The position numbers and the translations under genes were made by a program. 64,000 nt of DNA, taken from NCBI RefSeq assembly GCF_014205275.1, contig NZ_JACHND010000001.1:4402001-4466000 (forward strand). The letters run 5' to 3'. The notes beneath the pieces are model-generated. The model saw only the letters and a list, made by a program, of their open reading frames with translations, did no database searches and had not been told where the DNA came from. This DNA is from Sphaerisporangium siamense. Lineage in GTDB: Bacteria; Actinomycetota; Actinomycetes; Streptosporangiales; Streptosporangiaceae. This document shows positions 1-64,000 of this stretch, in pieces (the stretch's first letter is position 1; every line of letters starts with the position of its first letter).

Positions 1-2
1 GC

Positions 3-353
3 TACGCCAACGCGCCGGGCTGGGTGCGACGACACCTGGTGCCGCTCGTCGCCGCCGCCATGCGCGCCGGATTCGGCGCTCAAGCGATCAGCGGCTACGC
101 GGTGATGGTGATGTCCGAGGGCCGATATCGCGACGACCAGCACATCCCCGAGCTACGCGGCGCGCTCAGCCGCCTGTCCCGCGACGCCACGCTCGGCACC
201 GCCTGCCGAGCATGCGGCCTGGACCCCGGCGACTGCCCCTGCCGCGCCACGCCCGCTGCCGACCGGCCATGGACCGAGCAGGACCAGGCCGACTTCGAGG
301 CAGCCCTGGCCCACCTCGGCGTCACCGCCGACGAGCTGGATCGGGGGGCGTGA
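3..353 (+). CDS. Hypothetical phage protein, 5' end outside window
   Basis: The frame is open from base 3, so the gene probably begins upstream of the window. The first possible internal start is a GTG at 24. At least 109 residues remain. The C-terminal half has a Cys cluster (CRACGLDPGDCPC), so a small metal-binding fold is possible. The stop overlaps the next start (TGATG at 351-355), the coupling style used across this early region. I do not recognise the family. Confidence 0.55.
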   Translation, partial: YANAPGWVRRHLVPLVAAAMRAGFGAQAISGYAVMVMSEGRYRDDQHIPELRGALSRLSRDATLGTACRACGLDPGDCPCRATPAADRPWTEQDQADFEAALAHLGVTADELDRGA

Positions 354-709
354 TGGGGTCCGATGACCCATTCGGCCGCGCCGCCGACACCCTGACCGCG
401 AAGTACGCCCGCCGCCTGGCCGATGCAGGCGTGCCCGACCCGCAGCACCTCGCCATCGAGCTGGTCGTCATGGCCCGCGGCCACGGCTGGAGACCGGTCG
501 AGGCCCTCCAGCCGCCCGCCGTCACACCCTCGACCGGCAGCAGCGGGCAGCTGCCGGAGGAGGTCCGCGAACTTCGAGCCGCCATCGACACCCGGCCGCC
601 CTGCCTCTGCGGCGCCGCGGTCCTGGAGCACGAGCTGGTGTGCGGCAAGCGCGCCGGATCCCCGAAGACCGGCTGCGCCGCCTACACCCCCGCCCCCGGA
701 AGGAGCTGA
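353..709 (+). CDS. Hypothetical phage early protein
   Basis: A 118-aa protein. The ATG at 353 overlaps the upstream TGA and follows a G-rich Shine-Dalgarno; a GTG at 350 is the alternative. The C-terminus has three cysteines (CLCG and VCGK). The next gene starts 1 nt after its stop. No family recognised. The call rests on an open frame, tight coupling and its place in a one-direction small-gene array. Confidence 0.6.
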   Translation: MGSDDPFGRAADTLTAKYARRLADAGVPDPQHLAIELVVMARGHGWRPVEALQPPAVTPSTGSSGQLPEEVRELRAAIDTRPPCLCGAAVLEHELVCGKRAGSPKTGCAAYTPAPGRS

Positions 710-710
710 G

Positions 711-938
711 ATGCCGGAGATCCCCCGCATCATCGTCGCGATCGAGCTGGCCAACGGCGCCCGGCCGCAGGCCGTCTGCCGTACCCAGGGCTGCACGGCC
801 GGCAAGGACGGCCAGCCGTGGAAGGGCGAGCCGCAGGTCGTCAAGGTGGCGGCAGAGACCGACGCCCGCCACCACCGGCAGTGGCACCGCGCGCAGCGCC
901 CCGTCCCTGTCGAGACCGCCCCCGAGGAGGGCCGGTGA
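711..938 (+). CDS. Hypothetical phage early protein, 75 aa
   Basis: The ATG at 711 is preceded by GGAAGGAGCTGAG, a good Shine-Dalgarno. The N-terminus reads as a beta strand (IPRIIVAIELANG), followed by two cysteines (VCRTQGC). The stop overlaps the GTG start of the next gene by 4 nt. Function unknown. Confidence 0.6.
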   Translation: MPEIPRIIVAIELANGARPQAVCRTQGCTAGKDGQPWKGEPQVVKVAAETDARHHRQWHRAQRPVPVETAPEEGR

Positions 939-1435
939 CGCCCAGCGCGGACGTTCCCGCCAACCTCGCCGACGCCCTCGGCGGCCTCGTGCCCCTGGCC
1001 ATCGCCGAGCTGCGCGGCTCGACGTTCCAGGAGCGGCGGGCCTACCTCGCGGGCGCGGCCGACATCATCGCGTCCAAGGCCGACCAGATGATGTTCCACA
1101 ACACCAAACGGGTTCGGGCCGCGAGTACGCCGGGCGTACTGCCCGCGATCGTCCGCGGGCTCGCGGTCGGTGCCTACCAGCCGGGCGGAGCGACCATCCT
1201 TGGCGTGCACGCCTGCGCTCACCCGCACCCGTGGTGCCCGGCGACGACCACGCGCCCGGCGTGCTGCACCTGCGACCCTGCCGCCTGCACGGCGACCATC
1301 GCGAGCGGCAGCTGCCCAGGCACGACCGCATGCGCCTGGTGCGGCAACGGATGCCCCCGCGCCGACACCGACACTCCGTGCTGCGCGCCCACGCACGTCA
1401 TGGGCCGCCTCGTCCGCATCAGGGACGCCGCGTGA
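935..1435 (+). CDS. Hypothetical phage protein with Cys-rich C-terminus
   Basis: A 166-aa protein starting at GTG 935 (GTGA overlap with the preceding stop, GAGGAGG just upstream). Residues 1-80 look helical. From about residue 90 there are more than ten cysteines (for example CCTCDPAAC and CAWCGNGC), suggesting a multi-zinc domain. It overlaps the RusA gene start by 4 nt, so it may belong to the same recombination or replication module. Family not recognised. Confidence 0.6.
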   Translation: MTPSADVPANLADALGGLVPLAIAELRGSTFQERRAYLAGAADIIASKADQMMFHNTKRVRAASTPGVLPAIVRGLAVGAYQPGGATILGVHACAHPHPWCPATTTRPACCTCDPAACTATIASGSCPGTTACAWCGNGCPRADTDTPCCAPTHVMGRLVRIRDAA

Positions 1436-1938
1436 CGGCCCCGCTGGTCATCATCGCAGTGCGCGGCGAACCCGCTGGGCAGGGCAACCTGCGCACCGGG
1501 CCCAAGCACGGCAAGGCGTACCACGCCAACAGCAAGGACCTCAGCCCGTGGCGCGAGAGGGTCCGCGGCGCCGCGCTCGATGTGCTGGGCGCGCACGAGT
1601 TCCGGCCCCCGACGGGGGAGGACCGGCGCCTGGCCCTGCCCTGTGACGAGTGCGGCACCTACCGCACCCAGCACGCCACGCTGCTCGGCCCGGTGCGCCT
1701 GGAGGCGGTCGTCACCGTGCGTCGGCTGAAGTCGGTGACCGCGAAGTGGCCAGTCACCCGGTCGTCCTCGGACTGGGACCACTACGCCCGCGCGATCTGC
1801 GACGCGCTGACCGGCGTGATCTACGTGGACGACTCGCAGATCATCGACGGCCGCGTCATCACGACCTATCCGCACGTCCACCAGCACGCGCTCGGTGAGC
1901 CGGGCGCCGTCATCCGCATCTGGAACGGGGGAGCATGA
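1432..1938 (+). CDS. rusA: RusA-family crossover junction endodeoxyribonuclease
   Basis: A 168-aa protein resembling phage RusA resolvases, small homodimeric Mg-dependent nucleases that cut Holliday junctions and help process replicating phage DNA. Seen: an N-terminal strand typical of the fold (LVIIAVRGEPAGQGN), then a central acidic block DWDHYARAICDALTG followed by IYVDDSQI. In known RusA proteins these aspartates bind the catalytic metal. An insert with two cysteines (CDEC) lies near residue 68. Starts at GTG 1432 overlapping the previous stop; its own stop overlaps the next ATG. Confidence 0.85.
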   Translation: MTAPLVIIAVRGEPAGQGNLRTGPKHGKAYHANSKDLSPWRERVRGAALDVLGAHEFRPPTGEDRRLALPCDECGTYRTQHATLLGPVRLEAVVTVRRLKSVTAKWPVTRSSSDWDHYARAICDALTGVIYVDDSQIIDGRVITTYPHVHQHALGEPGAVIRIWNGGA

Positions 1939-2438
1939 CCACCACGCTGAAGTTCGACTCCAAGGTCGGCGCGTCCGCGGCGAACGCCCTGGAGCCGCAC
2001 ATTCGCCCGCTATACGACCGACCCGGCGCGTCCATCCTGGCGATCTGCGAGTTCCGCCACGTCGAGCGCACCCAGCCCGCGCCGGACGCCGACAAGGACC
2101 CCTCGGTGAAGGTCCGCATGACCTCCATCGAGGTCCCCAACCGCGACCAGGAAGGCGCGATCCGCGAGGCCGCGCGCGCCCTGTACGTGCAGCGCACTGC
2201 CGCTGGCACCCTCGACGACGACGGCATCTTCCAACTGTCCGACACCAGCCTGAAGAACATCGGTGGCCTGCTCCACGGCATCGAGGCCGCCCGCCTGCGC
2301 GCCGGCCTGAAGCACTGGGTCGGCTACATCGCCCGGGTCAACGCCAACCCGCACCTGACGATCAGCGAGATCAAGCACGAACTCGACGCCGTCAGCCAGG
2401 GCCTGGATGCGCTGCTCAACACCGAGGAGGAGCACTGA
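1935..2438 (+). CDS. Conserved hypothetical phage protein
   Basis: A 167-aa protein, ATG 1935 overlapping the rusA stop (ATGA). An N-terminal mixed alpha/beta part contains VKVRMTSIEVPNRDQEG; the C-terminus is helical and acidic. It lies directly after rusA in the coupled early array, so a role in phage DNA metabolism is possible, but that is only inferred from position. Confidence 0.6.
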   Translation: MTTTLKFDSKVGASAANALEPHIRPLYDRPGASILAICEFRHVERTQPAPDADKDPSVKVRMTSIEVPNRDQEGAIREAARALYVQRTAAGTLDDDGIFQLSDTSLKNIGGLLHGIEAARLRAGLKHWVGYIARVNANPHLTISEIKHELDAVSQGLDALLNTEEEH

Positions 2439-2845
2439 TGGGCTACGTCAGCTATCTGTCCGGCGAGATCACCATCGACCCGCCGATCCCCTGGTCGCAG
2501 CTCCACGGCAGCCGATTCGTCTGCACGCCGGCGCGCAAGGAGTACGAGCGCCTCGTCTGGCTGCGCCTGGTCGAGGAGCCCGTGGAGACCGACGAGGGCA
2601 CGCTGATCCGCAGATCCGCAGTCGCCATCCGGGTCTCGACGGCCGACGAGCTGCGCGCCGACGGCCTACTCCGAGAGGTGCAGGAGATCGTCGCGGCGCA
2701 TGGCGAAGGTCACACCTTCACCGGTCGGATCCTCGTGCGCGGATCAGAGTCGCCCGACATTTGGCGCGTTCGAATCGTCGACGGCCGCGCGGTCGAGGAG
2801 CGGCCCACGCTCGTGTGGCCTGACGGCGTCGGGGAGCAGGTGTGA
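2438..2845 (+). CDS. Hypothetical phage protein (MGYVSYLSGEI type)
   Basis: A 135-aa protein beginning MGYVSYLSGEITIDPPIPW, an N-terminus I associate with a small uncharacterised protein family of actinobacteria and their phages. The match is from memory, so no family name is given. Start and stop overlap both neighbours (TGATG at 2436-2440; next start at 2842). Predominantly beta, no membrane segment. Confidence 0.6.
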   Translation: MGYVSYLSGEITIDPPIPWSQLHGSRFVCTPARKEYERLVWLRLVEEPVETDEGTLIRRSAVAIRVSTADELRADGLLREVQEIVAAHGEGHTFTGRILVRGSESPDIWRVRIVDGRAVEERPTLVWPDGVGEQV

Positions 2846-3351
2846 GCCCCATGAGCGAGCTGACCGAGGTCACGGGCCCGTACGGCACGGCCAATCGGGT
2901 GCCCAGGGCCAACTACGAGCAGGACTCGCCCGCCGCGCTTGACTCGTGGATCATCACCGCGCCGCTGTGGCACCCGCTGTGGTCCCAGTACCGGCTCTTG
3001 GTCATCACCCTCGCCGAGGTGCCCGGGGTCCCGTCCGCGACCAAGCATCGGCCGGACGTGACGCACGAGCTGATGGTCCTGACGCTCGACCCCGGCCACG
3101 GCCCGGTCCAGGCCGACCAGGTCCGCAAGGGTTCGCTGCGCTACCTGACGCCGGGCAACGTCGACGAGCAGTTCACCACCACCGACGACAAGGCGGTCAA
3201 GCTGGCCGAGCTGTGTGTCCGAGCGGTCGTAGACGGCGGGCTGTGCCCGGAGGCCGCCAACGCGCCCGACCGGATTCGCGCCGCCTGGCGGCAGGCCATC
3301 CACCAGACCCTCGCCCACGACCGCGACCCGCACCACGGCCGCGCGAACTGA
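2842..3351 (+). CDS. Conserved hypothetical phage protein
   Basis: A 169-aa protein; starts GTG 2842 (overlapping the upstream stop) or ATG 2851. A conserved-looking core WIITAPLWHPLWSQYRLLVI is followed by VTHELMVLTLDPGHGP, a layout seen in actinophage early regions without known function. No catalytic motif identified. A 13-nt gap separates it from the next gene. Confidence 0.6.
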   Translation: MSPMSELTEVTGPYGTANRVPRANYEQDSPAALDSWIITAPLWHPLWSQYRLLVITLAEVPGVPSATKHRPDVTHELMVLTLDPGHGPVQADQVRKGSLRYLTPGNVDEQFTTTDDKAVKLAELCVRAVVDGGLCPEAANAPDRIRAAWRQAIHQTLAHDRDPHHGRAN

Positions 3352-3364
3352 AAGGCCCCGCCAT

Positions 3365-4000
3365 ATGCAACCCCCGCACCGTGACCTGATCGCGGGCATC
3401 GTGGACCGGCAGCTGCTCGACCGCACCGGGTGGGACATGCCCCACGAGCTGATCACCCTGCTCTGGGACGGCGAGAACATCGCCTTCGGGACGGTCGCCG
3501 TCATCGACACCACCATCCACCCGTCCATGTACTCGGACGTGATGATGAAGCTCGCCCACGAGGCGATCAGCGATCAGGTGGAACGTTCCGAACCGCCCAC
3601 CTTGTACGGGTTCATGCTGGCCGTCGAGGCACACGCCGTCGCGACGCCCAAGGACGACGCCCCGGCCGCCGAGCACGCGCAGTTCCAACGCGACCGGCTC
3701 GGACGAACCTTCCACCAGCGGCCCGACGCCGTCGAGATCGCCTCGATCTGGTGCGTGGACGTACACCGCCGCATGTGGACCGCCATGCGGCGGCGCCCTG
3801 CCCCCCAGGTGATCGAACGAGAGTTCTTTCCCGACGTTGCCACGCCCACTGGCAGGGTCCCCGGCGGCACCTTCGTCGCCGGCCTGCGCGCCGCCGCCAC
3901 CGCGGTGGCCGTCGCCCTGTACGGAGCGCCCCCGCCGACCGGGTTCCTCGGGTCGGCCGCCCGCACACCAGGCGTCGACGTGACCCGCAGCCCGTCTTGA
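3365..4000 (+). CDS. Hypothetical phage protein
   Basis: A 211-aa protein beginning MQPPHRDLIAGIVDRQ at an ATG after AAAGGCCCCGCCAT, a weak Shine-Dalgarno. The centre contains a histidine and acidic-rich helix. The C-terminus is Ala/Pro-rich and probably disordered. I do not recognise it. It is the last gene before the winged-helix regulator, from which it is separated by 62 nt with no convincing promoter. Confidence 0.55.
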   Translation: MQPPHRDLIAGIVDRQLLDRTGWDMPHELITLLWDGENIAFGTVAVIDTTIHPSMYSDVMMKLAHEAISDQVERSEPPTLYGFMLAVEAHAVATPKDDAPAAEHAQFQRDRLGRTFHQRPDAVEIASIWCVDVHRRMWTAMRRRPAPQVIEREFFPDVATPTGRVPGGTFVAGLRAAATAVAVALYGAPPPTGFLGSAARTPGVDVTRSPS

Positions 4001-4062
4001 CCACCCATCCCCATCCCGGCCGCCGCGGCGGCGGCCGGGATGAACCCCGAGAGGCACACGCC

Positions 4063-4569
4063 ATGGACCACACGCCCCCCGACGACGGCCTCATCCGCGT
4101 AGACGAGGCGACCTACCGGGCCTGGAAAGGCGCCCAGGAGCTGCAGCTACCACTGAAGGTCTACCTCCTCCTGGCGGCGCTGGTTTCCCATGCCGGCCGC
4201 GTCGTCACCCGCGAGGAACTGATGAGCCAGGTGTGGAACACCAGCTGGGCCGGGTCGACCAAGACCATCGACATGCACATGTCGTGGCTGCGGCGCGCGC
4301 TCGGCGACGACCCCTCCGCTCCTCGCTACATCACCACCGTCCGCGGGGTCGGCTTCCTGTTCGAGGCCGACGCCGTCCCCCCACCGGCCCTGACCGCCCT
4401 CGAAGTGAAGACGTTCCGACTGCCGCTGCGGATCGACCGGCACGGCCAGACGATCTACGACGCCAACGACGTCCTCGTGGCGGCGGCCATGTCGCCGCAG
4501 GCCGCCCGGTGGATCGTCCAGCGCGCCAACGAGAACCACATGGTCGAGGCCGTGGCAGCCGATGCCTGA
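4063..4569 (+). CDS. OmpR/PhoB-type winged-helix protein without receiver domain
   Basis: A 168-aa protein. Residues about 10-105 match the Trans_reg_C winged helix of response regulators: REELMSQVWNTS is the helix after the first wing segment, DMHMSWLRRALGDD the recognition-helix region and YITTVRGVGFLF the terminal beta-hairpin wing. No phospho-acceptor receiver domain precedes it, so activity cannot depend on His-Asp phosphotransfer. The remaining 60 residues are of unknown fold (SPQAARWIVQRANENH). GAACCCCGAGAGGCACACGCC precedes the ATG. Likely a phage transcription factor for early or middle genes; targets unknown. Confidence 0.8.
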   Translation: MDHTPPDDGLIRVDEATYRAWKGAQELQLPLKVYLLLAALVSHAGRVVTREELMSQVWNTSWAGSTKTIDMHMSWLRRALGDDPSAPRYITTVRGVGFLFEADAVPPPALTALEVKTFRLPLRIDRHGQTIYDANDVLVAAAMSPQAARWIVQRANENHMVEAVAADA

Positions 4570-4768
4570 GGCTCCGGAGGGAACTGCTGCCCCGATCAGC
4601 GTGACCGCTGTCGACACCGTCACCGGCGAGGAGGCGACCGCACAGGTACGGCCCGGTGACTACGCGCTGATCTGCGCTGAACCGTGCTGGCTGGAGCACA
4701 CGCAGGTGGACCCCGAGACCGGCACCGTCACGATCACACTCAAGGGCTACAGGGGACGTCATGGGTGA
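4562..4768 (+). CDS. Small hypothetical phage protein, 68 aa
   Basis: Starts at ATG 4562, overlapping the end of the winged-helix gene by 8 nt, and ends by overlapping the next start. The predicted fold is all beta (VTAVDTVTGEEATAQV, then TITLKGYRG). Similar small coupled proteins occur in actinophage early regions. No function known. Confidence 0.55.
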   Translation: MPEAPEGTAAPISVTAVDTVTGEEATAQVRPGDYALICAEPCWLEHTQVDPETGTVTITLKGYRGRHG

Positions 4769-4964
4769 ACCGCTCGGGTACGTCGTCGTCACCTACAACC
4801 AGGCCAGCGGCCAGCCCGAGCTCACCGGCTACGGCATGTCCGACCTTGAGGCCGCACGGGCCGAACGCGACGAGGAACAGGTCCAGACCGAAGCCGTCGG
4901 CCGCGGCGAGCGGCACATCGTCGCGGCCGTCGTGGCCCTGGACCAGGACGACGGCGGTGAGTAG
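4761..4964 (+). CDS. Small hypothetical phage protein, 67 aa
   Basis: ATG 4761 overlaps the preceding stop by 8 nt. An N-terminal strand (YVVVTYNQASGQPELTGYG) is followed by a charged helix. It reads like a small adaptor or inhibitor-sized protein, but nothing in it identifies a role. The stop overlaps the start of the zinc-finger gene. Confidence 0.55.
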   Translation: MGEPLGYVVVTYNQASGQPELTGYGMSDLEAARAERDEEQVQTEAVGRGERHIVAAVVALDQDDGGE

Positions 4965-5550
4965 GCCGAAGGACGCGGCCCTCATCGACAACGGTGTCTG
5001 CCCCGTCTGCGGCAAGCGGCGGTTCCGGTCGCGCCGGCAGGCCAAGCGCGCGGCCCGCACCATCTACCCGGCAGATCGCTTCCGCGTCTACCCCTGCGGC
5101 GACGCCTACCACTTCGGCCACAACGCCCATCGCCAGTCCAAGGAGGGGATAGTGCCCGACCCCGACGCCCTGTTCGACCTGCCCGAAGGGGCCGACCCTG
5201 TGCCGCGCCCGGCCAAGGAGTCGCCGACCGTCCGCCGCACCAAACGGCAGGCCGCCCTGCTCGCCGTCGGCTCCCACCCGCTGTCGGCGGTGCTGTCGCG
5301 CCGCCTGCCCCTGCACCCCGAGGCCGCACCGGTCGGCGACGACCGTCAGGCCGAGGGCCGCCGGTGCGGCAACTGCGCGTTCCGGCAGGCCCTGCACAGC
5401 GGCGCCCGCTCCTACCCCAAGTGCCTCGCCGGATGGCAGGAGGGCTCTCGCCACCCCCCGCCGCGGGCGACGCACAGCGAAGCCAGCGATGTCAGGGCCT
5501 GGTGGCCGGCCTGCCGAGACCATGAATGGGAGGAAGACAATGCCCACTAA
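4957..5550 (+). CDS. Phage protein with two zinc-binding modules
   Basis: A 197-aa protein starting at GTG 4957. An N-terminal zinc ribbon (CPVCGKRRF near residue 14, then YPCGDAYHFGH near 46) resembles small phage zinc fingers that supply CxxC and CxxxxH ligands. A Pro-rich linker leads to a second cluster (RCGNCAFRQ, later YPKCLAGW and CRDHEW). The two modules probably arose by fusion of separate small zinc proteins. DNA or RNA binding is the obvious but untested guess. It overlaps the following membrane-protein gene. Confidence 0.6.
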   Translation: MSRPKDAALIDNGVCPVCGKRRFRSRRQAKRAARTIYPADRFRVYPCGDAYHFGHNAHRQSKEGIVPDPDALFDLPEGADPVPRPAKESPTVRRTKRQAALLAVGSHPLSAVLSRRLPLHPEAAPVGDDRQAEGRRCGNCAFRQALHSGARSYPKCLAGWQEGSRHPPPRATHSEASDVRAWWPACRDHEWEEDNAH

Positions 5551-5767
5551 TCCGCTGCTGGCCGTCTACGTGCTGGGCGCGTATGGCTGGGCCTTCTTCG
5601 TCGCGCTCGGGCTCGTGATGCGCCCGCAGATGATCGCGACGCTGGCCCGGGAGTCGCGAGTGCCGTGGATGGTCTTCGCGGCCATGATGCTGGTCGCCTA
5701 CAGCATCTTCTGGCCGATCACGATCTGCGGGCTGCTCGCCTCCATCATCAACGACCGGCGGCGGTGA
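5540..5767 (+). CDS. Small membrane protein, two TM helices
   Basis: A 75-aa protein; ATG 5540 follows GGGAGGAAGACA. Two hydrophobic segments (about residues 6-26 and 40-66) end in a short basic tail (NDRRR), suggesting N-in topology. Phage-encoded small membrane proteins can act in superinfection exclusion or replication anchoring; nothing here decides. It overlaps the next start by one base (TGATG). Confidence 0.55.
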   Translation: MPTNPLLAVYVLGAYGWAFFVALGLVMRPQMIATLARESRVPWMVFAAMMLVAYSIFWPITICGLLASIINDRRR

Positions 5768-6048
5768 TGGCTGACTACTCGCGCTCGCAGGACCAGGTCG
5801 CCTCCGTGGTCGAGCCGCGCACTGACCCGCCCCCGTACGACTTCAAGGTCTACAGAGCCGGACTGCTGCACGCCTCGGTCTGCACCAACCTCACCGACGA
5901 GCAGGCCACCGGCCGCCTCAACACCGAGCACCCGACCGGGATCTCAGCGCAATGGGCCGTCTGCGACGGGCCGTTCGCCGACGGCACCCCCAACGGCGCC
6001 ACCTGCCCTGGCCTGCCCACCCACCGCCATGTCCTGTTCATCTGCTGA
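5767..6048 (+). CDS. Hypothetical phage protein, 93 aa
   Basis: ATG 5767 overlaps the previous stop. Residues 20-60 form a mixed alpha/beta stretch (YDFKVYRAGLLHASVCTNLT). The C-terminal third has two cysteines (VCDGPF and ATCPGLP) and His-rich residues (PTHRH), possibly a metal site. Family not recognised. Confidence 0.5.
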   Translation: MADYSRSQDQVASVVEPRTDPPPYDFKVYRAGLLHASVCTNLTDEQATGRLNTEHPTGISAQWAVCDGPFADGTPNGATCPGLPTHRHVLFIC

Positions 6049-6058
6049 AGAGGAGACC

Positions 6059-6346
6059 ATGCCCCACCCACAGCTCACCCCCGAACAGTCCACCCGCCTC
6101 GACAAGAAGGCCCGCCAGCTCCTCACCGCCTCCATGTCCACCGCCGTCGCCTCCTGGCTGCTGCTCGCCGCCGCCATCTGGTTCGGCTCCTGGAGACTGG
6201 CCGGCCTCGGCTTCCTGGTCGCCATGCCCGCACTGGCCTTCCTGGTCCTGTCGGTCGCGTTGCGCAGCCCCGCCGGCCGCCAGGATGCCGCCCGGCAGCT
6301 CAACGTCCCGGAAAGGCCCCCGACCACCCGCTGGAGAAAACCGTGA
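6059..6346 (+). CDS. Small membrane protein, two TM helices
   Basis: A 95-aa protein starting at ATG 6059 with a strong AGAGGAG Shine-Dalgarno. A charged N-terminal helix is followed by two membrane segments (about 33-53 and 57-77) and a basic C-terminal tail. It ends 4 nt inside the next GTG start. No function can be assigned. Confidence 0.55.
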   Translation: MPHPQLTPEQSTRLDKKARQLLTASMSTAVASWLLLAAAIWFGSWRLAGLGFLVAMPALAFLVLSVALRSPAGRQDAARQLNVPERPPTTRWRKP

Positions 6347-6522
6347 GCGCCACCCTCGGTCAGGACGCCGACGACCCCAAGGCCGGGATGACGCTCGCCG
6401 AACTGCGCGAGCTCGTCGACCGGGCCGACCGCATGCAACTGCCCGGCGACACCCTCGTCACCGGCCGGACCACGATGCGCGGACGGATCCGCGCCCTTGC
6501 GCTCCAGGAGCCCGTCCGGTGA
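6343..6522 (+). CDS. Small hypothetical phage protein, 59 aa
   Basis: Open from GTG 6343 (GTGA overlap with the preceding stop) to TGA 6520-6522. It encodes an amphipathic protein with the helix MTLAELRELVDRADRMQL near its middle and an Arg-rich C-terminus (TTMRGRIRALALQ). Both ends overlap neighbours by 4 nt, so it completes an otherwise unbroken chain of coupled genes. Too short to assign. Confidence 0.5.
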   Translation: MSATLGQDADDPKAGMTLAELRELVDRADRMQLPGDTLVTGRTTMRGRIRALALQEPVR

Positions 6523-6677
6523 CCGAGCCGCCGATGGACGTGCGCACCGCCTGCATCGTCGCGCACGAGTACTTCACCAGCCTGCGCGCCGCCGGCTTCA
6601 CCACCCTGCAGGCGCTGTACCTCACCGCGTGCATCCTCGCCGGCGGACCCAAGCCGCCCCCCGAGGAGGAGCCATGA
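6519..6677 (+). CDS. Small hypothetical phage protein, 52 aa
   Basis: Starts GTG 6519 (or ATG 6534) and ends by overlapping the next ATG. The sequence is one long helix (CIVAHEYFTSLRAAGFT) and an acidic tail. Position and overlaps suggest it is real; function unknown. Confidence 0.45.
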   Translation: MTEPPMDVRTACIVAHEYFTSLRAAGFTTLQALYLTACILAGGPKPPPEEEP

Positions 6678-7072
6678 ACCTCGACGAGGACCTCGACGAG
6701 GAGGTCGTGCTCGCGGCGCTCGACCTGGTGGGCCGGACCGGCGCCAAGCAGCTCCAGGTCGGGTTCCTCCACGAGGGCGTGCCAGTCCAGGAAGCCTCCT
6801 GGTACGCCCACGCCCAGTACCACGGCGCCCGGATCACCGAGGAAAACCACAAAGGCCCCGCCGAGGCCCTGGAAGCGCTCGCCCGCCGCCTGCTGACCGG
6901 CGCCAAGTGCGTGCACTGCGGCGGCCTGGTCACGCTGCCAGGCGAAGCCCCGTCGGCCCATGTGGCCGGGACGCTGACCGACGGCACCCGGTGGACCGCC
7001 GAACAGGCGAGCGCGGCCGGACAGTGCCGATGGACCCGCATCGGGCCCCGGTGGGCGCGCGAATGCGCATGA
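6674..7072 (+). CDS. Conserved hypothetical phage protein with CxxC
   Basis: A 132-aa protein with GAGGAGGAGCC before ATG 6674. An acidic N-terminus is followed by an alpha/beta region and a knuckle KCVHCGGLV near residue 78, paired with later C-terminal Cys residues. This architecture (acidic start, VHCGG, terminal RWTRIGPRW) is common among actinophage early proteins of unknown role. Confidence 0.6.
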   Translation: MNLDEDLDEEVVLAALDLVGRTGAKQLQVGFLHEGVPVQEASWYAHAQYHGARITEENHKGPAEALEALARRLLTGAKCVHCGGLVTLPGEAPSAHVAGTLTDGTRWTAEQASAAGQCRWTRIGPRWARECA

Positions 7073-7137
7073 CCAAACCCTCACGCGCAGCCAGGAACAT
7101 GACCGCGCACAACACCCCTGAAGGGAGCACAACCCCG

Positions 7138-7536
7138 ATGAGACAGCGCAACGCGCAGGACTACACGCCCGAGGAGTTCGACGCCGTCGTCGAAATGATC
7201 CAGGGCGACACCGACCTCCGCGCCGACATCGAGGCCATCACCGGCCAGACCCTCGACGGCAAGACGCCACGGCAACTCTTCAACCTCTTCCGCACGATCC
7301 AGCACACCACCGAGGTGCAGGCCGCCGTCGTCAACTACGGCCGCGCCCGCCAGGCCCTCCGAGACACCCGGGCGGCGCTGGAGGCCGACGCCGACGCCGA
7401 GGAAGCCCTGAGGCTGGCCCGCGCGGAAATCAAGCGGCTGGAGCTCGCGAACGACGAACTCAGGCGCAAGAACTACGCACTCAACCGCGCCCACGGCGCC
7501 ACCCCGCTGCCCCACGTCGCCGGGGGACGGGCATGA
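7138..7536 (+). CDS. Coiled-coil hypothetical phage protein
   Basis: A 132-aa protein from ATG 7138, which has GAAGGGAG upstream. The frame is open from ATG 7069, which overlaps the previous stop and would add 23 residues, so the start is uncertain. After a small N-terminal domain (YTPEEFDAVVEMIQGDTDLR), residues 80-120 form a charged coiled coil (EEALRLARAEIKRLELANDE). Possibly an oligomerising scaffold; no direct clue to function. Confidence 0.55.
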   Translation: MRQRNAQDYTPEEFDAVVEMIQGDTDLRADIEAITGQTLDGKTPRQLFNLFRTIQHTTEVQAAVVNYGRARQALRDTRAALEADADAEEALRLARAEIKRLELANDELRRKNYALNRAHGATPLPHVAGGRA

Positions 7537-8258
7537 GCGCCACCGGCATCTTCGGCGTCACCAGCGACGTCACCCTCTACCGCGTGCAACTGCAGGTCCT
7601 CGACAAGCTCGTCGGCGGCATCCCCAGCTCGCCGAGCGTCATCAAAGGCTGGCTGAAGACACGGCTCGACCTCGGCGACCGCGACCTGCAGGAGCTCGCC
7701 GAGCAGACCCTCACCGAACGGTTCCCCGACCGCCAGCCCACCGCGGACGCGCTCGCCCAGGCGCTCATGGAGTCCGAGGCGGCCGAGGTCAGCGTGAACG
7801 GCTTCAAGCGCACGCCCGCCGGCGAACTCGCATACGAGGGCCGGTGTATGAAGGCCGCGCTGAAGGAGTGGGCCAACAGCGCCTACCCGGGCACGGACTG
7901 GCCGTCCAAGAAGAAGGTCGCCAGCACCTTCCGCAAGGGCCTCATGGCCACCCTGGCCGAGCGCGTGTTCGTCCCGGAGGTGTTCATCCCGCTGGGCGTC
8001 ACCGAGCCGACAGGGATCGAGGAGCGCGTCAAGCACGTCAGAACGCCCACCGGCCCGCGCAGCTCGATCGCCCGGGTCGAGTACGTCGAGGGCCCGCTGC
8101 TGACCTTCACCCTCCGCGTGCACGACGACTTCCTTTCCACTGAGGAGTGGGGGCGCATCTGGCAGCGCGGCGAGGACATCGGCATCGGCGCGGACCGCGC
8201 ACGCTCAGACGGTAAGTTCGAGCTGCGCGCCTGGGACAAGATCGAAACCGTCGAGTGA
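7533..8258 (+). CDS. Conserved hypothetical phage protein, 241 aa
   Basis: Starts ATG 7533 overlapping the upstream stop. An N-terminal domain of about 110 residues is helical (VIKGWLKTRLDLGDRDLQEL). A C-terminal beta domain (RVEYVEGPLLTFTLRVHDD, GIGADRARSDGKFELRAW) ends in the pattern GIGADR...GKFEL. That pattern superficially recalls Cas7/RAMP-type hairpins, but no other support exists. It is the last gene of the first early array; a 917-nt gap follows. Confidence 0.6.
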   Translation: MSATGIFGVTSDVTLYRVQLQVLDKLVGGIPSSPSVIKGWLKTRLDLGDRDLQELAEQTLTERFPDRQPTADALAQALMESEAAEVSVNGFKRTPAGELAYEGRCMKAALKEWANSAYPGTDWPSKKKVASTFRKGLMATLAERVFVPEVFIPLGVTEPTGIEERVKHVRTPTGPRSSIARVEYVEGPLLTFTLRVHDDFLSTEEWGRIWQRGEDIGIGADRARSDGKFELRAWDKIETVE

Positions 8259-9090
8259 CGCCTTCTCCTGCGACGCCGTGACCGATACGGCTAGCCCACC
8301 CACCCCGATCCGACTTCGCGAACCGGCCCGCTCAACGGCACTCCGCGTCGACCTTCCGAGCCCAGCCCGGCCTTGCCGGAGCCGATCATCCCCACCCCGT
8401 GCGACATGTCGAACCCAGCCCGCACAAACCGGAACCGGTCGTTTCGGCCCCGATCCGACTTAACGTCTCCGACCCTCACATGCCACCGCCGGGCGACAAG
8501 CCCCGCCGCCTCTGGCCATCACGTGACGATTCGACTGGCCTACCGCTACCCGAGCCCGACCGTGCCCAGCCGACATACCTGGCCAACCCGCCCCGATCCT
8601 GTACGACAGCTCCACTCGTCGCCTGTCCTCTCGCGCCATGCCGACGTTCCACGCCTTCCCGACTCCCATCAACCCGCGGCCGACCGCTCTCGTCCTGCCA
8701 TCTCCAGCCACGCCGCACCGACCGGCCATGCCCTGCCCTGGCCCTCTCCTGACCGCCTGACTTCTCATGCCGCACGGCCCTGCCCACGGTGACAAGCCAT
8801 GCCTGGCCATCGCTCCCCGTCGGTGACTCGCCATAACGACCCACTCCGGTCCGAGCGCAACCTGCCGACCAGCCATGCCTTAGCCGCTCCGAGTTCCTGC
8901 CAATCCGACAGTGCTACACCTGCCACGCCGCCGGCCGATCCTCCGCGTCCCACTGATCACGCGAGCTCCACCCATACCGCCCCCGTCCGACTCGGCCCGC
9001 CACCTCATGCCGAACCCTGCCGGACCGTAGTGACGAGGCGATCTCCGCGCCTGCCCGCTACACGGTGTGCTGCTGGCAGGCACAGACCAA
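8259..9090. other. Gene-free C-rich region with repeated CATGCC motifs
   Basis: No frame here has a ribosome site or codon pattern I can defend. The top strand is markedly C-rich and G-poor. CATGCC occurs seven times (8479, 8637, 8727, 8766, 8798, 8874, 9006). A 14-bp direct repeat (CCCCGATCCGACTT) lies at 8303-8316 and 8448-8461, with a shorter copy near 8591. It could hold an origin, a structured untranslated RNA or a decayed gene; the sequence alone does not decide. Confidence 0.5.
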
Positions 9091-9164
9091 AAACTTTGTA
9101 TATGTGACATTGACATAGTTTCCGTGAAGGCGGATACTTGGTATAGGTAACTTGGACAAAGTTT
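9091..9164 (+). promoter_or_regulatory. Promoter overlaid by two operator-like dyads
   Basis: TTGACA (9110-9115) and GATACT (9133-9138) lie 17 nt apart, a near-consensus vegetative promoter in an AT-rich island. Two dyads overlap it: AAACTTTGT-N13-ACATAGTTT (9091-9121) and ATACTTGGT-N13-ACAAAGTTT (9134-9164). The outermost arms (9091-9099 and 9156-9164) are perfect inverted repeats. The dyad centres are 43 bp apart, about four helical turns. A repressor binding both sites would occlude the promoter of the WYL/DUF932 unit. Confidence 0.7.
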
Positions 9165-9175
9165 GTGGAGGGGCC

Positions 9176-9691
9176 ATGTACGAGGTCGGGACGCGGGTTC
9201 GCTACCACGGCAGCATCGAGCGGCTCCACGGCGTGATCTTCGTTGTCGCCGCTCACGACGCCGAGCGGTACCGGCTCACCGGCCCCTACAGCCTGACCAG
9301 CGTCCGCCACGCCAGCATCACCCCGATCGACGAGCCCGCCCTCCGCCCGGTGCTGGCGGAGGCGATCGCCGCCGAACACCCGGTGATGATCACCTACGTG
9401 GCGGGGGGCGGCGAGTGGACCACCCGCACGATCGAGCCCTACGAACTCACCGAGACGGCACGCGGCCACGTGATCGTTCGGGCTATGGACCGGCGCAGCG
9501 GCGATCCCCGCTCATTCCGAGTGGACCGCATCCAGAACCTCGACGTCCTGCCGGGCGGCAGCTTCCTGCTCGACCACTTTGGTCTAGACCCGGCTCGTGC
9601 GGCGCTCGCCCGCATCCGCGCCGAGATCCGCCAGATTCACCCCGACGGATACGGCGAGGCCCGCTGGACCCCCGGAGACCCCATCCTGTGA
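9176..9691 (+). CDS. WYL-domain protein
   Basis: A 171-aa protein; ATG 9176 follows GGAGGGG. Residues 1-50 form a small SH3/KOW-like beta region (VGTRVRYHGSIERLHGVIF). Residues about 68-120 match a WYL domain (VMITYVAGGGEWTTRTIEPY, then HVIVRAMDRRSGDPRSFRVD). The fold binds ligands or nucleic acid in regulators of stress and anti-phage systems; the W/Y positions are partly altered here. First gene behind the dyad-controlled promoter and 53 nt upstream of the DUF932 gene, so it may autoregulate that unit. Confidence 0.75.
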   Translation: MYEVGTRVRYHGSIERLHGVIFVVAAHDAERYRLTGPYSLTSVRHASITPIDEPALRPVLAEAIAAEHPVMITYVAGGGEWTTRTIEPYELTETARGHVIVRAMDRRSGDPRSFRVDRIQNLDVLPGGSFLLDHFGLDPARAALARIRAEIRQIHPDGYGEARWTPGDPIL

Positions 9692-9744
9692 CCCCCTGCC
9701 GGGCGGCAGGGGGCCGCCCGGCCCGACCCCCGGAAGGGACAGTC

Positions 9745-10875
9745 ATGGCACTCGATGTCAACCAGCAGTTCTACGACCAGCGCCGCGCGCAGATGGAACG
9801 CTTCGGGTCCACCCGCCGCGCCGACGGGACCTGGACCGGAGCGGGCTTCGACGCCTACGAGGTGATCGGCCGCGACGGCCTGGACACCACAACCGGGCAG
9901 GCCGCTCTCTACACCACCACCCCCGCCTGGCACGGCCTCGGCAACGTCATCCCCGACGGCATCTGCGACATCGCGCAGGTGCTCCGCCTCGGCGGCATCG
10001 ACTTCGAGGTCGAACGCCGCGAGGTCCGCTACAGCTTCATGACCGACCAGGAGGACACCCCGACGCTCCGCACCGCGCCGGACCACTTCGTCACCGTCCG
10101 CACCGACACCGGCGGCGCGCTCGGCGTGGTCGGCAGCAAGTACGTCCCGATCCAGAACCACGAGATCTTCCAGTTCCTGGAGGACCTCGTCAACGACCAC
10201 GGCGTGATCTGGGAATCCGCCGGAGCACTGCGCGGCGGCCGGAAGGTCTTCGTCTCCCTGCGGCTCCCCGAGACGGTCACCATCGACGCCGAGGGCATCC
10301 ACGACGAGATCGTGCCGTTCCTCGTCATGGTCAACAGCCACGACGCCAGCTCACAGGCCCAGGTCGTGGCCACCCCATGGCGGCCGGTGTGCGCCAACAC
10401 CGAGCGGTGCGCCGTCCGCGACGCCTACAGCCGCTTCGGCGTGCGGCACACCTCCGGCGCGCTGGACCGGATCGCCGAGGCCCGCCGCGCCCTCGGCCTG
10501 ACCGTGGCCTACTACCAGGAGTGGGCCACCGAGGAGACCCTCCTCGCACAGACCACGATCACGCTGGACGAGTTCGACCGGCTGATCACCGGCCTGTGGC
10601 CGGTGGGGGAGGACGCCACCACCCGCACCGTCAACATGGCCGCACGCCGCCGCGACACCCTGATCGGCATGTTCGAGGGCGAGGCGGGACGGCTCGGACG
10701 CACCGCCTACGCCGCCGAACGCTCCATCACCGACTACCTCGACCACGTCGCCCCGCGCCGCCCCGGCCGCACCATGACCGAGGAGATCGCCCGCGCCACC
10801 GCCCTGATCGAGGGCACCGACGACAACGACAAGACCAAGACCCACCAGCGCCTCATGACGCTGGCCCGCCGCTGA
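9745..10875 (+). CDS. DUF932 (TIGR03299-like) phage/plasmid protein
   Basis: A 376-aa protein recognisable from TTPAWHGLGNVI near residue 55, VGSKYVPIQNHEIFQFLEDL, ALRGGRKVFVSLRL and VVATPWRPVCANT, the conserved blocks of the phage/plasmid DUF932 family. The biochemical role is unknown. Homologues are abundant, highly expressed early proteins on phages and plasmids. ATG 9745 follows CGGAAGGGACAGTC. It shares the promoter at 9110-9138 with the WYL gene. Confidence 0.85.
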   Translation: MALDVNQQFYDQRRAQMERFGSTRRADGTWTGAGFDAYEVIGRDGLDTTTGQAALYTTTPAWHGLGNVIPDGICDIAQVLRLGGIDFEVERREVRYSFMTDQEDTPTLRTAPDHFVTVRTDTGGALGVVGSKYVPIQNHEIFQFLEDLVNDHGVIWESAGALRGGRKVFVSLRLPETVTIDAEGIHDEIVPFLVMVNSHDASSQAQVVATPWRPVCANTERCAVRDAYSRFGVRHTSGALDRIAEARRALGLTVAYYQEWATEETLLAQTTITLDEFDRLITGLWPVGEDATTRTVNMAARRRDTLIGMFEGEAGRLGRTAYAAERSITDYLDHVAPRRPGRTMTEEIARATALIEGTDDNDKTKTHQRLMTLARR

Positions 10876-10937
10876 CCACTCCACCGGGGCGGCCCGATCA
10901 GGGGACGGGCCGCCCCACCCTCCCGCAGGAGTGCCCG

Positions 10938-11180
10938 ATGCCTATCACCGACGACTCCCGTCCCACGGGCACGATCGCCGTCCGGCTCAACGCCGAGGAG
11001 ACCGTCACGCTCCTGGACATCGTCGCCCTGGCCCATGCCCGCGCCAGCGCCTCGGGCCGCTACCAAGACGCCACCCACCTGGCCGCCATCACCCGCAAGC
11101 TCGACTCGCTCGGGCCCTGCCCCACCGGGGTCACCGTGTACGCCGCTCCACCGCCCACCACCACGGAAGGCCGACCATGA
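10938..11180 (+). CDS. Small hypothetical phage protein, 80 aa
   Basis: ATG 10938 with CGCAGGAGTGCCCG upstream. Central part (TIAVRLNAEETVTLLDIVAL) followed by a helix and Pro-rich tail. It follows DUF932 by 62 nt and overlaps the next start (ATGA at 11177). Function unknown. Confidence 0.55.
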   Translation: MPITDDSRPTGTIAVRLNAEETVTLLDIVALAHARASASGRYQDATHLAAITRKLDSLGPCPTGVTVYAAPPPTTTEGRP

Positions 11181-11413
11181 CCGAGGACCCGCACGCCGAC
11201 CACGGCGACGTCACCCTCAGCCTCGCTGAGCAGCTGCCCGACGGCGGGCTGCTCTACCAGTCCTGGCCCATCTGCGCCTGCACCCTGGAAGCGCTGCGCG
11301 CCCGCCTCGGACCGCCCCGCCACCAGAGCCTGGCCACCCGCGAGCAGGTCGAGACGACCGGCCGCGCCATTCTGAGCGTCGACAGCGGCCTGAAGATGGG
11401 TGAGGGACTATGA
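11177..11413 (+). CDS. Small hypothetical phage protein, 78 aa
   Basis: ATG 11177 overlaps the upstream stop, with GGAAGGCCGACC before it. One CxC pair (WPICACTLEALRARLG) is the only notable feature. The stop overlaps the following ATG by 4 nt. No family recognised. Confidence 0.5.
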   Translation: MTEDPHADHGDVTLSLAEQLPDGGLLYQSWPICACTLEALRARLGPPRHQSLATREQVETTGRAILSVDSGLKMGEGL

Positions 11414-12084
11414 CGGACACCCGGCATCTGGTCGTCACCGTCGAGCTCGACGGCCGCCGGGTCCGGCTCGGCCACGCCACCGGCGGCCGGCTCGGCGCCG
11501 ACCTCATCGCCGCGATAGACCCCGCCCTCGGCCCACGGGCCGAGCCATGCGGCTGCGACACCCCGCCGAACCTGTCCGACAACTGCCGCGGCGGCGCCTG
11601 CGGCATGTGCATCGGCTACGCCGACGGCCAGCTGCTCGTGTGCGACCACGACTGCCACCCGATCGAGGAGATCGCCCGGCTCAAGCCCGCCCAAGAGCCG
11701 CCCGACCCGAGCTACTTGGAGCGGTGGATGGTCCACTGGCGCGAGCGCGCGCTAAAGGCCGAGGCCCGCGTCGCCGGCGCCCACGCCCAGGCCGTCGACG
11801 CCCGCCGCCGCGAGCTCGCCGAGGCCACGCGGTGGCGGGACTGCGCGATCCACGCCGGGACGATCACCGAGCTGCAGACCCATGTCGACCGGCTCAACGG
11901 TGTCATGGACGCCTACGAGCAGCTGCGCATCGGCGTGATCGGCCTGCACTGGCAGCTCGGCAAGGACCAGGGCGCCATCGACGCCGCCGCGCTGGACCGT
12001 CACCTGAAGAAGTTGGTCAACGCCTGCAACCGCGGCCTGGAGAAGGCCACGGCGCGCAGCCGCGCCCTGGAAGAGCGGACGTGA
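11410..12084 (+). CDS. Hypothetical phage protein, Cys-rich plus coiled coil
   Basis: A 224-aa protein. Residues 1-40 form a beta region. Residues 45-80 hold seven cysteines (CGCDTPPN, CRGGACGMCIG, CDHDC), probably a zinc site. Residues 95-224 are a long charged helix or coiled coil. The pairing of metal knuckle and coiled coil suggests a nucleic-acid-associated adaptor, but this is inference. GGGTGAGGGACT precedes ATG 11410. Confidence 0.55.
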   Translation: MTDTRHLVVTVELDGRRVRLGHATGGRLGADLIAAIDPALGPRAEPCGCDTPPNLSDNCRGGACGMCIGYADGQLLVCDHDCHPIEEIARLKPAQEPPDPSYLERWMVHWRERALKAEARVAGAHAQAVDARRRELAEATRWRDCAIHAGTITELQTHVDRLNGVMDAYEQLRIGVIGLHWQLGKDQGAIDAAALDRHLKKLVNACNRGLEKATARSRALEERT

Positions 12085-12554
12085 ACGGCCCCCTGGAGGC
12101 GATCGTCGCCGACCCGGCCGATGACGAACTGCTCGACGACCTCGCCCGCCGCTACCTCGCCTACCAGTACCGTCCGGGCACGCGGCCCGAGGATCTCCTC
12201 CTGGAGAGGCTCGGGCCCGTCCTGGTCCGGCTCCGCCTCGCCGAGGCGCGCGAGACGCGTAGCCTCCAGGAGAGCCTGGCCGAGCACCAGGACCTCCTCG
12301 ACCTGAAGGCCGAGCTGGCCGCGATCACCGACTCCCTGCGCGAGGTCCGCGCGCAGCGAGACGCCCTGCTCGCGCTGGTCGGCGTATCCGACCTTCGCCG
12401 CACAGTGCTGATCCACGAGCTGGTCACCGAGGCGGACCTGTGGCGCGCGCAGGCGTACGCCGAGGCCGACAAGGTCGCCGAACTCCGCGACGAGGTCCAT
12501 CGGCTACGCGCGGAGCTCCAGGTTCTGCAACGGCAGAACACGAGCCCCACGTGA
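12081..12554 (+). CDS. Coiled-coil hypothetical phage protein
   Basis: A 157-aa protein starting GTG 12081 (GTGA overlap). Apart from the first 40 residues it is heptad-rich and charged (LKAELAAITDSLREVRAQRD; ELRDEVHRLRAELQVLQ), so an extended oligomer is expected. No catalytic motif. A 59-nt gap with a possible -10 box follows. Confidence 0.55.
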   Translation: MNGPLEAIVADPADDELLDDLARRYLAYQYRPGTRPEDLLLERLGPVLVRLRLAEARETRSLQESLAEHQDLLDLKAELAAITDSLREVRAQRDALLALVGVSDLRRTVLIHELVTEADLWRAQAYAEADKVAELRDEVHRLRAELQVLQRQNTSPT

Positions 12555-12574
12555 TCGGCGGCACCGCAACGGTC

Positions 12575-12580
12575 CATAAT
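12575..12580 (+). promoter_or_regulatory. Probable -10 element of a leaderless promoter
   Basis: CATAAT ends 7 nt before ATG 12588, the distance expected if transcription starts at the A of the start codon. No Shine-Dalgarno lies between. The -35 region (around 12552) is weak. Spacing matches the -10 boxes before 14237, 14826 and 15497. Confidence 0.4.
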
Positions 12581-12587
12581 CCTTGTC

Positions 12588-12617
12588 ATGGTCACCGCGA
12601 CAAGCACCGGCCCATGA
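12588..12617 (+). CDS. Possible nine-codon leaderless leader peptide
   Basis: ATG 12588 opens a nine-codon frame (MVTATSTGP) whose TGA (12615-12617) overlaps the ATG of the next gene as ATGA. With CATAAT 7 nt upstream, the mRNA could begin at this ATG. The downstream gene has no Shine-Dalgarno of its own (CAAGCACCGGCCC), so its translation may depend on ribosomes terminating here. Small and unproven. Confidence 0.35.
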   Translation: MVTATSTGP

Positions 12618-12904
12618 CAGGCGATGACGCTGGCGCCGAGCCCACCCGGCGCCTCGCCGACCCCCAGGCGGAATGGTGGACGACCGAGGACGTCGCCGCC
12701 TACCTCGACGTGGCACAGACCACCGTCTGGGTCTACCGCCAGCGCGGCAAGAAGGGCGACGCCAGCGGCCTGCCCGACGAGGACGAGCTCGTCGTCCGCA
12801 CCCCCCGCTGGCGGCCGAACACCATCATCGTGTGGGCCAAGAACCGCCCCGGCCGCGGCACCGGCGGCGGCCGGCCCCGGAAGGACCAGCCTCGTGCGCC
12901 CTGA
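12614..12904 (+). CDS. Helix-turn-helix protein, excisionase/MerR-like
   Basis: A 96-aa protein with EWWTTEDVAAYLDVAQTTVW near residues 21-40, a MerR/Xis-type DNA-binding helix-turn-helix, followed by a basic wing (YRQRGKKG) and an Arg/Lys-rich tail (GGGRPRKDQPR). Such proteins act as recombination directionality factors or small repressors in actinophages. With no integrase in view, excisionase is only one option. ATG 12614 overlaps the stop of the tiny upstream frame. Confidence 0.65.
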   Translation: MTGDDAGAEPTRRLADPQAEWWTTEDVAAYLDVAQTTVWVYRQRGKKGDASGLPDEDELVVRTPRWRPNTIIVWAKNRPGRGTGGGRPRKDQPRAP

Positions 12905-13319
12905 CCCGGCACTCGACGACGACATACTCCCCGACTGGCGCGGAAGCTCGGATGCGGCCCGGTGGACCCCGCCCCCGCGCGAGGAATGGGAGGAGCTGAG
13001 GCCCCTGCTCATCCGGCGCGTGGTCGACGCCCTCGGCCTGGACGAGCAGACCGCCGGCGAGCAGCTCGACGACATCCACGCCCGGGACGGCGAGAGCCCG
13101 TATATCGAGCTCATCGTGCGCCTGGCCGCCACGCTGCCGGTCAACGGCCCCAACGTCCAAGCCGTGATCAACCACATCGACAGGGTGGCCTGCGCCCCGG
13201 AGGAGCGTCTCCTGGCCATCGCAGAGCTCGGCCGCGCCGTGGCCCCCGCCGTGGCCCAGTTCGTACTGGCCGAGCAGCATCCGCATGGCGGCCAAGGTCG
13301 AGGAATAGAGGACCGATGA
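12894..13319 (+). CDS. Hypothetical phage protein, 141 aa
   Basis: Starts GTG 12894, overlapping the helix-turn-helix gene by 11 nt. Mostly helical (REEWEELRPLLIRRVVDALG; VQAVINHIDRVACAPEERLL). Its stop overlaps the next ATG. Likely co-expressed with the DNA-binding protein before it. Family not recognised. Confidence 0.5.
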   Translation: MRPDPALDDDILPDWRGSSDAARWTPPPREEWEELRPLLIRRVVDALGLDEQTAGEQLDDIHARDGESPYIELIVRLAATLPVNGPNVQAVINHIDRVACAPEERLLAIAELGRAVAPAVAQFVLAEQHPHGGQGRGIEDR

Positions 13320-13561
13320 GTCACCGCGTCACCGTGTACGTGCTCGCCGTCTTCGACGGCGTCTTCGGCGCGCCCGACATGGCACAACTGGCGATCCGCG
13401 GGACGAACGCCTCGGTGCGGGTCCCCGCCGCGAGGGTCGCCGAGGACGCCGGAATACCGGTAAGCGAGTTGCCGGGGCGGGAATTCACCGCGCTTTTGAC
13501 CATGGGGATCAAAGGAGATGAGTATTCCGATTTCCGGCTGGTAAACGACCCGCGCACATAA
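13316..13561 (+). CDS. Small hypothetical phage protein, 81 aa
   Basis: ATG 13316 overlaps the upstream stop and follows GAGGACCG. A beta-rich N-terminus (VTVYVLAVFDGVFG) and regular alternating strands suggest a compact domain. Codon use near its end (ATT, TTT, TTG, GTA) is less GC-biased than in neighbours. Function unknown. Confidence 0.5.
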   Translation: MSHRVTVYVLAVFDGVFGAPDMAQLAIRGTNASVRVPAARVAEDAGIPVSELPGREFTALLTMGIKGDEYSDFRLVNDPRT

Positions 13562-13664
13562 CGCGGATCTGTCCGCCGGGATACGGAAAACGTCGGTACA
13601 GCCGGTTATTCTTGAATCGTTGGAAATGGGGCAGGCAACCCCACCACCGAGAAAAGGAGACCCC

Positions 13665-14030
13665 GTGTTCTTCGATGAAACCCCCCGGCTGGTCGAATTC
13701 GTCGCCAACTGGGCGCACACCCTCACCCACTGCGCCAAGGTTCTCGCGCGGATCGGTATCCACGTCGTCGGCGACGGTGAGCTTCAGGACGTACGCCAGT
13801 CGATGATCGTCGCACTTGACGAGATCGACAACCGGCCCATCTCTGACGAGATCCGGAGCGCGATCTGGGCGTTGACCCTGCGCTGGCTCGCCGCCGGAGA
13901 CCTGATCGTCAGCTACGCCGAGAACGGCGCGGAGTTCCGTGAGGCGATCATCCTCGACGCGCTCGGCCAGGTCGAGATGCTGGTGACCATCGCCTCCGGG
14001 CTGCTCGACCAGCGCGATGCGATGAACTGA
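13665..14030 (+). CDS. Hypothetical phage protein, 121 aa, own transcription unit
   Basis: GTG 13665 has the strong Shine-Dalgarno AAAAGGAGACCCC. An upstream in-frame ATG at 13620 has none. A TATTCT box at 13607-13612 is a plausible -10. The protein is helical (VEFVANWAHTLTHCAKVLAR), with no membrane segment. A clear terminator follows at 14042, so this is a monocistronic unit, unlike the coupled array before it. Confidence 0.6.
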   Translation: MFFDETPRLVEFVANWAHTLTHCAKVLARIGIHVVGDGELQDVRQSMIVALDEIDNRPISDEIRSAIWALTLRWLAAGDLIVSYAENGAEFREAIILDALGQVEMLVTIASGLLDQRDAMN

Positions 14031-14041
14031 CCAGCACACCG

Positions 14042-14067
14042 AGCCCCCGCCCAAGGCGGGGGCTTTC
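14042..14067 (+). terminator. Rho-independent terminator
   Basis: A perfect 10-bp stem AGCCCCCGCC / GGCGGGGGCT with a CAA loop, followed by TTCG. It ends the unit of the 13665 gene. Confidence 0.8.
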
Positions 14068-14224
14068 GCGTGGGGACCGGCGGGGCGGCCGAGGCCGCAG
14101 GCAACCCGCCGGCCGTGGCCCACCGAGAAGGGGACCGCAGCCCAGTCTATGGAGTCGCCCGTCTGTGGCGCCCGAGCTTCATACCGAATCGCCCGATAAC
14201 CGGGATTCTGTCACTACGTATCTC

Positions 14225-14230
14225 TATGAT
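14225..14230 (+). promoter_or_regulatory. Probable -10 element of a leaderless promoter
   Basis: TATGAT, matching the consensus at five of six positions, lies 6 nt before ATG 14237 with no Shine-Dalgarno between. Transcription would start at or next to the A of the start codon. Confidence 0.5.
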
Positions 14231-14236
14231 CCGGCC

Positions 14237-14677
14237 ATGAACGACCCAGATCGGGCCTTGCAAGCCCTCGTAACGATCATCGACCGCGATCCATCGCGGT
14301 CGATCGGCCTCACGCTGACCGTCAACGGCGCGGTCCTCACCGGCGTCCTCGTGTCCGTCGAGGAGTACGCCAACAACGTCGTGCAGGACATCCGCCACAC
14401 CTACAAGTTCCTCGACTACGACCAGGAGGACTACAACACCCTCTTCGCGCAGCTCGGCGCGAATGCTCAGAAGCAGCGCGAGCAGCGTGAGGCGGCAAAC
14501 TGGGTCGCCGGGGGAAATGGCAATCTCAAGCTCGACCTTCCTGAGTTCCTGCACCTGCGTGACGGATTCACCCTGACCGGCGACCGTTTGCCGACGGGTG
14601 AAGGCGCCTGGTGGCGAATCCGGCTGGCCGACGTCACCGCCTGGACCCCCGTGTCCATGGGAATGCGCAAGAGGTAG
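14237..14677 (+). CDS. Hypothetical protein, possibly GvpU-like fold, leaderless
   Basis: A 146-aa protein if the ATG at 14237 is used, favoured because TATGAT lies 6 nt upstream; the frame is open from GTG 14165. The core GLTLTVNGAVLTGVLVSVEE is a small beta-barrel-like pattern weakly reminiscent of gas-vesicle accessory GvpU proteins, an impression rather than an assignment. The C-terminus (WWRIRLADVTAWTPVSMG) is also beta. A terminator at 14738 makes it monocistronic, as expected for a gene expressed in the lysogen. Confidence 0.5.
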   Translation: MNDPDRALQALVTIIDRDPSRSIGLTLTVNGAVLTGVLVSVEEYANNVVQDIRHTYKFLDYDQEDYNTLFAQLGANAQKQREQREAANWVAGGNGNLKLDLPEFLHLRDGFTLTGDRLPTGEGAWWRIRLADVTAWTPVSMGMRKR

Positions 14678-14737
14678 GTCGCCGGCGAAGCCTCGCGGCC
14701 CTCACCGCACAGACTTCCTCCCGGAGCCCTCTTATGC

Positions 14738-14765
14738 AACGGCCTCTCCCACGAGGGGCCGTTTT
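14738..14765 (+). terminator. Rho-independent terminator
   Basis: AACGGCC and GGCCGTT pair; the inner TCTC and GAGG extend the stem to 11 bp around a CCAC loop; TTTT follows. Confidence 0.8.
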
Positions 14766-14813
14766 CCATACGGGAAAGGGGGAAAGGCCGACTTCCTTCG
14801 GCTGGCTTGGCCT

Positions 14814-14819
14814 TAGTCT
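14814..14819 (+). promoter_or_regulatory. Possible -10 element of a leaderless promoter
   Basis: TAGTCT lies 6 nt before ATG 14826 and there is no Shine-Dalgarno in between. Same geometry as at 14225. The -35 region is not recognisable. Confidence 0.35.
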
Positions 14820-14825
14820 CGATTC

Positions 14826-15455
14826 ATGACCCCTGCCGAGGAGGTGTCCGGCTTCGTCGCCGAACTGAAACCCCTCATCGACCAACTGCGCGAGTTGCTG
14901 CCCGAGCAGGTCGCTGACGCCACCCGGGGATCCGTCCAGCACCACAAGATCACCGGGTCGCCGGCACCCTGGCACCCCGAGGCCGGCCCTGTGCTGATGA
15001 CGATCCACGCGGGCGTACGGCAGCTGGAGCAGGACCTCCGCTACCGCGTCACCGGCCACACCGGCGAGCGCGGCGGATCCGACGGCAACACCACGGCGGC
15101 GCTCGACGCGATCGTCAAGCTCGTGTACGGGGTACCTGAGGATGTCGCCCGGGACGCTCGCCGCCGCCTGGAGGGCTGGATCGAGCAGAGCCAGGAGATC
15201 CGCGACATCGGGGAGTCCGAGACATGGATCCCGATCCGCGTGCCCCGCGGGGACCTGCCGCCCGGCTGCCCGTACTGCAAAACGTACTCGTTGCGGCTGG
15301 CCACGCAGTCCGGTCGCGTCGCCTGCATGAACGCCAAGTGCACCGACTCCAACGGCAACCGGCCGAAGGGCATGGTCGACAAGAACTACATCAATGGTGA
15401 CGCTGTCGTGGCATGGGCCGACGGGCGCACCATCTACTACAAAGCTGCCGCGTGA
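14826..15455 (+). CDS. Phage protein with zinc ribbon
   Basis: A 209-aa protein. The first 125 residues are helical and contain HHKITGSPAPWHPEAGPV, a block I associate with an actinophage protein family of unknown role. Residues 138-175 form a zinc ribbon (CPYCKTYSLRLATQSGRVAC then NAKC). The C-terminus (NYINGDAVVAWADGRTIYY) is beta. No Shine-Dalgarno; a possible -10 box lies 6 nt upstream of the ATG. It precedes the packaging genes and may act around DNA packaging, but only position suggests this. Confidence 0.6.
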   Translation: MTPAEEVSGFVAELKPLIDQLRELLPEQVADATRGSVQHHKITGSPAPWHPEAGPVLMTIHAGVRQLEQDLRYRVTGHTGERGGSDGNTTAALDAIVKLVYGVPEDVARDARRRLEGWIEQSQEIRDIGESETWIPIRVPRGDLPPGCPYCKTYSLRLATQSGRVACMNAKCTDSNGNRPKGMVDKNYINGDAVVAWADGRTIYYKAAA

Positions 15456-15483
15456 ACGGCAGGCCGAGGTAGGCTTATGGGGC

Positions 15484-15489
15484 TACAAT
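15484..15489 (+). promoter_or_regulatory. Probable -10 element
   Basis: TACAAT overlaps the ATG at 15488 and ends 7 nt before the in-frame ATG at 15497. If used, the mRNA would begin at 15497, making that the start codon. Confidence 0.45.
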
Positions 15490-15496
15490 GCCCGAT

Positions 15497-16252
15497 ATGT
15501 CGATCGCTGATTTTGCTGATGACGGCGACTACAGCAACCTTTCGCCTGCCCAGCGTGCTGCTCTTCAGGCCGTGGGGAAGCATGTAGCTCAGGCGATCCA
15601 GCCGAGTGTCCAGGCTGTCATGGGGCAGATTGGACGCCAACTCGCGGAAGTCAACGAGCAGGCGGTGAAGTCCCTTGCTCAGGCGATCGGCAGCTCTGAG
15701 ATGTTTCGTCAGATTCGGGAAATCGGCGAAGCCTTGCAGAAGACGCGGCTTGCGATGCCGGATCTCGGGCAACTAGGTCGCGCCGGAACAGCCTTTGCAA
15801 AGCTTGGACCTGCCGGACCGGATTATGCAAAATTCGGACCCGCGCTACCGGTACCTCCCCCCCTGGACTTGCCAGACCTCACCGGTGCCTACCGGCTGAT
15901 GACTCAAAATCCGGGACCGCCACCTGAAGCCCGGTCATTTGTCGAGGTAGTGAACCAGGCGGATGCAGACGTCATAGGGAAAGCAGCCGAGGAGATCCTC
16001 ACTACGCCAGAGCTACGGCAAGCGATTGAGGAGGTTGTCGACGAGCTACCCGCAGAAACCGAAGAACAGGCCGTGAGCCTCGGGTGGGCACTCTGCCTTG
16101 CCGTCTTCTGGGGCATGACGATTCCGATTCCCTATGCTGTCGCCTTGGACTCGAAGGTTCATCCGATCCTGGACAGCGCCATGACTTCGCTGGCCCTTGC
16201 AGTGGCTGTCACGGGGCTCTACCTGGCGTATGGGCGGTCCTCGAAGGACTGA
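15497..16252 (+). CDS. Membrane-tethered hypothetical protein, candidate moron
   Basis: A 251-aa protein from ATG 15497 (254 aa if ATG 15488 is used). Residues 20-90 are helical and Gln-rich. Residues 93-125 repeat a short motif (LGRAGTAFAKLGPAGPDYAK). Two hydrophobic segments near the C-terminus (about 200-217 and 226-245) anchor it in the membrane, leaving most of the chain cytoplasmic. Its composition is less GC-rich than its neighbours, and it has its own promoter and a downstream terminator, typical of genes expressed from a prophage. Function unknown; superinfection exclusion is a guess. Confidence 0.55.
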   Translation: MSIADFADDGDYSNLSPAQRAALQAVGKHVAQAIQPSVQAVMGQIGRQLAEVNEQAVKSLAQAIGSSEMFRQIREIGEALQKTRLAMPDLGQLGRAGTAFAKLGPAGPDYAKFGPALPVPPPLDLPDLTGAYRLMTQNPGPPPEARSFVEVVNQADADVIGKAAEEILTTPELRQAIEEVVDELPAETEEQAVSLGWALCLAVFWGMTIPIPYAVALDSKVHPILDSAMTSLALAVAVTGLYLAYGRSSKD

Positions 16253-16494
16253 TGGCTCAGGATGGACCTGTGGACGCCTGGACCGTCGCTGAGGCTGCCG
16301 AGCAACTCGATCCGCACATGTGCCCGGAGGAGATCCGTGCGATGATCGCCGTCCTCGGGATCAAGCCATGTGGGAGCAGACGAACAGGCACGCGCGGTCG
16401 ACCCTGCCCAACTTATGATGCGACGGCGCTGCAGGTGGCACACGCCGTGGTGATGCGCGGCCGTGTTGACCTTGGAACATTTTCAGCCGCATAA
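16252..16494 (+). CDS. Small DNA-binding-like protein, 80 aa
   Basis: ATG 16252 overlaps the previous stop (TGATG). The layout (WTVAEAAEQL, then EEIRAMIAVLGIKPCGSRRTGTRGRPCPTYD) is that of a minimal winged helix with a basic GRP loop, a common phage arrangement. It is co-transcribed with the membrane protein upstream and ends before a terminator. Confidence 0.5.
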   Translation: MAQDGPVDAWTVAEAAEQLDPHMCPEEIRAMIAVLGIKPCGSRRTGTRGRPCPTYDATALQVAHAVVMRGRVDLGTFSAA

Positions 16495-16518
16495 TTCGTG
16501 TCAGGAGAGGTGTCTGTG

Positions 16519-16543
16519 AAGCCCGGTCAAACCGGGCTTTTCG
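16519..16543 (+). terminator. Rho-independent terminator
   Basis: AAGCCCGGT and ACCGGGCTT pair perfectly over a CAA loop, followed by TTTCG. It separates the 15.5-16.5 kb unit from the packaging genes. Confidence 0.85.
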
Positions 16544-16561
16544 CGTCTTAGGGGGCGCGGC

Positions 16562-16882
16562 TTGCCCACCAAGCCCTCCTCGCGCTGCCCTGAATGCCAC
16601 CATCTGCACAGGGGAACGGGCACGTGCAACGCCTGCCGCATGCGAGCCCGGGCTCAGCGCCGGCCAGGACTCAGCGCAGACCAGATGCGCAGAGCTGCGA
16701 CCGTACGGGCATGGCGCGCCCGCTACGGAAACTGGTGCCCCGGATACGGCGTGCCCGCCCACCCAGCACGCGACCTCACCGCCGACCACATCACAGCCGT
16801 GGCCGCAGGCGGGCGTGAGGACGGTCCGCTCACCGTGCTGTGCGTCTCCTGCAACGCGAGGAAAGGAACACGGCCCACCTGA
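16562..16882 (+). CDS. HNH endonuclease
   Basis: A 106-aa protein from a TTG start (AGGGGGCGCGGC upstream). An N-terminal CxxC pair (RCPECHHLHRGTG, then CNACRMR) forms a zinc knuckle. The HNH core is DLTADHITAVAAGG followed by LTVLCVSCNARKG, with the DH pair, the central Asn/His region and the second CxxC metal site. HNH proteins encoded next to the terminase assist cos-end cleavage in many siphoviruses, which suggests cohesive-end packaging here. Confidence 0.85.
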   Translation: MPTKPSSRCPECHHLHRGTGTCNACRMRARAQRRPGLSADQMRRAATVRAWRARYGNWCPGYGVPAHPARDLTADHITAVAAGGREDGPLTVLCVSCNARKGTRPT

Positions 16883-17009
16883 CCGCGTTTCCGCAGGTCA
16901 GAGGCCCCCCGGGGTACTTTCCCAGGTCAGAGGCCCTATGCCATGACCGCGCCCTAGGTGCATTTTTTGCGGCTCAACTCCGGAGCCCCCTCTTGATCGT
17001 GAGGAGCTG

Positions 17010-17477
17010 ATGATGGCCGCTCCCAAGCCCAAGCCGCCGGCGCTGAAGCTGATCGAGGGCCGCGCGCCGGGCCGGGACTCGGGCGGCCGGTCGGTGAAGC
17101 CGTCGCCGGGGTTCGTGCGCCTGCCTCCGGATGCGCCGGACTGGTTGCCTGAGGAGGCGCGAGCGGAGTGGGAGCGGGTGGTGCCGGAGCTCGCGCGGCT
17201 CCAGCTCACCAAGCCGGTGGACCGGGCCGCGCTCACGGCGTACGTGCTGACGTGGGACCGGCTGGTGCGCGCGCAGAAGGAGATGCTCGCCGACGGCGGG
17301 TCGGTGCTCGGCAGGAACAGCCAGGGCCGGGTGCGGCATCCGGCGGTCGCGGTGATCGAGGCCGCGTCGAAGGAACTCAGGAGCTGGTGCGCCGAGTTCG
17401 GGTTCACGCCGTCCGCTGAGAACCGCCTGAGCACCCCGGAGGCGGACGATGGCGAGGAAGACAACCCGTTCGCCTGA
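17010..17477 (+). CDS. terS: Terminase small subunit, P27 family
   Basis: A 155-aa protein; GTGAGGAGCTG precedes the ATG at 17010 (ATG 17013 is equally possible). The typical P27 layout is present: a basic start (KPKPPALKLIEG), PPDAPDWLPEEARAEWERVV, a helix ending in LTWDRLVRAQ and the HPAVAVIEAASKELRSW block. The small subunit recognises the packaging site and regulates the large subunit ATPase. It overlaps the large subunit by 29 nt. Confidence 0.9.
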   Translation: MMAAPKPKPPALKLIEGRAPGRDSGGRSVKPSPGFVRLPPDAPDWLPEEARAEWERVVPELARLQLTKPVDRAALTAYVLTWDRLVRAQKEMLADGGSVLGRNSQGRVRHPAVAVIEAASKELRSWCAEFGFTPSAENRLSTPEADDGEEDNPFA

Positions 17478-19245
17478 GGTCCAGCTTCCGCCGCAGGAGG
17501 AGCTGAAGCGGCTCAAGCTGTCGCCCGAGGTCGCGCACTACCTGATCACGAGGGGCATCCCGCTCCCGACCTGCCCTCCGCTGTTCAAGACACCCGAGCC
17601 CGGCGAGCTACTGGCCACGGCGCGGTTCGACGGCGAGCGCGTCGACAAGGTGATCGCCGCGTTCCGCCGGTTGCGGCACACCCAGGGCCAGTGGGCGGGC
17701 CGGCCGCTGAATCCGGATCCCTGGCAGGTGGCCTACATCCTGGCGCCGGTTTTCGGGTGGGTGAAGCGGAATCGGGCCCGGCGGTGGGTGCGGGTCGTCC
17801 GGGTGCTGTACGTCGAGGTGCCCCGCAAGAACGGGAAGACGACGACGTGCGGCGGGATCGCGATCTATCTGACGGCGGCCGATGGCGAGCAGGGTGCCCA
17901 GGTGGTCGCGGCGGCGACGACGGCGGATCAGGCGAACTTCGTGTTCGCCCCGATCAAGCAGATCGCGGAGCGGTCGCCGGCGCTGAAGCCATACGTGAAG
18001 GCCCTCGCCAAGAAGATCATTCATAAGGCGACTGGGTCGTACTTCGCCGTGGTGTCTTCGGCGGCCGATGCCCAGCACGGCGCGAACATCCACGGCGCGG
18101 TGGTCGACGAGCTCCACCTGCACAAGTCGCCGGAGCTGGTCGAGGCGATCGAGACGGGCACCGGCTCACGTGAGCAGCCGCTCGTCGCGAAGATCACCAC
18201 GGCGGACGACGGCAAGCCGAACACCATCTACGCGCGGACGCGCAAGCGCATCGAGGAGCTCGCGCGGCGCGTCATCAAGCATCCGGCCACCTACGGCGTG
18301 GTGTTCGCCGCGGCCGAGTCCGAGGAGCATCTGCGCGAGCTCGGACTGGACCCGTTCGGCACCGAGGCGATGCGGCGGGCCAACCCCGGGTTCGGGATCT
18401 CGCCGACCCAGGAGTACCTGGAGACCAAGGCGAGCGAGGCTCGCCAGGACCCGGCGGCGCTCGCGACGTACCTGCGGCTGCATCTGGGGATCCGGACCAA
18501 GCAGGTCACCAAGTACATCGCTCTGTCGGACTGGGACACCTCGGCGGGACTGGTCGATGAGGCGGCCCTGGCCGGCCGGAGGGCGCACGGCGGCCTGGAC
18601 CTCAGCAATGTCGAGGACATCACGGCCTTGTGCTGGGTCTTCCCGGAGGCGGGCGGGGACTCCTACCAGGTGGTGTGGCGGTTCTGGCTTCCCGAGGACC
18701 AGTTGAAGGTCTTGAACAAGCGAACCGCCGGCTCGGCTGAGGTCTGGGCCCGTGAGGGCTGGTTGAAGCTGACCCCGGGCAACGTGATCGACAATGACGC
18801 GATCGTCAAGCAGATCGACGAGGACGCCCAGAAGTTCCGGGTCGTGACGGTGGGCTATGACCGGTGGGGCGCCACCGATGTGGTGCGCCGGCTCGGGGAC
18901 GGCGGCTTGACGTGCGTGCCCATCTCACAGGGCATCGCGTCCATGAACGAGCCGCTGAAGAGCACGCTGCGCCTGGTCAAGGGCGGCCGGTTGCTACACG
19001 GCGGGAACCCGGTCATGCGGTGGATGGTCGACAACCTCGCCGTGGTCAGCGACTCCTCGGGGAACGTGAAGCCGGACAAGGCCAACAGCGGAGACAAGAT
19101 CGACGGCGTCTCGGCCCTGATGAACGCGCTGAAGGAAGCCATGGCCGTACAGGAGGCCGAGAAGGCGCCGCCGGCGACCGCGCCGGCCCCGCCGCCGGGC
19201 GATGACCGCAACCTGTGGAGGCCGTCGGAGCGGCTGACCATCTGA
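17449..19245 (+). CDS. terL: Terminase large subunit
   Basis: A 598-aa packaging motor and nuclease. Walker A is at residues 125-132 (PRKNGKTT); Walker B follows at AVVDELHLH near residue 220. The C-terminal RNase-H-like nuclease begins with GGLDLSNVEDITALCW (acidic metal ligand) and ends around NSGDKIDGVSALMNAL. Length fits HK97-group terminases. The start overlaps the small subunit. With HNH and portal it forms a standard packaging block. Confidence 0.95.
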   Translation: MARKTTRSPEVQLPPQEELKRLKLSPEVAHYLITRGIPLPTCPPLFKTPEPGELLATARFDGERVDKVIAAFRRLRHTQGQWAGRPLNPDPWQVAYILAPVFGWVKRNRARRWVRVVRVLYVEVPRKNGKTTTCGGIAIYLTAADGEQGAQVVAAATTADQANFVFAPIKQIAERSPALKPYVKALAKKIIHKATGSYFAVVSSAADAQHGANIHGAVVDELHLHKSPELVEAIETGTGSREQPLVAKITTADDGKPNTIYARTRKRIEELARRVIKHPATYGVVFAAAESEEHLRELGLDPFGTEAMRRANPGFGISPTQEYLETKASEARQDPAALATYLRLHLGIRTKQVTKYIALSDWDTSAGLVDEAALAGRRAHGGLDLSNVEDITALCWVFPEAGGDSYQVVWRFWLPEDQLKVLNKRTAGSAEVWAREGWLKLTPGNVIDNDAIVKQIDEDAQKFRVVTVGYDRWGATDVVRRLGDGGLTCVPISQGIASMNEPLKSTLRLVKGGRLLHGGNPVMRWMVDNLAVVSDSSGNVKPDKANSGDKIDGVSALMNALKEAMAVQEAEKAPPATAPAPPPGDDRNLWRPSERLTI

Positions 19246-19265
19246 CCATCTGAGGAGGACCCCCG

Positions 19266-19517
19266 ATGATCGTGTCTTTCCGCCTGCCGCGGATCTCCCT
19301 CGGCACGGCCTCCAACCTGGTGGGCCTGCTCGGCCTGGCCGCCATCGCCGTGGCGGTCGGCGGGCTGACGGGGTCGGCGTGGTGGGCGGTCCTTGTGGGC
19401 GGAGTGGAGGCGCTCGGGGTCGCCTACCTGGCCGGGATCAGCGCGCAGGCCGCCGAGCCGATTCGAGGTCAGGCTGAGCCTGACCTTCCGCGCCGGGCTA
19501 CCGCGAAGGCGGCCTGA
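19266..19517 (+). CDS. Small membrane protein in packaging module
   Basis: An 83-aa protein (ATG 19266 after TGAGGAGGACCCCCG) with two hydrophobic segments (about 14-35 and 38-58) and a charged tail. Small hydrophobic proteins occur between terL and portal in several actinophages; their role is unknown. Not a convincing holin given the lysis genes far downstream. Confidence 0.6.
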   Translation: MIVSFRLPRISLGTASNLVGLLGLAAIAVAVGGLTGSAWWAVLVGGVEALGVAYLAGISAQAAEPIRGQAEPDLPRRATAKAA

Positions 19518-19563
19518 ACCCCGTGACCCGCGCCGGAACCCCTGACAGGCTCGTGAGGCCGCG

Positions 19564-21021
19564 ATGAGGTCGATCTTCGTGCCGCCGCGGCGCGCGGTCG
19601 AAGCCACCCCGGCACAGCTGGTGGCATCGGGGGCCTCGGGCGGGTACGGCACAGACCCGGTCGACGGCGATTACGGATGGCGGCGCGCGGGCACCGCGGG
19701 GCGCGAGGTGCCGTATTGGACCCAGGAGCGCGCCCGCCAGTACTCGGTGGCGGCCTACCGCACCAACCCCATGGCGCGGGCCGTGATCGACACCTACACC
19801 GCGTTCTGCGTGGGGGACAAGGGCGTCACCTTCCAGGCGAACAACCCCGCGGTCCGCGGCGTGGTCGAGGAGTTCTGGAGCGACCCGCGCAACAACCTCG
19901 CGGGCATTCAGGAGATCTTCCTGCGCGATCAGCTGATCATGGGGGAGACGCTCCTGGAGCTCATGCGCGGCCAGACCTCGGGCGTGGTGCGGTACTCGCC
20001 GGTGGACACCACCGGCGTCACGGACGTGACCCTCGTGGCGGGCAACCCGCTGTGGCCCGACGAGGTCGTGATCGGCCTGGCGGACGGCACCGAGAAGCGG
20101 CTGAAGGTTGCCGCGGTCGACGACGGCACCGGGCTGCGCGACGGGGCGGCGCAATGGTGGACGCCGTTCAAGACGTTGATCACCGACCGGCGCAGCATGC
20201 CGTTCATGATGCCGATCCTCGACTGGCTGGACAGCTACGACAACGTCCTGTCCAACCTGATCGACCGCACCGCGCTCGGTCGCTACCTGGTGTGGGACGT
20301 CACCGTGAGCGGCGGCCAGACCGAGGTGGATGAGTTCATCGCCGCCCGGGGTGGCACCCACGTGCCCCGGTCGGGGTCGGTCGAGGTGCACAACGAGTCG
20401 GTCACCTGGGAGGCCAAGACCGCCAACACCGGCAGCTACGAGGACACCAACGCCGCGCGCAACGTGCTCACCCTGGTGTCGGCGGGTGCCGGGCTCGCCA
20501 AGACGTGGCTGGCCGAGCCGGAGGACGCCAACCGCGCCACCTCGCTGACCATGGCCGAGCCGGTGCGCCGGCGCGTGCAGGGTGTCCAGCGGCAGTGGCT
20601 GGGCTACCAGACCGAGCTGACGCGGTACGCGGTGGACCGGGCCGTGGCCGCGCGCCGGCTCCCGCGCACGGTGCAGGCGTCCGACCCGCGCACGGGAGAG
20701 ACCTACCAGATCCCGGCGGCCATGGCGGTGACGGTGACCGGGCCCGAGGTGGCCGCGGCCGATGCCGAGCTGACGGCCAACGTCCTGCTCAACCTGTCCA
20801 CCGGCCTGGAGAAGCTCGTGGCATCCGGCGTGCTGACCCGCGAGGCCGCCGGCGTCGCCGCGAGGAAGGCGTGGGAGGACTTCGTCGGCGTCCCCTACTC
20901 GGCCGACCTCGGCACACCGGACGCCAACCCCGGTGACATCGCCACGGCGGTGGACGACGCCAAGAGCCCGAAACTAGGCCGCCTCGCGGTCGTGGGAGGA
21001 GCAGCGAATGACGACGCGTGA
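19564..21021 (+). CDS. Portal protein
   Basis: A 485-aa portal subunit; twelve copies form the head vertex through which DNA passes. Seen: YSVAAYRTNPMARAVIDTYT, a typical N-terminal stem element, then AFCVGDKGVTFQ, LIMGETLLELM, the clip region NVLSNLIDRT, and the C-terminal helix region with AEPVRRRVQGVQRQ. Length is usual for the family. The preceding GGCTCGTGAGGCCGCG is a weak Shine-Dalgarno. The stop overlaps the next gene by 14 nt. Confidence 0.93.
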   Translation: MRSIFVPPRRAVEATPAQLVASGASGGYGTDPVDGDYGWRRAGTAGREVPYWTQERARQYSVAAYRTNPMARAVIDTYTAFCVGDKGVTFQANNPAVRGVVEEFWSDPRNNLAGIQEIFLRDQLIMGETLLELMRGQTSGVVRYSPVDTTGVTDVTLVAGNPLWPDEVVIGLADGTEKRLKVAAVDDGTGLRDGAAQWWTPFKTLITDRRSMPFMMPILDWLDSYDNVLSNLIDRTALGRYLVWDVTVSGGQTEVDEFIAARGGTHVPRSGSVEVHNESVTWEAKTANTGSYEDTNAARNVLTLVSAGAGLAKTWLAEPEDANRATSLTMAEPVRRRVQGVQRQWLGYQTELTRYAVDRAVAARRLPRTVQASDPRTGETYQIPAAMAVTVTGPEVAAADAELTANVLLNLSTGLEKLVASGVLTREAAGVAARKAWEDFVGVPYSADLGTPDANPGDIATAVDDAKSPKLGRLAVVGGAANDDA

Positions 21022-21388
21022 GGAAGCCGCCCGCGCGATGGGCGTCGCGCCGCGCGAGGTTAACTCCGTCACCGACACCCAGGACGGCGCCGTGGCGCTG
21101 ATGGCCAGCGGCGCGCGCCGCCTCATCGGCGATGACGGCTACTACGCCCTCGACGACCACGCCGACAACGCCCACCTGCGCCGGGCCGAGCTGACGGAAC
21201 CGGACATCGGGGGTCCGGATGCCGACGGCCAGGACGACGCACCCGAACAGGTGCCGGACGGCACCGTCGAGCAGGTCATGACCTGGGTCGGTGAGGACGC
21301 CGGGCGTGCGCGGGCCGCACTGGAGGCCGAGGAATCCCGGCCGAGCCCGCGCAAGAGCCTGATCACCCGGCTGGAGGAACTGCTGTGA
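21008..21388 (+). CDS. Hypothetical protein between portal and capsid genes
   Basis: A 126-aa acidic protein; GGGAGGAGCAGCG precedes ATG 21008. It has a short N-terminal domain (ARAMGVAPREVNSVTDTQDG) and a disordered, Asp-rich C-terminus. Acidic proteins here may assist head assembly, but no family is recognised. It overlaps the capsid fusion gene by 4 nt. Confidence 0.6.
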   Translation: MTTREEAARAMGVAPREVNSVTDTQDGAVALMASGARRLIGDDGYYALDDHADNAHLRRAELTEPDIGGPDADGQDDAPEQVPDGTVEQVMTWVGEDAGRARAALEAEESRPSPRKSLITRLEELL

Positions 21389-23994
21389 CGTACACGACGC
21401 ACGGTCATTGGATCGGCGCTGGCCCGCCCATCGAGCCCAGCCCGCAGCTCGTCGCCCGGTGCGGCGGGCCGGGGGTCTGTGGGCAGTGCAACCAGGAGGC
21501 GGCAACCGCCGCGTTCCATGGCAGCAACTTCCCCGCCAGCATGCCGGTGTGCCCGACCTGCGGTCAGACCGTCATGAGCGTCGTCCGGGTCACCGAGTCG
21601 ACGTCGGCGCCGGAACGACCCGCGACCGAAGCGATGATCGACGGCGCCCGGTCGTTCGACGACATCCGCGAGCTCGTCCGCCGGGCCCTGCGCGAGCGGC
21701 TGCGCTCGGCGCTCGGCTCCGACGTCTACGTCTGGGTGTACATCTCCGACCTCACCACGACCGCCGTGGTGTACGCAGCCGGGGATGACGACCTGTACCA
21801 GTGCGACTACATGATCGACGCCGCCGGCGAGGTGACGCTCGGCGACCCGGTCAAGGTGGTCCGCACCTACGCTCCCTCGCCCGCCGGCGCGCCCGCCGCC
21901 GAGCCGGACGACGGCGCGGCCGAGCTCGTGGAGACCGACCGTGTCGCGGCCCGCGCCGACGCCCGGGTCATCGAGGCCAAGGGCAGCACGCCGGACGGCG
22001 GGCGGATTTACCGGGTGCGGATGATCGAGGCGGGCGACTCCAAGAACGGCCGACGCTACCCGCAGGCCGTGCTGGCGGCAGCCGCCGCTCGGTACGAGGG
22101 TGCGAAGGCGTACGACCGGCACCGGGACCTGGCCGAGCTCAAGAGCGGCACGATCGTCGGTTTGGTCGGAGCGTACCGGTCCGTCGAGGCGGCCGACGAT
22201 GGCCTGTACGCCGACCTGCACCTGCTCCCGTCCGCCACGCACGCCGCCGAGGCCCTTGATGCCGCGCTCGCCGGTCAGGCCGAGGGCCTGGACCCGCTCA
22301 TCGGTCTCAGCCACGACGTCTACGCGACGTTCAAATCGGTCACCGAGAACGGCGTGCAGCTGCAGGAAGCCACCGCCATCACGAAGGTCAACTCGGTCGA
22401 CCTGGTCTCGGACCCGGCGGCCGGAGGCAAGGCGTCGCGGGTCGTCGCGAACGTCGACCCCACCGAAACGGGCGCGGAGCCCGACGAAGCAAAGGAGGCA
22501 CCCGTGCCCGCAACCAAGGAGGAAATCCTCGCCGCGTTCAAGGACGCGACCGACGAGGAGCTCGCGGCGGTCGGCCTGGCCAAGGCCGCCACCACCGAGA
22601 CCACCACGCCCACGCCGCCCGCGCCGCCCAAGCAGGAGGAGCAGAAGGCCGTCGAGGTCGCCCAGCCCAAGGGCAGCTTCCTCGGGCAGCTACTCATCCG
22701 GTCCAAGGTCGAGGACGCCGGCCTGCCCGCCTCGGCGGTCGAGGCGGTCGCCGCGGCCCTGCCCGACATGGTGACCGAGAGCGCGGTGGACGCGCAGATC
22801 GCCACGGTGAAGTCGGGCCTGGCGATCCTGGAGCGCGCCTCCCTCACCCCGACGGTGACGGTGAAGGTGACACAGGAGGACCGCGACAAGAAGGTCGCGG
22901 CGCTGGACTCGTTCTTCTCGGGGAACTTCTCCGAGGGCTTCAACAGCTTCCGGCAGGCGTTCGTCGAAATCACCGGCCGCCAGCCGAAGAGCTGGGACGA
23001 GGACTTCTCGCGCACGATGCTCCGCGAGTCCTTCGGCGGCGGCTTCGACTCGGGATTCCGGGCCGAGGAGTCGCTCGACTCCGGCTCGTGGGCGCAGGTG
23101 CTCGGCGACTCGATCACCCGGCGCATGATGGCGATGTACCAGCTGCCGAACCTGCAGTCCTGGCGGCGGGTCGTCTCCAGCATCGTGCCGGTGAACGACT
23201 TCCGCACCCAGCGGATCGGCCGGATCGGCGGCTACGGATCCCTGCCGGTCGTCAACGAAGGCGCGCCGTACCAGCCCCTCACCTCTCCCGGGGACGAGGA
23301 GGCCACCTACGCGATCAACAAGAAGGGTGGCACGGAGGATCTGACCCTGGAGATGATCGCCAACGACGACGTGCGGAAGATCTCCCAGATCCCCACCAAG
23401 CTCGGCCGGGCGGCGGCGCAGACCCTGCTCCGGTTCGTCTGGGGCTTCCTGTCCACCAACGCGACCTGCACCTACGACGGCACCGCGCTGTTCCACGCCA
23501 GCCACGGCAACAACATCACCACCTCGGTGCTGTCGCAGTCCGCGCTCACCGTCGCCCGCAGGCGGATGCGCGAGCAGGTCGCCTACGGCGACCCCAACGA
23601 GGTCCTCGACAACACTCCGCGCCTGCTCATCGTCCCCTCCGCGCTGGAGGAGCTCGCCTGGACGCTGGTGACCTCCGCGGTGTCGGTCGGCGCCGCCACC
23701 ACCGACGCCGAGCTGTCGCGCACGGCGCCGAACCTGCACCAGAGCATGGAGTTTCTCGTGCTGTCGTTCCTGACCGACCCCTCGGACTGGTTCCTGTCGG
23801 CCGACCCGCAGGCCGTGCCGACCTTGGAGATCGGCTTCTACCTCGGCCGCCAGGACCCGGAGCTGTTCACGCAGGCCGACGCCACCTCAGGGTCGATGTT
23901 CAACGCCGACAAGATGACGCTGAAGATCCGCCACATCTACTCCGGCACGATCCTGGACCACCGCGGCCTGTACGCCGGCTACGGCGTCGCCTGA
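21385..23994 (+). CDS. Fused prohead protease and major capsid protein
   Basis: An 869-aa polyprotein. Residues 26-59 contain a Cys cluster (C26, C32, C35, C56, C59). Residues 91-163 form a small alpha/beta domain. Residues 195-345 match a prohead protease, with H246 after AYD, LIGLSHDVYA (S309) and VNSVDLVSDPAAGG. Residues 355-410 are a charged Pro/Glu-rich linker, probably scaffold. From about 415 on is the capsid domain, ending in KMTLKIRHIYSGTILDHRG, HK97-fold and closest in feel to Mu gpT-type heads. The protease presumably frees the capsid part during maturation. GTG start 21385. Confidence 0.85.
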   Translation: MTYTTHGHWIGAGPPIEPSPQLVARCGGPGVCGQCNQEAATAAFHGSNFPASMPVCPTCGQTVMSVVRVTESTSAPERPATEAMIDGARSFDDIRELVRRALRERLRSALGSDVYVWVYISDLTTTAVVYAAGDDDLYQCDYMIDAAGEVTLGDPVKVVRTYAPSPAGAPAAEPDDGAAELVETDRVAARADARVIEAKGSTPDGGRIYRVRMIEAGDSKNGRRYPQAVLAAAAARYEGAKAYDRHRDLAELKSGTIVGLVGAYRSVEAADDGLYADLHLLPSATHAAEALDAALAGQAEGLDPLIGLSHDVYATFKSVTENGVQLQEATAITKVNSVDLVSDPAAGGKASRVVANVDPTETGAEPDEAKEAPVPATKEEILAAFKDATDEELAAVGLAKAATTETTTPTPPAPPKQEEQKAVEVAQPKGSFLGQLLIRSKVEDAGLPASAVEAVAAALPDMVTESAVDAQIATVKSGLAILERASLTPTVTVKVTQEDRDKKVAALDSFFSGNFSEGFNSFRQAFVEITGRQPKSWDEDFSRTMLRESFGGGFDSGFRAEESLDSGSWAQVLGDSITRRMMAMYQLPNLQSWRRVVSSIVPVNDFRTQRIGRIGGYGSLPVVNEGAPYQPLTSPGDEEATYAINKKGGTEDLTLEMIANDDVRKISQIPTKLGRAAAQTLLRFVWGFLSTNATCTYDGTALFHASHGNNITTSVLSQSALTVARRRMREQVAYGDPNEVLDNTPRLLIVPSALEELAWTLVTSAVSVGAATTDAELSRTAPNLHQSMEFLVLSFLTDPSDWFLSADPQAVPTLEIGFYLGRQDPELFTQADATSGSMFNADKMTLKIRHIYSGTILDHRGLYAGYGVA

Positions 23995-24026
23995 CCTTCG
24001 ACCATCACGACCACCAGGAGCACATC

Positions 24027-24437
24027 GTGACGCAGCTCAAGGAGCTCAGCGGCGACCTGATCTTCCCGATCCCCGTCCCCGGCCAGTCGACCGCCGCCAC
24101 ACCGGATGAGTTCACGGGGATCATCGCCCCGTTCAACATGAAGATCACCGCCGTGCGGTGGATCCCCAAGGGGGCCGTCACCGCCAACGGCACCAACTAC
24201 TTCACCCTCACCCTGCGCAACCGCAAGGCCGACGCCTCCGGCACCGCGCAGCCGGCCACCCGCTCCTACGCCGCCACCAACAGCTCGGCCCTGGTGCCAG
24301 AGTCCATGACCCTGTCCGCCACGGCCGCGGACCTGAACATCGCGGCCGGGGACCACCTCACCGTCGAGAAGCTCGTCACCGCGTCGGGGCTGGCGATGCC
24401 CGCCGGCACCGTCCAGGTGTACGCGCAGGCCCGATGA
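24027..24437 (+). CDS. Probable head decoration or virion structural protein
   Basis: A 136-aa protein starting GTG 24027 after CCAGGAGCACATC. All-beta pattern with regular Thr-rich strands (NYFTLTLRNRKADASG; DHLTVEKLVTAS). Its place directly after the major capsid gene, its size and strand content fit a capsid-stabilising or decoration protein; no sequence motif confirms this. Confidence 0.6.
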   Translation: MTQLKELSGDLIFPIPVPGQSTAATPDEFTGIIAPFNMKITAVRWIPKGAVTANGTNYFTLTLRNRKADASGTAQPATRSYAATNSSALVPESMTLSATAADLNIAAGDHLTVEKLVTASGLAMPAGTVQVYAQAR

Positions 24438-24718
24438 TGGCGCTGGTCCGCCCAGTCCCGCTGACCGGCTCCGACCAGCCCGTCAGCGCGACCCCGGCCA
24501 TCTACCGCGGGTTCACCGTCCGCGAGACCGCCGGCGCCACGGCCGTGGTGCGGATCTTCGACCACGCCTCCGCGGCCTCAGGCACGGTCCTGGAGGAGAT
24601 CACGCTCGCGGCGAACGGGTCGGCCCGCGAGCTGTACGGAGCCGGCTTGTTGACCACGAACGGCATCTACGTCCAGATCGTCTCCGGGGCTGTGTCCGGC
24701 AGCATCAGGATCGGCTGA
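24434..24718 (+). CDS. Small beta-rich structural protein
   Basis: A 94-aa protein, ATG 24434 overlapping the upstream stop. The sequence is a single predicted beta sandwich (FTVRETAGATAVVRIFDHAS, ending VQIVSGAVSGSIRIG). Such small jelly-roll proteins occur beside capsid genes in actinophages and may be virion components. Confidence 0.55.
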   Translation: MMALVRPVPLTGSDQPVSATPAIYRGFTVRETAGATAVVRIFDHASAASGTVLEEITLAANGSARELYGAGLLTTNGIYVQIVSGAVSGSIRIG

Positions 24719-24730
24719 GGAAGGAAACAC

Positions 24731-25354
24731 GTGAGCGACATCGCACGTGCCGTCGAAGGAGTGGCGGTCGGCGTGGGCACCGCGCTGACCGACGCACTCC
24801 ATGGCACCACACGCTGGCTGGTCGAGCGATGGGACGCCGAGCAGACAACCTGGGTTCGGCGCCGCTCGGGCCTGGCTGCGCCGGCGGGCGCCGACTTCGC
24901 CCGGCTCGGAGTTAGGCCGTACGCCACCTCGGAGGTGATGGGCAACCTCATCACCAACAACGGCTGGACGCGCCTGATGAACCTGCTGACCAACCAGGGC
25001 GGCACGCAGGCCCTGGACGCCACGCACGTGCGCATCGGCGTGGGCAACTCCAACACGGCCGAGGCGTACACCGACACCGACCTCGCCGCGGCGGCGGGCG
25101 CCTCGAACCGCTACTTCCAGCCGGTGTCCGGCGCGGGCACGCTCGGCACCAGGACGTTGAGCTTCGCGGCCACGTTCGGCACGGCCGACGGCAACTTCGC
25201 CTGGAATGAGTTCGGGCTCGACATCACCTCGGGCACGGCGGCGGGCGGCACTACCGTGGGCGCGACGCTGTTCAACAGGAAAGCCGGTATCGCGCAGGGC
25301 ACCAAGGCGTCCGGCCAGACCTGGACGGCCACGGCCACCCTGACCTTCACCTAA
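24731..25354 (+). CDS. Phage structural protein, head region
   Basis: A 207-aa protein; GAGGAAGGAAACAC precedes GTG 24731. After a helical start it contains LITNNGWTRLMNLLTNQGG and THVRIGVGNSNTAEAYTDTD, a pattern recurring in siphovirus virion proteins, then a beta sandwich with an Asn/Glu/Phe motif (FAWNEFGLDIT). Probably a minor virion or tail-fibre-like protein; the exact role is not known. Confidence 0.6.
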   Translation: MSDIARAVEGVAVGVGTALTDALHGTTRWLVERWDAEQTTWVRRRSGLAAPAGADFARLGVRPYATSEVMGNLITNNGWTRLMNLLTNQGGTQALDATHVRIGVGNSNTAEAYTDTDLAAAAGASNRYFQPVSGAGTLGTRTLSFAATFGTADGNFAWNEFGLDITSGTAAGGTTVGATLFNRKAGIAQGTKASGQTWTATATLTFT

Positions 25355-25367
25355 GCGGGAGGGGAGC

Positions 25368-25673
25368 ATGGCCTACCTCGACCAGGCCGCGCTGGCCGCC
25401 GACGCCAACTTCCAACTGAAGATCAAAGTAGGGATCGCCACGGCGGCCGTCCAGATCGCCGGCGAGGACAAGGCGAGCCTGTCCGACGCGGTCTACACCA
25501 AGCGGCAGGCCCTGGCGACCAGCGTGCTGCTCGAAAGCCCTCGCTGGGTCGAGCGCTTCGCATGGGCCGTGGCGTCGAACGCCGCCGTCACCAGCGGCTC
25601 ATCGGACTCCGACATCCAATTCACGATCAACGCGCAATGGAATGATCTCGCCGGTGTGACCGGGCTGGACTAG
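25368..25673 (+). CDS. Small virion-region protein, 101 aa
   Basis: ATG 25368 with GCGGGAGGGGAGC upstream. Helix-rich (LDQAALAADANFQLKIKVG) with a C-terminal strand. It resembles small proteins found between capsid and connector genes. Ends 3 nt before the next gene. No family name assigned. Confidence 0.55.
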   Translation: MAYLDQAALAADANFQLKIKVGIATAAVQIAGEDKASLSDAVYTKRQALATSVLLESPRWVERFAWAVASNAAVTSGSSDSDIQFTINAQWNDLAGVTGLD

Positions 25674-25676
25674 CCG

Positions 25677-27485
25677 GTGGCCGCGCCGACGTTCGTCGAC
25701 GAGGTCGAAGGGCCCTCGTGGACGACCCTGACCACCAGCAAGGTCTCCTCCTCGATCGGCGCCCTGGCAGGTGACCGGCTGGTCGTCGTAGCGGTCACGG
25801 CCGACGCCGGGACCACGCTGACCGGCATCTCTGGCGGGTCGCTGACGTGGACGTTGCAGCAGTCGGTCGCGGTGAGCCAGTACTGCACGGTGTACGCCTG
25901 GACGGCGACCGTGGACGCCGACAAGACGATGAGCGTCACCGTGACGGCGTCCAACGCGCTGAACCAGTGGGGCCTGTCGATGTCGCGGTTCCGCGACTCC
26001 GACGGGTTCGGCGTGAGCAGCAAGACCAACGTCTCCTCCGGTGCGCCGTCGCTGGCGTTGACCACGACGCAGGACAACTCCGCGATCGTGGTCATCTCGG
26101 CCGACTGGAGCGCCACATCCGGTACCTCAAGGGTCTGGCGCACGATCAACACGATCACGCCGACCTTGGCCAACGGACTGGAGCGGGTCTACCAGCTGTC
26201 GTCCGGCCAGTACACCGCCTACTCGGCCTACTGGCCGGACTCGGGGACCGCCGGAGCGAAGACCACGGGCCTGAGCGCGCCGTCCGGACAGAAGTACGCG
26301 ATCATCGCGCTGGAAGTCCTTGGCACCGCCTCCACCGCCAAACCGCTGGCGGACAGTGGTTCGGCCGCTGAGGTGTTGCCCGTCTCGGCATCCAACGCGC
26401 CCGAGGACACGGGCAACACCACCGAGGCACTGTCCGCGGCGGCAGCGGCCTCGCCCGGCGACGTGGGCTCCGCGGGCGATCTCCTGACGGCGGCCGTCTC
26501 CACGGCCCTGGCCGACACCGGCGGCGCCGACGACGCCGCCACGGTGGCCAGGGTGACCGGACTGCCGGACACTGCCGCAGCCGCGGACGCTGTCGGGGCA
26601 ACCGGCATCACAGGGCTTTCCGACGCGGGCACCTCAGCCGAGGCGCTGACGCTCCAGGCCGCCGGAGCCGTCGCAGACACCGCTTCGGCGGGCGAGCTCC
26701 TCACACCAGCGGTGGCCGCGCCGGTTGGCGACCTCGGCACGGTGGGCGAGGCTCTGGCCGCCTCCGCGGCCGTACCGCTCGCCGACATGGGCGCGGCCGG
26801 GGACGACTCCTCGACCGGGACGCCGAAGCCCCTCGCCGACGCCGCAACTGGTGGCGAGGGCCTGGCGGTCGCCGCGGCGGCGGTGCTGCACCTGTCGGCG
26901 GCGGGTGCCGAGAGCCTCACGGCCAGCGCAACGGCGACACTGAGCGATGGCGCCACCGCGGCCGACGACGCGAGCACGGGAACGCCGAAGCCTCTGACCG
27001 ACGGCGTGACAGCCGCCGAGACGCTGACGGCCTCCTCGGTCACCACCCTGCCCGAGGCCGGGGCCGCGACCGACGCACCCTCGGTCATCACGACGCTCCT
27101 GCTCACCGATATGGGCTCGGCGGTGGACGCGGCCTCGCTCGGCACCGCGCCCGTGTTGCCGGATGCGGGTACCAGTGCTGAGGCGATGATCGCCTCCGCG
27201 CAGGTGCCGCTCCTGGACGCGGCGGTGATGGCGGAACTCGCGGCCATTGCGGCTGCCACGCCGCTCGGCGACAGCGGATCCGCAGGGGAAGCGCTCGGCG
27301 CCCGGATGCCGGTCCTGCTGGGCGACGGTGGGGTAGGCGCCGACGCGCTCGTGGGGGCGGCGCTGAAGGTGTTCCTGGAGGCGTTCAGCAGCGGTGCTGT
27401 GGTGCGTCCGGGCCTGGATGCGGGTGTGACGGTCCTGGCCAGCATGGAGGAGGCCGGCACAGTGGTGTCGGGCCTGGAAACCTAA
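25677..27485 (+). CDS. Large repeat protein with 19 x 18-residue units
   Basis: A 602-aa protein from GTG 25677. Residues 1-215 form a beta-sandwich domain (VVVAVTADAGTTLTG; MSVTVTASNALNQWGLSMS; YAIIALEVLG). Residues 224-565 are exactly 19 consecutive 18-residue units without indels, pattern L-x-D-x-G-x-A-x-E/D-x-L then seven small residues, often ending in Pro. A 37-residue C-terminal cap follows. The same beta domain and repeat occur in the 29467 gene. Lying among head and connector genes, it may form head or neck fibres. Repeat function unknown. Confidence 0.75.
   Translation: MAAPTFVDEVEGPSWTTLTTSKVSSSIGALAGDRLVVVAVTADAGTTLTGISGGSLTWTLQQSVAVSQYCTVYAWTATVDADKTMSVTVTASNALNQWGLSMSRFRDSDGFGVSSKTNVSSGAPSLALTTTQDNSAIVVISADWSATSGTSRVWRTINTITPTLANGLERVYQLSSGQYTAYSAYWPDSGTAGAKTTGLSAPSGQKYAIIALEVLGTASTAKPLADSGSAAEVLPVSASNAPEDTGNTTEALSAAAAASPGDVGSAGDLLTAAVSTALADTGGADDAATVARVTGLPDTAAAADAVGATGITGLSDAGTSAEALTLQAAGAVADTASAGELLTPAVAAPVGDLGTVGEALAASAAVPLADMGAAGDDSSTGTPKPLADAATGGEGLAVAAAAVLHLSAAGAESLTASATATLSDGATAADDASTGTPKPLTDGVTAAETLTASSVTTLPEAGAATDAPSVITTLLLTDMGSAVDAASLGTAPVLPDAGTSAEAMIASAQVPLLDAAVMAELAAIAAATPLGDSGSAGEALGARMPVLLGDGGVGADALVGAALKVFLEAFSSGAVVRPGLDAGVTVLASMEEAGTVVSGLET
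26346..27371 (+). repeat. Protein-level 54-bp repeat array, 19 units
   Basis: Nineteen in-phase 54-bp units encode residues 224-565 of the 602-aa protein. The DNA is strongly diverged between units while Leu1, Asp3, Gly5, Ala7 and Glu/Asp9 recur. The array is therefore old and under selection for register, not a recent slippage product. Confidence 0.8.
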
Positions 27486-27493
27486 GGGGGCAC

Positions 27494-28495
27494 ATGACCG
27501 CGACCCGGGTGCTGCGTACCGCGTCGGCGACCTTGCAGCGGACGTTCTATCTGGGGGAGACCCCGGCGGACTCCTCGACGCCGGTGACCGTTACCGTGAC
27601 GGACGCTACCGGCGCCGTCGTCACCACCGGGACCGCCACCTCCTCAGGGCCGGACACGGGCACCTACCAGTACACCTTGCCGGGGCAGGCACAGCTGGCC
27701 CGGCTCACTGCGGCGTGGGCGGCGACGATCGGCGGCACGGCCGTGAGCGCCGAGGAGCCGGTCGAGGTCGTCGGCGGGTTCTTCTTCACTCTGGCGGAGG
27801 CTCGCGCCTCAGATGAGTCGCTGGCCGACACCACCCGTTATCCGACGGCCGCCATGGCGGCGGCGCGGCAGGACACCGAGGCCGAGTGCGAGGCCATCTG
27901 CGGACGCGCATTCGTCCCCCGCTACCGGCTGATCACACTGGACGGCTCGGGCACCAGCGACCTCCTGCTGCCGGACGGCGGTGACGAACTGGTCGCGGGC
28001 AGCATGCTGCGCGGCGTGCGGACTGTGCGCTCGGCCCGGATCGCCCCTCGCGTGGGGTTCGCCTTCACGCCACTCACCACGGGACAGCTGGCCGCGCTGG
28101 CCGTGACACGGGACGGCATGCTGCGCCGCACCGACGGCGGCATCTGGACCGAGGGCGTGCGCAACGTCGTGCTGGAATACGAGTACGGCTCCGACGCGCC
28201 GCCGGCCGAAATACGGCGCGCGGCCCTGCAGCGGTTCCGCTGGCTGCTGACCGCCCCGCGCAGCGGTATCCCCGACCGGGCCACGTCATTCCAGGCGGCC
28301 GAGGGCGGGGTGTACGAACTGGACACGGCGGGGGCGTCCCGGACGGGAATCCCCGACGTGGATGCCGCCTACCTGCGGTACGCGCGGGGTGGACAGGGGG
28401 ACGGGCAGTCCGGGGGACGGAGCGGCCGTCCCGCCTCCCGGCCGCTGAACTTCGATCCCCAGCACTACTCGCTGTTTCATGGAGGTGTCCGGTGA
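27494..28495 (+). CDS. Head-tail connector protein
   Basis: A 333-aa protein; AAGGGGGCAC precedes ATG 27494. Residues 1-90 form an Ig-like beta domain (VTVTVTDATGAVVTTGTAT). From residue 98 the adaptor helices begin (FTLAEARASDESLADTTRYP; AAARQDTEAECEAICGRAFV), matching connector proteins that extend the portal ring. The tail (FDPQHYSLFHGG) is the usual C-terminus of this family in actinophages. Confidence 0.8.
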   Translation: MTATRVLRTASATLQRTFYLGETPADSSTPVTVTVTDATGAVVTTGTATSSGPDTGTYQYTLPGQAQLARLTAAWAATIGGTAVSAEEPVEVVGGFFFTLAEARASDESLADTTRYPTAAMAAARQDTEAECEAICGRAFVPRYRLITLDGSGTSDLLLPDGGDELVAGSMLRGVRTVRSARIAPRVGFAFTPLTTGQLAALAVTRDGMLRRTDGGIWTEGVRNVVLEYEYGSDAPPAEIRRAALQRFRWLLTAPRSGIPDRATSFQAAEGGVYELDTAGASRTGIPDVDAAYLRYARGGQGDGQSGGRSGRPASRPLNFDPQHYSLFHGGVR

Positions 28496-28941
28496 TGCGT
28501 GGGACGTCCGCCGCAGCGGTGAAGCGAGCGCTATTCGAACAGCTCACGCGACGCTTCGCCGCAGAGCCACAGGTGAGCGGTGTGCGGGTCAGCTACGGCC
28601 CACCTGGGCGGATCGAACGCGAGCACGTGTACCTTGGCGCGGCGAGGTTCGGCCACGAGCCGGCTGCGATGGGGCAGGTGCTGGCCCGCCAGGAGACGCT
28701 CACGGTCACCGCGCACGTCTACACGCGGATCCCCGGCGGCAAGCAGGAGGAGGCCGACGGTCGCGCCGTGCAGATCGGCACGGTGCTGGAGCAGCTGCTC
28801 GCCGCGGACCCGAGCTTCCGGATCCTGCCCGAGGTCATGTTCGCCGGGGTCACCTCCGGAGAGCTCGACGGCGGGGATGACGATGACGCGGTCGTGGCTG
28901 TGGTGAACTACGAGCTGACCTTCCGCGCGACGCTGCGCTGA
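28495..28941 (+). CDS. Head-tail joining / tail terminator-like protein
   Basis: A 148-aa protein; GGAGGTGTCCGGTG places the Shine-Dalgarno 8 nt from ATG 28495 (GTG 28492 overlaps the previous stop). The alpha/beta pattern (AVKRALFEQLTRRFAAEP; RQETLTVTAHVYTRIP; VVAVVNYELTFRATLR) fits tail-terminator or neck proteins that join head and tail. Position between connector and gp10-like genes agrees. Confidence 0.7.
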   Translation: MRGTSAAAVKRALFEQLTRRFAAEPQVSGVRVSYGPPGRIEREHVYLGAARFGHEPAAMGQVLARQETLTVTAHVYTRIPGGKQEEADGRAVQIGTVLEQLLAADPSFRILPEVMFAGVTSGELDGGDDDDAVVAVVNYELTFRATLR

Positions 28942-29420
28942 TGGCCGACGTCGACGGCACCGCCGAGCTGCGCCTGTTCATCAAGCAGCTCGGCAAGATG
29001 CCCACGGACATCCGCCAGGACCTGCGGCCCAAGCTGAAAGGCATCGGCCAGGCCGCCCTGTTCAGTGTGCGGTTCCAGGCGTCCTGGTCGACGCGGATCC
29101 CGCGGGCGACGCGCCTGCAGATCGGCCTGTCCAAGCGCAACCCCGGCATCGCGATCGTGGTGAACAAGAACCAGGCGCCGCACGCCCGCCCCTTCGAGAA
29201 CGGCGGCCAGCCGGGCACCTTCCGGCACCCGGTGTTCTGGCCGCGTGAGCGCAAGGTCGTGTTCGGCGTCGAGCGCCCGGACGCGCGCATCCGTGACCGC
29301 TGGGTGAATCAGACCGCCCGGCCGTTCCTGGCCAAGGGTGCCCGTCCGCACTTCGCGGAGGTCGACCGGGAGCTGAAGGACGTCGTCGACGCTGCGGCCC
29401 GAAAGGCCGGGTTCCGCTGA
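28941..29420 (+). CDS. HK97 gp10-like tail-completion protein
   Basis: A 159-aa protein overlapping the preceding stop by one base. It shows the gp10-type plan: a helical start (ELRLFIKQLGKMPTDIRQDL), a basic centre, then HARPFENGGQPGTFRHPVFW and the terminal helix RPHFAEVDRELKDVVDAAAR. These proteins complete the tail end that docks on the head. Confidence 0.8.
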   Translation: MADVDGTAELRLFIKQLGKMPTDIRQDLRPKLKGIGQAALFSVRFQASWSTRIPRATRLQIGLSKRNPGIAIVVNKNQAPHARPFENGGQPGTFRHPVFWPRERKVVFGVERPDARIRDRWVNQTARPFLAKGARPHFAEVDRELKDVVDAAARKAGFR

Positions 29421-29466
29421 GCCGCTGAGGCAGCAAGCCTCGCCGTACGCCTGACACGGGCTGGGG

Positions 29467-31371
29467 GTGCCGTTGCCGTCCTTCCGCAGCGTGTCACAGG
29501 CGTCATCCGGCACCGCGGCCACCTTCGCAGTCTCCAAGCCCACTGGCACCGTGCAGGGCGACATGCTGGTGCTCTGCCACGCCGCCGACATCGGCAGCCT
29601 CGCGGAGATGGGCACCCCGAGCGGCGGAGCCACCTGGCAGTTGCTGGACTCGGCGCAGTGGCCGACCAACACCGACGCCGGAATGAAGATCTGGTGGAAA
29701 CTCGCCGGCGCAAGCGAGCCCACCAGCTACGGGCTGACGCAGAACTCCGGTGCCGACGGCACGGCCACCGTCGTGTGCCTCCAGGACCCGGGCGCGGGCA
29801 CACCGGTCGTCGCGCACACCGGCGGCACGACCAGCACGACCAGCATCCCCACCCCGTCGACGACCCCGAACGGCAGCAACGACTTCGAGCTCCGCTTCGC
29901 CGGCGCGTCCAGCGGCAACGGCTCGGCGACGTCCTTCACGCCTCCGGCTGGCTTCACCGAGCGATCGGATGTCACATCGGGCAGCCAGTACGCGCCGCAG
30001 TCGTGCGCGACGCGAACGCTGTCGAGCGGCGGCGCGACCGGCACGCAGAACTTCACCTCGGCGAACGCCCTGGTCAAGTACCTCGGATTCACGGTCAACG
30101 TCCCTTCCGGTCCCACTACCAAGAGCCTTAACGATGCGGGTGCGGCGAGTGACGGCCTGTCGGTGGCTCCTAGCGAATCGGTGTTCCAGGGATACGTGAC
30201 CGGCATTTCCTCGGGATCCTCCACCACTCATACGGTGGCCAAGCCCGCTGGGACCAATCTCGGGGACGTGCTCATCGCGGCGATCCTCACCAACAACGGT
30301 GACACCTCAGCGGATTCGATTACCGGCGGCTCGGCCTGGTCGAAGGTGGGGGGAGACACCTGGTCGGTGGGCTCGACATTCGGCGGCATGACGATCTGGA
30401 AAAAGACCGCCGGGGGGAGCGAACCGTCCACCTACACGGTGACCGTGTCGAACAACGAGGCGTCGTCAGTGGTCATGCGGATCTTCGGATCCTCCGGTGG
30501 CGCGGTCACCTCCGACCACGTGAAGAGTAACGCCAGCACGTTGACCTTCACAACGCCGTCCACCTCGCCATCCGTTCCCAGCACCGAGCTGCGGATTATC
30601 GCCGCCCGCGAACTCAATTCGGCAGGGAACTTCAACGCGACAGCCGGATTCACTGAACGGATCGATACGTTCAGCGGATTCACCACCAAGTTCTTCCTTG
30701 CCACGCGCAATGCTCCTGCGGGTGCTACAGGCACTGCGAATTTCATCCGCGACTCTGTCAACTGGAGCGACTGGCAGGCGTGGACGATCAACGTCCCCGA
30801 CAATGTGACGCTGGCCAGCCTTGCGGAGTCCGGCGCTGGCACCGAATCCATCTCGCTAGCGATCTCGCCGTCTATCTCCGATGGGGCAACGGCTGCTGAG
30901 CTGCTGGCGGTCACCGCCAGTGTTGCGATCATCGAATCGGCGGCATCAGTTCAGAGCCTCGCCGAAGTGGTGGTCCTGTCGATCGCTGAGGCGGGGGCGG
31001 CGGCCGAAACGATCCTCGCAGGAGTCGCGAAAAGCGCCGGCGACGCGGCTATGGCAACCGACGGCCTGACCGCATCGACCACGCCGGCCCTGGCACAGAG
31101 CGGTACCGCTGTTGACGCGTTGGCCGGCACCGCAGGCGTCAACGTCAGTCAGAGCGCAGTCGCGGCCGACACGCTGATCAGCTCTTCGGTGTCGTTCAAG
31201 GCGCTGGCCGAAGCTGCTGCGGCGGCCGACATCCTGGCCGGAGTCATGGAACGCAACTTCGGTCCGGCCTGGTCACCCCGCCGAAGGTGGTCAACTGGGC
31301 CGCTCCGGAGAGGGGGGTCGGCCGGCACACCCTCCCGCCGCTACTCCGCCGGACCGCCCCGCACGCGATAG
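29467..31371 (+). CDS. Second 18-residue-repeat protein with duplicated beta domain
   Basis: A 634-aa protein from GTG 29467. Two homologous beta domains (about residues 5-205 and 234-434) share SKPTGTVQGDMLVL / AKPAGTNLGDVLIA, GFTERxD, GTxNF and end in VNVPS / INVPD. One 18-residue unit (211-228) separates them. Seven further units in constant register cover 442-567, and an eighth follows after a 2-residue shift. The C-terminus is Arg-rich. It shares domain and repeat with the 25677 product and flanks the connector genes, so both are probably related virion appendage proteins. Confidence 0.75.
   Translation: MPLPSFRSVSQASSGTAATFAVSKPTGTVQGDMLVLCHAADIGSLAEMGTPSGGATWQLLDSAQWPTNTDAGMKIWWKLAGASEPTSYGLTQNSGADGTATVVCLQDPGAGTPVVAHTGGTTSTTSIPTPSTTPNGSNDFELRFAGASSGNGSATSFTPPAGFTERSDVTSGSQYAPQSCATRTLSSGGATGTQNFTSANALVKYLGFTVNVPSGPTTKSLNDAGAASDGLSVAPSESVFQGYVTGISSGSSTTHTVAKPAGTNLGDVLIAAILTNNGDTSADSITGGSAWSKVGGDTWSVGSTFGGMTIWKKTAGGSEPSTYTVTVSNNEASSVVMRIFGSSGGAVTSDHVKSNASTLTFTTPSTSPSVPSTELRIIAARELNSAGNFNATAGFTERIDTFSGFTTKFFLATRNAPAGATGTANFIRDSVNWSDWQAWTINVPDNVTLASLAESGAGTESISLAISPSISDGATAAELLAVTASVAIIESAASVQSLAEVVVLSIAEAGAAAETILAGVAKSAGDAAMATDGLTASTTPALAQSGTAVDALAGTAGVNVSQSAVAADTLISSSVSFKALAEAAAAADILAGVMERNFGPAWSPRRRWSTGPLRRGGSAGTPSRRYSAGPPRTR
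30790..31167 (+). repeat. Protein-level 54-bp repeat array, 7 units
   Basis: Seven in-phase 54-bp units encode residues 442-567 of the 634-aa protein (for example LAESGAGTESISLAISPS and LAQSGTAVDALAGTAGVN). One solitary unit lies earlier at residues 211-228. Same consensus as the array at 26346-27371. Confidence 0.75.
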
Positions 31372-31380
31372 GAGGCCACC

Positions 31381-31668
31381 TTGGATCCGATCTCCTCGCT
31401 GTCCAAGGAGTACATCTACAGCTTCGTCGAGGGCGTGGCCGGCACTGAGACCGTTGAGGTCGCCTGCGTCCAGACAGCCGAGCCGACCTCCGGCGACTGG
31501 AAGCCCGCGGGGTGGGCCAACGTCACTCCGGCGGGCGCGGACGCGCGGATCCTCATCGGCCCGGGCACCACGCTCGCCCTGGCCGATGGCACATACCAGA
31601 TGTGGGTCCGGGTCACCGGCACCACCGAGCAGCCCGTGATGTACGCCGGGCCCGTCGTCATCACCTGA
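31381..31668 (+). CDS. Small virion-region protein, 95 aa
   Basis: TTG 31381 after ATAGGAGGCCACC, a strong Shine-Dalgarno. All-beta, with TYQMWVRVTGTTEQPVMYAG at the end, a pattern of small neck- or tail-associated proteins in actinophages. Function not established. Confidence 0.6.
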   Translation: MDPISSLSKEYIYSFVEGVAGTETVEVACVQTAEPTSGDWKPAGWANVTPAGADARILIGPGTTLALADGTYQMWVRVTGTTEQPVMYAGPVVIT

Positions 31669-31683
31669 CCGGAAGGATCCGCC

Positions 31684-32190
31684 ATGGCGTTCGATGCGTC
31701 GCTCTACTTTCGGCTGGTCAGCAACCTGACCAGCCCGCTGGACCTGTCCACCGCCGCCTCGGTGCTGGACAAGAGCGCCCAGATCCCCCTCACGCAAGGG
31801 TCGGGGGCCGGCCAGGCGGACAAGGTGTGGCACGACACCCGCACCATCACGGCGAGCGCGACCGACACGCTGGACCTGGCGGGCGGCGGGCTCACCGACC
31901 CGTTCGGAGCCGCGTTCACCCTCGCCAGGATCAAGGGCCTGCTGGTCGTCGCGGCAGGCGGCAACACCAACAACGTTAACGTGCAGCGCCCGGCGACCAA
32001 CGGTGTGCCGCTGTTCAGCGCCGTGTCCTCGAACATCGCCGTGCACCCGGGCGGGGTGTTCCTGTGGATGGCTCCATCAGCGGCGGGCGTGGTGGTCACG
32101 GCAGGCACCGGCGACCTCATCGACTTCGTCAACTCCAGCGGCGGCACGCCGGTGACCTACGACGTCGTCATCATCGGCGCGTCCAGCTAG
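31684..32190 (+). CDS. Virion structural protein, 168 aa
   Basis: ATG 31684 with ACCGGAAGGATCCGCC upstream. A beta-rich protein: LKGL-type core ARIKGLLVVAAGGNTNNVNV, then GGVFLWMAPSAAGVVVTAGT and IDFVNSSGGTPVTYDVVIIG. This jelly-roll-like sequence is common in actinophage structural blocks. It sits just before the tail tube gene and may be a tail or fibre component. Confidence 0.6.
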   Translation: MAFDASLYFRLVSNLTSPLDLSTAASVLDKSAQIPLTQGSGAGQADKVWHDTRTITASATDTLDLAGGGLTDPFGAAFTLARIKGLLVVAAGGNTNNVNVQRPATNGVPLFSAVSSNIAVHPGGVFLWMAPSAAGVVVTAGTGDLIDFVNSSGGTPVTYDVVIIGASS

Positions 32191-32198
32191 GAGGGGTG

Positions 32199-32435
32199 AT
32201 GGAAACGGCGTGGATCAAGCATCCGCGGATCGACGACGGCCAGCGGGTCATCGAGGTGCCCGAGTCGGCGGTGCCGCACCACCAGCGGGCCGGATGGGAG
32301 CGCACCGACCCTCCGCCCCCACCTCCCGAAGACGACCCGCAGGACGAAGCCCCGGCAGACGCCGGGGCTTCCGCATTGAAGGACCCCGACCAGACGCCGC
32401 GGCGTCGCCGCACCACCAGCAGAGGAGATGACTGA
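32199..32435 (+). CDS. Small Pro/Asp-rich protein upstream of tail tube
   Basis: A 78-aa protein; TAGGAGGGGTG precedes ATG 32199. The N-terminal 35 residues form a small domain (IDDGQRVIEVPESAVPHHQ, then AGWER). The rest is low-complexity (PPPPPPEDDPQDEAPADAG) with a basic end. Similar proteins with an N-terminal vxVPes..v..h...GW pattern occur near tail genes. The coding DNA contains a perfect 11-bp hairpin (32346-32371). Confidence 0.6.
   Translation: METAWIKHPRIDDGQRVIEVPESAVPHHQRAGWERTDPPPPPPEDDPQDEAPADAGASALKDPDQTPRRRRTTSRGDD
32346..32371 (+). promoter_or_regulatory. Intragenic hairpin upstream of tail tube gene
   Basis: GAAGCCCCGGC and GCCGGGGCTTC pair perfectly (11 bp, AGAC loop) inside the preceding gene, 64 nt before the tail tube start. 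There is no U-tract, so it is more likely an RNA-processing, stabilising or attenuating structure than a full terminator. Confidence 0.45.
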
Positions 32436-32920
32436 TGCCAGCAACCCCGCTCGCCGCGGTGACCCGCTACTGGAGCGTCGCAGTCAACAAGTGGTACTTC
32501 GTTCCGGCGATCAGCAACAAGAGCGCGCCCACCCGGCTCGAACTCAACGCCGGCACCGACCTCACGGGGGAGGTCGCCGACTCCTCCGGGTGGACGACCA
32601 CCGGCGACACCATCGAGGCCCCCGACGGCAACTCGGTGTTCATCGCCCAGGTCGCCGGGCCGGTGAAGGCGGACGACTCCTCGCTGACCATCTACGCCGA
32701 CCCGACCGGTAATGATGCCCGGACCCTGCTGCCGCGCGGCACGACGGGGTTCGTCGTCCGCCTCGGCGGCGGAGACACGGCCGGTCGAAAGATGGACGTC
32801 TTCCCGATCAGGGTCAAGACGGTCGGCAAGCAGTACGGCGGCACGGCCACCGAACCGGCGAAGTTGGAGATCTCCTTCGCGATCACCTCCACGCCCGCCG
32901 AAGACGTCACGATCCCGTAA
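32435..32920 (+). CDS. Major tail tube protein
   Basis: A 161-aa protein starting at ATG 32435, overlapping the upstream stop. Typical tail-tube layout: a short N-terminal arm, VADSSGWTTTGDTIEAPDG, SLTIYADPTGNDAR, a loop, then VFPIRVKTVGKQYGG and SFAITSTPAEDVTIP, the final immunoglobulin-like strands. It polymerises into the tail tube around the tape measure. It directly precedes the chaperone genes, the canonical order. Confidence 0.85.
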   Translation: MPATPLAAVTRYWSVAVNKWYFVPAISNKSAPTRLELNAGTDLTGEVADSSGWTTTGDTIEAPDGNSVFIAQVAGPVKADDSSLTIYADPTGNDARTLLPRGTTGFVVRLGGGDTAGRKMDVFPIRVKTVGKQYGGTATEPAKLEISFAITSTPAEDVTIP

Positions 32921-32930
32921 GGAGCTGACC

Positions 32931-33329
32931 TTGACTTTCCTCTCCAAGGACGACCTGTGGGAGGTCTCCAGTGAGATCCCCTACGACGACGTGCGGCTCG
33001 TCGACCCGGACGGCAAGTACCGCGGCACCATGCGGGTGCGCGGCATGACCGCCGATGAGGCGCAGGTGTGGCAGAACGCCCAGATGGTCACCGTCGGGAA
33101 CAAGCAGAGGGTGGATCGCAGGGACGCCGCGTCCAAGCTCGTGCTGCTGACGGTGGTGAAGGAGGACTTCTCACCGTTCTTCGAGAAGTCCGACCTACTG
33201 AAGATCCGCAAGATGCCCGCGTGGATCCTCAACGCCCTCACCGAGGCCGCGATCAAGCAATCCGGGATGAGTGAGGACGCCAAAGTCGAGATCGAAGAGG
33301 ATTTCGATCCCGCCCAGAGCGAGGACTAG
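32931..33329 (+). CDS. Tail assembly chaperone (G-like)
   Basis: A 132-aa protein starting TTG 32931 after AAGGAGCTGACC. Seen: FLSKDDLWEVSSEIPYDDV, VDPDGKYRGTMRVRGMTADE, KMPAWILNALTEAAIKQSG. Such proteins coat the tape measure before tube polymerisation. In lambda a frameshift extends G into GT. Here the next chaperone is in the -1 frame, open upstream from 33275, so a G-T fusion is possible. Confidence 0.8.
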   Translation: MTFLSKDDLWEVSSEIPYDDVRLVDPDGKYRGTMRVRGMTADEAQVWQNAQMVTVGNKQRVDRRDAASKLVLLTVVKEDFSPFFEKSDLLKIRKMPAWILNALTEAAIKQSGMSEDAKVEIEEDFDPAQSED

Positions 33330-33358
33330 CTCACCGGCTGGCCCTCGCGCTGGGCGGC

Positions 33359-33628
33359 ATGACCGTCGCCGAGCTGCTGCGCCGCATGTCCGCTCGCGAG
33401 TTCGCCGAGTGGGCCGTCTACGAGGGGCTGTACGGGCCGATCGGCCCCGGCCGGGATGACGCCCTGGCCGCCCTCATCGCCTTCCATGTGGTGAACGTGA
33501 TGCGGGACTCCTCCAAGGGGCCCGATCTGAAACCTGCCGACTTCCTCCCCGCGTGGGAGCCCCCCACCGAGGAGGCCGGCGTTGGCGAACGCGATCAAGA
33601 ACCTCCTGATCCGCCTGACCGTTTCTGA
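33359..33628 (+). CDS. Tail assembly chaperone (T-like)
   Basis: An 89-aa protein if translated alone from ATG 33359. MTVAELLRRMSAREFAEWAV is the typical T-domain start. In the same frame upstream lies RLALALGG, which usually precedes that block, arguing that translation enters from the G gene by a -1 shift rather than at this ATG. I see no canonical slippery heptamer in the overlap. It overlaps the tape-measure start by 47 nt. Confidence 0.7.
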   Translation: MTVAELLRRMSAREFAEWAVYEGLYGPIGPGRDDALAALIAFHVVNVMRDSSKGPDLKPADFLPAWEPPTEEAGVGERDQEPPDPPDRF

Positions 33629-36600
33629 GAACACCGACCGCGGGATCGCCAAGGTCAACCGGAACCTGGAGCAGGCGGCCGACCGAGCGGACCGGGCAAA
33701 CAAGTCCTTCGGTGGACTCCACCTCAGCCTTGGCCGCCTTGGTGATGCCGCCTCTGGCCTCGGCGGTCACCTGGCCGGCGTAGGCCGTCAGCTCGGGTCG
33801 CTGGCCGTCGGAGTGACCGCGTCGGTGGCTAAGTACGCCGCGGCGGCCGGGGCGATGGCGACGTTAGCTGCCGGCGCCGCGTCGGCTGCGTCGAGCGTGC
33901 TGTCCCTGGTCGCCGCTCTGGCTCCGGCGGCAGGAGCGCTCGCTGCGGTGCCGGGCGCTGTTGCGGGCTTCATCGCCATCAACGCCGTGCTGAAGCTGAG
34001 CCTCTACGCGGTGGGCGACGCCATGAAGGCCGCCTACGACAACGACGCCAAGAAGTTCGAGTCCGCGCTGGAGAAGCTGACGCCGGCCGCGCGCGACTTC
34101 GCTCAGGAGTTCAAAGCCACCGTCCCGGCGATGAAGGAATTCCAGCAGGCCGCCCAGACGGGATTCTTCTCCCAGCTCAACGGGAGCCTCGGCCACTTCG
34201 TCGATCTCCTGCGCGGCACTCAGCCCTGGATTGAAGGGCTGGCGAACAACCTTGGCTACTTCGCCCGCCAGGTGCTGGTTTTCGCCACAGCCGAGAACAG
34301 CGTCCGCCAGTTCAACTCGATTCTCGGTAGCACCAGTGGAGTCCTGACGGGCCTCGGGGGCGGGCTTCAGCCTCTGCTCGCCGGGTTCCTGGATCTCGCC
34401 GTTGTCGGCGCCAACTTCCTGCGCGGTCTGTCAATCGGCATCGGCGATGCTTCGGCCCGGTTCGGCGCGTGGCTGTCGCAGATCTCGGGTTCTGGTCAGG
34501 CCCTTCAGTGGATGAACGACGCGCTGGCGGTGTTCAAGCAGCTCGGCGCGATCCTGGGCGACGTCGGTGGGATCGCAAGGTCGGTTTTCACCGCGATGCA
34601 GACGGCTGGCACGGGCGCGCTCGGCGTTGTCGGTCAACTGCTCGACCGGGTGAATACGTTCCTGAAGTCGGCGCAGGGCCAGCAAATGCTGGTCGCGATC
34701 TTCCAGGCGCTTGCTCAAGTCGGGGCGGCTTTATCGCCGATATTCGTGGCGCTGGCCGGGGCCATCGCCGCGATCGCCCCTCAGATCGCCGCCATAGCCA
34801 CCGTGGTGGGACCGGTGCTCACCACGGCGATCAACGCCATCGGTCCCGCCATCGCTGCTCTCGGACCGGGGATCACTGCGGTGATCGGCGGGATCGGCCA
34901 GGCGGTCCAGGCGCTGGCCCCCGCGCTGCTGCCGCTCGGCCATGCCATCGGCGCCGTGTTCACGACTCTCGCGCCAGTGCTGGCCGCCATCGGTCCCGCG
35001 ATCGCTTCGCTGCTGCCCGGAATTGAGGCGTTCGGCAAGGCACTGGCCACGGGGATCGCCGCTCTGGCACCCGCACTCGGACCTATCGGCCAGGCGATCT
35101 CCGGTGTTCTGGTCGCGGTGTCACCGCTCCTTCCGGTGATCGGCCAGCTTGCCGCGTTGATCGCAACCACGCTAGCGGCGGGAGTGCAGGCCATCCTTCC
35201 CGCCATCCGGACGCTGGTCGGGGCGTTCGCGCAGATCATCCAAGCTCTGTCGCCGGTGCTGCCAGTGATCGGACAGCTGGCCGTGCTGATCGCCACCAGC
35301 CTCACCAGCGGCGTGCAGGCGATCCTGCCGTCGATCCAGCTGCTAGTCGGCGCCTTCGCCCAGACTGTTCAGGCGCTGTCGCCGGTGATCCCCCTGCTGA
35401 TCGGCCTGGCCGCGACGCTGATCAACTCGCTGGTGCCCGCGCTGGCGCCGCTGCTGCCGCAGATCGCTCAGCTGATCACTCAGCTGGTGTCCGGGCTCGT
35501 CCCCGCCATCACGCCGCTGATCCCGATCGTCGCGCAGATCGCGGCCACCATCGGCCAGTTCTTCGTCTCAGCCATCGGCCTGCTGGTTCAGGCGATCACG
35601 CCGCTGTTGCCGGTGATCTCGCAGATGACCCAGATGGTGGGTAAGGCGCTGCTCGACGCGCTGATCCAGATCGCCCCGTCGCTCCTTTCGGTGATCGGCG
35701 CCTTCCTCCAGCTGCTGCCCGCGCTGACGCCGATCCTGCCCGCGCTGGGGCAGCTGGTGGTCGCGCTCCTGCCGGTCGCCGTCGAACTGATCAAGGCGCT
35801 GGCGCCGGTCGCAGTCGCGCTGGTGTCGGCGATCGCCCAGCTGGTCGCCGCGATCACCCCGCTGCTGCCCGTGCTGGCCGGCGTGATCGCATGGATAGCG
35901 CCGCTCATCACCTGGGTCGTGAAGCTCGCCGGGTCGATCCTGGAGAAGCTGATCCCCGTCTTCGCCTGGCTGGTCGACAAGGTGACGTGGGCGATCAAAC
36001 TGGTCGTCGGGATCTTCCAATGGCTTTACGACACGTTGATCGGCCACAGCATCATCCCCGACCTGATCAACGGGATCACGAAGTGGATCTCTGGCCTGCC
36101 CGCCATGTTCGCCGACTGGTTCGGCAGGGCCAAGGACTGGGCCATCGCCAAGTTCAACGACCTGCTCAACTGGGTCCGAGGCCTGCCAGGGCAGATCCTC
36201 GGCGCGCTGAGCAACATGGGCAACCTGCTCGGCAGCGTCGGCCACAACCTGATCGTCGGGTTCTGGAACGGCATGGTCGGCATGTTCGACTGGCTGAAGA
36301 ACTCGATCTACAACTTCTTCTCGTCGATGATGCCGGACTGGGTGAAGCAGGCCCTCGGCATCGCCTCACCGAGCAAGGTGTTCGCCGCCCTCGGAAAGTT
36401 CATCCCCGCCGGCCTGGCGATGGGCATCGACGCCGCGTCGGGTCTGGTGGCCAGCGCCGCGGAGCGCATGGCCGCCGTGGCCACGATCAGCGTGCAGCCT
36501 GCACTGTCCACGGCGGGCGGGCCGCCGGTGCTCGCCGCTACCGGCTCGGCGGCCCCGGTGGCCGTCGGCGCAGGAGGCCGGACGGGTAGCGGGCCCATCA

Positions 36601-36728
36601 TCCAGGGGGACTTCGTGCTGAACCTCAACGGCGCCAAGGTGGACCTGAAGGACCTCGGCGCGGCCGGGCGGGAGCTGATGATCCAGATCCGCGAGGGGCT
36701 GCGCCGGCTCGAGGTTGAGGCGTCGTGA
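33582..36728 (+). CDS. Tape measure protein
   Basis: A 1048-aa protein from TTG 33582 (GAGGAGGCCGGCG upstream), setting tail length. A charged N-terminal helix (NRNLEQAADRADRANKSFGG) is followed by a very long hydrophobic Ala/Ile/Leu/Pro-rich region (about 350-800) with repeated IGQLAVLIATSLTSGVQAIL-like segments. A C-terminal part (WFGRAKDWAIAKFNDLLNWV; GIASPSKVFAALGKFIPAGL) is the classic end of siphovirus tape measures. At roughly 0.15 nm per residue the tail would be near 150 nm. Confidence 0.93.
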   Translation: MANAIKNLLIRLTVSENTDRGIAKVNRNLEQAADRADRANKSFGGLHLSLGRLGDAASGLGGHLAGVGRQLGSLAVGVTASVAKYAAAAGAMATLAAGAASAASSVLSLVAALAPAAGALAAVPGAVAGFIAINAVLKLSLYAVGDAMKAAYDNDAKKFESALEKLTPAARDFAQEFKATVPAMKEFQQAAQTGFFSQLNGSLGHFVDLLRGTQPWIEGLANNLGYFARQVLVFATAENSVRQFNSILGSTSGVLTGLGGGLQPLLAGFLDLAVVGANFLRGLSIGIGDASARFGAWLSQISGSGQALQWMNDALAVFKQLGAILGDVGGIARSVFTAMQTAGTGALGVVGQLLDRVNTFLKSAQGQQMLVAIFQALAQVGAALSPIFVALAGAIAAIAPQIAAIATVVGPVLTTAINAIGPAIAALGPGITAVIGGIGQAVQALAPALLPLGHAIGAVFTTLAPVLAAIGPAIASLLPGIEAFGKALATGIAALAPALGPIGQAISGVLVAVSPLLPVIGQLAALIATTLAAGVQAILPAIRTLVGAFAQIIQALSPVLPVIGQLAVLIATSLTSGVQAILPSIQLLVGAFAQTVQALSPVIPLLIGLAATLINSLVPALAPLLPQIAQLITQLVSGLVPAITPLIPIVAQIAATIGQFFVSAIGLLVQAITPLLPVISQMTQMVGKALLDALIQIAPSLLSVIGAFLQLLPALTPILPALGQLVVALLPVAVELIKALAPVAVALVSAIAQLVAAITPLLPVLAGVIAWIAPLITWVVKLAGSILEKLIPVFAWLVDKVTWAIKLVVGIFQWLYDTLIGHSIIPDLINGITKWISGLPAMFADWFGRAKDWAIAKFNDLLNWVRGLPGQILGALSNMGNLLGSVGHNLIVGFWNGMVGMFDWLKNSIYNFFSSMMPDWVKQALGIASPSKVFAALGKFIPAGLAMGIDAASGLVASAAERMAAVATISVQPALSTAGGPPVLAATGSAAPVAVGAGGRTGSGPIIQGDFVLNLNGAKVDLKDLGAAGRELMIQIREGLRRLEVEAS

Positions 36729-37900
36729 GCGTCGTGGGCCGCGTCACCCTGACCGACGGCTTCGAGGTAGCCGAGACCGGCGAGCAGACGCTGGAGCTTT
36801 CGGGCGTGGAGGCCTACCCCGGGGCGCTGACCCGCGCCGAGGCGGTGGCCAGGCACATCGACATCCTCGGGCTCCGCGGCAGCGTGGTGCAGGTGCAGCT
36901 GGTGCCGAAGAGCGAGCGGAACGGGTACGCCACGGTGACCAGCTCCTCGGCGACGCTGCGCGATTACGGCGGCGAGTCCGGGATCGTGGAATGGAAGCTG
37001 TCGCTGCTCCGGCACGGCGCCGACAGCATCATCGACCTGGAGTCGCGGTTGACCGGGGCCGTGAGAGCGAACGACTTCTCGCTAGCGGGGGAGCGGTGGC
37101 ACGCGCCACCGCCCGGGCACTACGGCTACTTCACCGGCTCGACCATCCCGAGCACGATGACCCGCACCGGGGTCGACGGGGTGATGACGGTCTACCGGGG
37201 CGTGCCGGCCGGGGTGTCGCCGCGGTGGGGCTGCGCGGTGGCCGACTACCAGCGCGGCCGCGCGCGGATCCTGGCCGGGTTCCCGGGCCGCGAGGTGACG
37301 GGGCTGGACCAGCAGGTCCCCGCATCCCAGTGGGAGATCGGCAACGGCCTGGTCCGGGCCAGCTTCTTGTTCACCGCCGGCTCCCTGGAGGTCGCGTCGT
37401 ACACCGGCGGCGCCTGGCGGCCGAAGGTCTGGAACGTCGACATCGGCGCCGGGCCGATCACCTCGTGGGACTCGGCGTCGATCCTGCGCAACGACCCCGA
37501 GGCGTGCAGCCTGCGGCTCACCGACTCCCGCTCGCCTGGCCGCGTCGCCCTGGACCTCACCGTGCGGCGTGGCTCGCGGCTGATCGAGGGATATCTCCAA
37601 CGCGGCGACTCCGGGACGATCAGCGTCTACCTGGCCACTGCGGAGACGATGACCAACAACACCTCCTACCTCGTGCGGTCGACGGACGATGCGAACAGCA
37701 ACCGGGCCACCTGCGGCAGCGCGCGGACATTCACCGCACACGCCAACGGCGGCCTCACCAAGACCTCGGTGACCGCGATGGACTTCTACCTCGGCGTGGT
37801 GGCCGGCGGCGCCGCGGCGGTGTCGGGTGACCAGGCGACGAACCTGCGCGACCAGTACATCGCGGCGATGCCAGAGACGACGGGGGCGGTGAGGCGATGA
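36725..37900 (+). CDS. Distal tail (Dit-like) / minor tail protein
   Basis: A 391-aa protein starting GTG 36725, overlapping the tape measure stop by 4 nt. The N-terminal region includes LSGVEAYPGALTRAEAVARH and LRGSVVQVQLVPKSERNGY; the remainder is beta-rich. The first gene after the tape measure is normally the Dit hub joining tube to tip. Sequence similarity is not strong enough to name a subfamily. Confidence 0.7.
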   Translation: MSVVGRVTLTDGFEVAETGEQTLELSGVEAYPGALTRAEAVARHIDILGLRGSVVQVQLVPKSERNGYATVTSSSATLRDYGGESGIVEWKLSLLRHGADSIIDLESRLTGAVRANDFSLAGERWHAPPPGHYGYFTGSTIPSTMTRTGVDGVMTVYRGVPAGVSPRWGCAVADYQRGRARILAGFPGREVTGLDQQVPASQWEIGNGLVRASFLFTAGSLEVASYTGGAWRPKVWNVDIGAGPITSWDSASILRNDPEACSLRLTDSRSPGRVALDLTVRRGSRLIEGYLQRGDSGTISVYLATAETMTNNTSYLVRSTDDANSNRATCGSARTFTAHANGGLTKTSVTAMDFYLGVVAGGAAAVSGDQATNLRDQYIAAMPETTGAVRR

Positions 37901-40722
37901 GCGTCACCGAGGTCATCCAGGCGCTCGGCTCGTGGGGCGTAACCCTGTCGGCGGAGACACCTCAGGAGATCATCGACGACCTCGACTTCTTCGGGCACGT
38001 CGCGATAGTGCCGGGCCGGGTCAATCCGGCCGAGTACGGCGACAACCTTCTGACAATGGCGCGCTACGTCGGCGTGCTGACCCGCCGCGACGTCGACGAG
38101 CGCAAGGTCATCGGCGGACAGGGCATGGCGGTCTGGCTCGGTGACGCCGACGACAAGGGGGAGGTCCTCGAGTCCCCGGTCACCATCACCGGGCAGACCT
38201 TCCCGAACGCGATCCGCGCGCTGCTCGGCTCGGGCACCGCCGTCATCGAGGGCACCTTGTTCAGCGTCGCGGGAACCTACACCGGCCGCCACCAGTGGGA
38301 GAGCAGACGCTCGGCCATCGACTACGTCTGCCAGACCATGGGCGCGGAGTGGCGCGTCAACGGCAACGGCACCCTCGACGCTGGCCCGGCCGCCAACCTC
38401 TGGCTCACCTCGCCGCAGTGCGTCATCGTCCGCAAGGGCGCCGGCCGCGACCTGACCCTCACGGGCCTGCCGGGGGAGATCCAGCTGACCCGCGACGTCG
38501 AGGACTGGACGTCCCGTGTGGTGCTGCTGGCTGAGGGCGAGGGCGACGCGGTCGCCACCGGCAGCGCGAACATCGCCTCGAACCCCTACGTGGACTTGCG
38601 TGGCCAGCCAGTGAAGCGGACCCGGGTGATCAGCGAGTCCGGCACCGCCACCGGCAACGCGGCCGCCAGGGCCCAGCTCCAGCTCAACCGCTTCACCGGC
38701 ACCCGCAACGCGCTGCGCCTTTCCGCCGAGGACTACGAAATCCGCGGCACCTTCCGCCCCGGCGACTGGGTATGGGTGTACGACCCCGAGTCCGGCCTCG
38801 TCGACACCAACAACGAGATCACCTTCCGAAGCCAGCGGATCAACCCGATCAAGCTGCGCGCCGTCGAAACGACCTGGCCGGTCGTCGAGGGCATGACGGT
38901 CGGCTACCGGACGCTGGCCGGCACCTGGCTGGACCTGACCAACTACGTGGCCTTCGAGGACGGGCAGACCTCCATCACCGTGGGCGAGCTCGGCCGGTCG
39001 CTAACCAACGCCGGTACCGAGCCGGTGGGAGACCGGCCGATCCCGGACTCGACGATCCCGGGCACGGTGACCTGGGTGAACCCGTTCGGGACGTCGGTGT
39101 ACCTGGACGGGCTCGGCAACACCCGCGCCAGGATCATCACCGCCTGGCAGGTGCCGCTCAACGCCGACGGCAGCACGATCCTGGACGGCGACCACTACGA
39201 GATCGGCTACGGGGTCACCCCGGCCAGCTCATGGGAGACGGCCTACGCCGCGTGGGGCGACCTACAGGCCGTCGTCGGAGACCTGTCACCCGGCGTCACC
39301 TACGACTTCCGGATCCGCGCGGTCGACAGGGCTGGCAACACGGGCTCCTGGTCGACGACCGCGAGCGCGACGGCGAACCCCGACACCATCCCGCCGTCCA
39401 CGCCAGCCCCGCCCACCGTGGCCGCGTCGCTGATCGCCATCCAGGTCAGCCACACGCTCGGCAAGGCGTCAGGCGGGACCTTCAACCTCGAGCTGGACCT
39501 GGACCACCTGGAGGTCCACGTCGGCGCGAGCTCGGGCTTCACGCCGGACGCGACCACGCTGCGCGGCAAGGTGCCGGCCAACGCGGGCATGCTCCAGGCC
39601 GGGATCGCCGCGGTCGGCACCGTACCGGAGTCGAACACCACCCTGCGGCACGTCAAGGTCATCGCCGTGGACATGGCCGGCAACCGGTCCGCGCCCAGCA
39701 ACAGCGCGACGGTGACCGCGCTGCTCATCGACGACGCCCACATCACCGACCTCAGCGTGTCCAAGGTGACCGCCGGGACCGTGTCGGCGAACTGGCTGCT
39801 CGGCGCGAGCATCGGCACCGCCGCCTCGGGAGCGCGCGTCGAGCTCAACGCCACCGGCCTGCACGGGTTCAACGCGGGCGGCCTCGAAACGGTGAGCCTG
39901 CTGAACACCGGGACCTTCACGCTGCGCACCGGCCTCACCGGCGCCCGCGTTGTCCTCGACAGCACCGGCCTGGAGATGTACGACGTCGGCGGCAACAAGA
40001 CCGTCGATTTCAACGCCGGCGACGGCACCGCTCTGATCGTGGGCCAGGTCACCAGCTCGCAGACGGCGTCGAAACGGCTGGTCGTCAACCCTGGGCCGAC
40101 GCTCGGCGCGTACGAGCCGGAGATCCGGCTATACGAGGAGTTCGCCGCTGGCGAGTACCACTACTGGACGCAGGACATCGGCGGTACGCACGCCTGCGAA
40201 CTCGGATCGGCCAAGCAAGCCGACCGCAAGATCCGCCTGCGAATGGAGTCGGCAGCGGGGTGGGATCTGCAACAGATGAACGCCTCCATGTCGGCGACCA
40301 CCGGCGGGTACATCACCGCCTACGGCTACATCGAGATGGGGTACGCGCCCGCCGCGAACGCGAAGATCCGGATCGACAGCAGCAACGTCGACGTCGGCTA
40401 CATCAACAACGGCAACGCCTTCTACCGGGCCACCAGCAGCGGCTGGCTGGACTTCTTCGGCCGCCTGGGCATGCCCGGCGGGGACGGCGCGTTCGCGCGA
40501 GGCAATGCGGTCATCCCCGGCGGGTCTGCCGGCGCGAGCGTGAGCTACGGGATGACCTTCACCGGTGGCACGGTCTTCGCGACCACCGGGATGCTGTACA
40601 CCCCCGGCGGAACCTACGCCCACCTCATCAACGGGCGGACCAACTCCGGGTTGTCCTTCCTGGCGAACAACCCGACGCCGCCGATCCAGTACGAGATCAG
40701 CTACTTCGGATGGAAACAGTGA
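37897..40722 (+). CDS. Tail tip protein with fibronectin-like and spike domains
   Basis: A 941-aa protein, ATG 37897 overlapping the Dit-like stop. Residues 1-380 resemble tail-associated hub proteins (YVCQTMGAEWRVNGNGTLDA; LQLNRFTGTRNALRLSAEDY). Residues about 385-500 hold a fibronectin type III domain (SPGVTYDFRIRAVDRAGNTG) with a second, related beta domain after it (HVKVIAVDMAGN). Residues 610-760 carry short beta repeats (NATGLHGFNAGG; DSTGLEMYDVGG). The C-terminus looks like a trimeric spike. Probable receptor-binding and host-range determinant. Confidence 0.75.
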   Translation: MSVTEVIQALGSWGVTLSAETPQEIIDDLDFFGHVAIVPGRVNPAEYGDNLLTMARYVGVLTRRDVDERKVIGGQGMAVWLGDADDKGEVLESPVTITGQTFPNAIRALLGSGTAVIEGTLFSVAGTYTGRHQWESRRSAIDYVCQTMGAEWRVNGNGTLDAGPAANLWLTSPQCVIVRKGAGRDLTLTGLPGEIQLTRDVEDWTSRVVLLAEGEGDAVATGSANIASNPYVDLRGQPVKRTRVISESGTATGNAAARAQLQLNRFTGTRNALRLSAEDYEIRGTFRPGDWVWVYDPESGLVDTNNEITFRSQRINPIKLRAVETTWPVVEGMTVGYRTLAGTWLDLTNYVAFEDGQTSITVGELGRSLTNAGTEPVGDRPIPDSTIPGTVTWVNPFGTSVYLDGLGNTRARIITAWQVPLNADGSTILDGDHYEIGYGVTPASSWETAYAAWGDLQAVVGDLSPGVTYDFRIRAVDRAGNTGSWSTTASATANPDTIPPSTPAPPTVAASLIAIQVSHTLGKASGGTFNLELDLDHLEVHVGASSGFTPDATTLRGKVPANAGMLQAGIAAVGTVPESNTTLRHVKVIAVDMAGNRSAPSNSATVTALLIDDAHITDLSVSKVTAGTVSANWLLGASIGTAASGARVELNATGLHGFNAGGLETVSLLNTGTFTLRTGLTGARVVLDSTGLEMYDVGGNKTVDFNAGDGTALIVGQVTSSQTASKRLVVNPGPTLGAYEPEIRLYEEFAAGEYHYWTQDIGGTHACELGSAKQADRKIRLRMESAAGWDLQQMNASMSATTGGYITAYGYIEMGYAPAANAKIRIDSSNVDVGYINNGNAFYRATSSGWLDFFGRLGMPGGDGAFARGNAVIPGGSAGASVSYGMTFTGGTVFATTGMLYTPGGTYAHLINGRTNSGLSFLANNPTPPIQYEISYFGWKQ

Positions 40723-41270
40723 TCACGAGAGAGATCATCGACGCCTACGCGATGGTGCATCCGGACGGGGTCGAGCGGTGGACGATCGTCACCCGCCAAC
40801 CGGACGGGACGTTGTGGCCGTACCTGCTGCCGAGCGAGACCTTCGAGAACCTCGCGGTCATGTACGGCCTGGACCCCGACGACATCGACGAGCTGCTGCG
40901 CGTGGCCATGCTGGAGTTGCACATCGCCGAGCCGCGGCTCCCGGGGAACTTCGCCGCGGACCCGGCGGCCGCTGCGGGGCACGTGCGGGACGGGCGGCCG
41001 GTCGTCGTGGAGACCGCCGAGACCACGGAGCAGGCCCGGGAGGCGCACCTGGCCCGCGTCGCGTGGGTGGAAGAGAACGAGGTGCGGATCGTGACCCCCA
41101 AGCCGGGCCGGCGGCGCATGCTCCGCGCGCTCGACATCGACTCGGAGGCCGATGTCGAGGTGGACGCCCACGAACGCCTCGCCCAGCTCAAAGCGACCTA
41201 CCAGGCCGACCACGACCGCATGCGTGACAAGAGACAGATGCTGAGCCGCGCCATCGGGAGACAGGTGTGA
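40719..41270 (+). CDS. Minor tail-associated protein, 183 aa
   Basis: GTG 40719 overlaps the spike stop. Contains WTIVTRQPDGTLWPYLLPSE, acidic helices (DPDDIDELLRVAMLELHIAE) and a long charged C-terminal helix. Encoded directly after a receptor-binding protein, it could be a fibre chaperone or accessory protein, which is inference from position only. Confidence 0.55.
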   Translation: MITREIIDAYAMVHPDGVERWTIVTRQPDGTLWPYLLPSETFENLAVMYGLDPDDIDELLRVAMLELHIAEPRLPGNFAADPAAAAGHVRDGRPVVVETAETTEQAREAHLARVAWVEENEVRIVTPKPGRRRMLRALDIDSEADVEVDAHERLAQLKATYQADHDRMRDKRQMLSRAIGRQV

Positions 41271-41434
41271 TGACGGAGGGGGCCGTGCAGGTCGACCTGG
41301 GGCGCTACGTCGAGCAGGTGGAGGCCCAGCGCAACGTGGCGCTGAGCGAGGCGGCGAAGTGGCGGGCCGCCGCCGAGCAGGTCATGGAGGAGTGCGACCA
41401 GCTCAGGGCCGAGCTGGCCGCACTCAAGGAGTAG
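41270..41434 (+). CDS. Short coiled-coil protein, 54 aa
   Basis: ATG 41270 overlaps the previous stop (TGATG). The whole chain is an amphipathic coiled coil (YVEQVEAQRNVALSEAAKW; EECDQLRAELAALKE). Its TAG abuts the reverse-strand stop of the next gene, giving a palindromic TAGCTA at 41432-41437. Function unknown. Confidence 0.5.
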   Translation: MTEGAVQVDLGRYVEQVEAQRNVALSEAAKWRAAAEQVMEECDQLRAELAALKE

Positions 41435-42373
41435 CTATGGAACATCCACGACCTCGATTGTCCACGGGCAGGGTCCTGTGATCTCCAGGTGGAAGGAGCC
41501 TGCGTTGTACTGCGGCGTGGTCTTGTCCGCCGACGCGCCGGTCTCGTTGACCACAAGGTCTACGTACTTGGTTCCATCCAGCAGAGTGGCCGACATGCCG
41601 CCCGTACCGATCGAGGTCTTCGAGCAGTCGTAGGTGTAGTGGAGCGCCCACGAGGCGTCCACGGTGAACTGCTGGGTGTTCTTCCGCCCATTGCCGTTGT
41701 CGGTGAGCAGCACCTTGCGTTCGCCCGCCGCAGGGGGTTGTGCCTGAGGCTGGCTGGTCTGCTGGGTCTCGGCGGGTGGGGCGGATGTGGTGGGTTGCAC
41801 GGCTGGCGGCGCGGATGGGGGAGCGGTGCTGTTCGCGCAGGTCCGCGATGCTTGCTTCTCGGCAGCGAGCTGCTCGACGGTCTTGGATCGGTAGTCGGCC
41901 TGAGTCTCGGCTTCCGGGATGAACCGCCACCGGCCGTCCTCGTACTTGAAGTCATAGGTGAACGCGCCGATCAGTCTGGTGACCTGTACCTTCGCGGTGT
42001 CGCCCTGCACCATTGCGGATTGGACGTTATAGCGGATTCCTTGCGCGATCGGCTTGCACAGCTCGAAGAGTCGCGCGTAGTCCCTCCGGGAGATCAGGCC
42101 CTGGGCGTCGATCGTCCAGCCGTCCCAGAACGCTCCGTAGTTCCCTGCCGCGTAGGCGTCGAACAGCTTCTGAGCGGCCCCACGAGCGCCTGCCTCGGTG
42201 TGAGGCTGGTCTTCGGCATCATCGGCCGGCGCGACAGCGACCAGGTTGGGGCTGCGCTCCTCCTGACTGCCGGATGTCGGGTTGAGCACCAGGACGATCG
42301 TGACGGCACAGATGGCCACGATCGCCGCCGAGACCAGCGAGATGACAATGACCACGAAGCGAGAGGTCGACAC
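41435..42373 (-). CDS. Membrane-anchored NTF2-like protein, probable moron
   Basis: A 312-aa protein on the opposite strand to all surrounding late genes. Residues 7-31 are one membrane segment (FVVIVISLVSAAIVAICAVT), with no lipobox or clear signal cleavage. Residues 60-160 fit an NTF2-like cone (AAQKLFDAYAAGNYGAFWDG; GAFTYDFKYEDGRWRFIPE). Residues 195-225 are Pro/Gln/Ser-rich. Residues 226-312 form a beta domain (VLLTDNGNGRKNTQQFTVDA). The protein would face outside the cell. Position and orientation suggest expression from the prophage, perhaps superinfection exclusion. Start GTG 42373, weak Shine-Dalgarno. Confidence 0.75.
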   Translation of the reverse strand: MSTSRFVVIVISLVSAAIVAICAVTIVLVLNPTSGSQEERSPNLVAVAPADDAEDQPHTEAGARGAAQKLFDAYAAGNYGAFWDGWTIDAQGLISRRDYARLFELCKPIAQGIRYNVQSAMVQGDTAKVQVTRLIGAFTYDFKYEDGRWRFIPEAETQADYRSKTVEQLAAEKQASRTCANSTAPPSAPPAVQPTTSAPPAETQQTSQPQAQPPAAGERKVLLTDNGNGRKNTQQFTVDASWALHYTYDCSKTSIGTGGMSATLLDGTKYVDLVVNETGASADKTTPQYNAGSFHLEITGPCPWTIEVVDVP

Positions 42374-42376
42374 GGC

Positions 42377-42454
42377 TCAGATCCAGCAGCCATCACCGAT
42401 CAGCTCAGCCGTATCTGCGACATAGCGGACCTGTAACGCCTGTAACGACTGCAT
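42377..42454 (-). CDS. Possible 25-aa leader ORF before the moron
   Basis: ATG 42454 has GCGAGGAATC directly upstream and opens 25 codons (MQSLQALQVRYV, ending GDGCWI) that stop 3 nt before the moron GTG. The moron itself lacks a good Shine-Dalgarno, so translation may be coupled through this frame. It could be a leader only or a functional small peptide. Confidence 0.35.
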   Translation of the reverse strand: MQSLQALQVRYVADTAELIGDGCWI

Positions 42455-42508
42455 GATTCCTCGCTTCCGTCGGGGGGCGCGTGTAGGACGTCGCTGCCGC
42501 ACGCAAGG

Positions 42509-42535
42509 TTGACACGAAAAGACCGTTCCTATCAG
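42509..42535 (+). promoter_or_regulatory. Possible lysis-gene promoter
   Basis: TTGACA (42509-42514) and TATCAG (42530-42535) are 15 nt apart, shorter than ideal, in the gap between the divergent moron and the holin-like gene. GGAGGA follows at 42551. Confidence 0.4.
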
Positions 42536-42563
42536 GGATTCGGCATATGTCGGAGGACTCTCT

Positions 42564-42830
42564 GTGAGCGACGACACCGATGTGCGGCTCGCCCGCATCG
42601 AGGCGAAGGTCGATGTGGTCATCGCGCAGACCGCGACCGAGAAAGCGCGCGTCGACGACCACGAGGTCCGGCTGCGCACGGTCGAGGCGAGCAACACCAG
42701 CAAGGCGGTCGACGACCATGAAGGCCGCATCCGCGCGATCGAGAAGTGGAAGTATGCTCTCCCGCTCGCTACGCTCGCCGCTCTCATCGCTGGGGCGGCT
42801 TCCGTCATCGCCGCCATCAAGGGAGGCTGA
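42564..42830 (+). CDS. XhlA-like small membrane protein, lysis module
   Basis: An 88-aa protein starting GTG 42564 after CGGAGGACTCTCT. A charged N-terminal coiled coil (VRLARIEAKVDVVIAQTATE) is followed by one membrane helix (YALPLATLAALIAGAASVIAA) and a short basic tail, the plan of XhlA/holin-associated proteins. Directly upstream of the endolysin with no gap, so it likely helps endolysin access to the wall. Confidence 0.7.
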   Translation: MSDDTDVRLARIEAKVDVVIAQTATEKARVDDHEVRLRTVEASNTSKAVDDHEGRIRAIEKWKYALPLATLAALIAGAASVIAAIKGG

Positions 42831-43616
42831 ATGTCCATCGACCTGATCACCCGCAAGGCGTGGGGCGCCCGGCCGCCGAAAGGCAGCTACTCCGCGCTGT
42901 CCTCGACCAAGGGCGTCAAGGTCCACTACACCGGCGACCGTGTCGACCCGGGGCTCCTGGATGACCATGACCGGTGCGTCGCCAAGGTGCGGCAGGTGCA
43001 GGCGTTCCACATGAACGGCAACGGCTGGATCGATATCGGCTACAGCATGGTCGCCTGCCCGCACCGCAAGGTCTTCGTCGGCCGCGGCCCTGGGCACGTG
43101 TGCGCGGCCAACGGGGCCGGCCTGAATTCCGCCCACTACGCCGTCCTGGCCCTCGTCGGCAACTCCGGGCTCGTCGAGCCGAACGACGAGCTGCTGCTCG
43201 GCGTGCTGGACGCGATCGACTACCTGCGCGAGCACGGCGGTGCCGGCCACGAGATCAAGGGACACCGCGACGGCTACGCCACCGACTGCCCCGGGGGTGC
43301 GCTGTACGCGTGGGTGCGCAAGGGAGCGCCGCGCCCTGGCGGGAAGTCGCCTGCGCCGACCATCCCGGCCAGCGGCACCAAGTCGCCGCTCTTCCCCGGT
43401 CGGCTGCTCGCCTACCCGCCGGTGGTCCGCGGCGAGGACGTGCGCGTCTGGCAGACGCAGATGAAGCGCCGCGGCTGGGCCATCGACGTGGACGGCGCCT
43501 ACGGGGCCGCCTCGCGCGCGGTGTGCGTGGCGTTCCAGAAGGAGAAGGGCCTGGGTGCCGACGGCGTTGTCGGCCGTGACACCTGGCGCGCGGCGTTCGA
43601 GCTGCCGGTCACCTGA
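42831..43616 (+). CDS. Endolysin, N-acetylmuramoyl-L-alanine amidase with PG-binding domain
   Basis: A 261-aa protein. Residues 1-165 form an amidase_2/PGRP domain: VKVHYTG (zinc His), the core GWIDIGYSMVACPHRKVFVG, and GHRDGYATDCPGG with the second His and the Cys zinc ligands. A Pro-rich linker follows. Residues 195-258 are a PG_binding_1 domain (VRGEDVRVWQTQMKRRG; FQKEKGLGADGVVGRDTW). It cuts the amide bond between muramic acid and the stem peptide. No signal peptide, so a holin is needed. Confidence 0.93.
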   Translation: MSIDLITRKAWGARPPKGSYSALSSTKGVKVHYTGDRVDPGLLDDHDRCVAKVRQVQAFHMNGNGWIDIGYSMVACPHRKVFVGRGPGHVCAANGAGLNSAHYAVLALVGNSGLVEPNDELLLGVLDAIDYLREHGGAGHEIKGHRDGYATDCPGGALYAWVRKGAPRPGGKSPAPTIPASGTKSPLFPGRLLAYPPVVRGEDVRVWQTQMKRRGWAIDVDGAYGAASRAVCVAFQKEKGLGADGVVGRDTWRAAFELPVT

Positions 43617-43660
43617 CAAGCGGCCCGATCTCATCCCGCCTCACATACCGGATCGCTTTG

Positions 43661-43692
43661 GACCTGCGGAGACCCCGCAGGTCTTCTGTTTT
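43661..43692 (+). terminator. Rho-independent terminator after endolysin
   Basis: GACCTGCGG and CCGCAGGTC form a perfect 9-bp stem with a 5-nt loop, followed by TTCTGTTTT. Confidence 0.85.
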
Positions 43693-43715
43693 CGACCTCA
43701 TTTGAGGAGGACGTC

Positions 43716-44036
43716 ATGTCCAATTTCCTGACCAGCCTGGCGCGTACGGCCGCGTCCAAACTCGTCGGTGGCGCGGTCGGCCTGGCCGCCGGGCTCGGCA
43801 TCGCCGTCCCCGCAGAGTTGTCGGAGTCCGCGACCCTGGCGGTGTCCGGCGCGCTGGTCGTTGGCGGCCAGCTCGCCTACTACGTCGCGGCCCGGTGGCT
43901 GGAGCGTGCCTATCCGTGGATCGGGAAGCTGCTGCTGTGGTCGGGCAAGCAGCCGGTGTATGGGCCACAAGCGGCGCTGCCCGCGATGCAGGCCGCCGCG
44001 CAGGCGTCCAGGCGGTTCGGTTCCTCGGCGCGATAA
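43716..44036 (+). CDS. Holin-like membrane protein
   Basis: A 106-aa protein; TTTGAGGAGGACGTC precedes ATG 43716. Two membrane segments (about 14-31 and 40-60, LVGGAVGLAAGLGIAVPAEL then LAVSGALVVGGQLAYYVAAR) and a basic C-terminal tail fit a phage holin or a related lysis-cassette protein. It follows the endolysin across a terminator. Confidence 0.65.
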   Translation: MSNFLTSLARTAASKLVGGAVGLAAGLGIAVPAELSESATLAVSGALVVGGQLAYYVAARWLERAYPWIGKLLLWSGKQPVYGPQAALPAMQAAAQASRRFGSSAR

Positions 44037-44268
44037 ACACGCGTCGGGCACCCGGCAGATACGACCGGCCTCGTCCTCCTCAGGGAGGCGGGGCCGCCTT
44101 TCTGCATCGCCCAGGCGACCTTAACCGGAAAGTGTGGTTCTCTCCGGGGCGACAGGCGAGCGGGGACAGTAACCCGCCTCGTCGCCGACCATGACGGGAG
44201 CCACGAGCCGAGGACGTTAACCCCACCGTCCCCGACCATAGCCTCGGCACAACAGATGGAGGAAGAGG
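44037..44268. other. Intergenic gap after lysis genes
   Basis: No gene seen. A weak hairpin (AGGCG/CGCCT, near 44090) with TTTCT could end the late transcript. The opposite strand holds only shadow frames. GGAGGAAGAGG at 44258 is the Shine-Dalgarno of the next gene. Confidence 0.4.
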
Positions 44269-44712
44269 ATGACCGCGAACGTCAACGACGATGGTCAGGT
44301 GATTTGCCGCTACGACGGCCACACTGACCGGATCGGCTACACAGGGCTGACCGTGGCAGAGTGGCGCGTGACTTCGTATCGGGACCACGAGACCGGGGGG
44401 CGCGCCACCGGCAGGTTGGTGCCCCAGCACGTCCTGTACTGCCGGCGACACAAGTGGGAGTTCCGTATCACGGTCGACGGCCCCGAGGCGGAGGCCCGGC
44501 TGGCAGGCACCCCGCTGCTCTCCCACCCGCGTTACCTCAAGGCCCGGCAGCGCGTGGCCGAGCAGCTCGCCCGCTACCCGGGGCTCCCCTGCCATGACAG
44601 CATCGTCGGCACGCCGGACGGCCGGATCCTCGTGGACGGCCGGCCTGCGCCGTGGGGCAGGAGCCGGCTGGAGTTCGGGGACGGCCTCGCTCCCGAGCTG
44701 CTCATCGCGTAG
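44269..44712 (+). CDS. Hypothetical protein, 147 aa
   Basis: ATG 44269 after a strong GGAGGAAGAGG. Beta-rich, with VLYCRRHKWEFRITVDGPEA and a helix HPRYLKARQRVAEQLARYPG. It is the last rightward gene of the late region. Not recognised as a virion or lysis protein, so it may be an accessory gene of the lysogen. Confidence 0.6.
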   Translation: MTANVNDDGQVICRYDGHTDRIGYTGLTVAEWRVTSYRDHETGGRATGRLVPQHVLYCRRHKWEFRITVDGPEAEARLAGTPLLSHPRYLKARQRVAEQLARYPGLPCHDSIVGTPDGRILVDGRPAPWGRSRLEFGDGLAPELLIA

Positions 44713-44781
44713 CCGCCGAGGCGCGCCGCGCGGGGGCCGCCACGACCGGGCTCTCACGCCTGGCTGTGGAGGCCCCCTCGG

Positions 44782-44922
44782 CTACCAGTCGAGCCGGTCG
44801 GGGTCCTCGTCGGGGTCGTGTGGGTTGTCGCGGTGTGCCACCCACGCCAACGCCAGGCAGCCCGCAGTGAACAGGAAGGCGATCGTCAGCGCTGCGATGT
44901 CGCCGCCGGTGAGGTGCTCCAA
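44782..44922 (-). CDS. Small membrane protein, 46 aa
   Basis: TTG 44922 with AGAAGAGGCACATCTCC upstream. One membrane helix (IAALTIAFLFTAGCLALAWV) followed by an Asp/Pro-rich tail (DPDEDPDRLDW). It reads cleanly as a single-pass protein and lies at the end of the leftward cassette. Function unknown. Confidence 0.5.
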   Translation of the reverse strand: MEHLTGGDIAALTIAFLFTAGCLALAWVAHRDNPHDPDEDPDRLDW

Positions 44923-44997
44923 GGAGATGTGCCTCTTCTCTGATGGTGGAGTTGACGCGGCGGGCCCGGCCCCTCACGGCTCAGACCCGCCGCGCGT

Positions 44998-45477
44998 CTA
45001 TCGGCGTGACCGAGCAGGATCCGAAGCCAGCGCCGCCCGGTGTCCGGGTGGAGCGTCGGCTATGTTGGGCTCGGCGGTGCCCTGGGCTGGTGGGGCCGGT
45101 TCGTCGTAGAGCGGGGGGCGGCCTGCCTGGCGTAGTGCCTCGTTGACCGCCGTGCGCAGCGAGGTGAAGCGCCGCAGGTGGTTGCGCACGGTGATCTCGC
45201 TTCTGCCTATCCTGATCGCGGCCCTGGGGATGGACAGCCCGGAGGCCAGGAGCGGCGGCAGCCGCGGGTGCCAGCTGGTGTCGATGGGCGGGCCGTACAG
45301 CCGCCGATGCCGCAGGCGATGCGCTGTGGAGTGGAAGGCAGGGTCGGCCTGGAAGTGCTTGGTGAGGGTGGCGGTGCTCACGCCGAGCTTGCCGACGGCG
45401 ACCTTGAAGCTCAGACCGCCGCGCACCAGACGCAGGAACTCGCCGTGCCAGCTGATGTCCTTACGAGGCGCCATCAT
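44998..45477 (-). CDS. Protein with two helix-turn-helix segments
   Basis: A 159-aa protein from ATG 45477 (or 45474), overlapping the upstream stop. Two homologous halves each look like a small HTH: SFKVAVGKLGVSTATLTKHF and SIPRAAIRIGRSEITVRNHL, each preceded by a W-rich segment (DISWHGEFLRLVRGGL; DTSWHPRLPPLLASGL). This internal duplication suggests binding to paired DNA sites. The C-terminus is disordered. Last regulatory gene of the leftward cassette. Confidence 0.6.
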   Translation of the reverse strand: MMAPRKDISWHGEFLRLVRGGLSFKVAVGKLGVSTATLTKHFQADPAFHSTAHRLRHRRLYGPPIDTSWHPRLPPLLASGLSIPRAAIRIGRSEITVRNHLRRFTSLRTAVNEALRQAGRPPLYDEPAPPAQGTAEPNIADAPPGHRAALASDPARSRR

Positions 45478-45788
45478 CGGGCCCGGCCAAGCAGGATTCG
45501 CTCCCACAGCCGTTCCGCGTCGGCGTGACGCATTGGCTCGGTCTCGGTGACTTCGGGCCGGGCGAGGATGTGACGGCGCCGCTCGCAGCGCACCCAGGCC
45601 CGGCCGCCGCCGGCCACCAGGTAGTAGACGACCAGGCGGCATCCGCACGTCCAGCGCAGCACTCGCTCGCGGTCGGTGCGGGGCGCGTAGGCCAGCCACG
45701 TCAGACGCTCGGCGGCTCGGCCGGCGAGGTGGTGGACGTGCGGTCCGTGGTCGGCGTACCCGGCGGTCGCCTTCAGCGCCTCACCCAC
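45474..45788 (-). CDS. Hypothetical protein, 104 aa
   Basis: GTG 45788 overlaps the upstream gene by 8 nt; its stop overlaps the next start as ATGA. Contains WTCGCRLVVYYLVAGGGRAW and a further Cys (RCERRRHILARP), possibly a zinc-stabilised beta domain. Member of the leftward coupled cassette; role unknown. Confidence 0.5.
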   Translation of the reverse strand: MGEALKATAGYADHGPHVHHLAGRAAERLTWLAYAPRTDRERVLRWTCGCRLVVYYLVAGGGRAWVRCERRRHILARPEVTETEPMRHADAERLWERILLGRAR

Positions 45789-46188
45789 GGCGGTCCCGTT
45801 CCGCGCGGGCCTGGTCGCCGAGCACGACCAGGTCGATGCCGAGTCGGCTGGCCTCGCCGGGCGTCAGCTGCACGAGGGGGCGCTCGTCGACCCGCAGGTG
45901 GATGCGTGGGCCCTCCTCGCCGGGGCACTGCACCAGGTCGGTGAACAGCATCGCGTGCCGCCCGGCGAACAGCAGCGGCACCCTGCGGAGCTGCCCACGA
46001 TGCACGCCCGGGATGTCGTCGTCGTAGTGCCCCTCGCACCAGTCAGGACAGGATGAAGGGCCGGGCGGCACGGCGGCGTCCGCTCCCTCGGGAAGCGGGA
46101 CGGCCGCCGGGCCTGTCGAGGGGAGATCGGGCAGGACGGCCCGGCGGGGTCCGCCTGGGAAGCTGGATGGGCCGCCGGGCCTGCTCAT
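45781..46188 (-). CDS. DUF6907-like protein
   Basis: A 135-aa protein from ATG 46188 (ATGA overlap). A disordered Pro-rich start, then SCPDWCEGHYDDD and HRGQLRRVPLLFAG, ending with HLRVDERPLVQLTPGEASRL. The CPxWC...H...HxG layout is characteristic of the actinobacterial DUF6907 family of small proteins, function unknown. Part of the leftward cassette. Confidence 0.6.
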   Translation of the reverse strand: MSRPGGPSSFPGGPRRAVLPDLPSTGPAAVPLPEGADAAVPPGPSSCPDWCEGHYDDDIPGVHRGQLRRVPLLFAGRHAMLFTDLVQCPGEEGPRIHLRVDERPLVQLTPGEASRLGIDLVVLGDQARAERDRRG

Positions 46189-46589
46189 GGGTTTCCCTCG
46201 CCCTCGGGTACCGCGACGGCCAGGCTGTCGCGGAGCTTGCCGGAGATGTCGTCCTGCGCCGAGACCTCCATCACCAGGTCCAGCGCGGTGCGCCGCGCGA
46301 TGCAGGGGTACAGCCCGGCGGCACGCTCGGCGGCGCCGAGCCGGGCGCGACGGAACGCCCACCAGCCGCCAGTTCGGCCGTCCGAGCGGCGCACGCAGGT
46401 GATCCGCCACGCGGGGTAGTCCCGGTTGAGCGCGGCGAGCTGGTACTCCACGGCCAGTGCCATATGCCATGCCTCGCCGGTGTGCCCGCCGTGGCGGGGC
46501 ATGTACCCGCCGACGGTGCGGGCGCCTCTGCACATGCCGTACACGTCCGGTACGCCGCCGCGGCGTGTGCGCTTGCCGGGGCGGCTCAT
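46185..46589 (-). CDS. Hypothetical protein, 134 aa
   Basis: ATG 46589 overlaps the upstream stop by 4 nt. Basic N-terminus, then MALAVEYQLAALNRDYPAWR and a W-rich core (GRTGGWWAFRRARLGA) ending with a short disordered tail. I associate this W-rich pattern with small hypothetical actinobacterial proteins. Function unknown. Confidence 0.5.
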   Translation of the reverse strand: MSRPGKRTRRGGVPDVYGMCRGARTVGGYMPRHGGHTGEAWHMALAVEYQLAALNRDYPAWRITCVRRSDGRTGGWWAFRRARLGAAERAAGLYPCIARRTALDLVMEVSAQDDISGKLRDSLAVAVPEGEGNP

Positions 46590-46867
46590 GCCACCCTCCC
46601 CGGCTGTATCGCGGCCATCGCGTCCATCTCGCCCTCGCGCATCCGCTCGCGCAGCTCCTCGGGCGTGGGCGCGTCGACCATCAGGGCCACCGGGCAGCAG
46701 GTGGCGAAGGCGTAGTAGCGGCGGCTCCACAGGCCGTAGATCACCTGCCAGCCCGGTTCGAGCTGGTCGAGCTGTGCGGCCGTGGCCTTCTTGTCCTCGT
46801 CCCACCGGATCGGCTGGACGTCGGTGACGGGGGCGCCTTCCTCGTGCCGCCCCGCCGGGCGGCTCAC
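46586..46867 (-). CDS. Hypothetical protein, 93 aa
   Basis: GTG 46867 overlaps the upstream stop (GTGA). Contains LEPGWQVIYGLWSRRYYAFA followed by a CC pair and PTPEELRERMREGE. The pattern 'W-x-V-x-Y-G-x-W-S-R-R-Y-x-A-F' looks like a small alpha/beta domain. No function known; coupled in the leftward cassette. Confidence 0.5.
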   Translation of the reverse strand: MSRPAGRHEEGAPVTDVQPIRWDEDKKATAAQLDQLEPGWQVIYGLWSRRYYAFATCCPVALMVDAPTPEELRERMREGEMDAMAAIQPGRVA

Positions 46868-47244
46868 GCCGCCGCTCCATGCCGGTGCGATAGGCGCCGG
46901 CTGCCCGTGGTCGGGATGTCGGGCGCGCGGCCCCGGCCGTGCGCGACGACGTCGACGGGGCGGCCCGAGGTGTCCAGCAGGCGACCGGCGGGCGGGTGGA
47001 CCGCGACCGGGCGCGCGGGGGCCGACGGGAAGGACGCGCACAGGCCCAGGCGTCGCCGGGAGGCCATACGGGCGCGCATCTGCGCCGGAGTCGGCTGCTC
47101 CCACTGGTGGGCACGGCGGTGCGGCAGGCTCGTGGCGTCGTGGGAGTAGGGCGGGTGCCCACACCAACGGCACCCGAGCGGCTTGGGCGGGGTGTCCGCA
47201 CTCCAGCGGACACGTACAGCGCGAATGCCTCTAATCTGTGGCAT
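46864..47244 (-). CDS. First gene of leftward cassette, CxxC protein
   Basis: A 126-aa protein; ATG 47244 follows ATGGAGGTCCGATCC. It carries CRWCGHPPYSH, a metal-knuckle-like motif, within an Arg/Pro-rich, poorly conserved chain. As the promoter-proximal gene opposite the XRE regulator, it heads a five- to six-gene unit likely controlled by the dyad at 47371-47399. Confidence 0.5.
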   Translation of the reverse strand: MPQIRGIRAVRVRWSADTPPKPLGCRWCGHPPYSHDATSLPHRRAHQWEQPTPAQMRARMASRRRLGLCASFPSAPARPVAVHPPAGRLLDTSGRPVDVVAHGRGRAPDIPTTGSRRLSHRHGAAA

Positions 47245-47370
47245 GGATCGGACCTCCATCCGATCAAGGCCCCGGGCCCCCGGTGTTCGCGCACCGGGCC
47301 GGGGCCGCCCTACTGGCGCATCAGGTATCCATCACAACCTGCGGTCTTCCGTGCACGGGAGGTGCGCATG

Positions 47371-47399
47371 GGGGACACTGGGTCATGGTGAGTGTCCCC
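47371..47399. promoter_or_regulatory. Perfect 9-bp dyad operator between divergent genes
   Basis: GGGGACACT and AGTGTCCCC flank an 11-bp spacer (20-bp centre-to-centre), between the leftward cassette and the XRE/TPR gene. This is the size and symmetry of a dimeric HTH operator. It overlaps the GTG at 47392, which argues that the regulator starts further on at 47422. Confidence 0.65.
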
Positions 47400-47421
47400 T
47401 TACCTCAGTGAAGAGGTGCTT

Positions 47422-48804
47422 GTGGTGGCCGATAGCAGACCCCGGTACGCCCAGCGTTTACGCGATGAGCGACGTCGCCGGGGTTGGTCGCAGAAGGAGA
47501 TGGCCAGGCAGATCGCCGACGCCGCCGCCTCGCTGGGGGTGTCTCTGCCAGAGCGTGAGTCGGTCACCAGGCGCATCAAGGACTGGGAGGCCGGCAGGCA
47601 TCGGCCGAAAGACCCCTACCCCGCGCTGTACTCTCGTGCCTTCGGAGTGGACGAGGGCGCTCTGTTCAGCGATTCGGTGGACTCGTCCCCAAGTTACGCT
47701 GAGGATGAGGTTCTGACAGGTTTCGTCGAGGAGGTAGAGCCGACGAAACGTCGCGAGGTCCTGAAGTTGGGGCTGGTCTCCGTAGCCCCCGAGATGTTGC
47801 GGCGGGTCCTACGCGAAACTGCGGGCGACGCGATGGAGTTCACCCGACGCGCAGGAGTCACCGCGCTTGGTGCCGGCACGCTCATGCACCTTGAGGCGGT
47901 TGTTGCTGGGCTCAATCGCAGCTACAGCATCGAGTCGCCGATCGAGCTGTTCAGCGTGGCAAGGGCGTACCGAGTCCGCGTCGGGCAAATGATTCAAGGG
48001 CCGACCACGCTCAAACAGGCGCGAGAGCTGTATGTGCATGCGGCGTGGCTATCAGAAATGCTTGCTTGGTTGGCTCATGACCTCGGAGACCCGCTGACCG
48101 CCGAGGCATGGGCGATCGACTCGTTCGAGCACGCCGACCAAGCCGGGCACGATGAGTTGTGCGCATGGGCCACCGACGCCATGGCATCGATCGCCCTCTA
48201 CATGGACCGGCCCGCCCGTGCGATCGATGCCGCTCGCCGGGGCATGTCGAAGGCGTCTCCAAATCATCCCTTGGCGATCCGGCTGCGCGCACAGGCCGCC
48301 CGTGCACATGCCCGACTCGGGCAACGCGAGGAATGCGAAGAACTCCTCCGCGACGCCGGCCAACGATACGAGCGGCTTCCGGCTCGTGCGCCGATGCGCT
48401 TCTCCGTCGACACCGGCAACTTGGCATCATTCGCGATGACTGCTTATCCAGCATCGTCCTATATCTGGCTCGGCGACGCCGCAAGTGGCGACTTCGAGAA
48501 AGCGAAACTGTACGCGCAATCGGCGATCAGCGCTCATGAAGCCCTCCCGGACACTGCTCGCTCTCCGAGCAGAGAGGCGATCGCACGCATCGACCTTGCC
48601 ATCGCGATGGCCGCATTGGGCGCGCCGGATGAGGCCACTGACCTGGGACGCCAAGCGCTTTCTACCACGCGTCTGGTTGATTCTGTCCGATCCAGGGCAG
48701 GTGATCTCGACCGCGTACTGATCGCTCGGTATCCCAAACTAGGACTTGTGCAGCACTTCCGTGAGGCATTCGTACAGATGTCCCGCAACGCGATAACGAC
48801 CTAG
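47422..48804 (+). CDS. XRE-family regulator with TPR domain
   Basis: A 460-aa protein from GTG 47422 (GAAGAGG upstream); the frame is open from GTG 47392, inside the dyad. Residues 10-75 form an XRE helix-turn-helix (RLRDERRRRGWSQKEMARQI; SVTRRIKDWEAGR). From about residue 170 a series of TPR-like helix pairs follows (ARELYVHAAWLSEMLAWLAH; AARRGMSKASPNHPLAIRLR). This matches actinobacterial XRE/TPR regulators, some of which respond to peptides or stress. Codon use is less GC-rich than the phage genes. Likely represses itself and the divergent cassette. Confidence 0.75.
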   Translation: MVADSRPRYAQRLRDERRRRGWSQKEMARQIADAAASLGVSLPERESVTRRIKDWEAGRHRPKDPYPALYSRAFGVDEGALFSDSVDSSPSYAEDEVLTGFVEEVEPTKRREVLKLGLVSVAPEMLRRVLRETAGDAMEFTRRAGVTALGAGTLMHLEAVVAGLNRSYSIESPIELFSVARAYRVRVGQMIQGPTTLKQARELYVHAAWLSEMLAWLAHDLGDPLTAEAWAIDSFEHADQAGHDELCAWATDAMASIALYMDRPARAIDAARRGMSKASPNHPLAIRLRAQAARAHARLGQREECEELLRDAGQRYERLPARAPMRFSVDTGNLASFAMTAYPASSYIWLGDAASGDFEKAKLYAQSAISAHEALPDTARSPSREAIARIDLAIAMAALGAPDEATDLGRQALSTTRLVDSVRSRAGDLDRVLIARYPKLGLVQHFREAFVQMSRNAITT

Positions 48805-48807
48805 GAA

Positions 48808-49164
48808 GTGACGTTGAACGACCCCGCACCCAAGAGCGAGCTGAACATTCGCAAGCCCTATTTCCAGCTCATTGTGAACGGCGCGAAGACGGTTGAGGTT
48901 CGCGTCGGTTACCCGAGGATGCGAAAGATCCGCCCTGGGCACATGTTGACGTTCGTGTCCGGCGACGATCGTGTGACGACCAGAGTGACGCGGGTCACCG
49001 AGTATGCCTCTTTCGAGGAAATGCTAGATCGCGAGGATCCCCGATTGATCGGCGGAGACCTCGGCGAGAATCCTGAAAACTTGCTCGCCGTGATCCGCAG
49101 CATCTATCCGCCAGAAAAGGAACGACTCGGCGTCCTCGCGATCGAGATCGATATAGCCACCTAG
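48808..49164 (+). CDS. ASCH-domain protein
   Basis: A 118-aa protein; GTG 48808 lies 3 nt after the XRE stop with AGGAAG before it. It has the ASCH pattern: LNIRKPYFQLIVNGAKTVEV (K and E of the binding cleft), a beta-barrel, MLTFVSGDDRVTTRVTRVTE and the closing LGVLAIEIDI. ASCH proteins bind RNA or modified nucleosides. Its co-transcription with an XRE/TPR regulator suggests a regulatory or defence pair; that is inference. Confidence 0.75.
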   Translation: MTLNDPAPKSELNIRKPYFQLIVNGAKTVEVRVGYPRMRKIRPGHMLTFVSGDDRVTTRVTRVTEYASFEEMLDREDPRLIGGDLGENPENLLAVIRSIYPPEKERLGVLAIEIDIAT

Positions 49165-49611
49165 GCGACTGCCTGCCAACTCTGGCGATGCCCGCGACGG
49201 TTGCAATCGGGACCTCCTGCTGGGCGCCCGTGGGGCGGCCCCTCCCGGACATGCGAGAACGCCCCGCCAGAGATGACGGGGCATTCTGCATGGGCGGTTC
49301 AGGTGGTGGCGGCATCCCCCGCCACGTCGCGGCCCTTACCGGCATGCCGGGCTGTGCACGCGCCGAGCTCGTCACCGTCGGCCGCGCGCTGCCGCGCGAC
49401 CTATGCGGGGTTGACGCCGCCCGGGATGCGCCTGGCGGTGGCCTCGGAGGAGGGCGGGGCCGCGCGGCTGTGGCGCCTGGGAAGCGCACGGGTGCTCGCG
49501 CGGCCGAGCCCTCGCCCGGTGTGGCATCGGCCACGAGGAGGAAGAATAAGGAAGCTTCCTTACCGTTCCTATAGGACTTGCGACATCGGTATGGATTACG
49601 TCAACTTCTGT
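49165..49611. other. Intergenic stretch with weak terminator, no certain gene
   Basis: GCCCCG / CGGGGC (49261-49282) with ATTCT forms a probable terminator for the XRE/ASCH unit. Frames at 49188-49574 and 49201-49695 (+) are open but Gly/Arg/Pro-rich, lack a Shine-Dalgarno and resemble no protein. I would not annotate them. Confidence 0.4.
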
Positions 49612-49695
49612 TCATCTTGTGCCGGTGCGTCGCGGAGAAATTCCAGCGGCCTCCAGGCTTCGCCGGCGGCGCTCGCGAAGGTCGACCACGCCTAG
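49612..49695 (-). pseudogene. 3' fragment of split helix-turn-helix gene
   Basis: Holds the last 27 codons (GVVDLRERRRRSLEAAGI, then SPRRTGTR and TGA) of the gene whose 5' part is at 52149-52464. Removing both insertion sequences and all but one CTAG rejoins the two parts in frame. Confidence 0.75.
49692..49695. repeat. CTAG target copy, left flank of IS701-type element
   Basis: CTAG directly precedes the left inverted repeat. Identical copies lie at 51127-51130 and 52149-52152. Confidence 0.75.
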
Positions 49696-51126
49696 TAGTG
49701 CTTTGTTAGGTCGGCGTGTCGCGGGGTGCTGTGGCGGTGCGGGTAGTTTCATGCTGCGGTGACCCCTCATGAGCTTTCGGTTGTGCGGCAACGTCTTGAG
49801 GCGTTCGCGGCGGAGATGTTCGCGCCTTTGGCCCGCTCGGATCAGCGGGCCAAGGGGCTGACGTATGTGCGTGGGTTGCTGCTGGAGGGGCGGCGTAAGT
49901 CGATGCAGCCGATGGCCGAGCGGCTGGGGGTGGATCACCAAGGGTTGCAGCAGTTCGTGACCACCTCGACGTGGGACACCGGGGCGGTGCGGGCCAGGGT
50001 GGCCCGCCGGGCGGTCGAGGTGGTGGGACCGGTGGCGTGGGTGGTCGACGACACGGGTTTCCCTAAGGACGGCACGGGCTCGCCGTGTGTGGCCCGGCAG
50101 TACTCCGGCACGTTGGGGAAGGTGGCGAACTGCCAGATCGGGGTGAGTGTCCACGCGGTCACCGACACCGCCTCCTGCCCGCTGGATTGGCGGCTGTTCG
50201 TTCCGGCGTCATGGGATGACCAGGCCGCCGGCGCCGAAACCCGTCCGCAGGTCCTCGCCCGGCGGGGCCGTTGCGGGATTGCCGAGGATGAGCATCACCG
50301 TCCCAAGTGGATGATGGCGGTGGAGATGCTCGATGCCCTGGCCGAAGCGGGGGTGCGGCCACCGCTGGTGGCCGCGGACGCCGGCTACGGCGACAACAGC
50401 CGGTTCCGCAGCGCCTTGGACGAACGCGGGATCGGGTACGTCGTGCAGGTCAAGGGTGACGCTCTGGCCCACGCTGCTGAGGTGGTGCCGGTCGAGCGGG
50501 TCTGGCCGGGGCGTGGCCGGCCCCCGGTCCGGACCGGCCTGCGTTACCCGGGTACCGCGGTGAGCCTGGCCGAGCACGTCCAGGCCGCCGGCCGGGCCGC
50601 TACGGTGCCGATCACCTGGCGGGAGGGCTCCAAAGGGATCATGAGCTCTGAGTTCGTCTTTCTGCGGGTGCGCCCGGCCGGGCACCGGGTCGCCCGTGAC
50701 AGCGACGGCACTCTGCCGGAGCGGTGGCTGATCGCCCAGTGGCCCGAACAGGAGGACGAGCCGGTCAAGTACTGGCTGTCCAGTCTGCCCGCCGGCACCG
50801 ATCTGGCCGACCTGGTCCGGCTGGGAAAGATCCGCTGGCGGATCGAACACGACTACCGCGAACTCAAGACCGGCCTTGGACTCGACCACTTCGAGGGCCG
50901 CTCCTGGACCGGCTGGCACCGCCACGTCACCCTGGTCACCGCCGCACACCTGTTCATCACCATGCTGCGCCTGGACCCAAAAGCGGCTGCGCCGGCCTGA
51001 CCCTCTACAAGGTCATCCGCGAGCTGCAGCTACTGCTCGCGACCTGGACCGGCGCATGCCCCACCTGCCACCGCTCACTGAAACGATTACGCCGCAACAG
51101 CCATCAACAGACCTAACAAAGCACTA
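49696..51126 (+). mobile_element. IS701-family insertion sequence
   Basis: A 1431-bp element bounded by perfect 17-bp inverted repeats (TAGTGCTTTGTTAGGTC at 49696-49712 and its complement at 51110-51126) and flanked by CTAG, matching the YTAR target preference of the family. It carries one transposase gene whose C-terminus may depend on a -1 frameshift. Confidence 0.9.
49759..51000 (+). CDS. IS701-family DDE transposase
   Basis: 413 aa in frame 0. DDE residues sit in VAWVVDDTGFPKDG, LVAADAGYGDNSRF and IRWRIEHDYRELKTGLGLDH. After VTAAHLFITMLRLDPK the frame ends at 51000. The -1 frame continues to 51116 with GLTLYKVIRELQLLLATWTG then ACPTCHR, the usual C-terminus of the family. The switch point carries the heptamer C CCA AAA (50976-50982), a canonical slippery site. 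Either programmed frameshifting or a recent indel explains this. Confidence 0.88.
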   Translation: MTPHELSVVRQRLEAFAAEMFAPLARSDQRAKGLTYVRGLLLEGRRKSMQPMAERLGVDHQGLQQFVTTSTWDTGAVRARVARRAVEVVGPVAWVVDDTGFPKDGTGSPCVARQYSGTLGKVANCQIGVSVHAVTDTASCPLDWRLFVPASWDDQAAGAETRPQVLARRGRCGIAEDEHHRPKWMMAVEMLDALAEAGVRPPLVAADAGYGDNSRFRSALDERGIGYVVQVKGDALAHAAEVVPVERVWPGRGRPPVRTGLRYPGTAVSLAEHVQAAGRAATVPITWREGSKGIMSSEFVFLRVRPAGHRVARDSDGTLPERWLIAQWPEQEDEPVKYWLSSLPAGTDLADLVRLGKIRWRIEHDYRELKTGLGLDHFEGRSWTGWHRHVTLVTAAHLFITMLRLDPKAAAPA

Positions 51127-51130
51127 CTAG
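51127..51130. repeat. CTAG target copy shared by both insertion sequences
   Basis: It lies between the IS701-type and IS5-type elements and serves as the right flank of one and left flank of the other. Confidence 0.75.
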
Positions 51131-52148
51131 GGCCTGTTTCGAAGTCCGCTGTGTGACGGCGTGTCATGTCCGGACATGCAGTGAGGTCTCCGATAGAAGG
51201 TTGATCGACCAAGAAGAACCTTCACACCGGAGACCTCGTGGCCACCTTAGCGGTGACGAGGCGGTTTGACCTGACCGATGCGCAATGGGCACGCCTGGAG
51301 CCGCTGCTGCCCGCGCCAAGGAGATCAGGACGGCCGTCGAAGTGGAGCAAGCGGCAGCTCATCGATGGGATCCGCTGGCGGGCACGGGTGGGAGCGCCCT
51401 GGCGGGATGTGCCGGAGTGTTACGGCTCCTGGCAGGCGGTGTACGGGTTGTTTCGCCGCTGGCAGCGTTCCGGCGCCTGGTACGGCATCGTGACCGGCCT
51501 GCAGGCGATGGCCGATGCCGCACAGCTGATCGGCTGGCAGGTCGGGGTGGACTCCACGATCGTGCGTGCGCACCAGCACGCGGCCGGTGCTCGCAAGGAT
51601 GCGACGTTGCAGGCCGAACCGCCTGGCGGGGTGCGGACCGAGCCGGCCGATCACGCTCTGGGGCGCTCGCGGGGCGGGTTGTCGACCAAGCTGCACCTGG
51701 CGTGTGAGCGGGGCCGAAGGTTGCTGTCGCTGGTGGTGACGGCCGGGCAACGCGGGGATGCACCGCAGTTCGACGCGGTCATGGCCGGGATCGGCGTGTC
51801 CCGGCCGGGACCGGGGCGGCCTCGTACCCGGCCCGATGTGGTGCTGGCCGACAAGGCGTACTCATCGCGGGCGATCCGTGCTCACTTGCGCCGGCGCCGG
51901 ATCGGGTGCGTCATCCCTGAGCCTGCCGACCGGATCGCCGCCCGGCTGCGGCGCGGCAGCCGCGGCGGCCGTCCTCCACAGTTCGACCCGGCGCTCTACC
52001 GCGCCCGCCACGCCGTGGAATGCGGCATCAACCTGCTCAAACGCAACCGTGCCATCGCAACCAGGTACGACAAACTCGCCGTCCGCTACGAGGCCACCGC
52101 CCACATCGCCGCCATCAACGACTGGCTCACCTGTCTTCGAAACACGCC
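51131..52148 (+). mobile_element. IS5-family insertion sequence
   Basis: A 1018-bp element with 14-bp imperfect inverted repeats (GGCCTGTTTCGAAG at 51131-51144; complement with one mismatch at 52135-52148). It is flanked by CTAG on both sides, though a 2-bp TA duplication within CTAG would fit as well. It carries one transposase whose stop codon lies in the flanking target copy. Confidence 0.88.
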
Positions 52149-52152
52149 CTAG
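51238..52152 (+). CDS. IS5-family DDE transposase
   Basis: 304 aa; GAGACCTC precedes the GTG at 51238. N-terminal DUF4096-type region (FDLTDAQWARLEPLLPAPRR; WRARVGAPWRDVPECYGSW). The DDE catalytic residues are in VGVDSTIVRAHQHAAGA, VVLADKAYSSRAIRAHL and RHAVECGINLLKRNR. The TAG stop (52150-52152) falls within the CTAG outside the right inverted repeat, so the insertion site supplies the stop codon. Confidence 0.9.
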   Translation: MATLAVTRRFDLTDAQWARLEPLLPAPRRSGRPSKWSKRQLIDGIRWRARVGAPWRDVPECYGSWQAVYGLFRRWQRSGAWYGIVTGLQAMADAAQLIGWQVGVDSTIVRAHQHAAGARKDATLQAEPPGGVRTEPADHALGRSRGGLSTKLHLACERGRRLLSLVVTAGQRGDAPQFDAVMAGIGVSRPGPGRPRTRPDVVLADKAYSSRAIRAHLRRRRIGCVIPEPADRIAARLRRGSRGGRPPQFDPALYRARHAVECGINLLKRNRAIATRYDKLAVRYEATAHIAAINDWLTCLRNTP

Positions 52153-52464
52153 CCGGACGCGCCGGGCCTCCAGGAGGGCCTGGCCCTTACGCATCAGCTC
52201 ATGGACACTCTGCTTGGTGATGCCGAGCATCCGGACGATGTCGCCGAGGGTGTAAACCCCACCCTCCTTCGCGGCGCGGGCTGCGCGCGCCAGGGCGCGC
52301 AGCTTGGTCGCACGCAGGTGCTCAGCGAGCTCGTCGAAGTAGACGAGATTGCTCGGGTCGGCCGCGGCGTGATCCTCCAACCTGTTGAAGAACCGCGCCA
52401 GGTTGGCCGCGAGCTCGGCGGGCTCGGTGACGCGCTTCTCACGCTGGGGGACCCCGGACATCAC
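52149..52464 (-). pseudogene. 5' fragment of split helix-turn-helix gene
   Basis: Starts GTG 52464 or ATG 52461. The protein includes AANLARFFNRLEDHAAADPS, a central helical region and the HTH TLGDIVRMLGITKQSVHELM, then KGQALLEARRVRL before the element. Rejoined with 49612-49695 it would be 131 aa. Likely a small repressor or regulator of the accessory arm, now inactive unless the truncated HTH protein is still made. Confidence 0.75.
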
Positions 52465-52733
52465 TGCCCGCCCGGAGGAAGAGCGCGGCGCCGCGCCGAG
52501 CCCGCGGCGCGCCGACGCGCAGGGACGTCCACCCGCTCGGCCTGGACGCGTTGCGGAGCGGCCGGGCGGGCGAGCATCAGCTCGAACACCACCCTGCCGC
52601 CGCCGTTTCGGTGACCGAGCCGCGTAGGGCTGCCCACGATCAGATCGGGGCAGGAGCGCAGCCAGGCGAGGGCGACCTCCAGGACGGCGTCGACCTCCTC
52701 CGCGTCGTCGCCCATCATGCGGACCTGAGGCAT
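52461..52733 (-). CDS. Hypothetical protein, 90 aa
   Basis: ATG 52733 overlaps the upstream gene. VDAVLEVALAWLRSCPDLIV, then SPTRLGHRNGGGRVVFELML looks like a small alpha/beta domain; the C-terminus is Arg-rich. Its stop overlaps the split HTH gene start, so the three genes at 52.1-53.05 kb formed one unit. Confidence 0.55.
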   Translation of the reverse strand: MPQVRMMGDDAEEVDAVLEVALAWLRSCPDLIVGSPTRLGHRNGGGRVVFELMLARPAAPQRVQAERVDVPARRRAAGSARRRALPPGGQ

Positions 52734-53050
52734 GCCGTCACCTCCAGCCGGAGGTCAGGCCCGGCCTGACCGTTGATCGGCGCACGGCGCGTAGCCGGGG
52801 TGAGGACGCCGGACGTCGATGACTCTGCGCGGAGATGCCCGACGCGGACGGCGTAGCCGGTGATCGCCGCAGCGACGTCGTCAGCGGTGGCGGGGCGTTC
52901 GGCGGCGATGACGGCAAGATGGGTGAGAGCGTCCTGGGCGGCGGCGAACTGAGCGCGGCCAGAGGGCGGGGCGAACAGCGCGGGCAGGGCGTCCAGCACC
53001 CTGGCAAGGTGCCCGAGTTCCGCGCTGGGCGGGAGGCCGGTGGGGAGCAT
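52715..53050 (-). CDS. Hypothetical protein, 111 aa
   Basis: ATG 53050 with AGAAGGATCCCCGC upstream. Helical (ELGHLARVLDALPALFAPPS; AAQDALTHLAVIAAERPATA), no motif recognised. First gene of the short leftward unit at the element's right edge. Confidence 0.5.
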   Translation of the reverse strand: MLPTGLPPSAELGHLARVLDALPALFAPPSGRAQFAAAQDALTHLAVIAAERPATADDVAAAITGYAVRVGHLRAESSTSGVLTPATRRAPINGQAGPDLRLEVTACLRSA

Positions 53051-53093
53051 GCGGGGATCCTTCTCGCAGACGATGGTCTGTCGAGAGATATGT

Positions 53094-53252
53094 CTAATGC
53101 CAATAGAGCAACGTCTCCGCCGTCAGGTCCTCGGCCAGGGCCCGCTGCCCGCAGCGGGACAGCAGGTAGCCGTAGACCTGGGGCAACGCCGCGTCGTACA
53201 ACGCGAGCAGCGCGGCTCCCGGGTCCGGTTCCACTCCCGCCGGTAGGTTCAC
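53094..53252 (-). pseudogene. Truncated ECF sigma factor gene, 5' stump
   Basis: GTG 53252 has GAAGGGG well placed upstream. The 52 codons include LLALYDAALPQVYGYLLSRC then RALAEDLTAET, a typical start of sigma-70 region 2 in actinobacterial ECF factors, and then run into unrelated sequence and a TAG at 53094. Regions 2 (rest), 3 and 4 are absent. The break marks the junction of host DNA and the integrated element, the likely attR region; the 3' part should lie on the far side of the prophage. Confidence 0.65.
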
Positions 53253-53316
53253 ATCCCCTTCATCGCCCGGGAGCCCTCCACTCCGACGGGGGGAACGGAA
53301 AAATCTCCTCCCGGGG

Positions 53317-53775
53317 CTAGACCGAGAAGGTCCGCCTGGAGGAGGGGGTGCGGCGGGAGAGCGTCGCGCCGAGGGCGATCATGACGATGCCGAGGAAGAA
53401 GTGCAGCCAGTTGTCGGCCGTGTTGACCGGGATGGCGTTGACGGGGCTGTTCTGGTCGATGATCAGCCCGTAGATCCACCAGAGCAGGGCCAGGACGCCG
53501 CCCCACACCAGGTAGGCGCGGGCTCCCGCCCAGGTCCGCGCCAGGGTGACGCCCGCGACGCCGAACAGCAGATGGATGAAGTTGTGCAGGACCGAGACCT
53601 GGAACACGCCGAACAGGAAAGCGGTGGATCGGTACCCGGCCCAGCCCATGGACCCGTAGTCGGTGGTGATCCCGGGGATGAACCCGAGGATCCCCAACGC
53701 GAGGAAGACGAGTCCGATGAGGAACGCGGCCATCTGCAGCGGCGTCCTCGTCATCTCACGCGTGCGCGCTCCCAT
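53317..53775 (-). CDS. DUF4383 membrane protein
   Basis: A 152-aa protein from ATG 53775 (GGAGGAGGGATC upstream). Four membrane helices: MAAFLIGLVFLALGILGF, FQVSVLHNFIHLLFGVAGV (with the family HNxxHLxxG pattern), AYLVWGGVLALLWWIYGLI and the segment after NWLHFFLGIVMIALGA. DUF4383 proteins are common, uncharacterised actinobacterial membrane proteins often near stress genes. First clearly host gene after the element. Confidence 0.9.
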   Translation of the reverse strand: MGARTREMTRTPLQMAAFLIGLVFLALGILGFIPGITTDYGSMGWAGYRSTAFLFGVFQVSVLHNFIHLLFGVAGVTLARTWAGARAYLVWGGVLALLWWIYGLIIDQNSPVNAIPVNTADNWLHFFLGIVMIALGATLSRRTPSSRRTFSV

Positions 53776-53888
53776 GATCCCTCCTCCCACGGCCGCGCCG
53801 TCGCGCCCGTGGCCTTCTGTGGTTCGCATGTCTCATGGCCCGTCGCGAACCGCGTGCAGGGCAAGCGCCGCCCCGGCCGCCGCGGAGG

Positions 53889-54443
53889 TCACGTGCGGGT
53901 GCGGACGGTGTGCATCCGGATCGTCGCGGGCAGCCGCTCGATCTCCAGGGACCGCCGCAGCCGTCCGACCGCCCCGCTGATCCCCTGGCGCGCGGCGGCG
54001 GGGTCGGCCCGGTCGGGGATCACGACGGCGAGCGCAAGGCGCGGGTCGTCCGCGGACCCCGACAGCGACGCGCGCACCCGTTCCCCCGGCAGGCTCTCGA
54101 TCAGGTCCTCCTCCAGCGCCCCGGCGGCGGCCCCCGCCGACAGGCGCGTGGCGCCGTGGGCCCGGTCGGGTTCCAGGTCGAGGGTGCGCAGCGTACCCCT
54201 GCGCCCCTGCGCCACCAGCCAGCGCAGCGCCGGCAGGGCGACGATGAGCGAGATCACGATGACCGCGGGCCAGACCCACGGCCGGCCCGCCGGATAGGTG
54301 GCGACCTCGGGCGGGATCAGCGGCGCGCTCGGCGGGCCGAGCAGCCCGAGCGCGCGCACCAGGCACACGGCTCCGGCGCAGGCGAGCAGAAGCCCCACGA
54401 TCACCAGGCCGACGCGGTTGACGGCGGCGGGCGGTTGTCTCAC
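53889..54443 (-). CDS. amaP: AmaP-like alkaline shock membrane anchor protein
   Basis: A 184-aa protein from GTG 54443. Two membrane segments (VGLVIVGLLLACAGAVCLV; WVWPAVIVISLIVALPALRW) bracket a short external loop; the cytoplasmic C-terminal domain (SADDPRLALAVVIPDRADPA) is the AmaP-type region. In Firmicutes AmaP tethers Asp23 to the membrane. It is the last gene of the Asp23 operon here, 4 nt after the DUF6286 gene. Confidence 0.75.
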   Translation of the reverse strand: MRQPPAAVNRVGLVIVGLLLACAGAVCLVRALGLLGPPSAPLIPPEVATYPAGRPWVWPAVIVISLIVALPALRWLVAQGRRGTLRTLDLEPDRAHGATRLSAGAAAGALEEDLIESLPGERVRASLSGSADDPRLALAVVIPDRADPAAARQGISGAVGRLRRSLEIERLPATIRMHTVRTRT

Positions 54444-54447
54444 CTGA

Positions 54448-55221
54448 TCATCCCTCTTTCCGTCTGACGTCGACGTGGACCCGCAGGGGACGCAGCGGCC
54501 TGAGCTCGTCCAGCCTGTCCCCGACGGCCTCGGTGACCTCGCCGGGCAGGCCGGCCGGCTCGCGCAGCGGCGTCGTGGCGTTCACGCGGACCGCGTGTCG
54601 GCCCACCCGCACGCGAGCGCGCGAGACGCCGTCGACGCCCTCGGCGACCGTGGCGAGGTGGCGGCGCAGCCCTCCCCGGGTGATGGCGGTGACCGTCATC
54701 GGGTCGTCCGGCGCGAGCGGCACGACCCGCGCCCTGCCGGGCACGAACGCCAGCCCCAGCAGGAACAGGCCGAGCGCGAGCGCTCCGCTCGCCGCCGCCA
54801 GGTGCCCGGGGTCGTCCACGGGGCCGGCGGCGAAGTCGGCGAGCCAGGACCACGGCGGCATCCGCATGTCCGTGCCCGTCGCGGCCGAGACCGCGCCGGC
54901 CAGCGTGAGGAGCGCGGCCAGGCTGAGCAGCAGCGCGGTGACGGTGGCGGAGATCGCCCGCCGGGGACGGAACGCCCGCGCCGCCGCGCGCCGGGCGACG
55001 CCGTGCCGCACGGGCGGCTCCTCGGCCGGGCCTTCCGGGAATTCGGGCGCGGACGACGGCTCGGGCCCGGAGGCCGTCGGGTCGCCGGGCGAGGTCCCGT
55101 GGCCGGCTGAGGAGCCGGTGGCGTCGCCGGGCGAAGCCTGGCCGGTCCAGGAGCCGGCGGGCTCGTCGGGTGAGGTCCCGTGGCCGGGCCAGGGGGCCGT
55201 GGGGTCGCCGGGCGTGGTCAC
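54448..55221 (-). CDS. DUF6286 membrane protein
   Basis: A 257-aa protein from GTG 55221 (GTGA overlap). Residues 1-70 are disordered with a repeated Gly/Ser/Pro/His motif (GHGTSPDEPAGSWTG; GHGTSPGDPTASG). Two membrane helices (about 92-115 and 144-164) enclose an external loop. The C-terminus (MTVTAITRGGLRRHLATVAE; SRARVRVGRHAVRVNATTPL) resembles the Asp23-associated domain of DUF6286 proteins. Probably another membrane partner of Asp23. Confidence 0.75.
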   Translation of the reverse strand: MTTPGDPTAPWPGHGTSPDEPAGSWTGQASPGDATGSSAGHGTSPGDPTASGPEPSSAPEFPEGPAEEPPVRHGVARRAAARAFRPRRAISATVTALLLSLAALLTLAGAVSAATGTDMRMPPWSWLADFAAGPVDDPGHLAAASGALALGLFLLGLAFVPGRARVVPLAPDDPMTVTAITRGGLRRHLATVAEGVDGVSRARVRVGRHAVRVNATTPLREPAGLPGEVTEAVGDRLDELRPLRPLRVHVDVRRKEG

Positions 55222-55610
55222 CGCAGCCGCCTTTCGCGCGGCGGCGGGCCGATCAGCCGGGTGACCTCGATGTCCACCTGCCTGGCCTCCAGGCCGGTCA
55301 GCTCGCGGACCCGGGCCATGACGTTGTCGCGCACCCGCCGCGCGAGGTCGCGCACCGGCGTGGGGTAGGTCGCCGACATCGCCACCTTCACGATCGCCAC
55401 CTGGCCCTCCGCGTGCGCGGTCACCCGCGGCGCCACGTCGTGGGAGTCCCGGCCGAGGGGCACGCCGAGCACGCGGGGGGCGACGCCGCCCACGTCCTCC
55501 ACCTCGGCGACCGCGTGCGCGGCGACCTGCTCCAGCACGCGGTCGGCGATGTCGGTGCGTCCCCGAGTCTCGGGCGTGGCCAGGCCGCCGTACGGGGCCG
55601 TGGTGCTCAT
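55218..55610 (-). CDS. Asp23/Gls24 family envelope stress protein
   Basis: A 130-aa protein from ATG 55610 (ATGA overlap with DUF2273). Conserved core: IADRVLEQVAAHAVAEVEDV, GGVAPRV, GQVAIVKVAMSATYPTPVRD and GLEARQVDIEVTRL. Asp23 proteins form a cytoplasmic meshwork under the membrane in Firmicutes and are induced by alkali and cell-wall stress. One of three family members in this operon. Confidence 0.85.
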   Translation of the reverse strand: MSTTAPYGGLATPETRGRTDIADRVLEQVAAHAVAEVEDVGGVAPRVLGVPLGRDSHDVAPRVTAHAEGQVAIVKVAMSATYPTPVRDLARRVRDNVMARVRELTGLEARQVDIEVTRLIGPPPRERRLR

Positions 55611-55795
55611 GTGCGTCTCCGGCCGCGCAGGCCGCTCACCTCGAGATCGCCGCTCAGCGCGCGGCCGACCACGTAGCCCGCCACGCCGAGGACGAGCACG
55701 ATGACGAACGCCGCCCAACCTCCCACGATCGCGGCGAACCCCAAGGCGGTGCCGAACACCAGGCCGATCGCCGGCCACCAGCGGGTTTCATCCAT
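55607..55795 (-). CDS. DUF2273-like small membrane protein
   Basis: A 62-aa protein from ATG 55795 (GGAAGG 8 nt upstream; GTG 55804 is too close to it). One long hydrophobic region, WWPAIGLVFGTALGFAAIVG then AAFVIVLVLGVAGYVVGRAL, and a basic tail match DUF2273 proteins that accompany asp23 genes and form part of the membrane anchor. Confidence 0.8.
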   Translation of the reverse strand: MDETRWWPAIGLVFGTALGFAAIVGGWAAFVIVLVLGVAGYVVGRALSGDLEVSGLRGRRRT

Positions 55796-56120
55796 TTCCG
55801 TCACCTTCCCCCGTCGATCTCGACGGCGCGTCCTCGTCCCCTGCGGTGGCGATGTCGTCCACGCGCACGTCCACCGGGACTCCGGGCACCAGCGGCCCGA
55901 CGGCCGCGCGCACCTCGTCCGCGATCTCCGGTATCGGCCTGCCGTACCGCGCGACGACGGTGATCTCGACCCCGGTGTCGCGCACCGCGACCCCGGCGGG
56001 CCCGCGACCGAGGTGGAGGCCCCCGGCCAGCGAGGCGATGCCCGGGCAGCCGGTCACCGCCTGGGCGATCCGGTCCTCCAGCCGCTCAGGAGCGCCGGTC
56101 CGGCCGGCGGTGGAGGTCAT
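55788..56120 (-). CDS. Short Asp23-like protein
   Basis: A 110-aa protein from ATG 56120 (ATGA overlap). RLEDRIAQAVTGCPGIASLA, VEITVVARYGRPIPEIADEV and VPVDVRVDDIAT follow the Asp23 plan, with the AxYGxPIPxxAxxV block shared with the gene upstream, but it is shorter and more diverged. Probably a paralogue that co-assembles. Confidence 0.7.
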   Translation of the reverse strand: MTSTAGRTGAPERLEDRIAQAVTGCPGIASLAGGLHLGRGPAGVAVRDTGVEITVVARYGRPIPEIADEVRAAVGPLVPGVPVDVRVDDIATAGDEDAPSRSTGEGDGNG

Positions 56121-56569
56121 CGGACCCGGGCCTCCTGGGGCTCCTCGGCCTCCTCGCCGGGCAGGTGCAGATCCTGGACGGCGATGTTGACCTCGGTGAC
56201 CTCCAGCCCGCACAGCTTCTGGATGGCCTCGATGACGTTGCGGCGGGTTCCCGCGGCCATGTCCGGGATCGGGACCCCGTACTCGGCGATGATGTCGAGG
56301 TCGACCGCCGCCTGGCGCTCGCCCACCTCGACGGTCACCCCTTGCGTGCTCCCGGGGGCGCCGGTGAGCCGCTCCCGTACGGCGCCGATGGCCCGGGTCA
56401 TTCCCGCGCCCATCGCGTACACGCCGGAGATCTCACGGGCGGCCATCGCCGCGATCTTGGCGACCACCGTCTCGGCGATCGTGGTCCTGCCGCGCTCGCT
56501 CGCCAGCTCCGCGGAGCCGCGGCTCGCCCCGGTGGTCGTCGTGGTGGTCTCGCTCCTTTGTGCGCTCAC
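56117..56569 (-). CDS. Asp23/Gls24 family envelope stress protein
   Basis: A 150-aa protein; GTG 56569 has GGAGGACAACGAG upstream, favoured over the longer frame to 56650. A Thr-rich start, TIAETVVAKIAAMAAREISG, then VTVEVGERQAAVDLDIIAEY and GLEVTEVNIAVQDLHLPGEE are the complete Asp23 signature. First gene of the six-gene envelope-stress operon (56.6 to 53.9 kb), all overlapping or nearly so. Confidence 0.88.
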   Translation of the reverse strand: MSAQRSETTTTTTGASRGSAELASERGRTTIAETVVAKIAAMAAREISGVYAMGAGMTRAIGAVRERLTGAPGSTQGVTVEVGERQAAVDLDIIAEYGVPIPDMAAGTRRNVIEAIQKLCGLEVTEVNIAVQDLHLPGEEAEEPQEARVR

Positions 56570-56664
56570 CTCGTTGTCCTCCGTTCCAGCAGGTCGCCCT
56601 GCGTCGGCGAATAGGAAGGCACAACCGGCGTAATGAGGAGATACCCCCACGAAGGGTAATTTAA

Positions 56665-56679
56665 GGGCATTTTATGCCC
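56665..56679 (-). terminator. Terminator after the lanthipeptide transporter genes
   Basis: GGGCAT/ATGCCC (6 bp, 3-nt loop) followed on the - strand by TTAAATT, between the exporter operon and the Asp23 operon. The downstream 80 nt must contain the Asp23 promoter; GGGTAT near 56640 (- strand) is a possible -10 but I see no clear -35. Confidence 0.6.
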
Positions 56680-56712
56680 CAATGTCGGTTTTCCTGGGCG
56701 GTGTGCGGAGGG

Positions 56713-58521
56713 TCAGGCCCCGGAGGCCACCGGGTCCTCCCACCGGCCCATCAGGTCCCGGTACAGCGGCGAGGCGGCGATCATCTCCTCGTGCGTGCCC
56801 ACCTGGGCGCGGACGCCGTCCATCACCAGCACCCGCCGGGCCCGCAGCGCCGAGGTGAGCCGGTGCGCGATGACGATCAGCGTCCCCTCGCGCGCGGCGA
56901 ACGCCTCCTCCGCCCGCGCCTCGGCGGCCGGATCGAGGTGGCAGGTGGCCTCGTCCAGCAGGATCAGCCGCGCCGGCGACAGGTAGGCGCGGGTCAGCGC
57001 GATGAGCTGCCGCTCGCCCGAGGACAGCTCGGACGGCTCCACCATCGCGTCGTACCCGCCGATCCGCGCGGCCAGCTCCGCCATGCCGACCGCGTCCACC
57101 GCCTTGTCCACCTCCGACGGCGAACGCCCCGGCGCCAGGTACGTCAGGTTCTCGCCGAGCGTACCCCGGAAGACATACGCCTCCTGCGGGATCAGCACCC
57201 GCGCCGCGCTCAGCGCGGGGCCGGACAGGCTCGTCACGGGAACGCCGCCGATCAGCACCTGCCCGTCGTGCGGCCGGAGCAGACCGGCCGCCAGGGCCGC
57301 GACCGTGGACTTGCCGATACCGCTCGGGCCGACGACCGCCAGATGGTCCCCCTCGCGCACGGCGAGGCTCAGGTCCGAGACCACCGGCTCGGCCGCGGGA
57401 CCGTAGGCGAACGTCACCCGGCGCAGCCGCAGCAGCGCACTGCGGGGCGCCGTGTCCGGGCCGCCCGCCGTGAGCGTTTTCCGCGGCGCGGGCCCCATGG
57501 ACAGGATGCGTTCCAGGGCCACCACCAGCCGCACGCCGTTCACCCCGACCCCCTGGACCAGGCCGCCGAGCGCGGGCGTCAGCGACTGGGCCACGTACGT
57601 CAGCGTGCCGAGGATGACCCCGGCAGTGGCGCCGTCGCGCACGAGGGCCGGCGTGGCGACCAGGACCATCAGGATGGGCAGCCACCCGCCGATGGCGAGC
57701 GAGAGCGTGCGCGCGGCGGTGAGCCGGGCGAGCGCCTTGGCCACCTCCGCCTGGCGCGTCACGTCCCGTCCGACCACGGCGGCGGCACGGTCCTCCGCGC
57801 CGCACGCCGTGACGTCGCGCAGCGCGTCCACCATCGCCGCCACCGAGGACGCGGTGCCCTCCTCGGCCAGGATCAGCCGCCGCTGCAGCCGCGCCATGGC
57901 CGGGAGCGACGCGGAGAACAGCGCGAGCCCGGCGGCCAGCGGCAGCAGCACCAGCGGCAGCACCGCGTCCATCAGCGTGAGCACCCCCACCAGCACGCCC
58001 GTCACCGAGAACAGGAACGACCTGCTCACCGCGATCACGGCGGCGAAGGAGTCGCGGGCGAGCTCGACCTGGCGGCCGAGCCTGGCCAGCGCGGCGCTGT
58101 CCGGGCGCAGGCCCGAGGCGGCGGTGCGGTACAGCGTGCCCGCCACGACCCGGCGCAGCAGCGTGTCGCGGAACGGCTCGACGATCGCCGCGATGGCCAG
58201 CAGCACCTGGCGGGCGCCGAGCGCGGCGGCCAGCCACGCGGCGGCCATCAGGCCCAGCCACGCCAGGCCCGTCCCCGGGCGGCCCGCCGAGAAGCCGTCG
58301 TCCAGCGCGTGCGCGAGGGCCTGGCCGGACAGGAACGCGGGCGCCGCCTCGGCGAGCGACCAGGCGAACAGCCGCACCAGGACGCCCGGCCGCCGCCGCG
58401 CCGCCCCCCACAACAGCCGCCGCGCCTCCGTCCGCGTACCCTGTCGCGCGGCCTCCGTCCGCGTGCCGCCCGGCCGTCCCGCGCGCGCGCCCTCTCGCTG
58501 TCCCGTCCGGCGGAGGGTCAT
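56713..58521 (-). CDS. ABC transporter, RamB-like lanthipeptide exporter half
   Basis: A 602-aa protein from ATG 58521, which overlaps the partner's stop as ATGA; the longer open frame to 58860 lies inside the partner gene. A six-helix ABC membrane domain occupies residues 20-320. The ATPase has Walker A GPSGIGKS, a variant signature LSSGERQLIALTRAY, Walker B RLILLDEATCHLDP and the switch His in VIAHRL. With the upstream ABC protein it probably forms a heterodimer exporting the modified peptide, as RamA/RamB do in SapB loci. Confidence 0.85.
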   Translation of the reverse strand: MTLRRTGQREGARAGRPGGTRTEAARQGTRTEARRLLWGAARRRPGVLVRLFAWSLAEAAPAFLSGQALAHALDDGFSAGRPGTGLAWLGLMAAAWLAAALGARQVLLAIAAIVEPFRDTLLRRVVAGTLYRTAASGLRPDSAALARLGRQVELARDSFAAVIAVSRSFLFSVTGVLVGVLTLMDAVLPLVLLPLAAGLALFSASLPAMARLQRRLILAEEGTASSVAAMVDALRDVTACGAEDRAAAVVGRDVTRQAEVAKALARLTAARTLSLAIGGWLPILMVLVATPALVRDGATAGVILGTLTYVAQSLTPALGGLVQGVGVNGVRLVVALERILSMGPAPRKTLTAGGPDTAPRSALLRLRRVTFAYGPAAEPVVSDLSLAVREGDHLAVVGPSGIGKSTVAALAAGLLRPHDGQVLIGGVPVTSLSGPALSAARVLIPQEAYVFRGTLGENLTYLAPGRSPSEVDKAVDAVGMAELAARIGGYDAMVEPSELSSGERQLIALTRAYLSPARLILLDEATCHLDPAAEARAEEAFAAREGTLIVIAHRLTSALRARRVLVMDGVRAQVGTHEEMIAASPLYRDLMGRWEDPVASGA

Positions 58522-60611
58522 CGCGGCTCCGCCGCCGGGGAGGGTGCGGCGGAAGGTGCCGCGGAAGCCGGGGTGGAAGGCGCCGGTGGAGGTACCGGGG
58601 AGGACGCCGGGGAAGGCGCTGGAGGAGACGTAGGAGAGGGTGCCGGTGACGCCGTCGGGGAGGAGGCCGGCGGCGTCACCGGCGGGGAATGCCGCGGTGC
58701 CAGGGAGTCGTGTGGCACGCGCGGTGTGGATTCGAGGCCGTGTCCGCCCTGGTCCGTCGCCTGGCCCTGGTCCGTCGCCTTGTCCGTGACCTGTCCCGCG
58801 ACCTGTCCCGCCACTTGTCCCGCTACCTGGAACACGGCGCGGTAACGCGCGTCGCGCCACAGCACCTCGTGCGTGCCGCGCCCGCGGATCCGCCCGTCCT
58901 CCAGCCAGACCACCAGGTCCGCGCGGGCGGCCGTGGCCGCGCGGTGGGCGACGATCAGCCGGGTGCGGTCGCGCAGCTCCTCGGTCAGCGCCCGCGCGAC
59001 CTGGTACTCGGTCACGGTGTCCAGGCTGGAGGTGGCGTCGTCCAGGATCAGCAGCCGCCCGCCGTGGGCGAAGGCGCGGGCGAGCCCCACCCGCTGGCGT
59101 TCGCCGCCCGACATGGGCGCCTCCTCGACCGGCGTGTCATAGGCCCGGGGCAGCCTGCGGATGAACGCGTCCGCCGCGGCGGCCTCGCCGGCGGCCCTGA
59201 CCGCCTCGTCGGACCCGCCGGGCGCGATGGCCTCGCGCAGGGTGTGGCCGAACAGCACAGGGCGCTCGAACGCGTAGCCGGCCGCCCCGCGCAGCGCGGC
59301 GCGGGAGAGCCGGGGGAGCGGGACCCCGTCGAGCAGGACCTCGCCGCGGTCGGGGTCGAGCAGGCGCCCGGCGACGGCCGCCAGCGCCGACTTCCCGCTG
59401 CCCGACCTGCCCACCACCGCCAGCGCGGCCCCTCCCGGCACGGTGAGGTCGATGTCGCGCAGCACCGGCCGCCCGTCGGCGTACGCGCTGACGCCGCGTA
59501 GCTCCAGGCGCCCGCGTTCGGCCCCCGCGCCGGGCGGCTCCTCGTGCCCGTAGGTGGGGGCGGGCAGGTCGAGGACCTGGCGCACCCGCCGCGCCGCCGA
59601 GCGGGCGCGGGCGAGCCGGTTCAGGTAGCCGAGCGCCGAGCCGATGCCCGCGCCGAGCACCGCGTACCGGGCCGCGGCGAACAGCTCGCCCACGGTGAGC
59701 GCCCCGGCCGCCAGGCGCAGGCCGCCGACGCCGATCACGGCGGTCTCCAGCAGGGGGACGACGATGGCGGCCTGCACGCCCGCGCGGGCGTTCACCCGCC
59801 ACACGGCCATGCCGAATCCGCGCAGGCGGGTCAGGGGCGCGAGGACGCGGCGCACCTCCTGCTCCTCGGTCCCGGCGGCGGCGATGGTGCGCGCGCCCGC
59901 CAGCGCGTCGATGAGCCGGGAGGCGATGTCGCTCTGGGCCTCCTGGTAGCCGGAGGAGACGGCGGTGGTCTCGCGCAGGAAGGCGCGCAGGACGAGCAGG
60001 ATCACGGTGAGGCCCGCGGCGAACGCCACCGCGAGCCAGGGGTCGATGAGCGCCAGCGCGACCAGAGACCCGGCGGCCGGCACGAGCAGGGAGACGGCCG
60101 TGATCACGGCCTCAGGGGCGGCGCCGACCTCCTCGGCGTTGGTCCCGGCCCGGGTGACCAGGTCGCCCGCGGGGTGCCGGCGGGACATCGCGGGCCCGAC
60201 GGCGAGAATGTGGCGGACCACGCGCTCGCGCAGCAGTCGCGCGGCCTGCGCGCCGCCGGATCCCGAGGCGAGGACCGCCACCGCGTCGCAGGCGACGACC
60301 GTGGCGACGAGCGAGGCGCACAGCACGAGGACGCCGGTGGGGTCGCCGGAGGGGGAGACGAGGACGTCGACGGCCCGGCCGAGCGCGCCGGGGAGCATGA
60401 GCTCGACCACGGCGCCGGCCAGCGCGGTCGCGGCGTAGATGTAGGGCCAGGCGCCGCTGCGGCGCACCATCTCCAGCAGGAGTCCGTCGGCGCCGCGGTC
60501 CGGTTTCGCGGCCCCCGCCACGGGAGCCGCCGCCGCGTCGTCGTCCCCGGTGGCGGCGAGGTGTTCCCGGGTGCCGGTCGTCCGGTGGCCCGCCGCCGGG
60601 GTCTCCGACAT
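58518..60611 (-). CDS. ABC transporter, RamA-like lanthipeptide exporter half
   Basis: A 697-aa protein. A 45-residue disordered start, a membrane domain (about 55-335), then the ATPase: Walker A GRSGSGKS, signature MSGGERQRVGLARAF, Walker B RLLILDDATSSLDT, switch His in IVAHRA. After the ATPase comes an unusual tail of about 90 residues: three VAGQ repeats, a TDxGQATDQG stretch and a Pro/Ala/Ser repeat (SPTASPAPSPTSPPAPSP). ATG 60611 after GGAAGGGAAACCTTTGCC. It follows the precursor genes, the ram order. Confidence 0.85.
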   Translation of the reverse strand: MSETPAAGHRTTGTREHLAATGDDDAAAAPVAGAAKPDRGADGLLLEMVRRSGAWPYIYAATALAGAVVELMLPGALGRAVDVLVSPSGDPTGVLVLCASLVATVVACDAVAVLASGSGGAQAARLLRERVVRHILAVGPAMSRRHPAGDLVTRAGTNAEEVGAAPEAVITAVSLLVPAAGSLVALALIDPWLAVAFAAGLTVILLVLRAFLRETTAVSSGYQEAQSDIASRLIDALAGARTIAAAGTEEQEVRRVLAPLTRLRGFGMAVWRVNARAGVQAAIVVPLLETAVIGVGGLRLAAGALTVGELFAAARYAVLGAGIGSALGYLNRLARARSAARRVRQVLDLPAPTYGHEEPPGAGAERGRLELRGVSAYADGRPVLRDIDLTVPGGAALAVVGRSGSGKSALAAVAGRLLDPDRGEVLLDGVPLPRLSRAALRGAAGYAFERPVLFGHTLREAIAPGGSDEAVRAAGEAAAADAFIRRLPRAYDTPVEEAPMSGGERQRVGLARAFAHGGRLLILDDATSSLDTVTEYQVARALTEELRDRTRLIVAHRAATAARADLVVWLEDGRIRGRGTHEVLWRDARYRAVFQVAGQVAGQVAGQVTDKATDQGQATDQGGHGLESTPRVPHDSLAPRHSPPVTPPASSPTASPAPSPTSPPAPSPASSPVPPPAPSTPASAAPSAAPSPAAEPR

Positions 60612-60712
60612 GGCAAAGGTTTCCCTTCCGATGGTTCCGGGAATGGACCAGCCTGGAGCGGCCGGGTCAGGGCCGCCCCAGGCGAGAGGTCACTCGTTCA
60701 GGTACCGCGGAG

Positions 60713-60844
60713 TCAGTTGCCGCAGAGGATGCTGAGGCTGCTGTTCTCGTGCGGGGTGCAACCGACCAGGCTCAGGCTGCTGCCGCCGCCGCCGTGGCCG
60801 CCGCCGCCGGGAAGCTCCATGTCCTGCAGGTCGAGAAGCGCCAT
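60713..60844 (-). CDS. Class III lanthipeptide precursor 2 (SapB-like)
   Basis: A 43-aa precursor. Leader: MALLDLQDMEL, the helix recognised by class III synthetases. A PGGGGHGGGG spacer leads to the core SSLSLVGCTPHENSSLSI, then LCGN. Two motifs S-x-x-S-x3-C (22-29) and S-x-x-S-x2-C (35-41) match the two (methyl)labionin/lanthionine rings of SapB. It differs from precursor 1 only at residue 27 (Val for Leu). GAAAGGG upstream. Predicted morphogenetic surfactant peptide. Confidence 0.9.
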   Translation of the reverse strand: MALLDLQDMELPGGGGHGGGGSSLSLVGCTPHENSSLSILCGN

Positions 60845-60905
60845 GGGGATCACGCCCTTTCTTTTCGCCGGATTTCGGGGTACCGCTGGGAACTTCTGAG
60901 AGATG

Positions 60906-61037
60906 TCAGTTGCCGCAGAGGATGCTGAGGCTGCTGTTCTCGTGCGGGGTGCAACCCAGGAGGCTCAGGCTGCTGCCGCCGCCGCCGTGGCCGCCGCCAC
61001 CGGGCAGCTCCATGTCCTGAAGGTCCAGAAGCGCCAT
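60906..61037 (-). CDS. Class III lanthipeptide precursor 1 (SapB-like)
   Basis: A 43-aa precursor starting 6 nt after the synthetase stop. Same leader and Gly/His spacer as precursor 2; core SSLSLLGCTPHENSSLSI then LCGN. The Shine-Dalgarno AAGGAGGTGA (61044-61053) is a complete anti-16S match and includes the synthetase stop codon, so translation is likely coupled and very efficient. Ser22, Ser25, Cys29 and Ser35, Ser38, Cys41 are the expected ring residues. Confidence 0.92.
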   Translation of the reverse strand: MALLDLQDMELPGGGGHGGGGSSLSLLGCTPHENSSLSILCGN

Positions 61038-61043
61038 GTCATG

Positions 61044-63755
61044 TCACCTCCTTCCGCTTTCAGGAGGAACCGCCGTCCCGGCGGGCGTGCCGGGCGGGGA
61101 GATGAAGGGCAGGGTCACCGGCTGGTCGTGCAGCACGGCGCCCAGCGCGAGGACCACGCCGGCGGTACCGCTGCCGAGGTCCATCGAGAGCCGGAGCAAC
61201 TGGTTGCCCGGGAAGGCCAGCCCGCCGCCGTAGGGCATCGCGTGCCAGGCCAGCCGCGCCACCTGGTCGGCCACCTCGGGGGAGTGGCGGTCGACGTCGG
61301 GGCGCAGGCCCGTGGCCAGCGCGGTGATCATGCCGGCGCGTCCGTTGAACAGGCCTGACTGGACGTAGTACCGGAGCGTCGCGACCGGCCCGATGTCGTG
61401 CAGGGCCTGCCGGAAGTCCGCGTTCTCGCGCCGTTCGAGGTAGTGGCGCAGGACCAGCCCGATGCCGGCCGAGCCCTCGTCCAGGTAGGGGTTGGTGCGC
61501 CAGCCCTGCTGGACCTGGAGCTGCCCGTCGTCGCGGTGGACGCACCGGCGCAGGTCCTGCCGCAGCGCCACCTCCGCGTGGTCGAGCAGCGCGGCGTCGC
61601 CCGTGGCGTCGTAGGCCCGCAGGAACAGCAGCGCCGGGCCCGCGGACCCGCGCATCAGCCCCGCGTGCGGGTGGGCGCCGCCGCTGATCTCGGGGACGCT
61701 CTCGACCGTGCCGAGCCGGTCGGCGACCAGGTCGACGATCCTGCCCGCGCCGTCGAGGATCTCGCGGTCCCCGGTCGCGCGGCCGAAGTGCAGCAGGTTC
61801 AGCCCGATTCCCGCCAGGCCCGAGTACAGGCTCTGGCCGAGCCGCTCCCACTTCTCGCGCAGGCACAGGGAGACGAGCTCCAGGGCGTCCTCGCGCCGGC
61901 CGATCGCGTCCAAGGCGTAGGCGACGCCGTGCAGGCCGTCCCAGAAGCCGAGACCGGTGCCGTGCTCGGGGGCGAAGGCCCGCTCGCGCAGCCAGCCCTC
62001 GTACTCGGGGAACCGCCCCGCCCCGGTCGCCGCGAGGGCGTACAGGACGCCGGCCGCTCCGCTGGCCAGGTTCAGCCCGCCGCCCGGCAGGAACTGCGTC
62101 GAATCGCCGGGGAACAGCCGGTCGTGGCGCTGGGGGGTCGCGGAGGCGAGGATCGCCCGGCGTGCGGCGTCCCTGAGCGAGGCCCAGGAGGCCCGGCCCG
62201 GCAGCGGCAGCTCGCGCATCGCCCGCGTGTCGGGCCGCTCCCCGACCGCGCTGACCGTGCCGGCCGTGTTCGCGGTGTTCGCGGTGTTCGTCGTGTTCGC
62301 GGTGTCGCCCGTGGTCTCCGGGGTGCCCGCCGGCGCGGCGCTCCGCTCCGGGCCGAGGATGGTCTCGACCGCCTCGTCGATGAATTCGCGCGGCACCGGG
62401 AAGGTCTCGCGCACCAGGTCGGCGAGGTGGACCACCTTGGCCCGGTGCAGGGGGATCAGCACCGTGGACATCGTGGCGAACAGGCTCAGGCGCATGCAGG
62501 CGAGCGAGTACTTGTCGGCCTCCACGCCGACCCGGTCGGGGGGAGGGCAGAAGCCGGGGTTGGCGAGCGTCGGCCGGGTGTTCTCCTCCGCCAGGCTGGC
62601 CACCTCGAAGTCGATGAGCACGGCCCGGTCGCCCTCGACCAGGACGTTGAAGGGGTGCAGGTCACCGAACACGACCCCGCGCTCGTGCAGGGAGGCGATG
62701 GCGCGCTCCACCTGGCCGAGCATCCTGAGCGCCCACTCGGTGTACTCCGCGGCGTCCTCGGGGGTGATCGCCGCGCGGATCAGCGGGTGGCGCCGCACCG
62801 ACTCCTGGCTGAGCGTGGGGCCGTCCACGAACTCCTGGACCAGGAAGTGGTGGTCGCCGACGGTGAAGTAGTCGCGCATGCCCGGCACGGCGTCCAGCCC
62901 GTCGAGCCGGCGCAGCATGTCCGCCTCGTGCCGGAGGCGCGCCACGGCGTCGCGGCCGACCGCGTCGAGCCCGGCGTGCGGCCTGGCCTCCTTGAGCACC
63001 ACCGTCTCGCCGGTGCGGGTGTCGGTCGCCTTGTAGACGCCGCCGCCGTTGGAGAAGTGCAGCACGCTCTCGATCGCGTACGGCAGGTCGGCCATGGTCA
63101 CCGCGTTGCGGGCGGCGAGGTGGGGCTCCAGGAAGGCGGGCAGCGTGACCCAGGGCGGGGGTGAGAAGGAGGGGCCGCGGCGGTCGGGCACGAGGACGCC
63201 GTCGGGGTCCTCGATCGCCAGCACGCGGTCCAGGTTGGCGTTGAGGCAGAACCGCTCGGCGAAGCCGCCGTAGCGGACGAACAGGGGGCCCTCGCCGATG
63301 CGCAGGTCGCTCAGGATGTAGGGGCCGGTCACGCCGCGCAGGAGCTCGTCGAGTTCCTTGATCACCAGTTCGAGCTCGGCCTCGTCCAAGGGGTAGATCG
63401 TGACCAGCTTGCCGCTGCTGCCCCGGTCGGCGTACTTGGAGCTCTGCATCATCGCGACGCGCGGACCGCGCAGGAACTTGAAGCTGGTCCGCCGGCCGAC
63501 GCAGTAGTCCCAGACGATGTCCAGCGTCTTCTCGGCGTCGGCCAGGCAGGAGGAGATGTGGATCTTCCAGCCCTGCGACGGCAGCGCTCTGTCCGCCGGC
63601 CCGTAGTGCAGCCACGTGTCCGTGACGCGGTGGTCCCACCCGGGAGGCACGGGCCTGCCGGCAATGGGGAAATCCGGATACTTGGCCCGCTGGTTGTCAA
63701 GGGTGTCGTAAAACAACGGATCCGCTTGGCAATAGACCTCGTACCGGGTGGTCAC
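61044..63755 (-). CDS. lanKC: Class III lanthipeptide synthetase (LanKC / RamC-like)
   Basis: A 903-aa three-domain enzyme. Residues 1-220 form the phosphoSer/Thr lyase. Residues 225-465 form the kinase, with glycine loop FSNGGGVYKA (234-243), K255 in VVLK, catalytic D365 in VVFGDLHPFN and D382 in IDFE. Residues 480-500 are a Thr/Asn/Ala linker. Residues 520-903 form the cyclase domain (LASGAAGVLYALAATGAG), lacking the zinc Cys/His ligands of LanC, as usual for class III. It phosphorylates, eliminates and cyclises the precursors. GTG 63755. Confidence 0.93.
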   Translation of the reverse strand: MTTRYEVYCQADPLFYDTLDNQRAKYPDFPIAGRPVPPGWDHRVTDTWLHYGPADRALPSQGWKIHISSCLADAEKTLDIVWDYCVGRRTSFKFLRGPRVAMMQSSKYADRGSSGKLVTIYPLDEAELELVIKELDELLRGVTGPYILSDLRIGEGPLFVRYGGFAERFCLNANLDRVLAIEDPDGVLVPDRRGPSFSPPPWVTLPAFLEPHLAARNAVTMADLPYAIESVLHFSNGGGVYKATDTRTGETVVLKEARPHAGLDAVGRDAVARLRHEADMLRRLDGLDAVPGMRDYFTVGDHHFLVQEFVDGPTLSQESVRRHPLIRAAITPEDAAEYTEWALRMLGQVERAIASLHERGVVFGDLHPFNVLVEGDRAVLIDFEVASLAEENTRPTLANPGFCPPPDRVGVEADKYSLACMRLSLFATMSTVLIPLHRAKVVHLADLVRETFPVPREFIDEAVETILGPERSAAPAGTPETTGDTANTTNTANTANTAGTVSAVGERPDTRAMRELPLPGRASWASLRDAARRAILASATPQRHDRLFPGDSTQFLPGGGLNLASGAAGVLYALAATGAGRFPEYEGWLRERAFAPEHGTGLGFWDGLHGVAYALDAIGRREDALELVSLCLREKWERLGQSLYSGLAGIGLNLLHFGRATGDREILDGAGRIVDLVADRLGTVESVPEISGGAHPHAGLMRGSAGPALLFLRAYDATGDAALLDHAEVALRQDLRRCVHRDDGQLQVQQGWRTNPYLDEGSAGIGLVLRHYLERRENADFRQALHDIGPVATLRYYVQSGLFNGRAGMITALATGLRPDVDRHSPEVADQVARLAWHAMPYGGGLAFPGNQLLRLSMDLGSGTAGVVLALGAVLHDQPVTLPFISPPGTPAGTAVPPESGRR
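62266..62301. repeat. 9-bp minisatellite in the synthetase linker
   Basis: Four tandem 9-bp units (GTGTTCGCG three times and GTGTTCGTC once) encode the NTA-type repeats between kinase and cyclase domains. A partial fifth unit follows at 62302. Confidence 0.7.
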
Positions 63756-64000
63756 GTCTCACGCCCCTCTCTCTGCTCGATCGCTGGGATGAGAATTACG
63801 GATAACCCCAGCCATGGCTAGTGACGGTACCCATAGGTGTCATATGCGGATGTCACTATTGCATTAGTGATGACTGTCATAGTCAGCGGCAATGACCTGT
63901 GGTTTTACGAACTTCCGGACTCGTCAAGAAAGTTCAAGAAGATTTGTGGCTTGACCTGGTTTAAGGGCAAAAAATGACCTTGACCTGGGGTGACGCAAAC
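63756..64000. other. Intergenic region upstream of the synthetase
   Basis: No gene seen. Besides the two dyads it holds a 10-bp direct repeat CTTGACCTGG (63950-63959 and 63979-63988). A start site for the lanKC operon must lie here, but no clear -35/-10 pair stands out. Noticeably AT-richer than the genes. Confidence 0.5.
63853..63885. promoter_or_regulatory. Two adjacent dyads upstream of the lanthipeptide operon
   Basis: TCACTA-N6-TAGTGA (63853-63870) and TGACT-N5-AGTCA (63871-63885) are perfect and abut each other about 100 bp upstream of the synthetase start. Three TGTCA copies (63838, 63851, 63875) overlap them. They may bind a LuxR-type (RamR-like) or other regulator; no such gene is in the window. 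Confidence 0.5.

Follow-up and report, generated by a model that had tools for sequence, protein, structure and literature searches.

The prophage and its repeat-protein genes

The window, by which we mean the whole stretch of 64,000 nucleotides analyzed here, spans positions 4402001–4466000 of an 8.5-Mb genome and carries a siphophage-type prophage that IMG/VR lists as a viral contig of 54.8 kb. The genes and features considered below are as follows:

17449–19245, terminase
19564–21021, portal
21385–23994, + strand, major capsid/protease fusion (phrog_29592, 1.9e-260; phrog_4523, 3.7e-46)
24434–24718, + strand, gene of ~94 aa (start codon inferred), found directly before the adaptor in L021, L022 and L023 (tblastn)
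24731–25354, + strand, 207-aa partner gene of unknown function (phrog_23653/phrog_5417)
25368–25673, + strand, 101-aa gene of the same cassette; a 67% identical copy lies directly before the paralogue in prophage 2 (L016)
25677–27485, + strand, 602-aa repeat protein, GTG start
25677–26339, + strand, predicted N-terminal beta-sandwich head (residues 1–221)
26340–27365, + strand, acidic array of 19 × 18 residues (residues 222–563)
27366–27482, + strand, 39-residue C-terminal tail beyond the array
27494–28495, + strand, head-tail adaptor (phrog_30828, 2.2e-86; phrog_442, 4.5e-11)
29467–31371, + strand, 634-aa second repeat protein (phrog_3329, unknown function)
31381–31668, + strand, 95-aa gene with homologues near the repeat genes of relatives (tblastn; two places in L004, and L017, L019, L043 and L044)
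32712–33329, tail assembly chaperone
33582–36728, tape measure
37897–40722, J-like tail protein
42831–43616, endolysin

The gene for the 602-aa protein lies between the capsid and connector genes, as originally noted. Its reading frame is open along the full length, and GC at codon positions 1, 2 and 3 (0.67, 0.62 and 0.88) is as in the neighboring phage genes. Since an antisense reading frame at 26228–27460 has a likewise high third-position GC (0.86), codon-position GC alone cannot exclude it, and the assignment rests more on conservation of the protein in relatives, on which ground a reading-frame artefact was rejected. Searching Pfam and PHROG with the protein gave nothing at E ≤ 1, and by eye its N-terminus has no signal peptide.

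In L021, L022 and L023, whose capsid and adaptor stretches are ~50–62% identical to those of the window, the adaptor comes very soon after the ~94-aa gene, and the 207-aa, 101-aa and 602-aa genes have no homologue (tblastn, 1e-4); the three genes at 24731–27485 therefore look like an optional cassette. The 634-aa protein carries the same 18-residue repeat and is thus a second carrier in this prophage, with a long N-terminal part, an 18-mer at residue 219, a broken 18-mer array at ~450–595 and a basic C-terminal tail. Another prophage in this genome, L016, encodes a paralogue, P0002, with a head 64% identical to that of the window protein; the window capsid, portal and terminase have no tblastn match in L016. 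Tandem repeats also occur at the DNA level elsewhere in the window, namely a 129-base repeat within the tape measure gene (35115–35387) and GC-rich repeats with units of 42, 18 and 12 bases at 55064–55219 and 58746–58829.

The 19-unit array

Residues 222–563 are made of exactly 19 units of 18 residues without an indel. Self-identity at lags of 54, 36 and 18 residues (0.29, 0.28 and 0.26) exceeds the maximum of 0.203 reached in 2000 shuffles over lags 2–60. This is the array of the original prediction, which had placed it at 26346–27371, a shift of two residues, and had described its units as diverged in DNA; mean pairwise identity is indeed 0.49 at the DNA level (range 0.35–0.70) and 0.30 at the protein level. 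Position 3 is Leu in 15 of the 19 units and otherwise Val or Pro, position 5 is Asp in 17 with one Glu and one Leu, position 7 is Gly in 12 and Ala in 6, position 11 is Glu or Asp throughout, and position 13 is Leu in 11. Ala, Gly, Ser and Thr make up 59% of the array, which has no aromatic residues and 19 Pro in 342 residues. The Pro that was said to end many units does recur, but corresponds to position 2 of the register used here, where it is found in 7 of 19 units.

A repeat family linked to a partner gene

We define the 18-residue acidic phage repeat as a tandem L-x-[DE]-x-[GA]-x-[GA]-x-[DE]-x-[LIV] with a modal spacing of 18, and the window array falls within this definition. The 207-aa partner has matches in four INPHARED records, all of Rhodococcus phages, and near the partner homologue the repeat is carried by Madraxi gp8, REQ1 Orf64 and, more weakly, Jflix2 gp6, all annotated as hypothetical. 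The repeat-bearing portions of these three proteins reach 51.2, 45.0 and 11.6 bits, respectively, and the best of 200 shuffled versions of each reaches 7.5, −1.6 and −10.6; taken over its full length, Jflix2 gp6 stays below significance, with 5.2e-05 for its best stretch. Residues 5–206 of Madraxi gp8 match a virion structural protein (phrog_2804, 4.6e-19). Elsewhere at the Madraxi locus (L054), the genes at 1301–2092 and 3220–4257, annotated as minor tail protein, resemble by eye a serine protease and, with its peptidase and LysM-like parts, a cell-wall hydrolase.

A search with the partner gene brought in 80 IMG/VR loci, of 110 relatives found, and 69 of the 80 contain a repeat-matching open reading frame (71 in all; plus strand, ≥200 aa, E ≤ 1e-5). 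Counted among the 80 loci are the provirus of the window itself and a small number of near-duplicates; of the 11 loci without a match, several are contigs that are short or truncated. In a shuffled control of the repeat profile, 0 of 730 reading frames matched. The nearest repeat gene lies downstream of the partner in 48 loci and upstream in 21, never more than 2591 bases away. Among loci found independently of the partner, it is present in L017, L019, L043 and L044 (tblastn), in the contig of L004 (as L070) and in the window; it was not found in L016 and L005 (tblastn), where the repeats are 20-mers, or in L018, a contig of 4.2 kb. At the level of gene neighborhood, these counts show that the repeat gene is linked to the 207-aa partner gene.

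An iterative search of the 71 repeat proteins gave 812 units, 2–30 per protein, at a threshold of 8 bits, which admitted 3 units in 71 shuffled proteins. An earlier scan had used 7 bits, which is below the 95% point of the shuffled maxima (10), and single outlying units from it are therefore uncertain. Successive units are spaced by 18 residues in 474, by 19 in 117 and by 20 in 57 of 741 cases; the invariant spacing that was claimed thus holds for the 602-aa protein but not for the wider family, in which 18 is simply the most frequent value. Each of the 65 arrays of five or more units has a net acidic composition, and the C-terminal tails of 16–149 aa are net basic in 39 of 60 proteins, though not in the window protein. 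By eye, many of these tails (e.g. those of L094, L068 and L059) contain tandem repeats of 8–9 residues rich in Arg and aromatic residues or Thr. Basic 24- or 20-residue repeat proteins co-occur with the acidic 18-mer protein at L061:11202–13016, L086:10412–11767 and L070:13665–15701; the idea that every phage encodes one acidic and one basic repeat protein was dropped, since these three of the 80 loci are the clear cases.

In line with the original prediction, which knew of no named fold with this repeat, the units matched no named repeat family in the scans made. In the proteins scanned, which for whole-protein scans were 7 of the 71 viral reading frames, no Pfam model lay on the repeat above its cut-off, and the PHROG overlaps were phrog_12240 (0.0026) and phrog_1696. 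The latter is a "major tail protein" profile of 2079 positions, of which 1699–1827 match L129 (7.1e-18) and 1690–1798 match L079 (1.2e-4); the 602-aa protein matches no PHROG. With tblastn against INPHARED, no match was obtained for P0001, P0002, the 634-aa protein, the LamG protein of L019, the adaptor, the 111-aa protein of L043 or the repeat proteins of L094, L129 and L116; the low-complexity filter may mask such repeats, and a terminase query did match. Genome surveys found the repeat in 4 of 150 genomes of the family and 4 of 297 of the order, the genome of the window being counted in both, and in 1 of 394 of the class and 1 of 396 of the phylum, in each case the genome of the window only; these counts are lower bounds, as the initial pass scores few candidates. 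The 20-mer profile of the paralogue (A4) was found in its own genome only (1 of 297). Word searches of the literature outside subscription journals, a weak probe, listed no paper that describes the repeat or contains its motif strings.

Unit pattern, selection and predicted fold

Conservation within the unit alternates: among 128 units taken from the window and the relatives found first, odd positions 3–15 carry 1.69 bits and even positions 4–14 carry 0.41. The columns of 730 distinct units from the viral set also mirror about position 8, with a score of 0.70 against −0.95 for the next center; none of 5000 random column orders reaches 0.70, and 0.7% of parity-preserving orders do. Ka/Ks is 0.00–0.34 at positions 3, 5, 7, 9, 11 and 13 and 0.09–0.75 at the other unit positions, the core value being the lower in 8 of 8 informative pairs, and homologous heads give 0.12–0.32, similar to the array core. 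Twelve pairs were attempted, of which two with stops were dropped and two were near identical and uninformative, and the pairs are not all independent. With gaps counted over the whole protein, four pairs align gap-free; L135/L136 has gaps of 19, 38 and 94 residues, which are near whole units, and L119/L135 has additional gaps of one and two residues. By these estimates the core unit positions are under purifying selection, which backs the selection on the repeat that had been proposed.

An AlphaFold prediction of ten units from 14 gap-free rows reached a pLDDT of 57 and a pTM of 0.42, the other four models being lower. This low-confidence model has a strand near positions 11–17 in all ten units, a strand of at least three residues near positions 1–5 in six, and no helix. 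Foldseek found no structure similar to the array model at E ≤ 0.001. Given these confidence values and the lack of a significant fold match, disorder of the array is possible. Covariation between units was rejected as evidence of contacts, since non-adjacent units show the same signal. Two alignments of the study, A2 and A6, were set aside owing to poor alignment of shifted or short copies.

Exchange of heads and shafts

The head (residues 1–221), modeled by AlphaFold from an alignment (A5) with three relatives of 64%, 74% and 43% identity, is predicted to be a beta-sandwich (pLDDT 74, pTM 0.77) with a weak loop at residues 154–171. Foldseek against viral models (BFVD) gave 55 matches at E ≤ 1e-3, and among the best 50 several carry the name minor tail protein and come from Mycobacterium or Gordonia phages (e.g. 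Tweety A5YJY9, Hawkeye, Gaia; E 2.6e-6 to 3.8e-4, TMq ~0.6–0.7). Sequence identity to these is 10–17%, and the 18-mer array is outside the match. Against the PDB there was no match at E ≤ 1e-3, the best being a collagen-binding domain at 6.7e-3. The head model, for residues 1–221 only, thus has the beta-sandwich fold of phage minor-tail-type proteins. Tweety gp54, described in PMC2884959 as having a tetrapeptide repeat, was set aside as a distinct thing; it was another Tweety protein that matched the head fold.

The same head as in the window protein is followed by a basic 20-residue repeat in the IMG/VR relative L004 (43 Lys and Arg, 8 Asp and Glu in 443 residues) and by an acidic one, D-D-x-A-G-L-x-D, also of 20 residues, in P0002; the shafts of the window protein and L004 have no blastp match at E ≤ 10. 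The window head is kept (64%, 74%) in two relatives with differing shafts, which is opposite to what a typical variable receptor tip would show. L004 also has a GDSL/SGNH-hydrolase-like gene between two repeat-protein genes (3234–4943; 7.5e-07, just below the curated cut-off).

The 18-mer array in turn stands behind a LamG head in L019 (Pfam, 9.2e-10) and behind a CBM_4_9 head in L043 (1e-5, marginally above the curated cut-off). The array and tail of L017b and L019b are identical at 184 of 228 residues (81%) without a gap, while their N-terminal domains have no blastp match better than E 0.26, and we read this pair as a head swap. In 53 of the 71 viral repeat proteins, 70 aa or more precede the first unit, and these N-terminal regions fall into 29 blastp clusters, which may hide remote kinship; the remaining 18 have fewer than 70 aa ahead of the first unit, so that a head is not obligatory. 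Among 29 representatives of the N-terminal regions, Pfam at E ≤ 0.01 gave Laminin_G_3 in three, DUF4082 in two and single matches, some of which fall on one protein (L132), to BclA_C, TNF, CBM_4_9, SusF_SusE, a polysaccharide-lyase-like domain, DUF7743 and DUF7257; at least 17 have no match at this threshold.

In L017 and L019, both from genomes of the same family, a gene with weak likeness to GT2 (E 0.017, under the cut-off) lies between the capsid and repeat genes, as does an NAD-dependent epimerase gene in L017 (1.2e-33), with a similar reading frame in L019 by eye. With such genes nearby, the Ser/Thr-rich arrays might be glycosylated.

Gene order and position on the particle

The cassette lies between major capsid protein and adaptor in the window, and before the terminase in L004, L044 (terminase by eye) and the Rhodococcus phages. 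Twelve of the 80 loci, that of the window among them, have a capsid homologue on the upstream side of the repeat gene; a terminase is downstream in 4, and a tape measure is upstream in 1 (tblastn); by eye, several further repeat genes follow tape-measure-like reading frames and others precede them. In 45 of the 80 loci the partner and the repeat gene were accompanied by none of the markers searched for. Placement beside head genes is not general in the family and, because the position of the cassette differs among loci, the attachment site cannot be read from gene order alone; the head or neck site originally deduced from it does not follow.

Comparison with known systems

The Rhodococcus proteins are the nearest named relatives, with the same 18-mer family and a partner homologue nearby, and differ in their heads (phrog_2804 in Madraxi, Gly_rich_2 in REQ1), in their C-terminal region, in a spacing of mostly 17–19, and in a cassette before the terminase.

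The only PDB sequence match below E 0.1, besides the composition-biased 9e5c, is region IV of the Marinomonas ice adhesin MpAFP (3p4g), which we take to be a Ca2+ RTX-like beta-solenoid. Solenoids of the MpAFP kind are parallel, with Ca2+ at each turn. The motif D-A-G-T-G-N-D-x-I of MpAFP, in a repeat of ~19 residues as judged from the alignment, compares with D-x-G-x-G/A-x-D-x-L in the 18-residue units of the window. The repeat profile matches 3p4g at E 8e-5 (A1; best stretch 0.013) and 0.0049 (A7), a score that 0 of 300 column-permuted decoys reached. The reversed profile scores 20.1 bits against 24.5 forward, nearly as well because the unit is near-palindromic, and the Madraxi units alone score 10.6 forward and 10.9 reversed. 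The resemblance is thus a structural lead only, and directional homology is not supported by these scores. RTX motifs are GGxGxDxUx nonapeptides; an RTX/HemolysinCabind beta-roll was rejected, as the consensus has no GG and no Pfam family matched at E ≤ 1. Kinship to 9e5c was likewise rejected, the per-stretch bias exceeding the score; its chain 0q, named LIM zinc-binding domain-containing protein, has an Ala/Glu-rich 18-residue repeat of its own.

The triple beta-spiral of adenovirus-type shafts is homotrimeric, with a repeat of ~15 residues against 18–20 in the acidic repeat family. A coiled coil is disfavored by Pro/Gly placement, by the alternation and by the helix-free low-confidence model, as the case first made against a plain alpha-helical coil from Pro and Gly had anticipated. 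Phage phi29 gp8.5 is a head-attached trimer of base and shaft, with a helix-turn-helix supercoil as shaft and the N-terminal domain as anchor (PMC6542822). Its gene adjoins the capsid gene, judged by number only, as in the window; a head fiber of this type was rejected for the window protein, whose array is modeled as all-beta at low confidence and has Pro/Gly-rich units. The HFTV1 turret head protein is a head-mounted appendage with a proposed carbohydrate-binding module, and the available part of PMC12494034 describes no repeat of the 18-mer type in it.

Interpretation

As far as gene and protein comparisons tell, the repeat protein has a virion-gene context, homologues and swapped modules. 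Based on these observations, we lean toward the view that the phage particle carries the 602-aa protein as a stalked binding protein of modular build, the stalk being of beta structure. The N-terminal beta-sandwich would be a globular, exchangeable and probably ligand-binding head, and the 19 acidic 18-mers would form a beta-structured stalk. As the unit pattern and the low-confidence model suggest, each unit may contribute two short strands (~1–5 and 11–17) around a turn at positions 7–9, with rows of conserved Leu/Val and Asp/Glu on one face of the stalk. The tie to the virion would be made by the C-terminal end or by the co-encoded 207-aa partner, and the protein would anchor the phage on a surface polymer, either earlier than the tail tip does or in addition to it. 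Where a solenoid or a fiber shaft had been envisaged, a stalk- or shaft-like role is the best reading; the array model, all-beta at low confidence, does not separate the fiber from the solenoid.

Where on the particle such a protein sits is a separate matter. That it is a side tail fiber or tail-tip appendage, its gene order an accident of cassette insertion, departs from our account in location only, is compatible with it, and in our estimate falls a little short of an even chance. The likeness of the head domain to annotated minor tail proteins, the gene that follows the tape measure in one locus (tblastn) and in several more by eye, and the three relatives that lack the cassette between otherwise similar capsid and adaptor stretches all point that way, to be set against the 12 of 80 loci with a capsid homologue upstream, 45 others showing no recognized marker. 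A challenge to the beta stalk itself, though one we consider unlikely, is that the array is an intrinsically disordered acidic spacer, an entropic bristle that would only tether or repel, with its spacing kept by duplication and not by folding. The abundance of small residues without aromatics, the AlphaFold pLDDT of 57 and the family spacing of 18–20 would suit such a spacer; the gap-free register across strongly diverged units, the alternation of conserved positions and core Ka/Ks values about as low as those of the heads argue against it.

An alpha-helical rod, in which 18 residues would make exactly five turns, is suggested by the Ala-rich array and by the match of the profile to the Ala-rich eukaryotic 9e5c, the latter weakened by a per-stretch bias above its score. 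We find it very improbable given the 19 Pro residues, the Gly that 12 of the 19 units have at position 7, the i,i+2 alternation, a model without helix and family spacings of 19 and 20. We give similarly little credence to a surface or secreted host protein acquired by lysogenic conversion, for which one could cite the occurrence of repeat proteins in prophages and the stalked lectin architecture common in cell adhesins; the gene sits among co-oriented virion genes, no signal peptide is seen by eye at the start, and relatives occur in isolated Rhodococcus phages.

A bolder version of the beta stalk is conceivable, if doubtful. The 18-mer would be a new structural repeat, a pseudo-palindromic unit mirrored about position 8 (V1/V15, L3/L13, D5/D11, G7/G9) in which two equivalent half-strands assemble into an unbroken beta ribbon or solenoid along which Asp/Glu ladders, possibly ion-filled, run continuously, and it would serve many unrelated phages as a universal plug-in stalk for any lectin-like head, traded with the 207-aa partner as a cassette.

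The modular phage adhesin is a kind already known; the 18-mer repeat itself is undescribed as far as our searches reach. Found behind many different heads, the same unnamed repeat looks like an interchangeable stalk for virus surface proteins. If this is right, it would name a widespread and apparently undescribed building block of phage surface proteins, join dozens of unannotated proteins under one architecture, and make the partner gene a handle for finding more members. The acquisition and swapping of surface-binding heads by phages would become testable, and protein designers could take an interest in a regular acidic beta stalk whose length can be adjusted.
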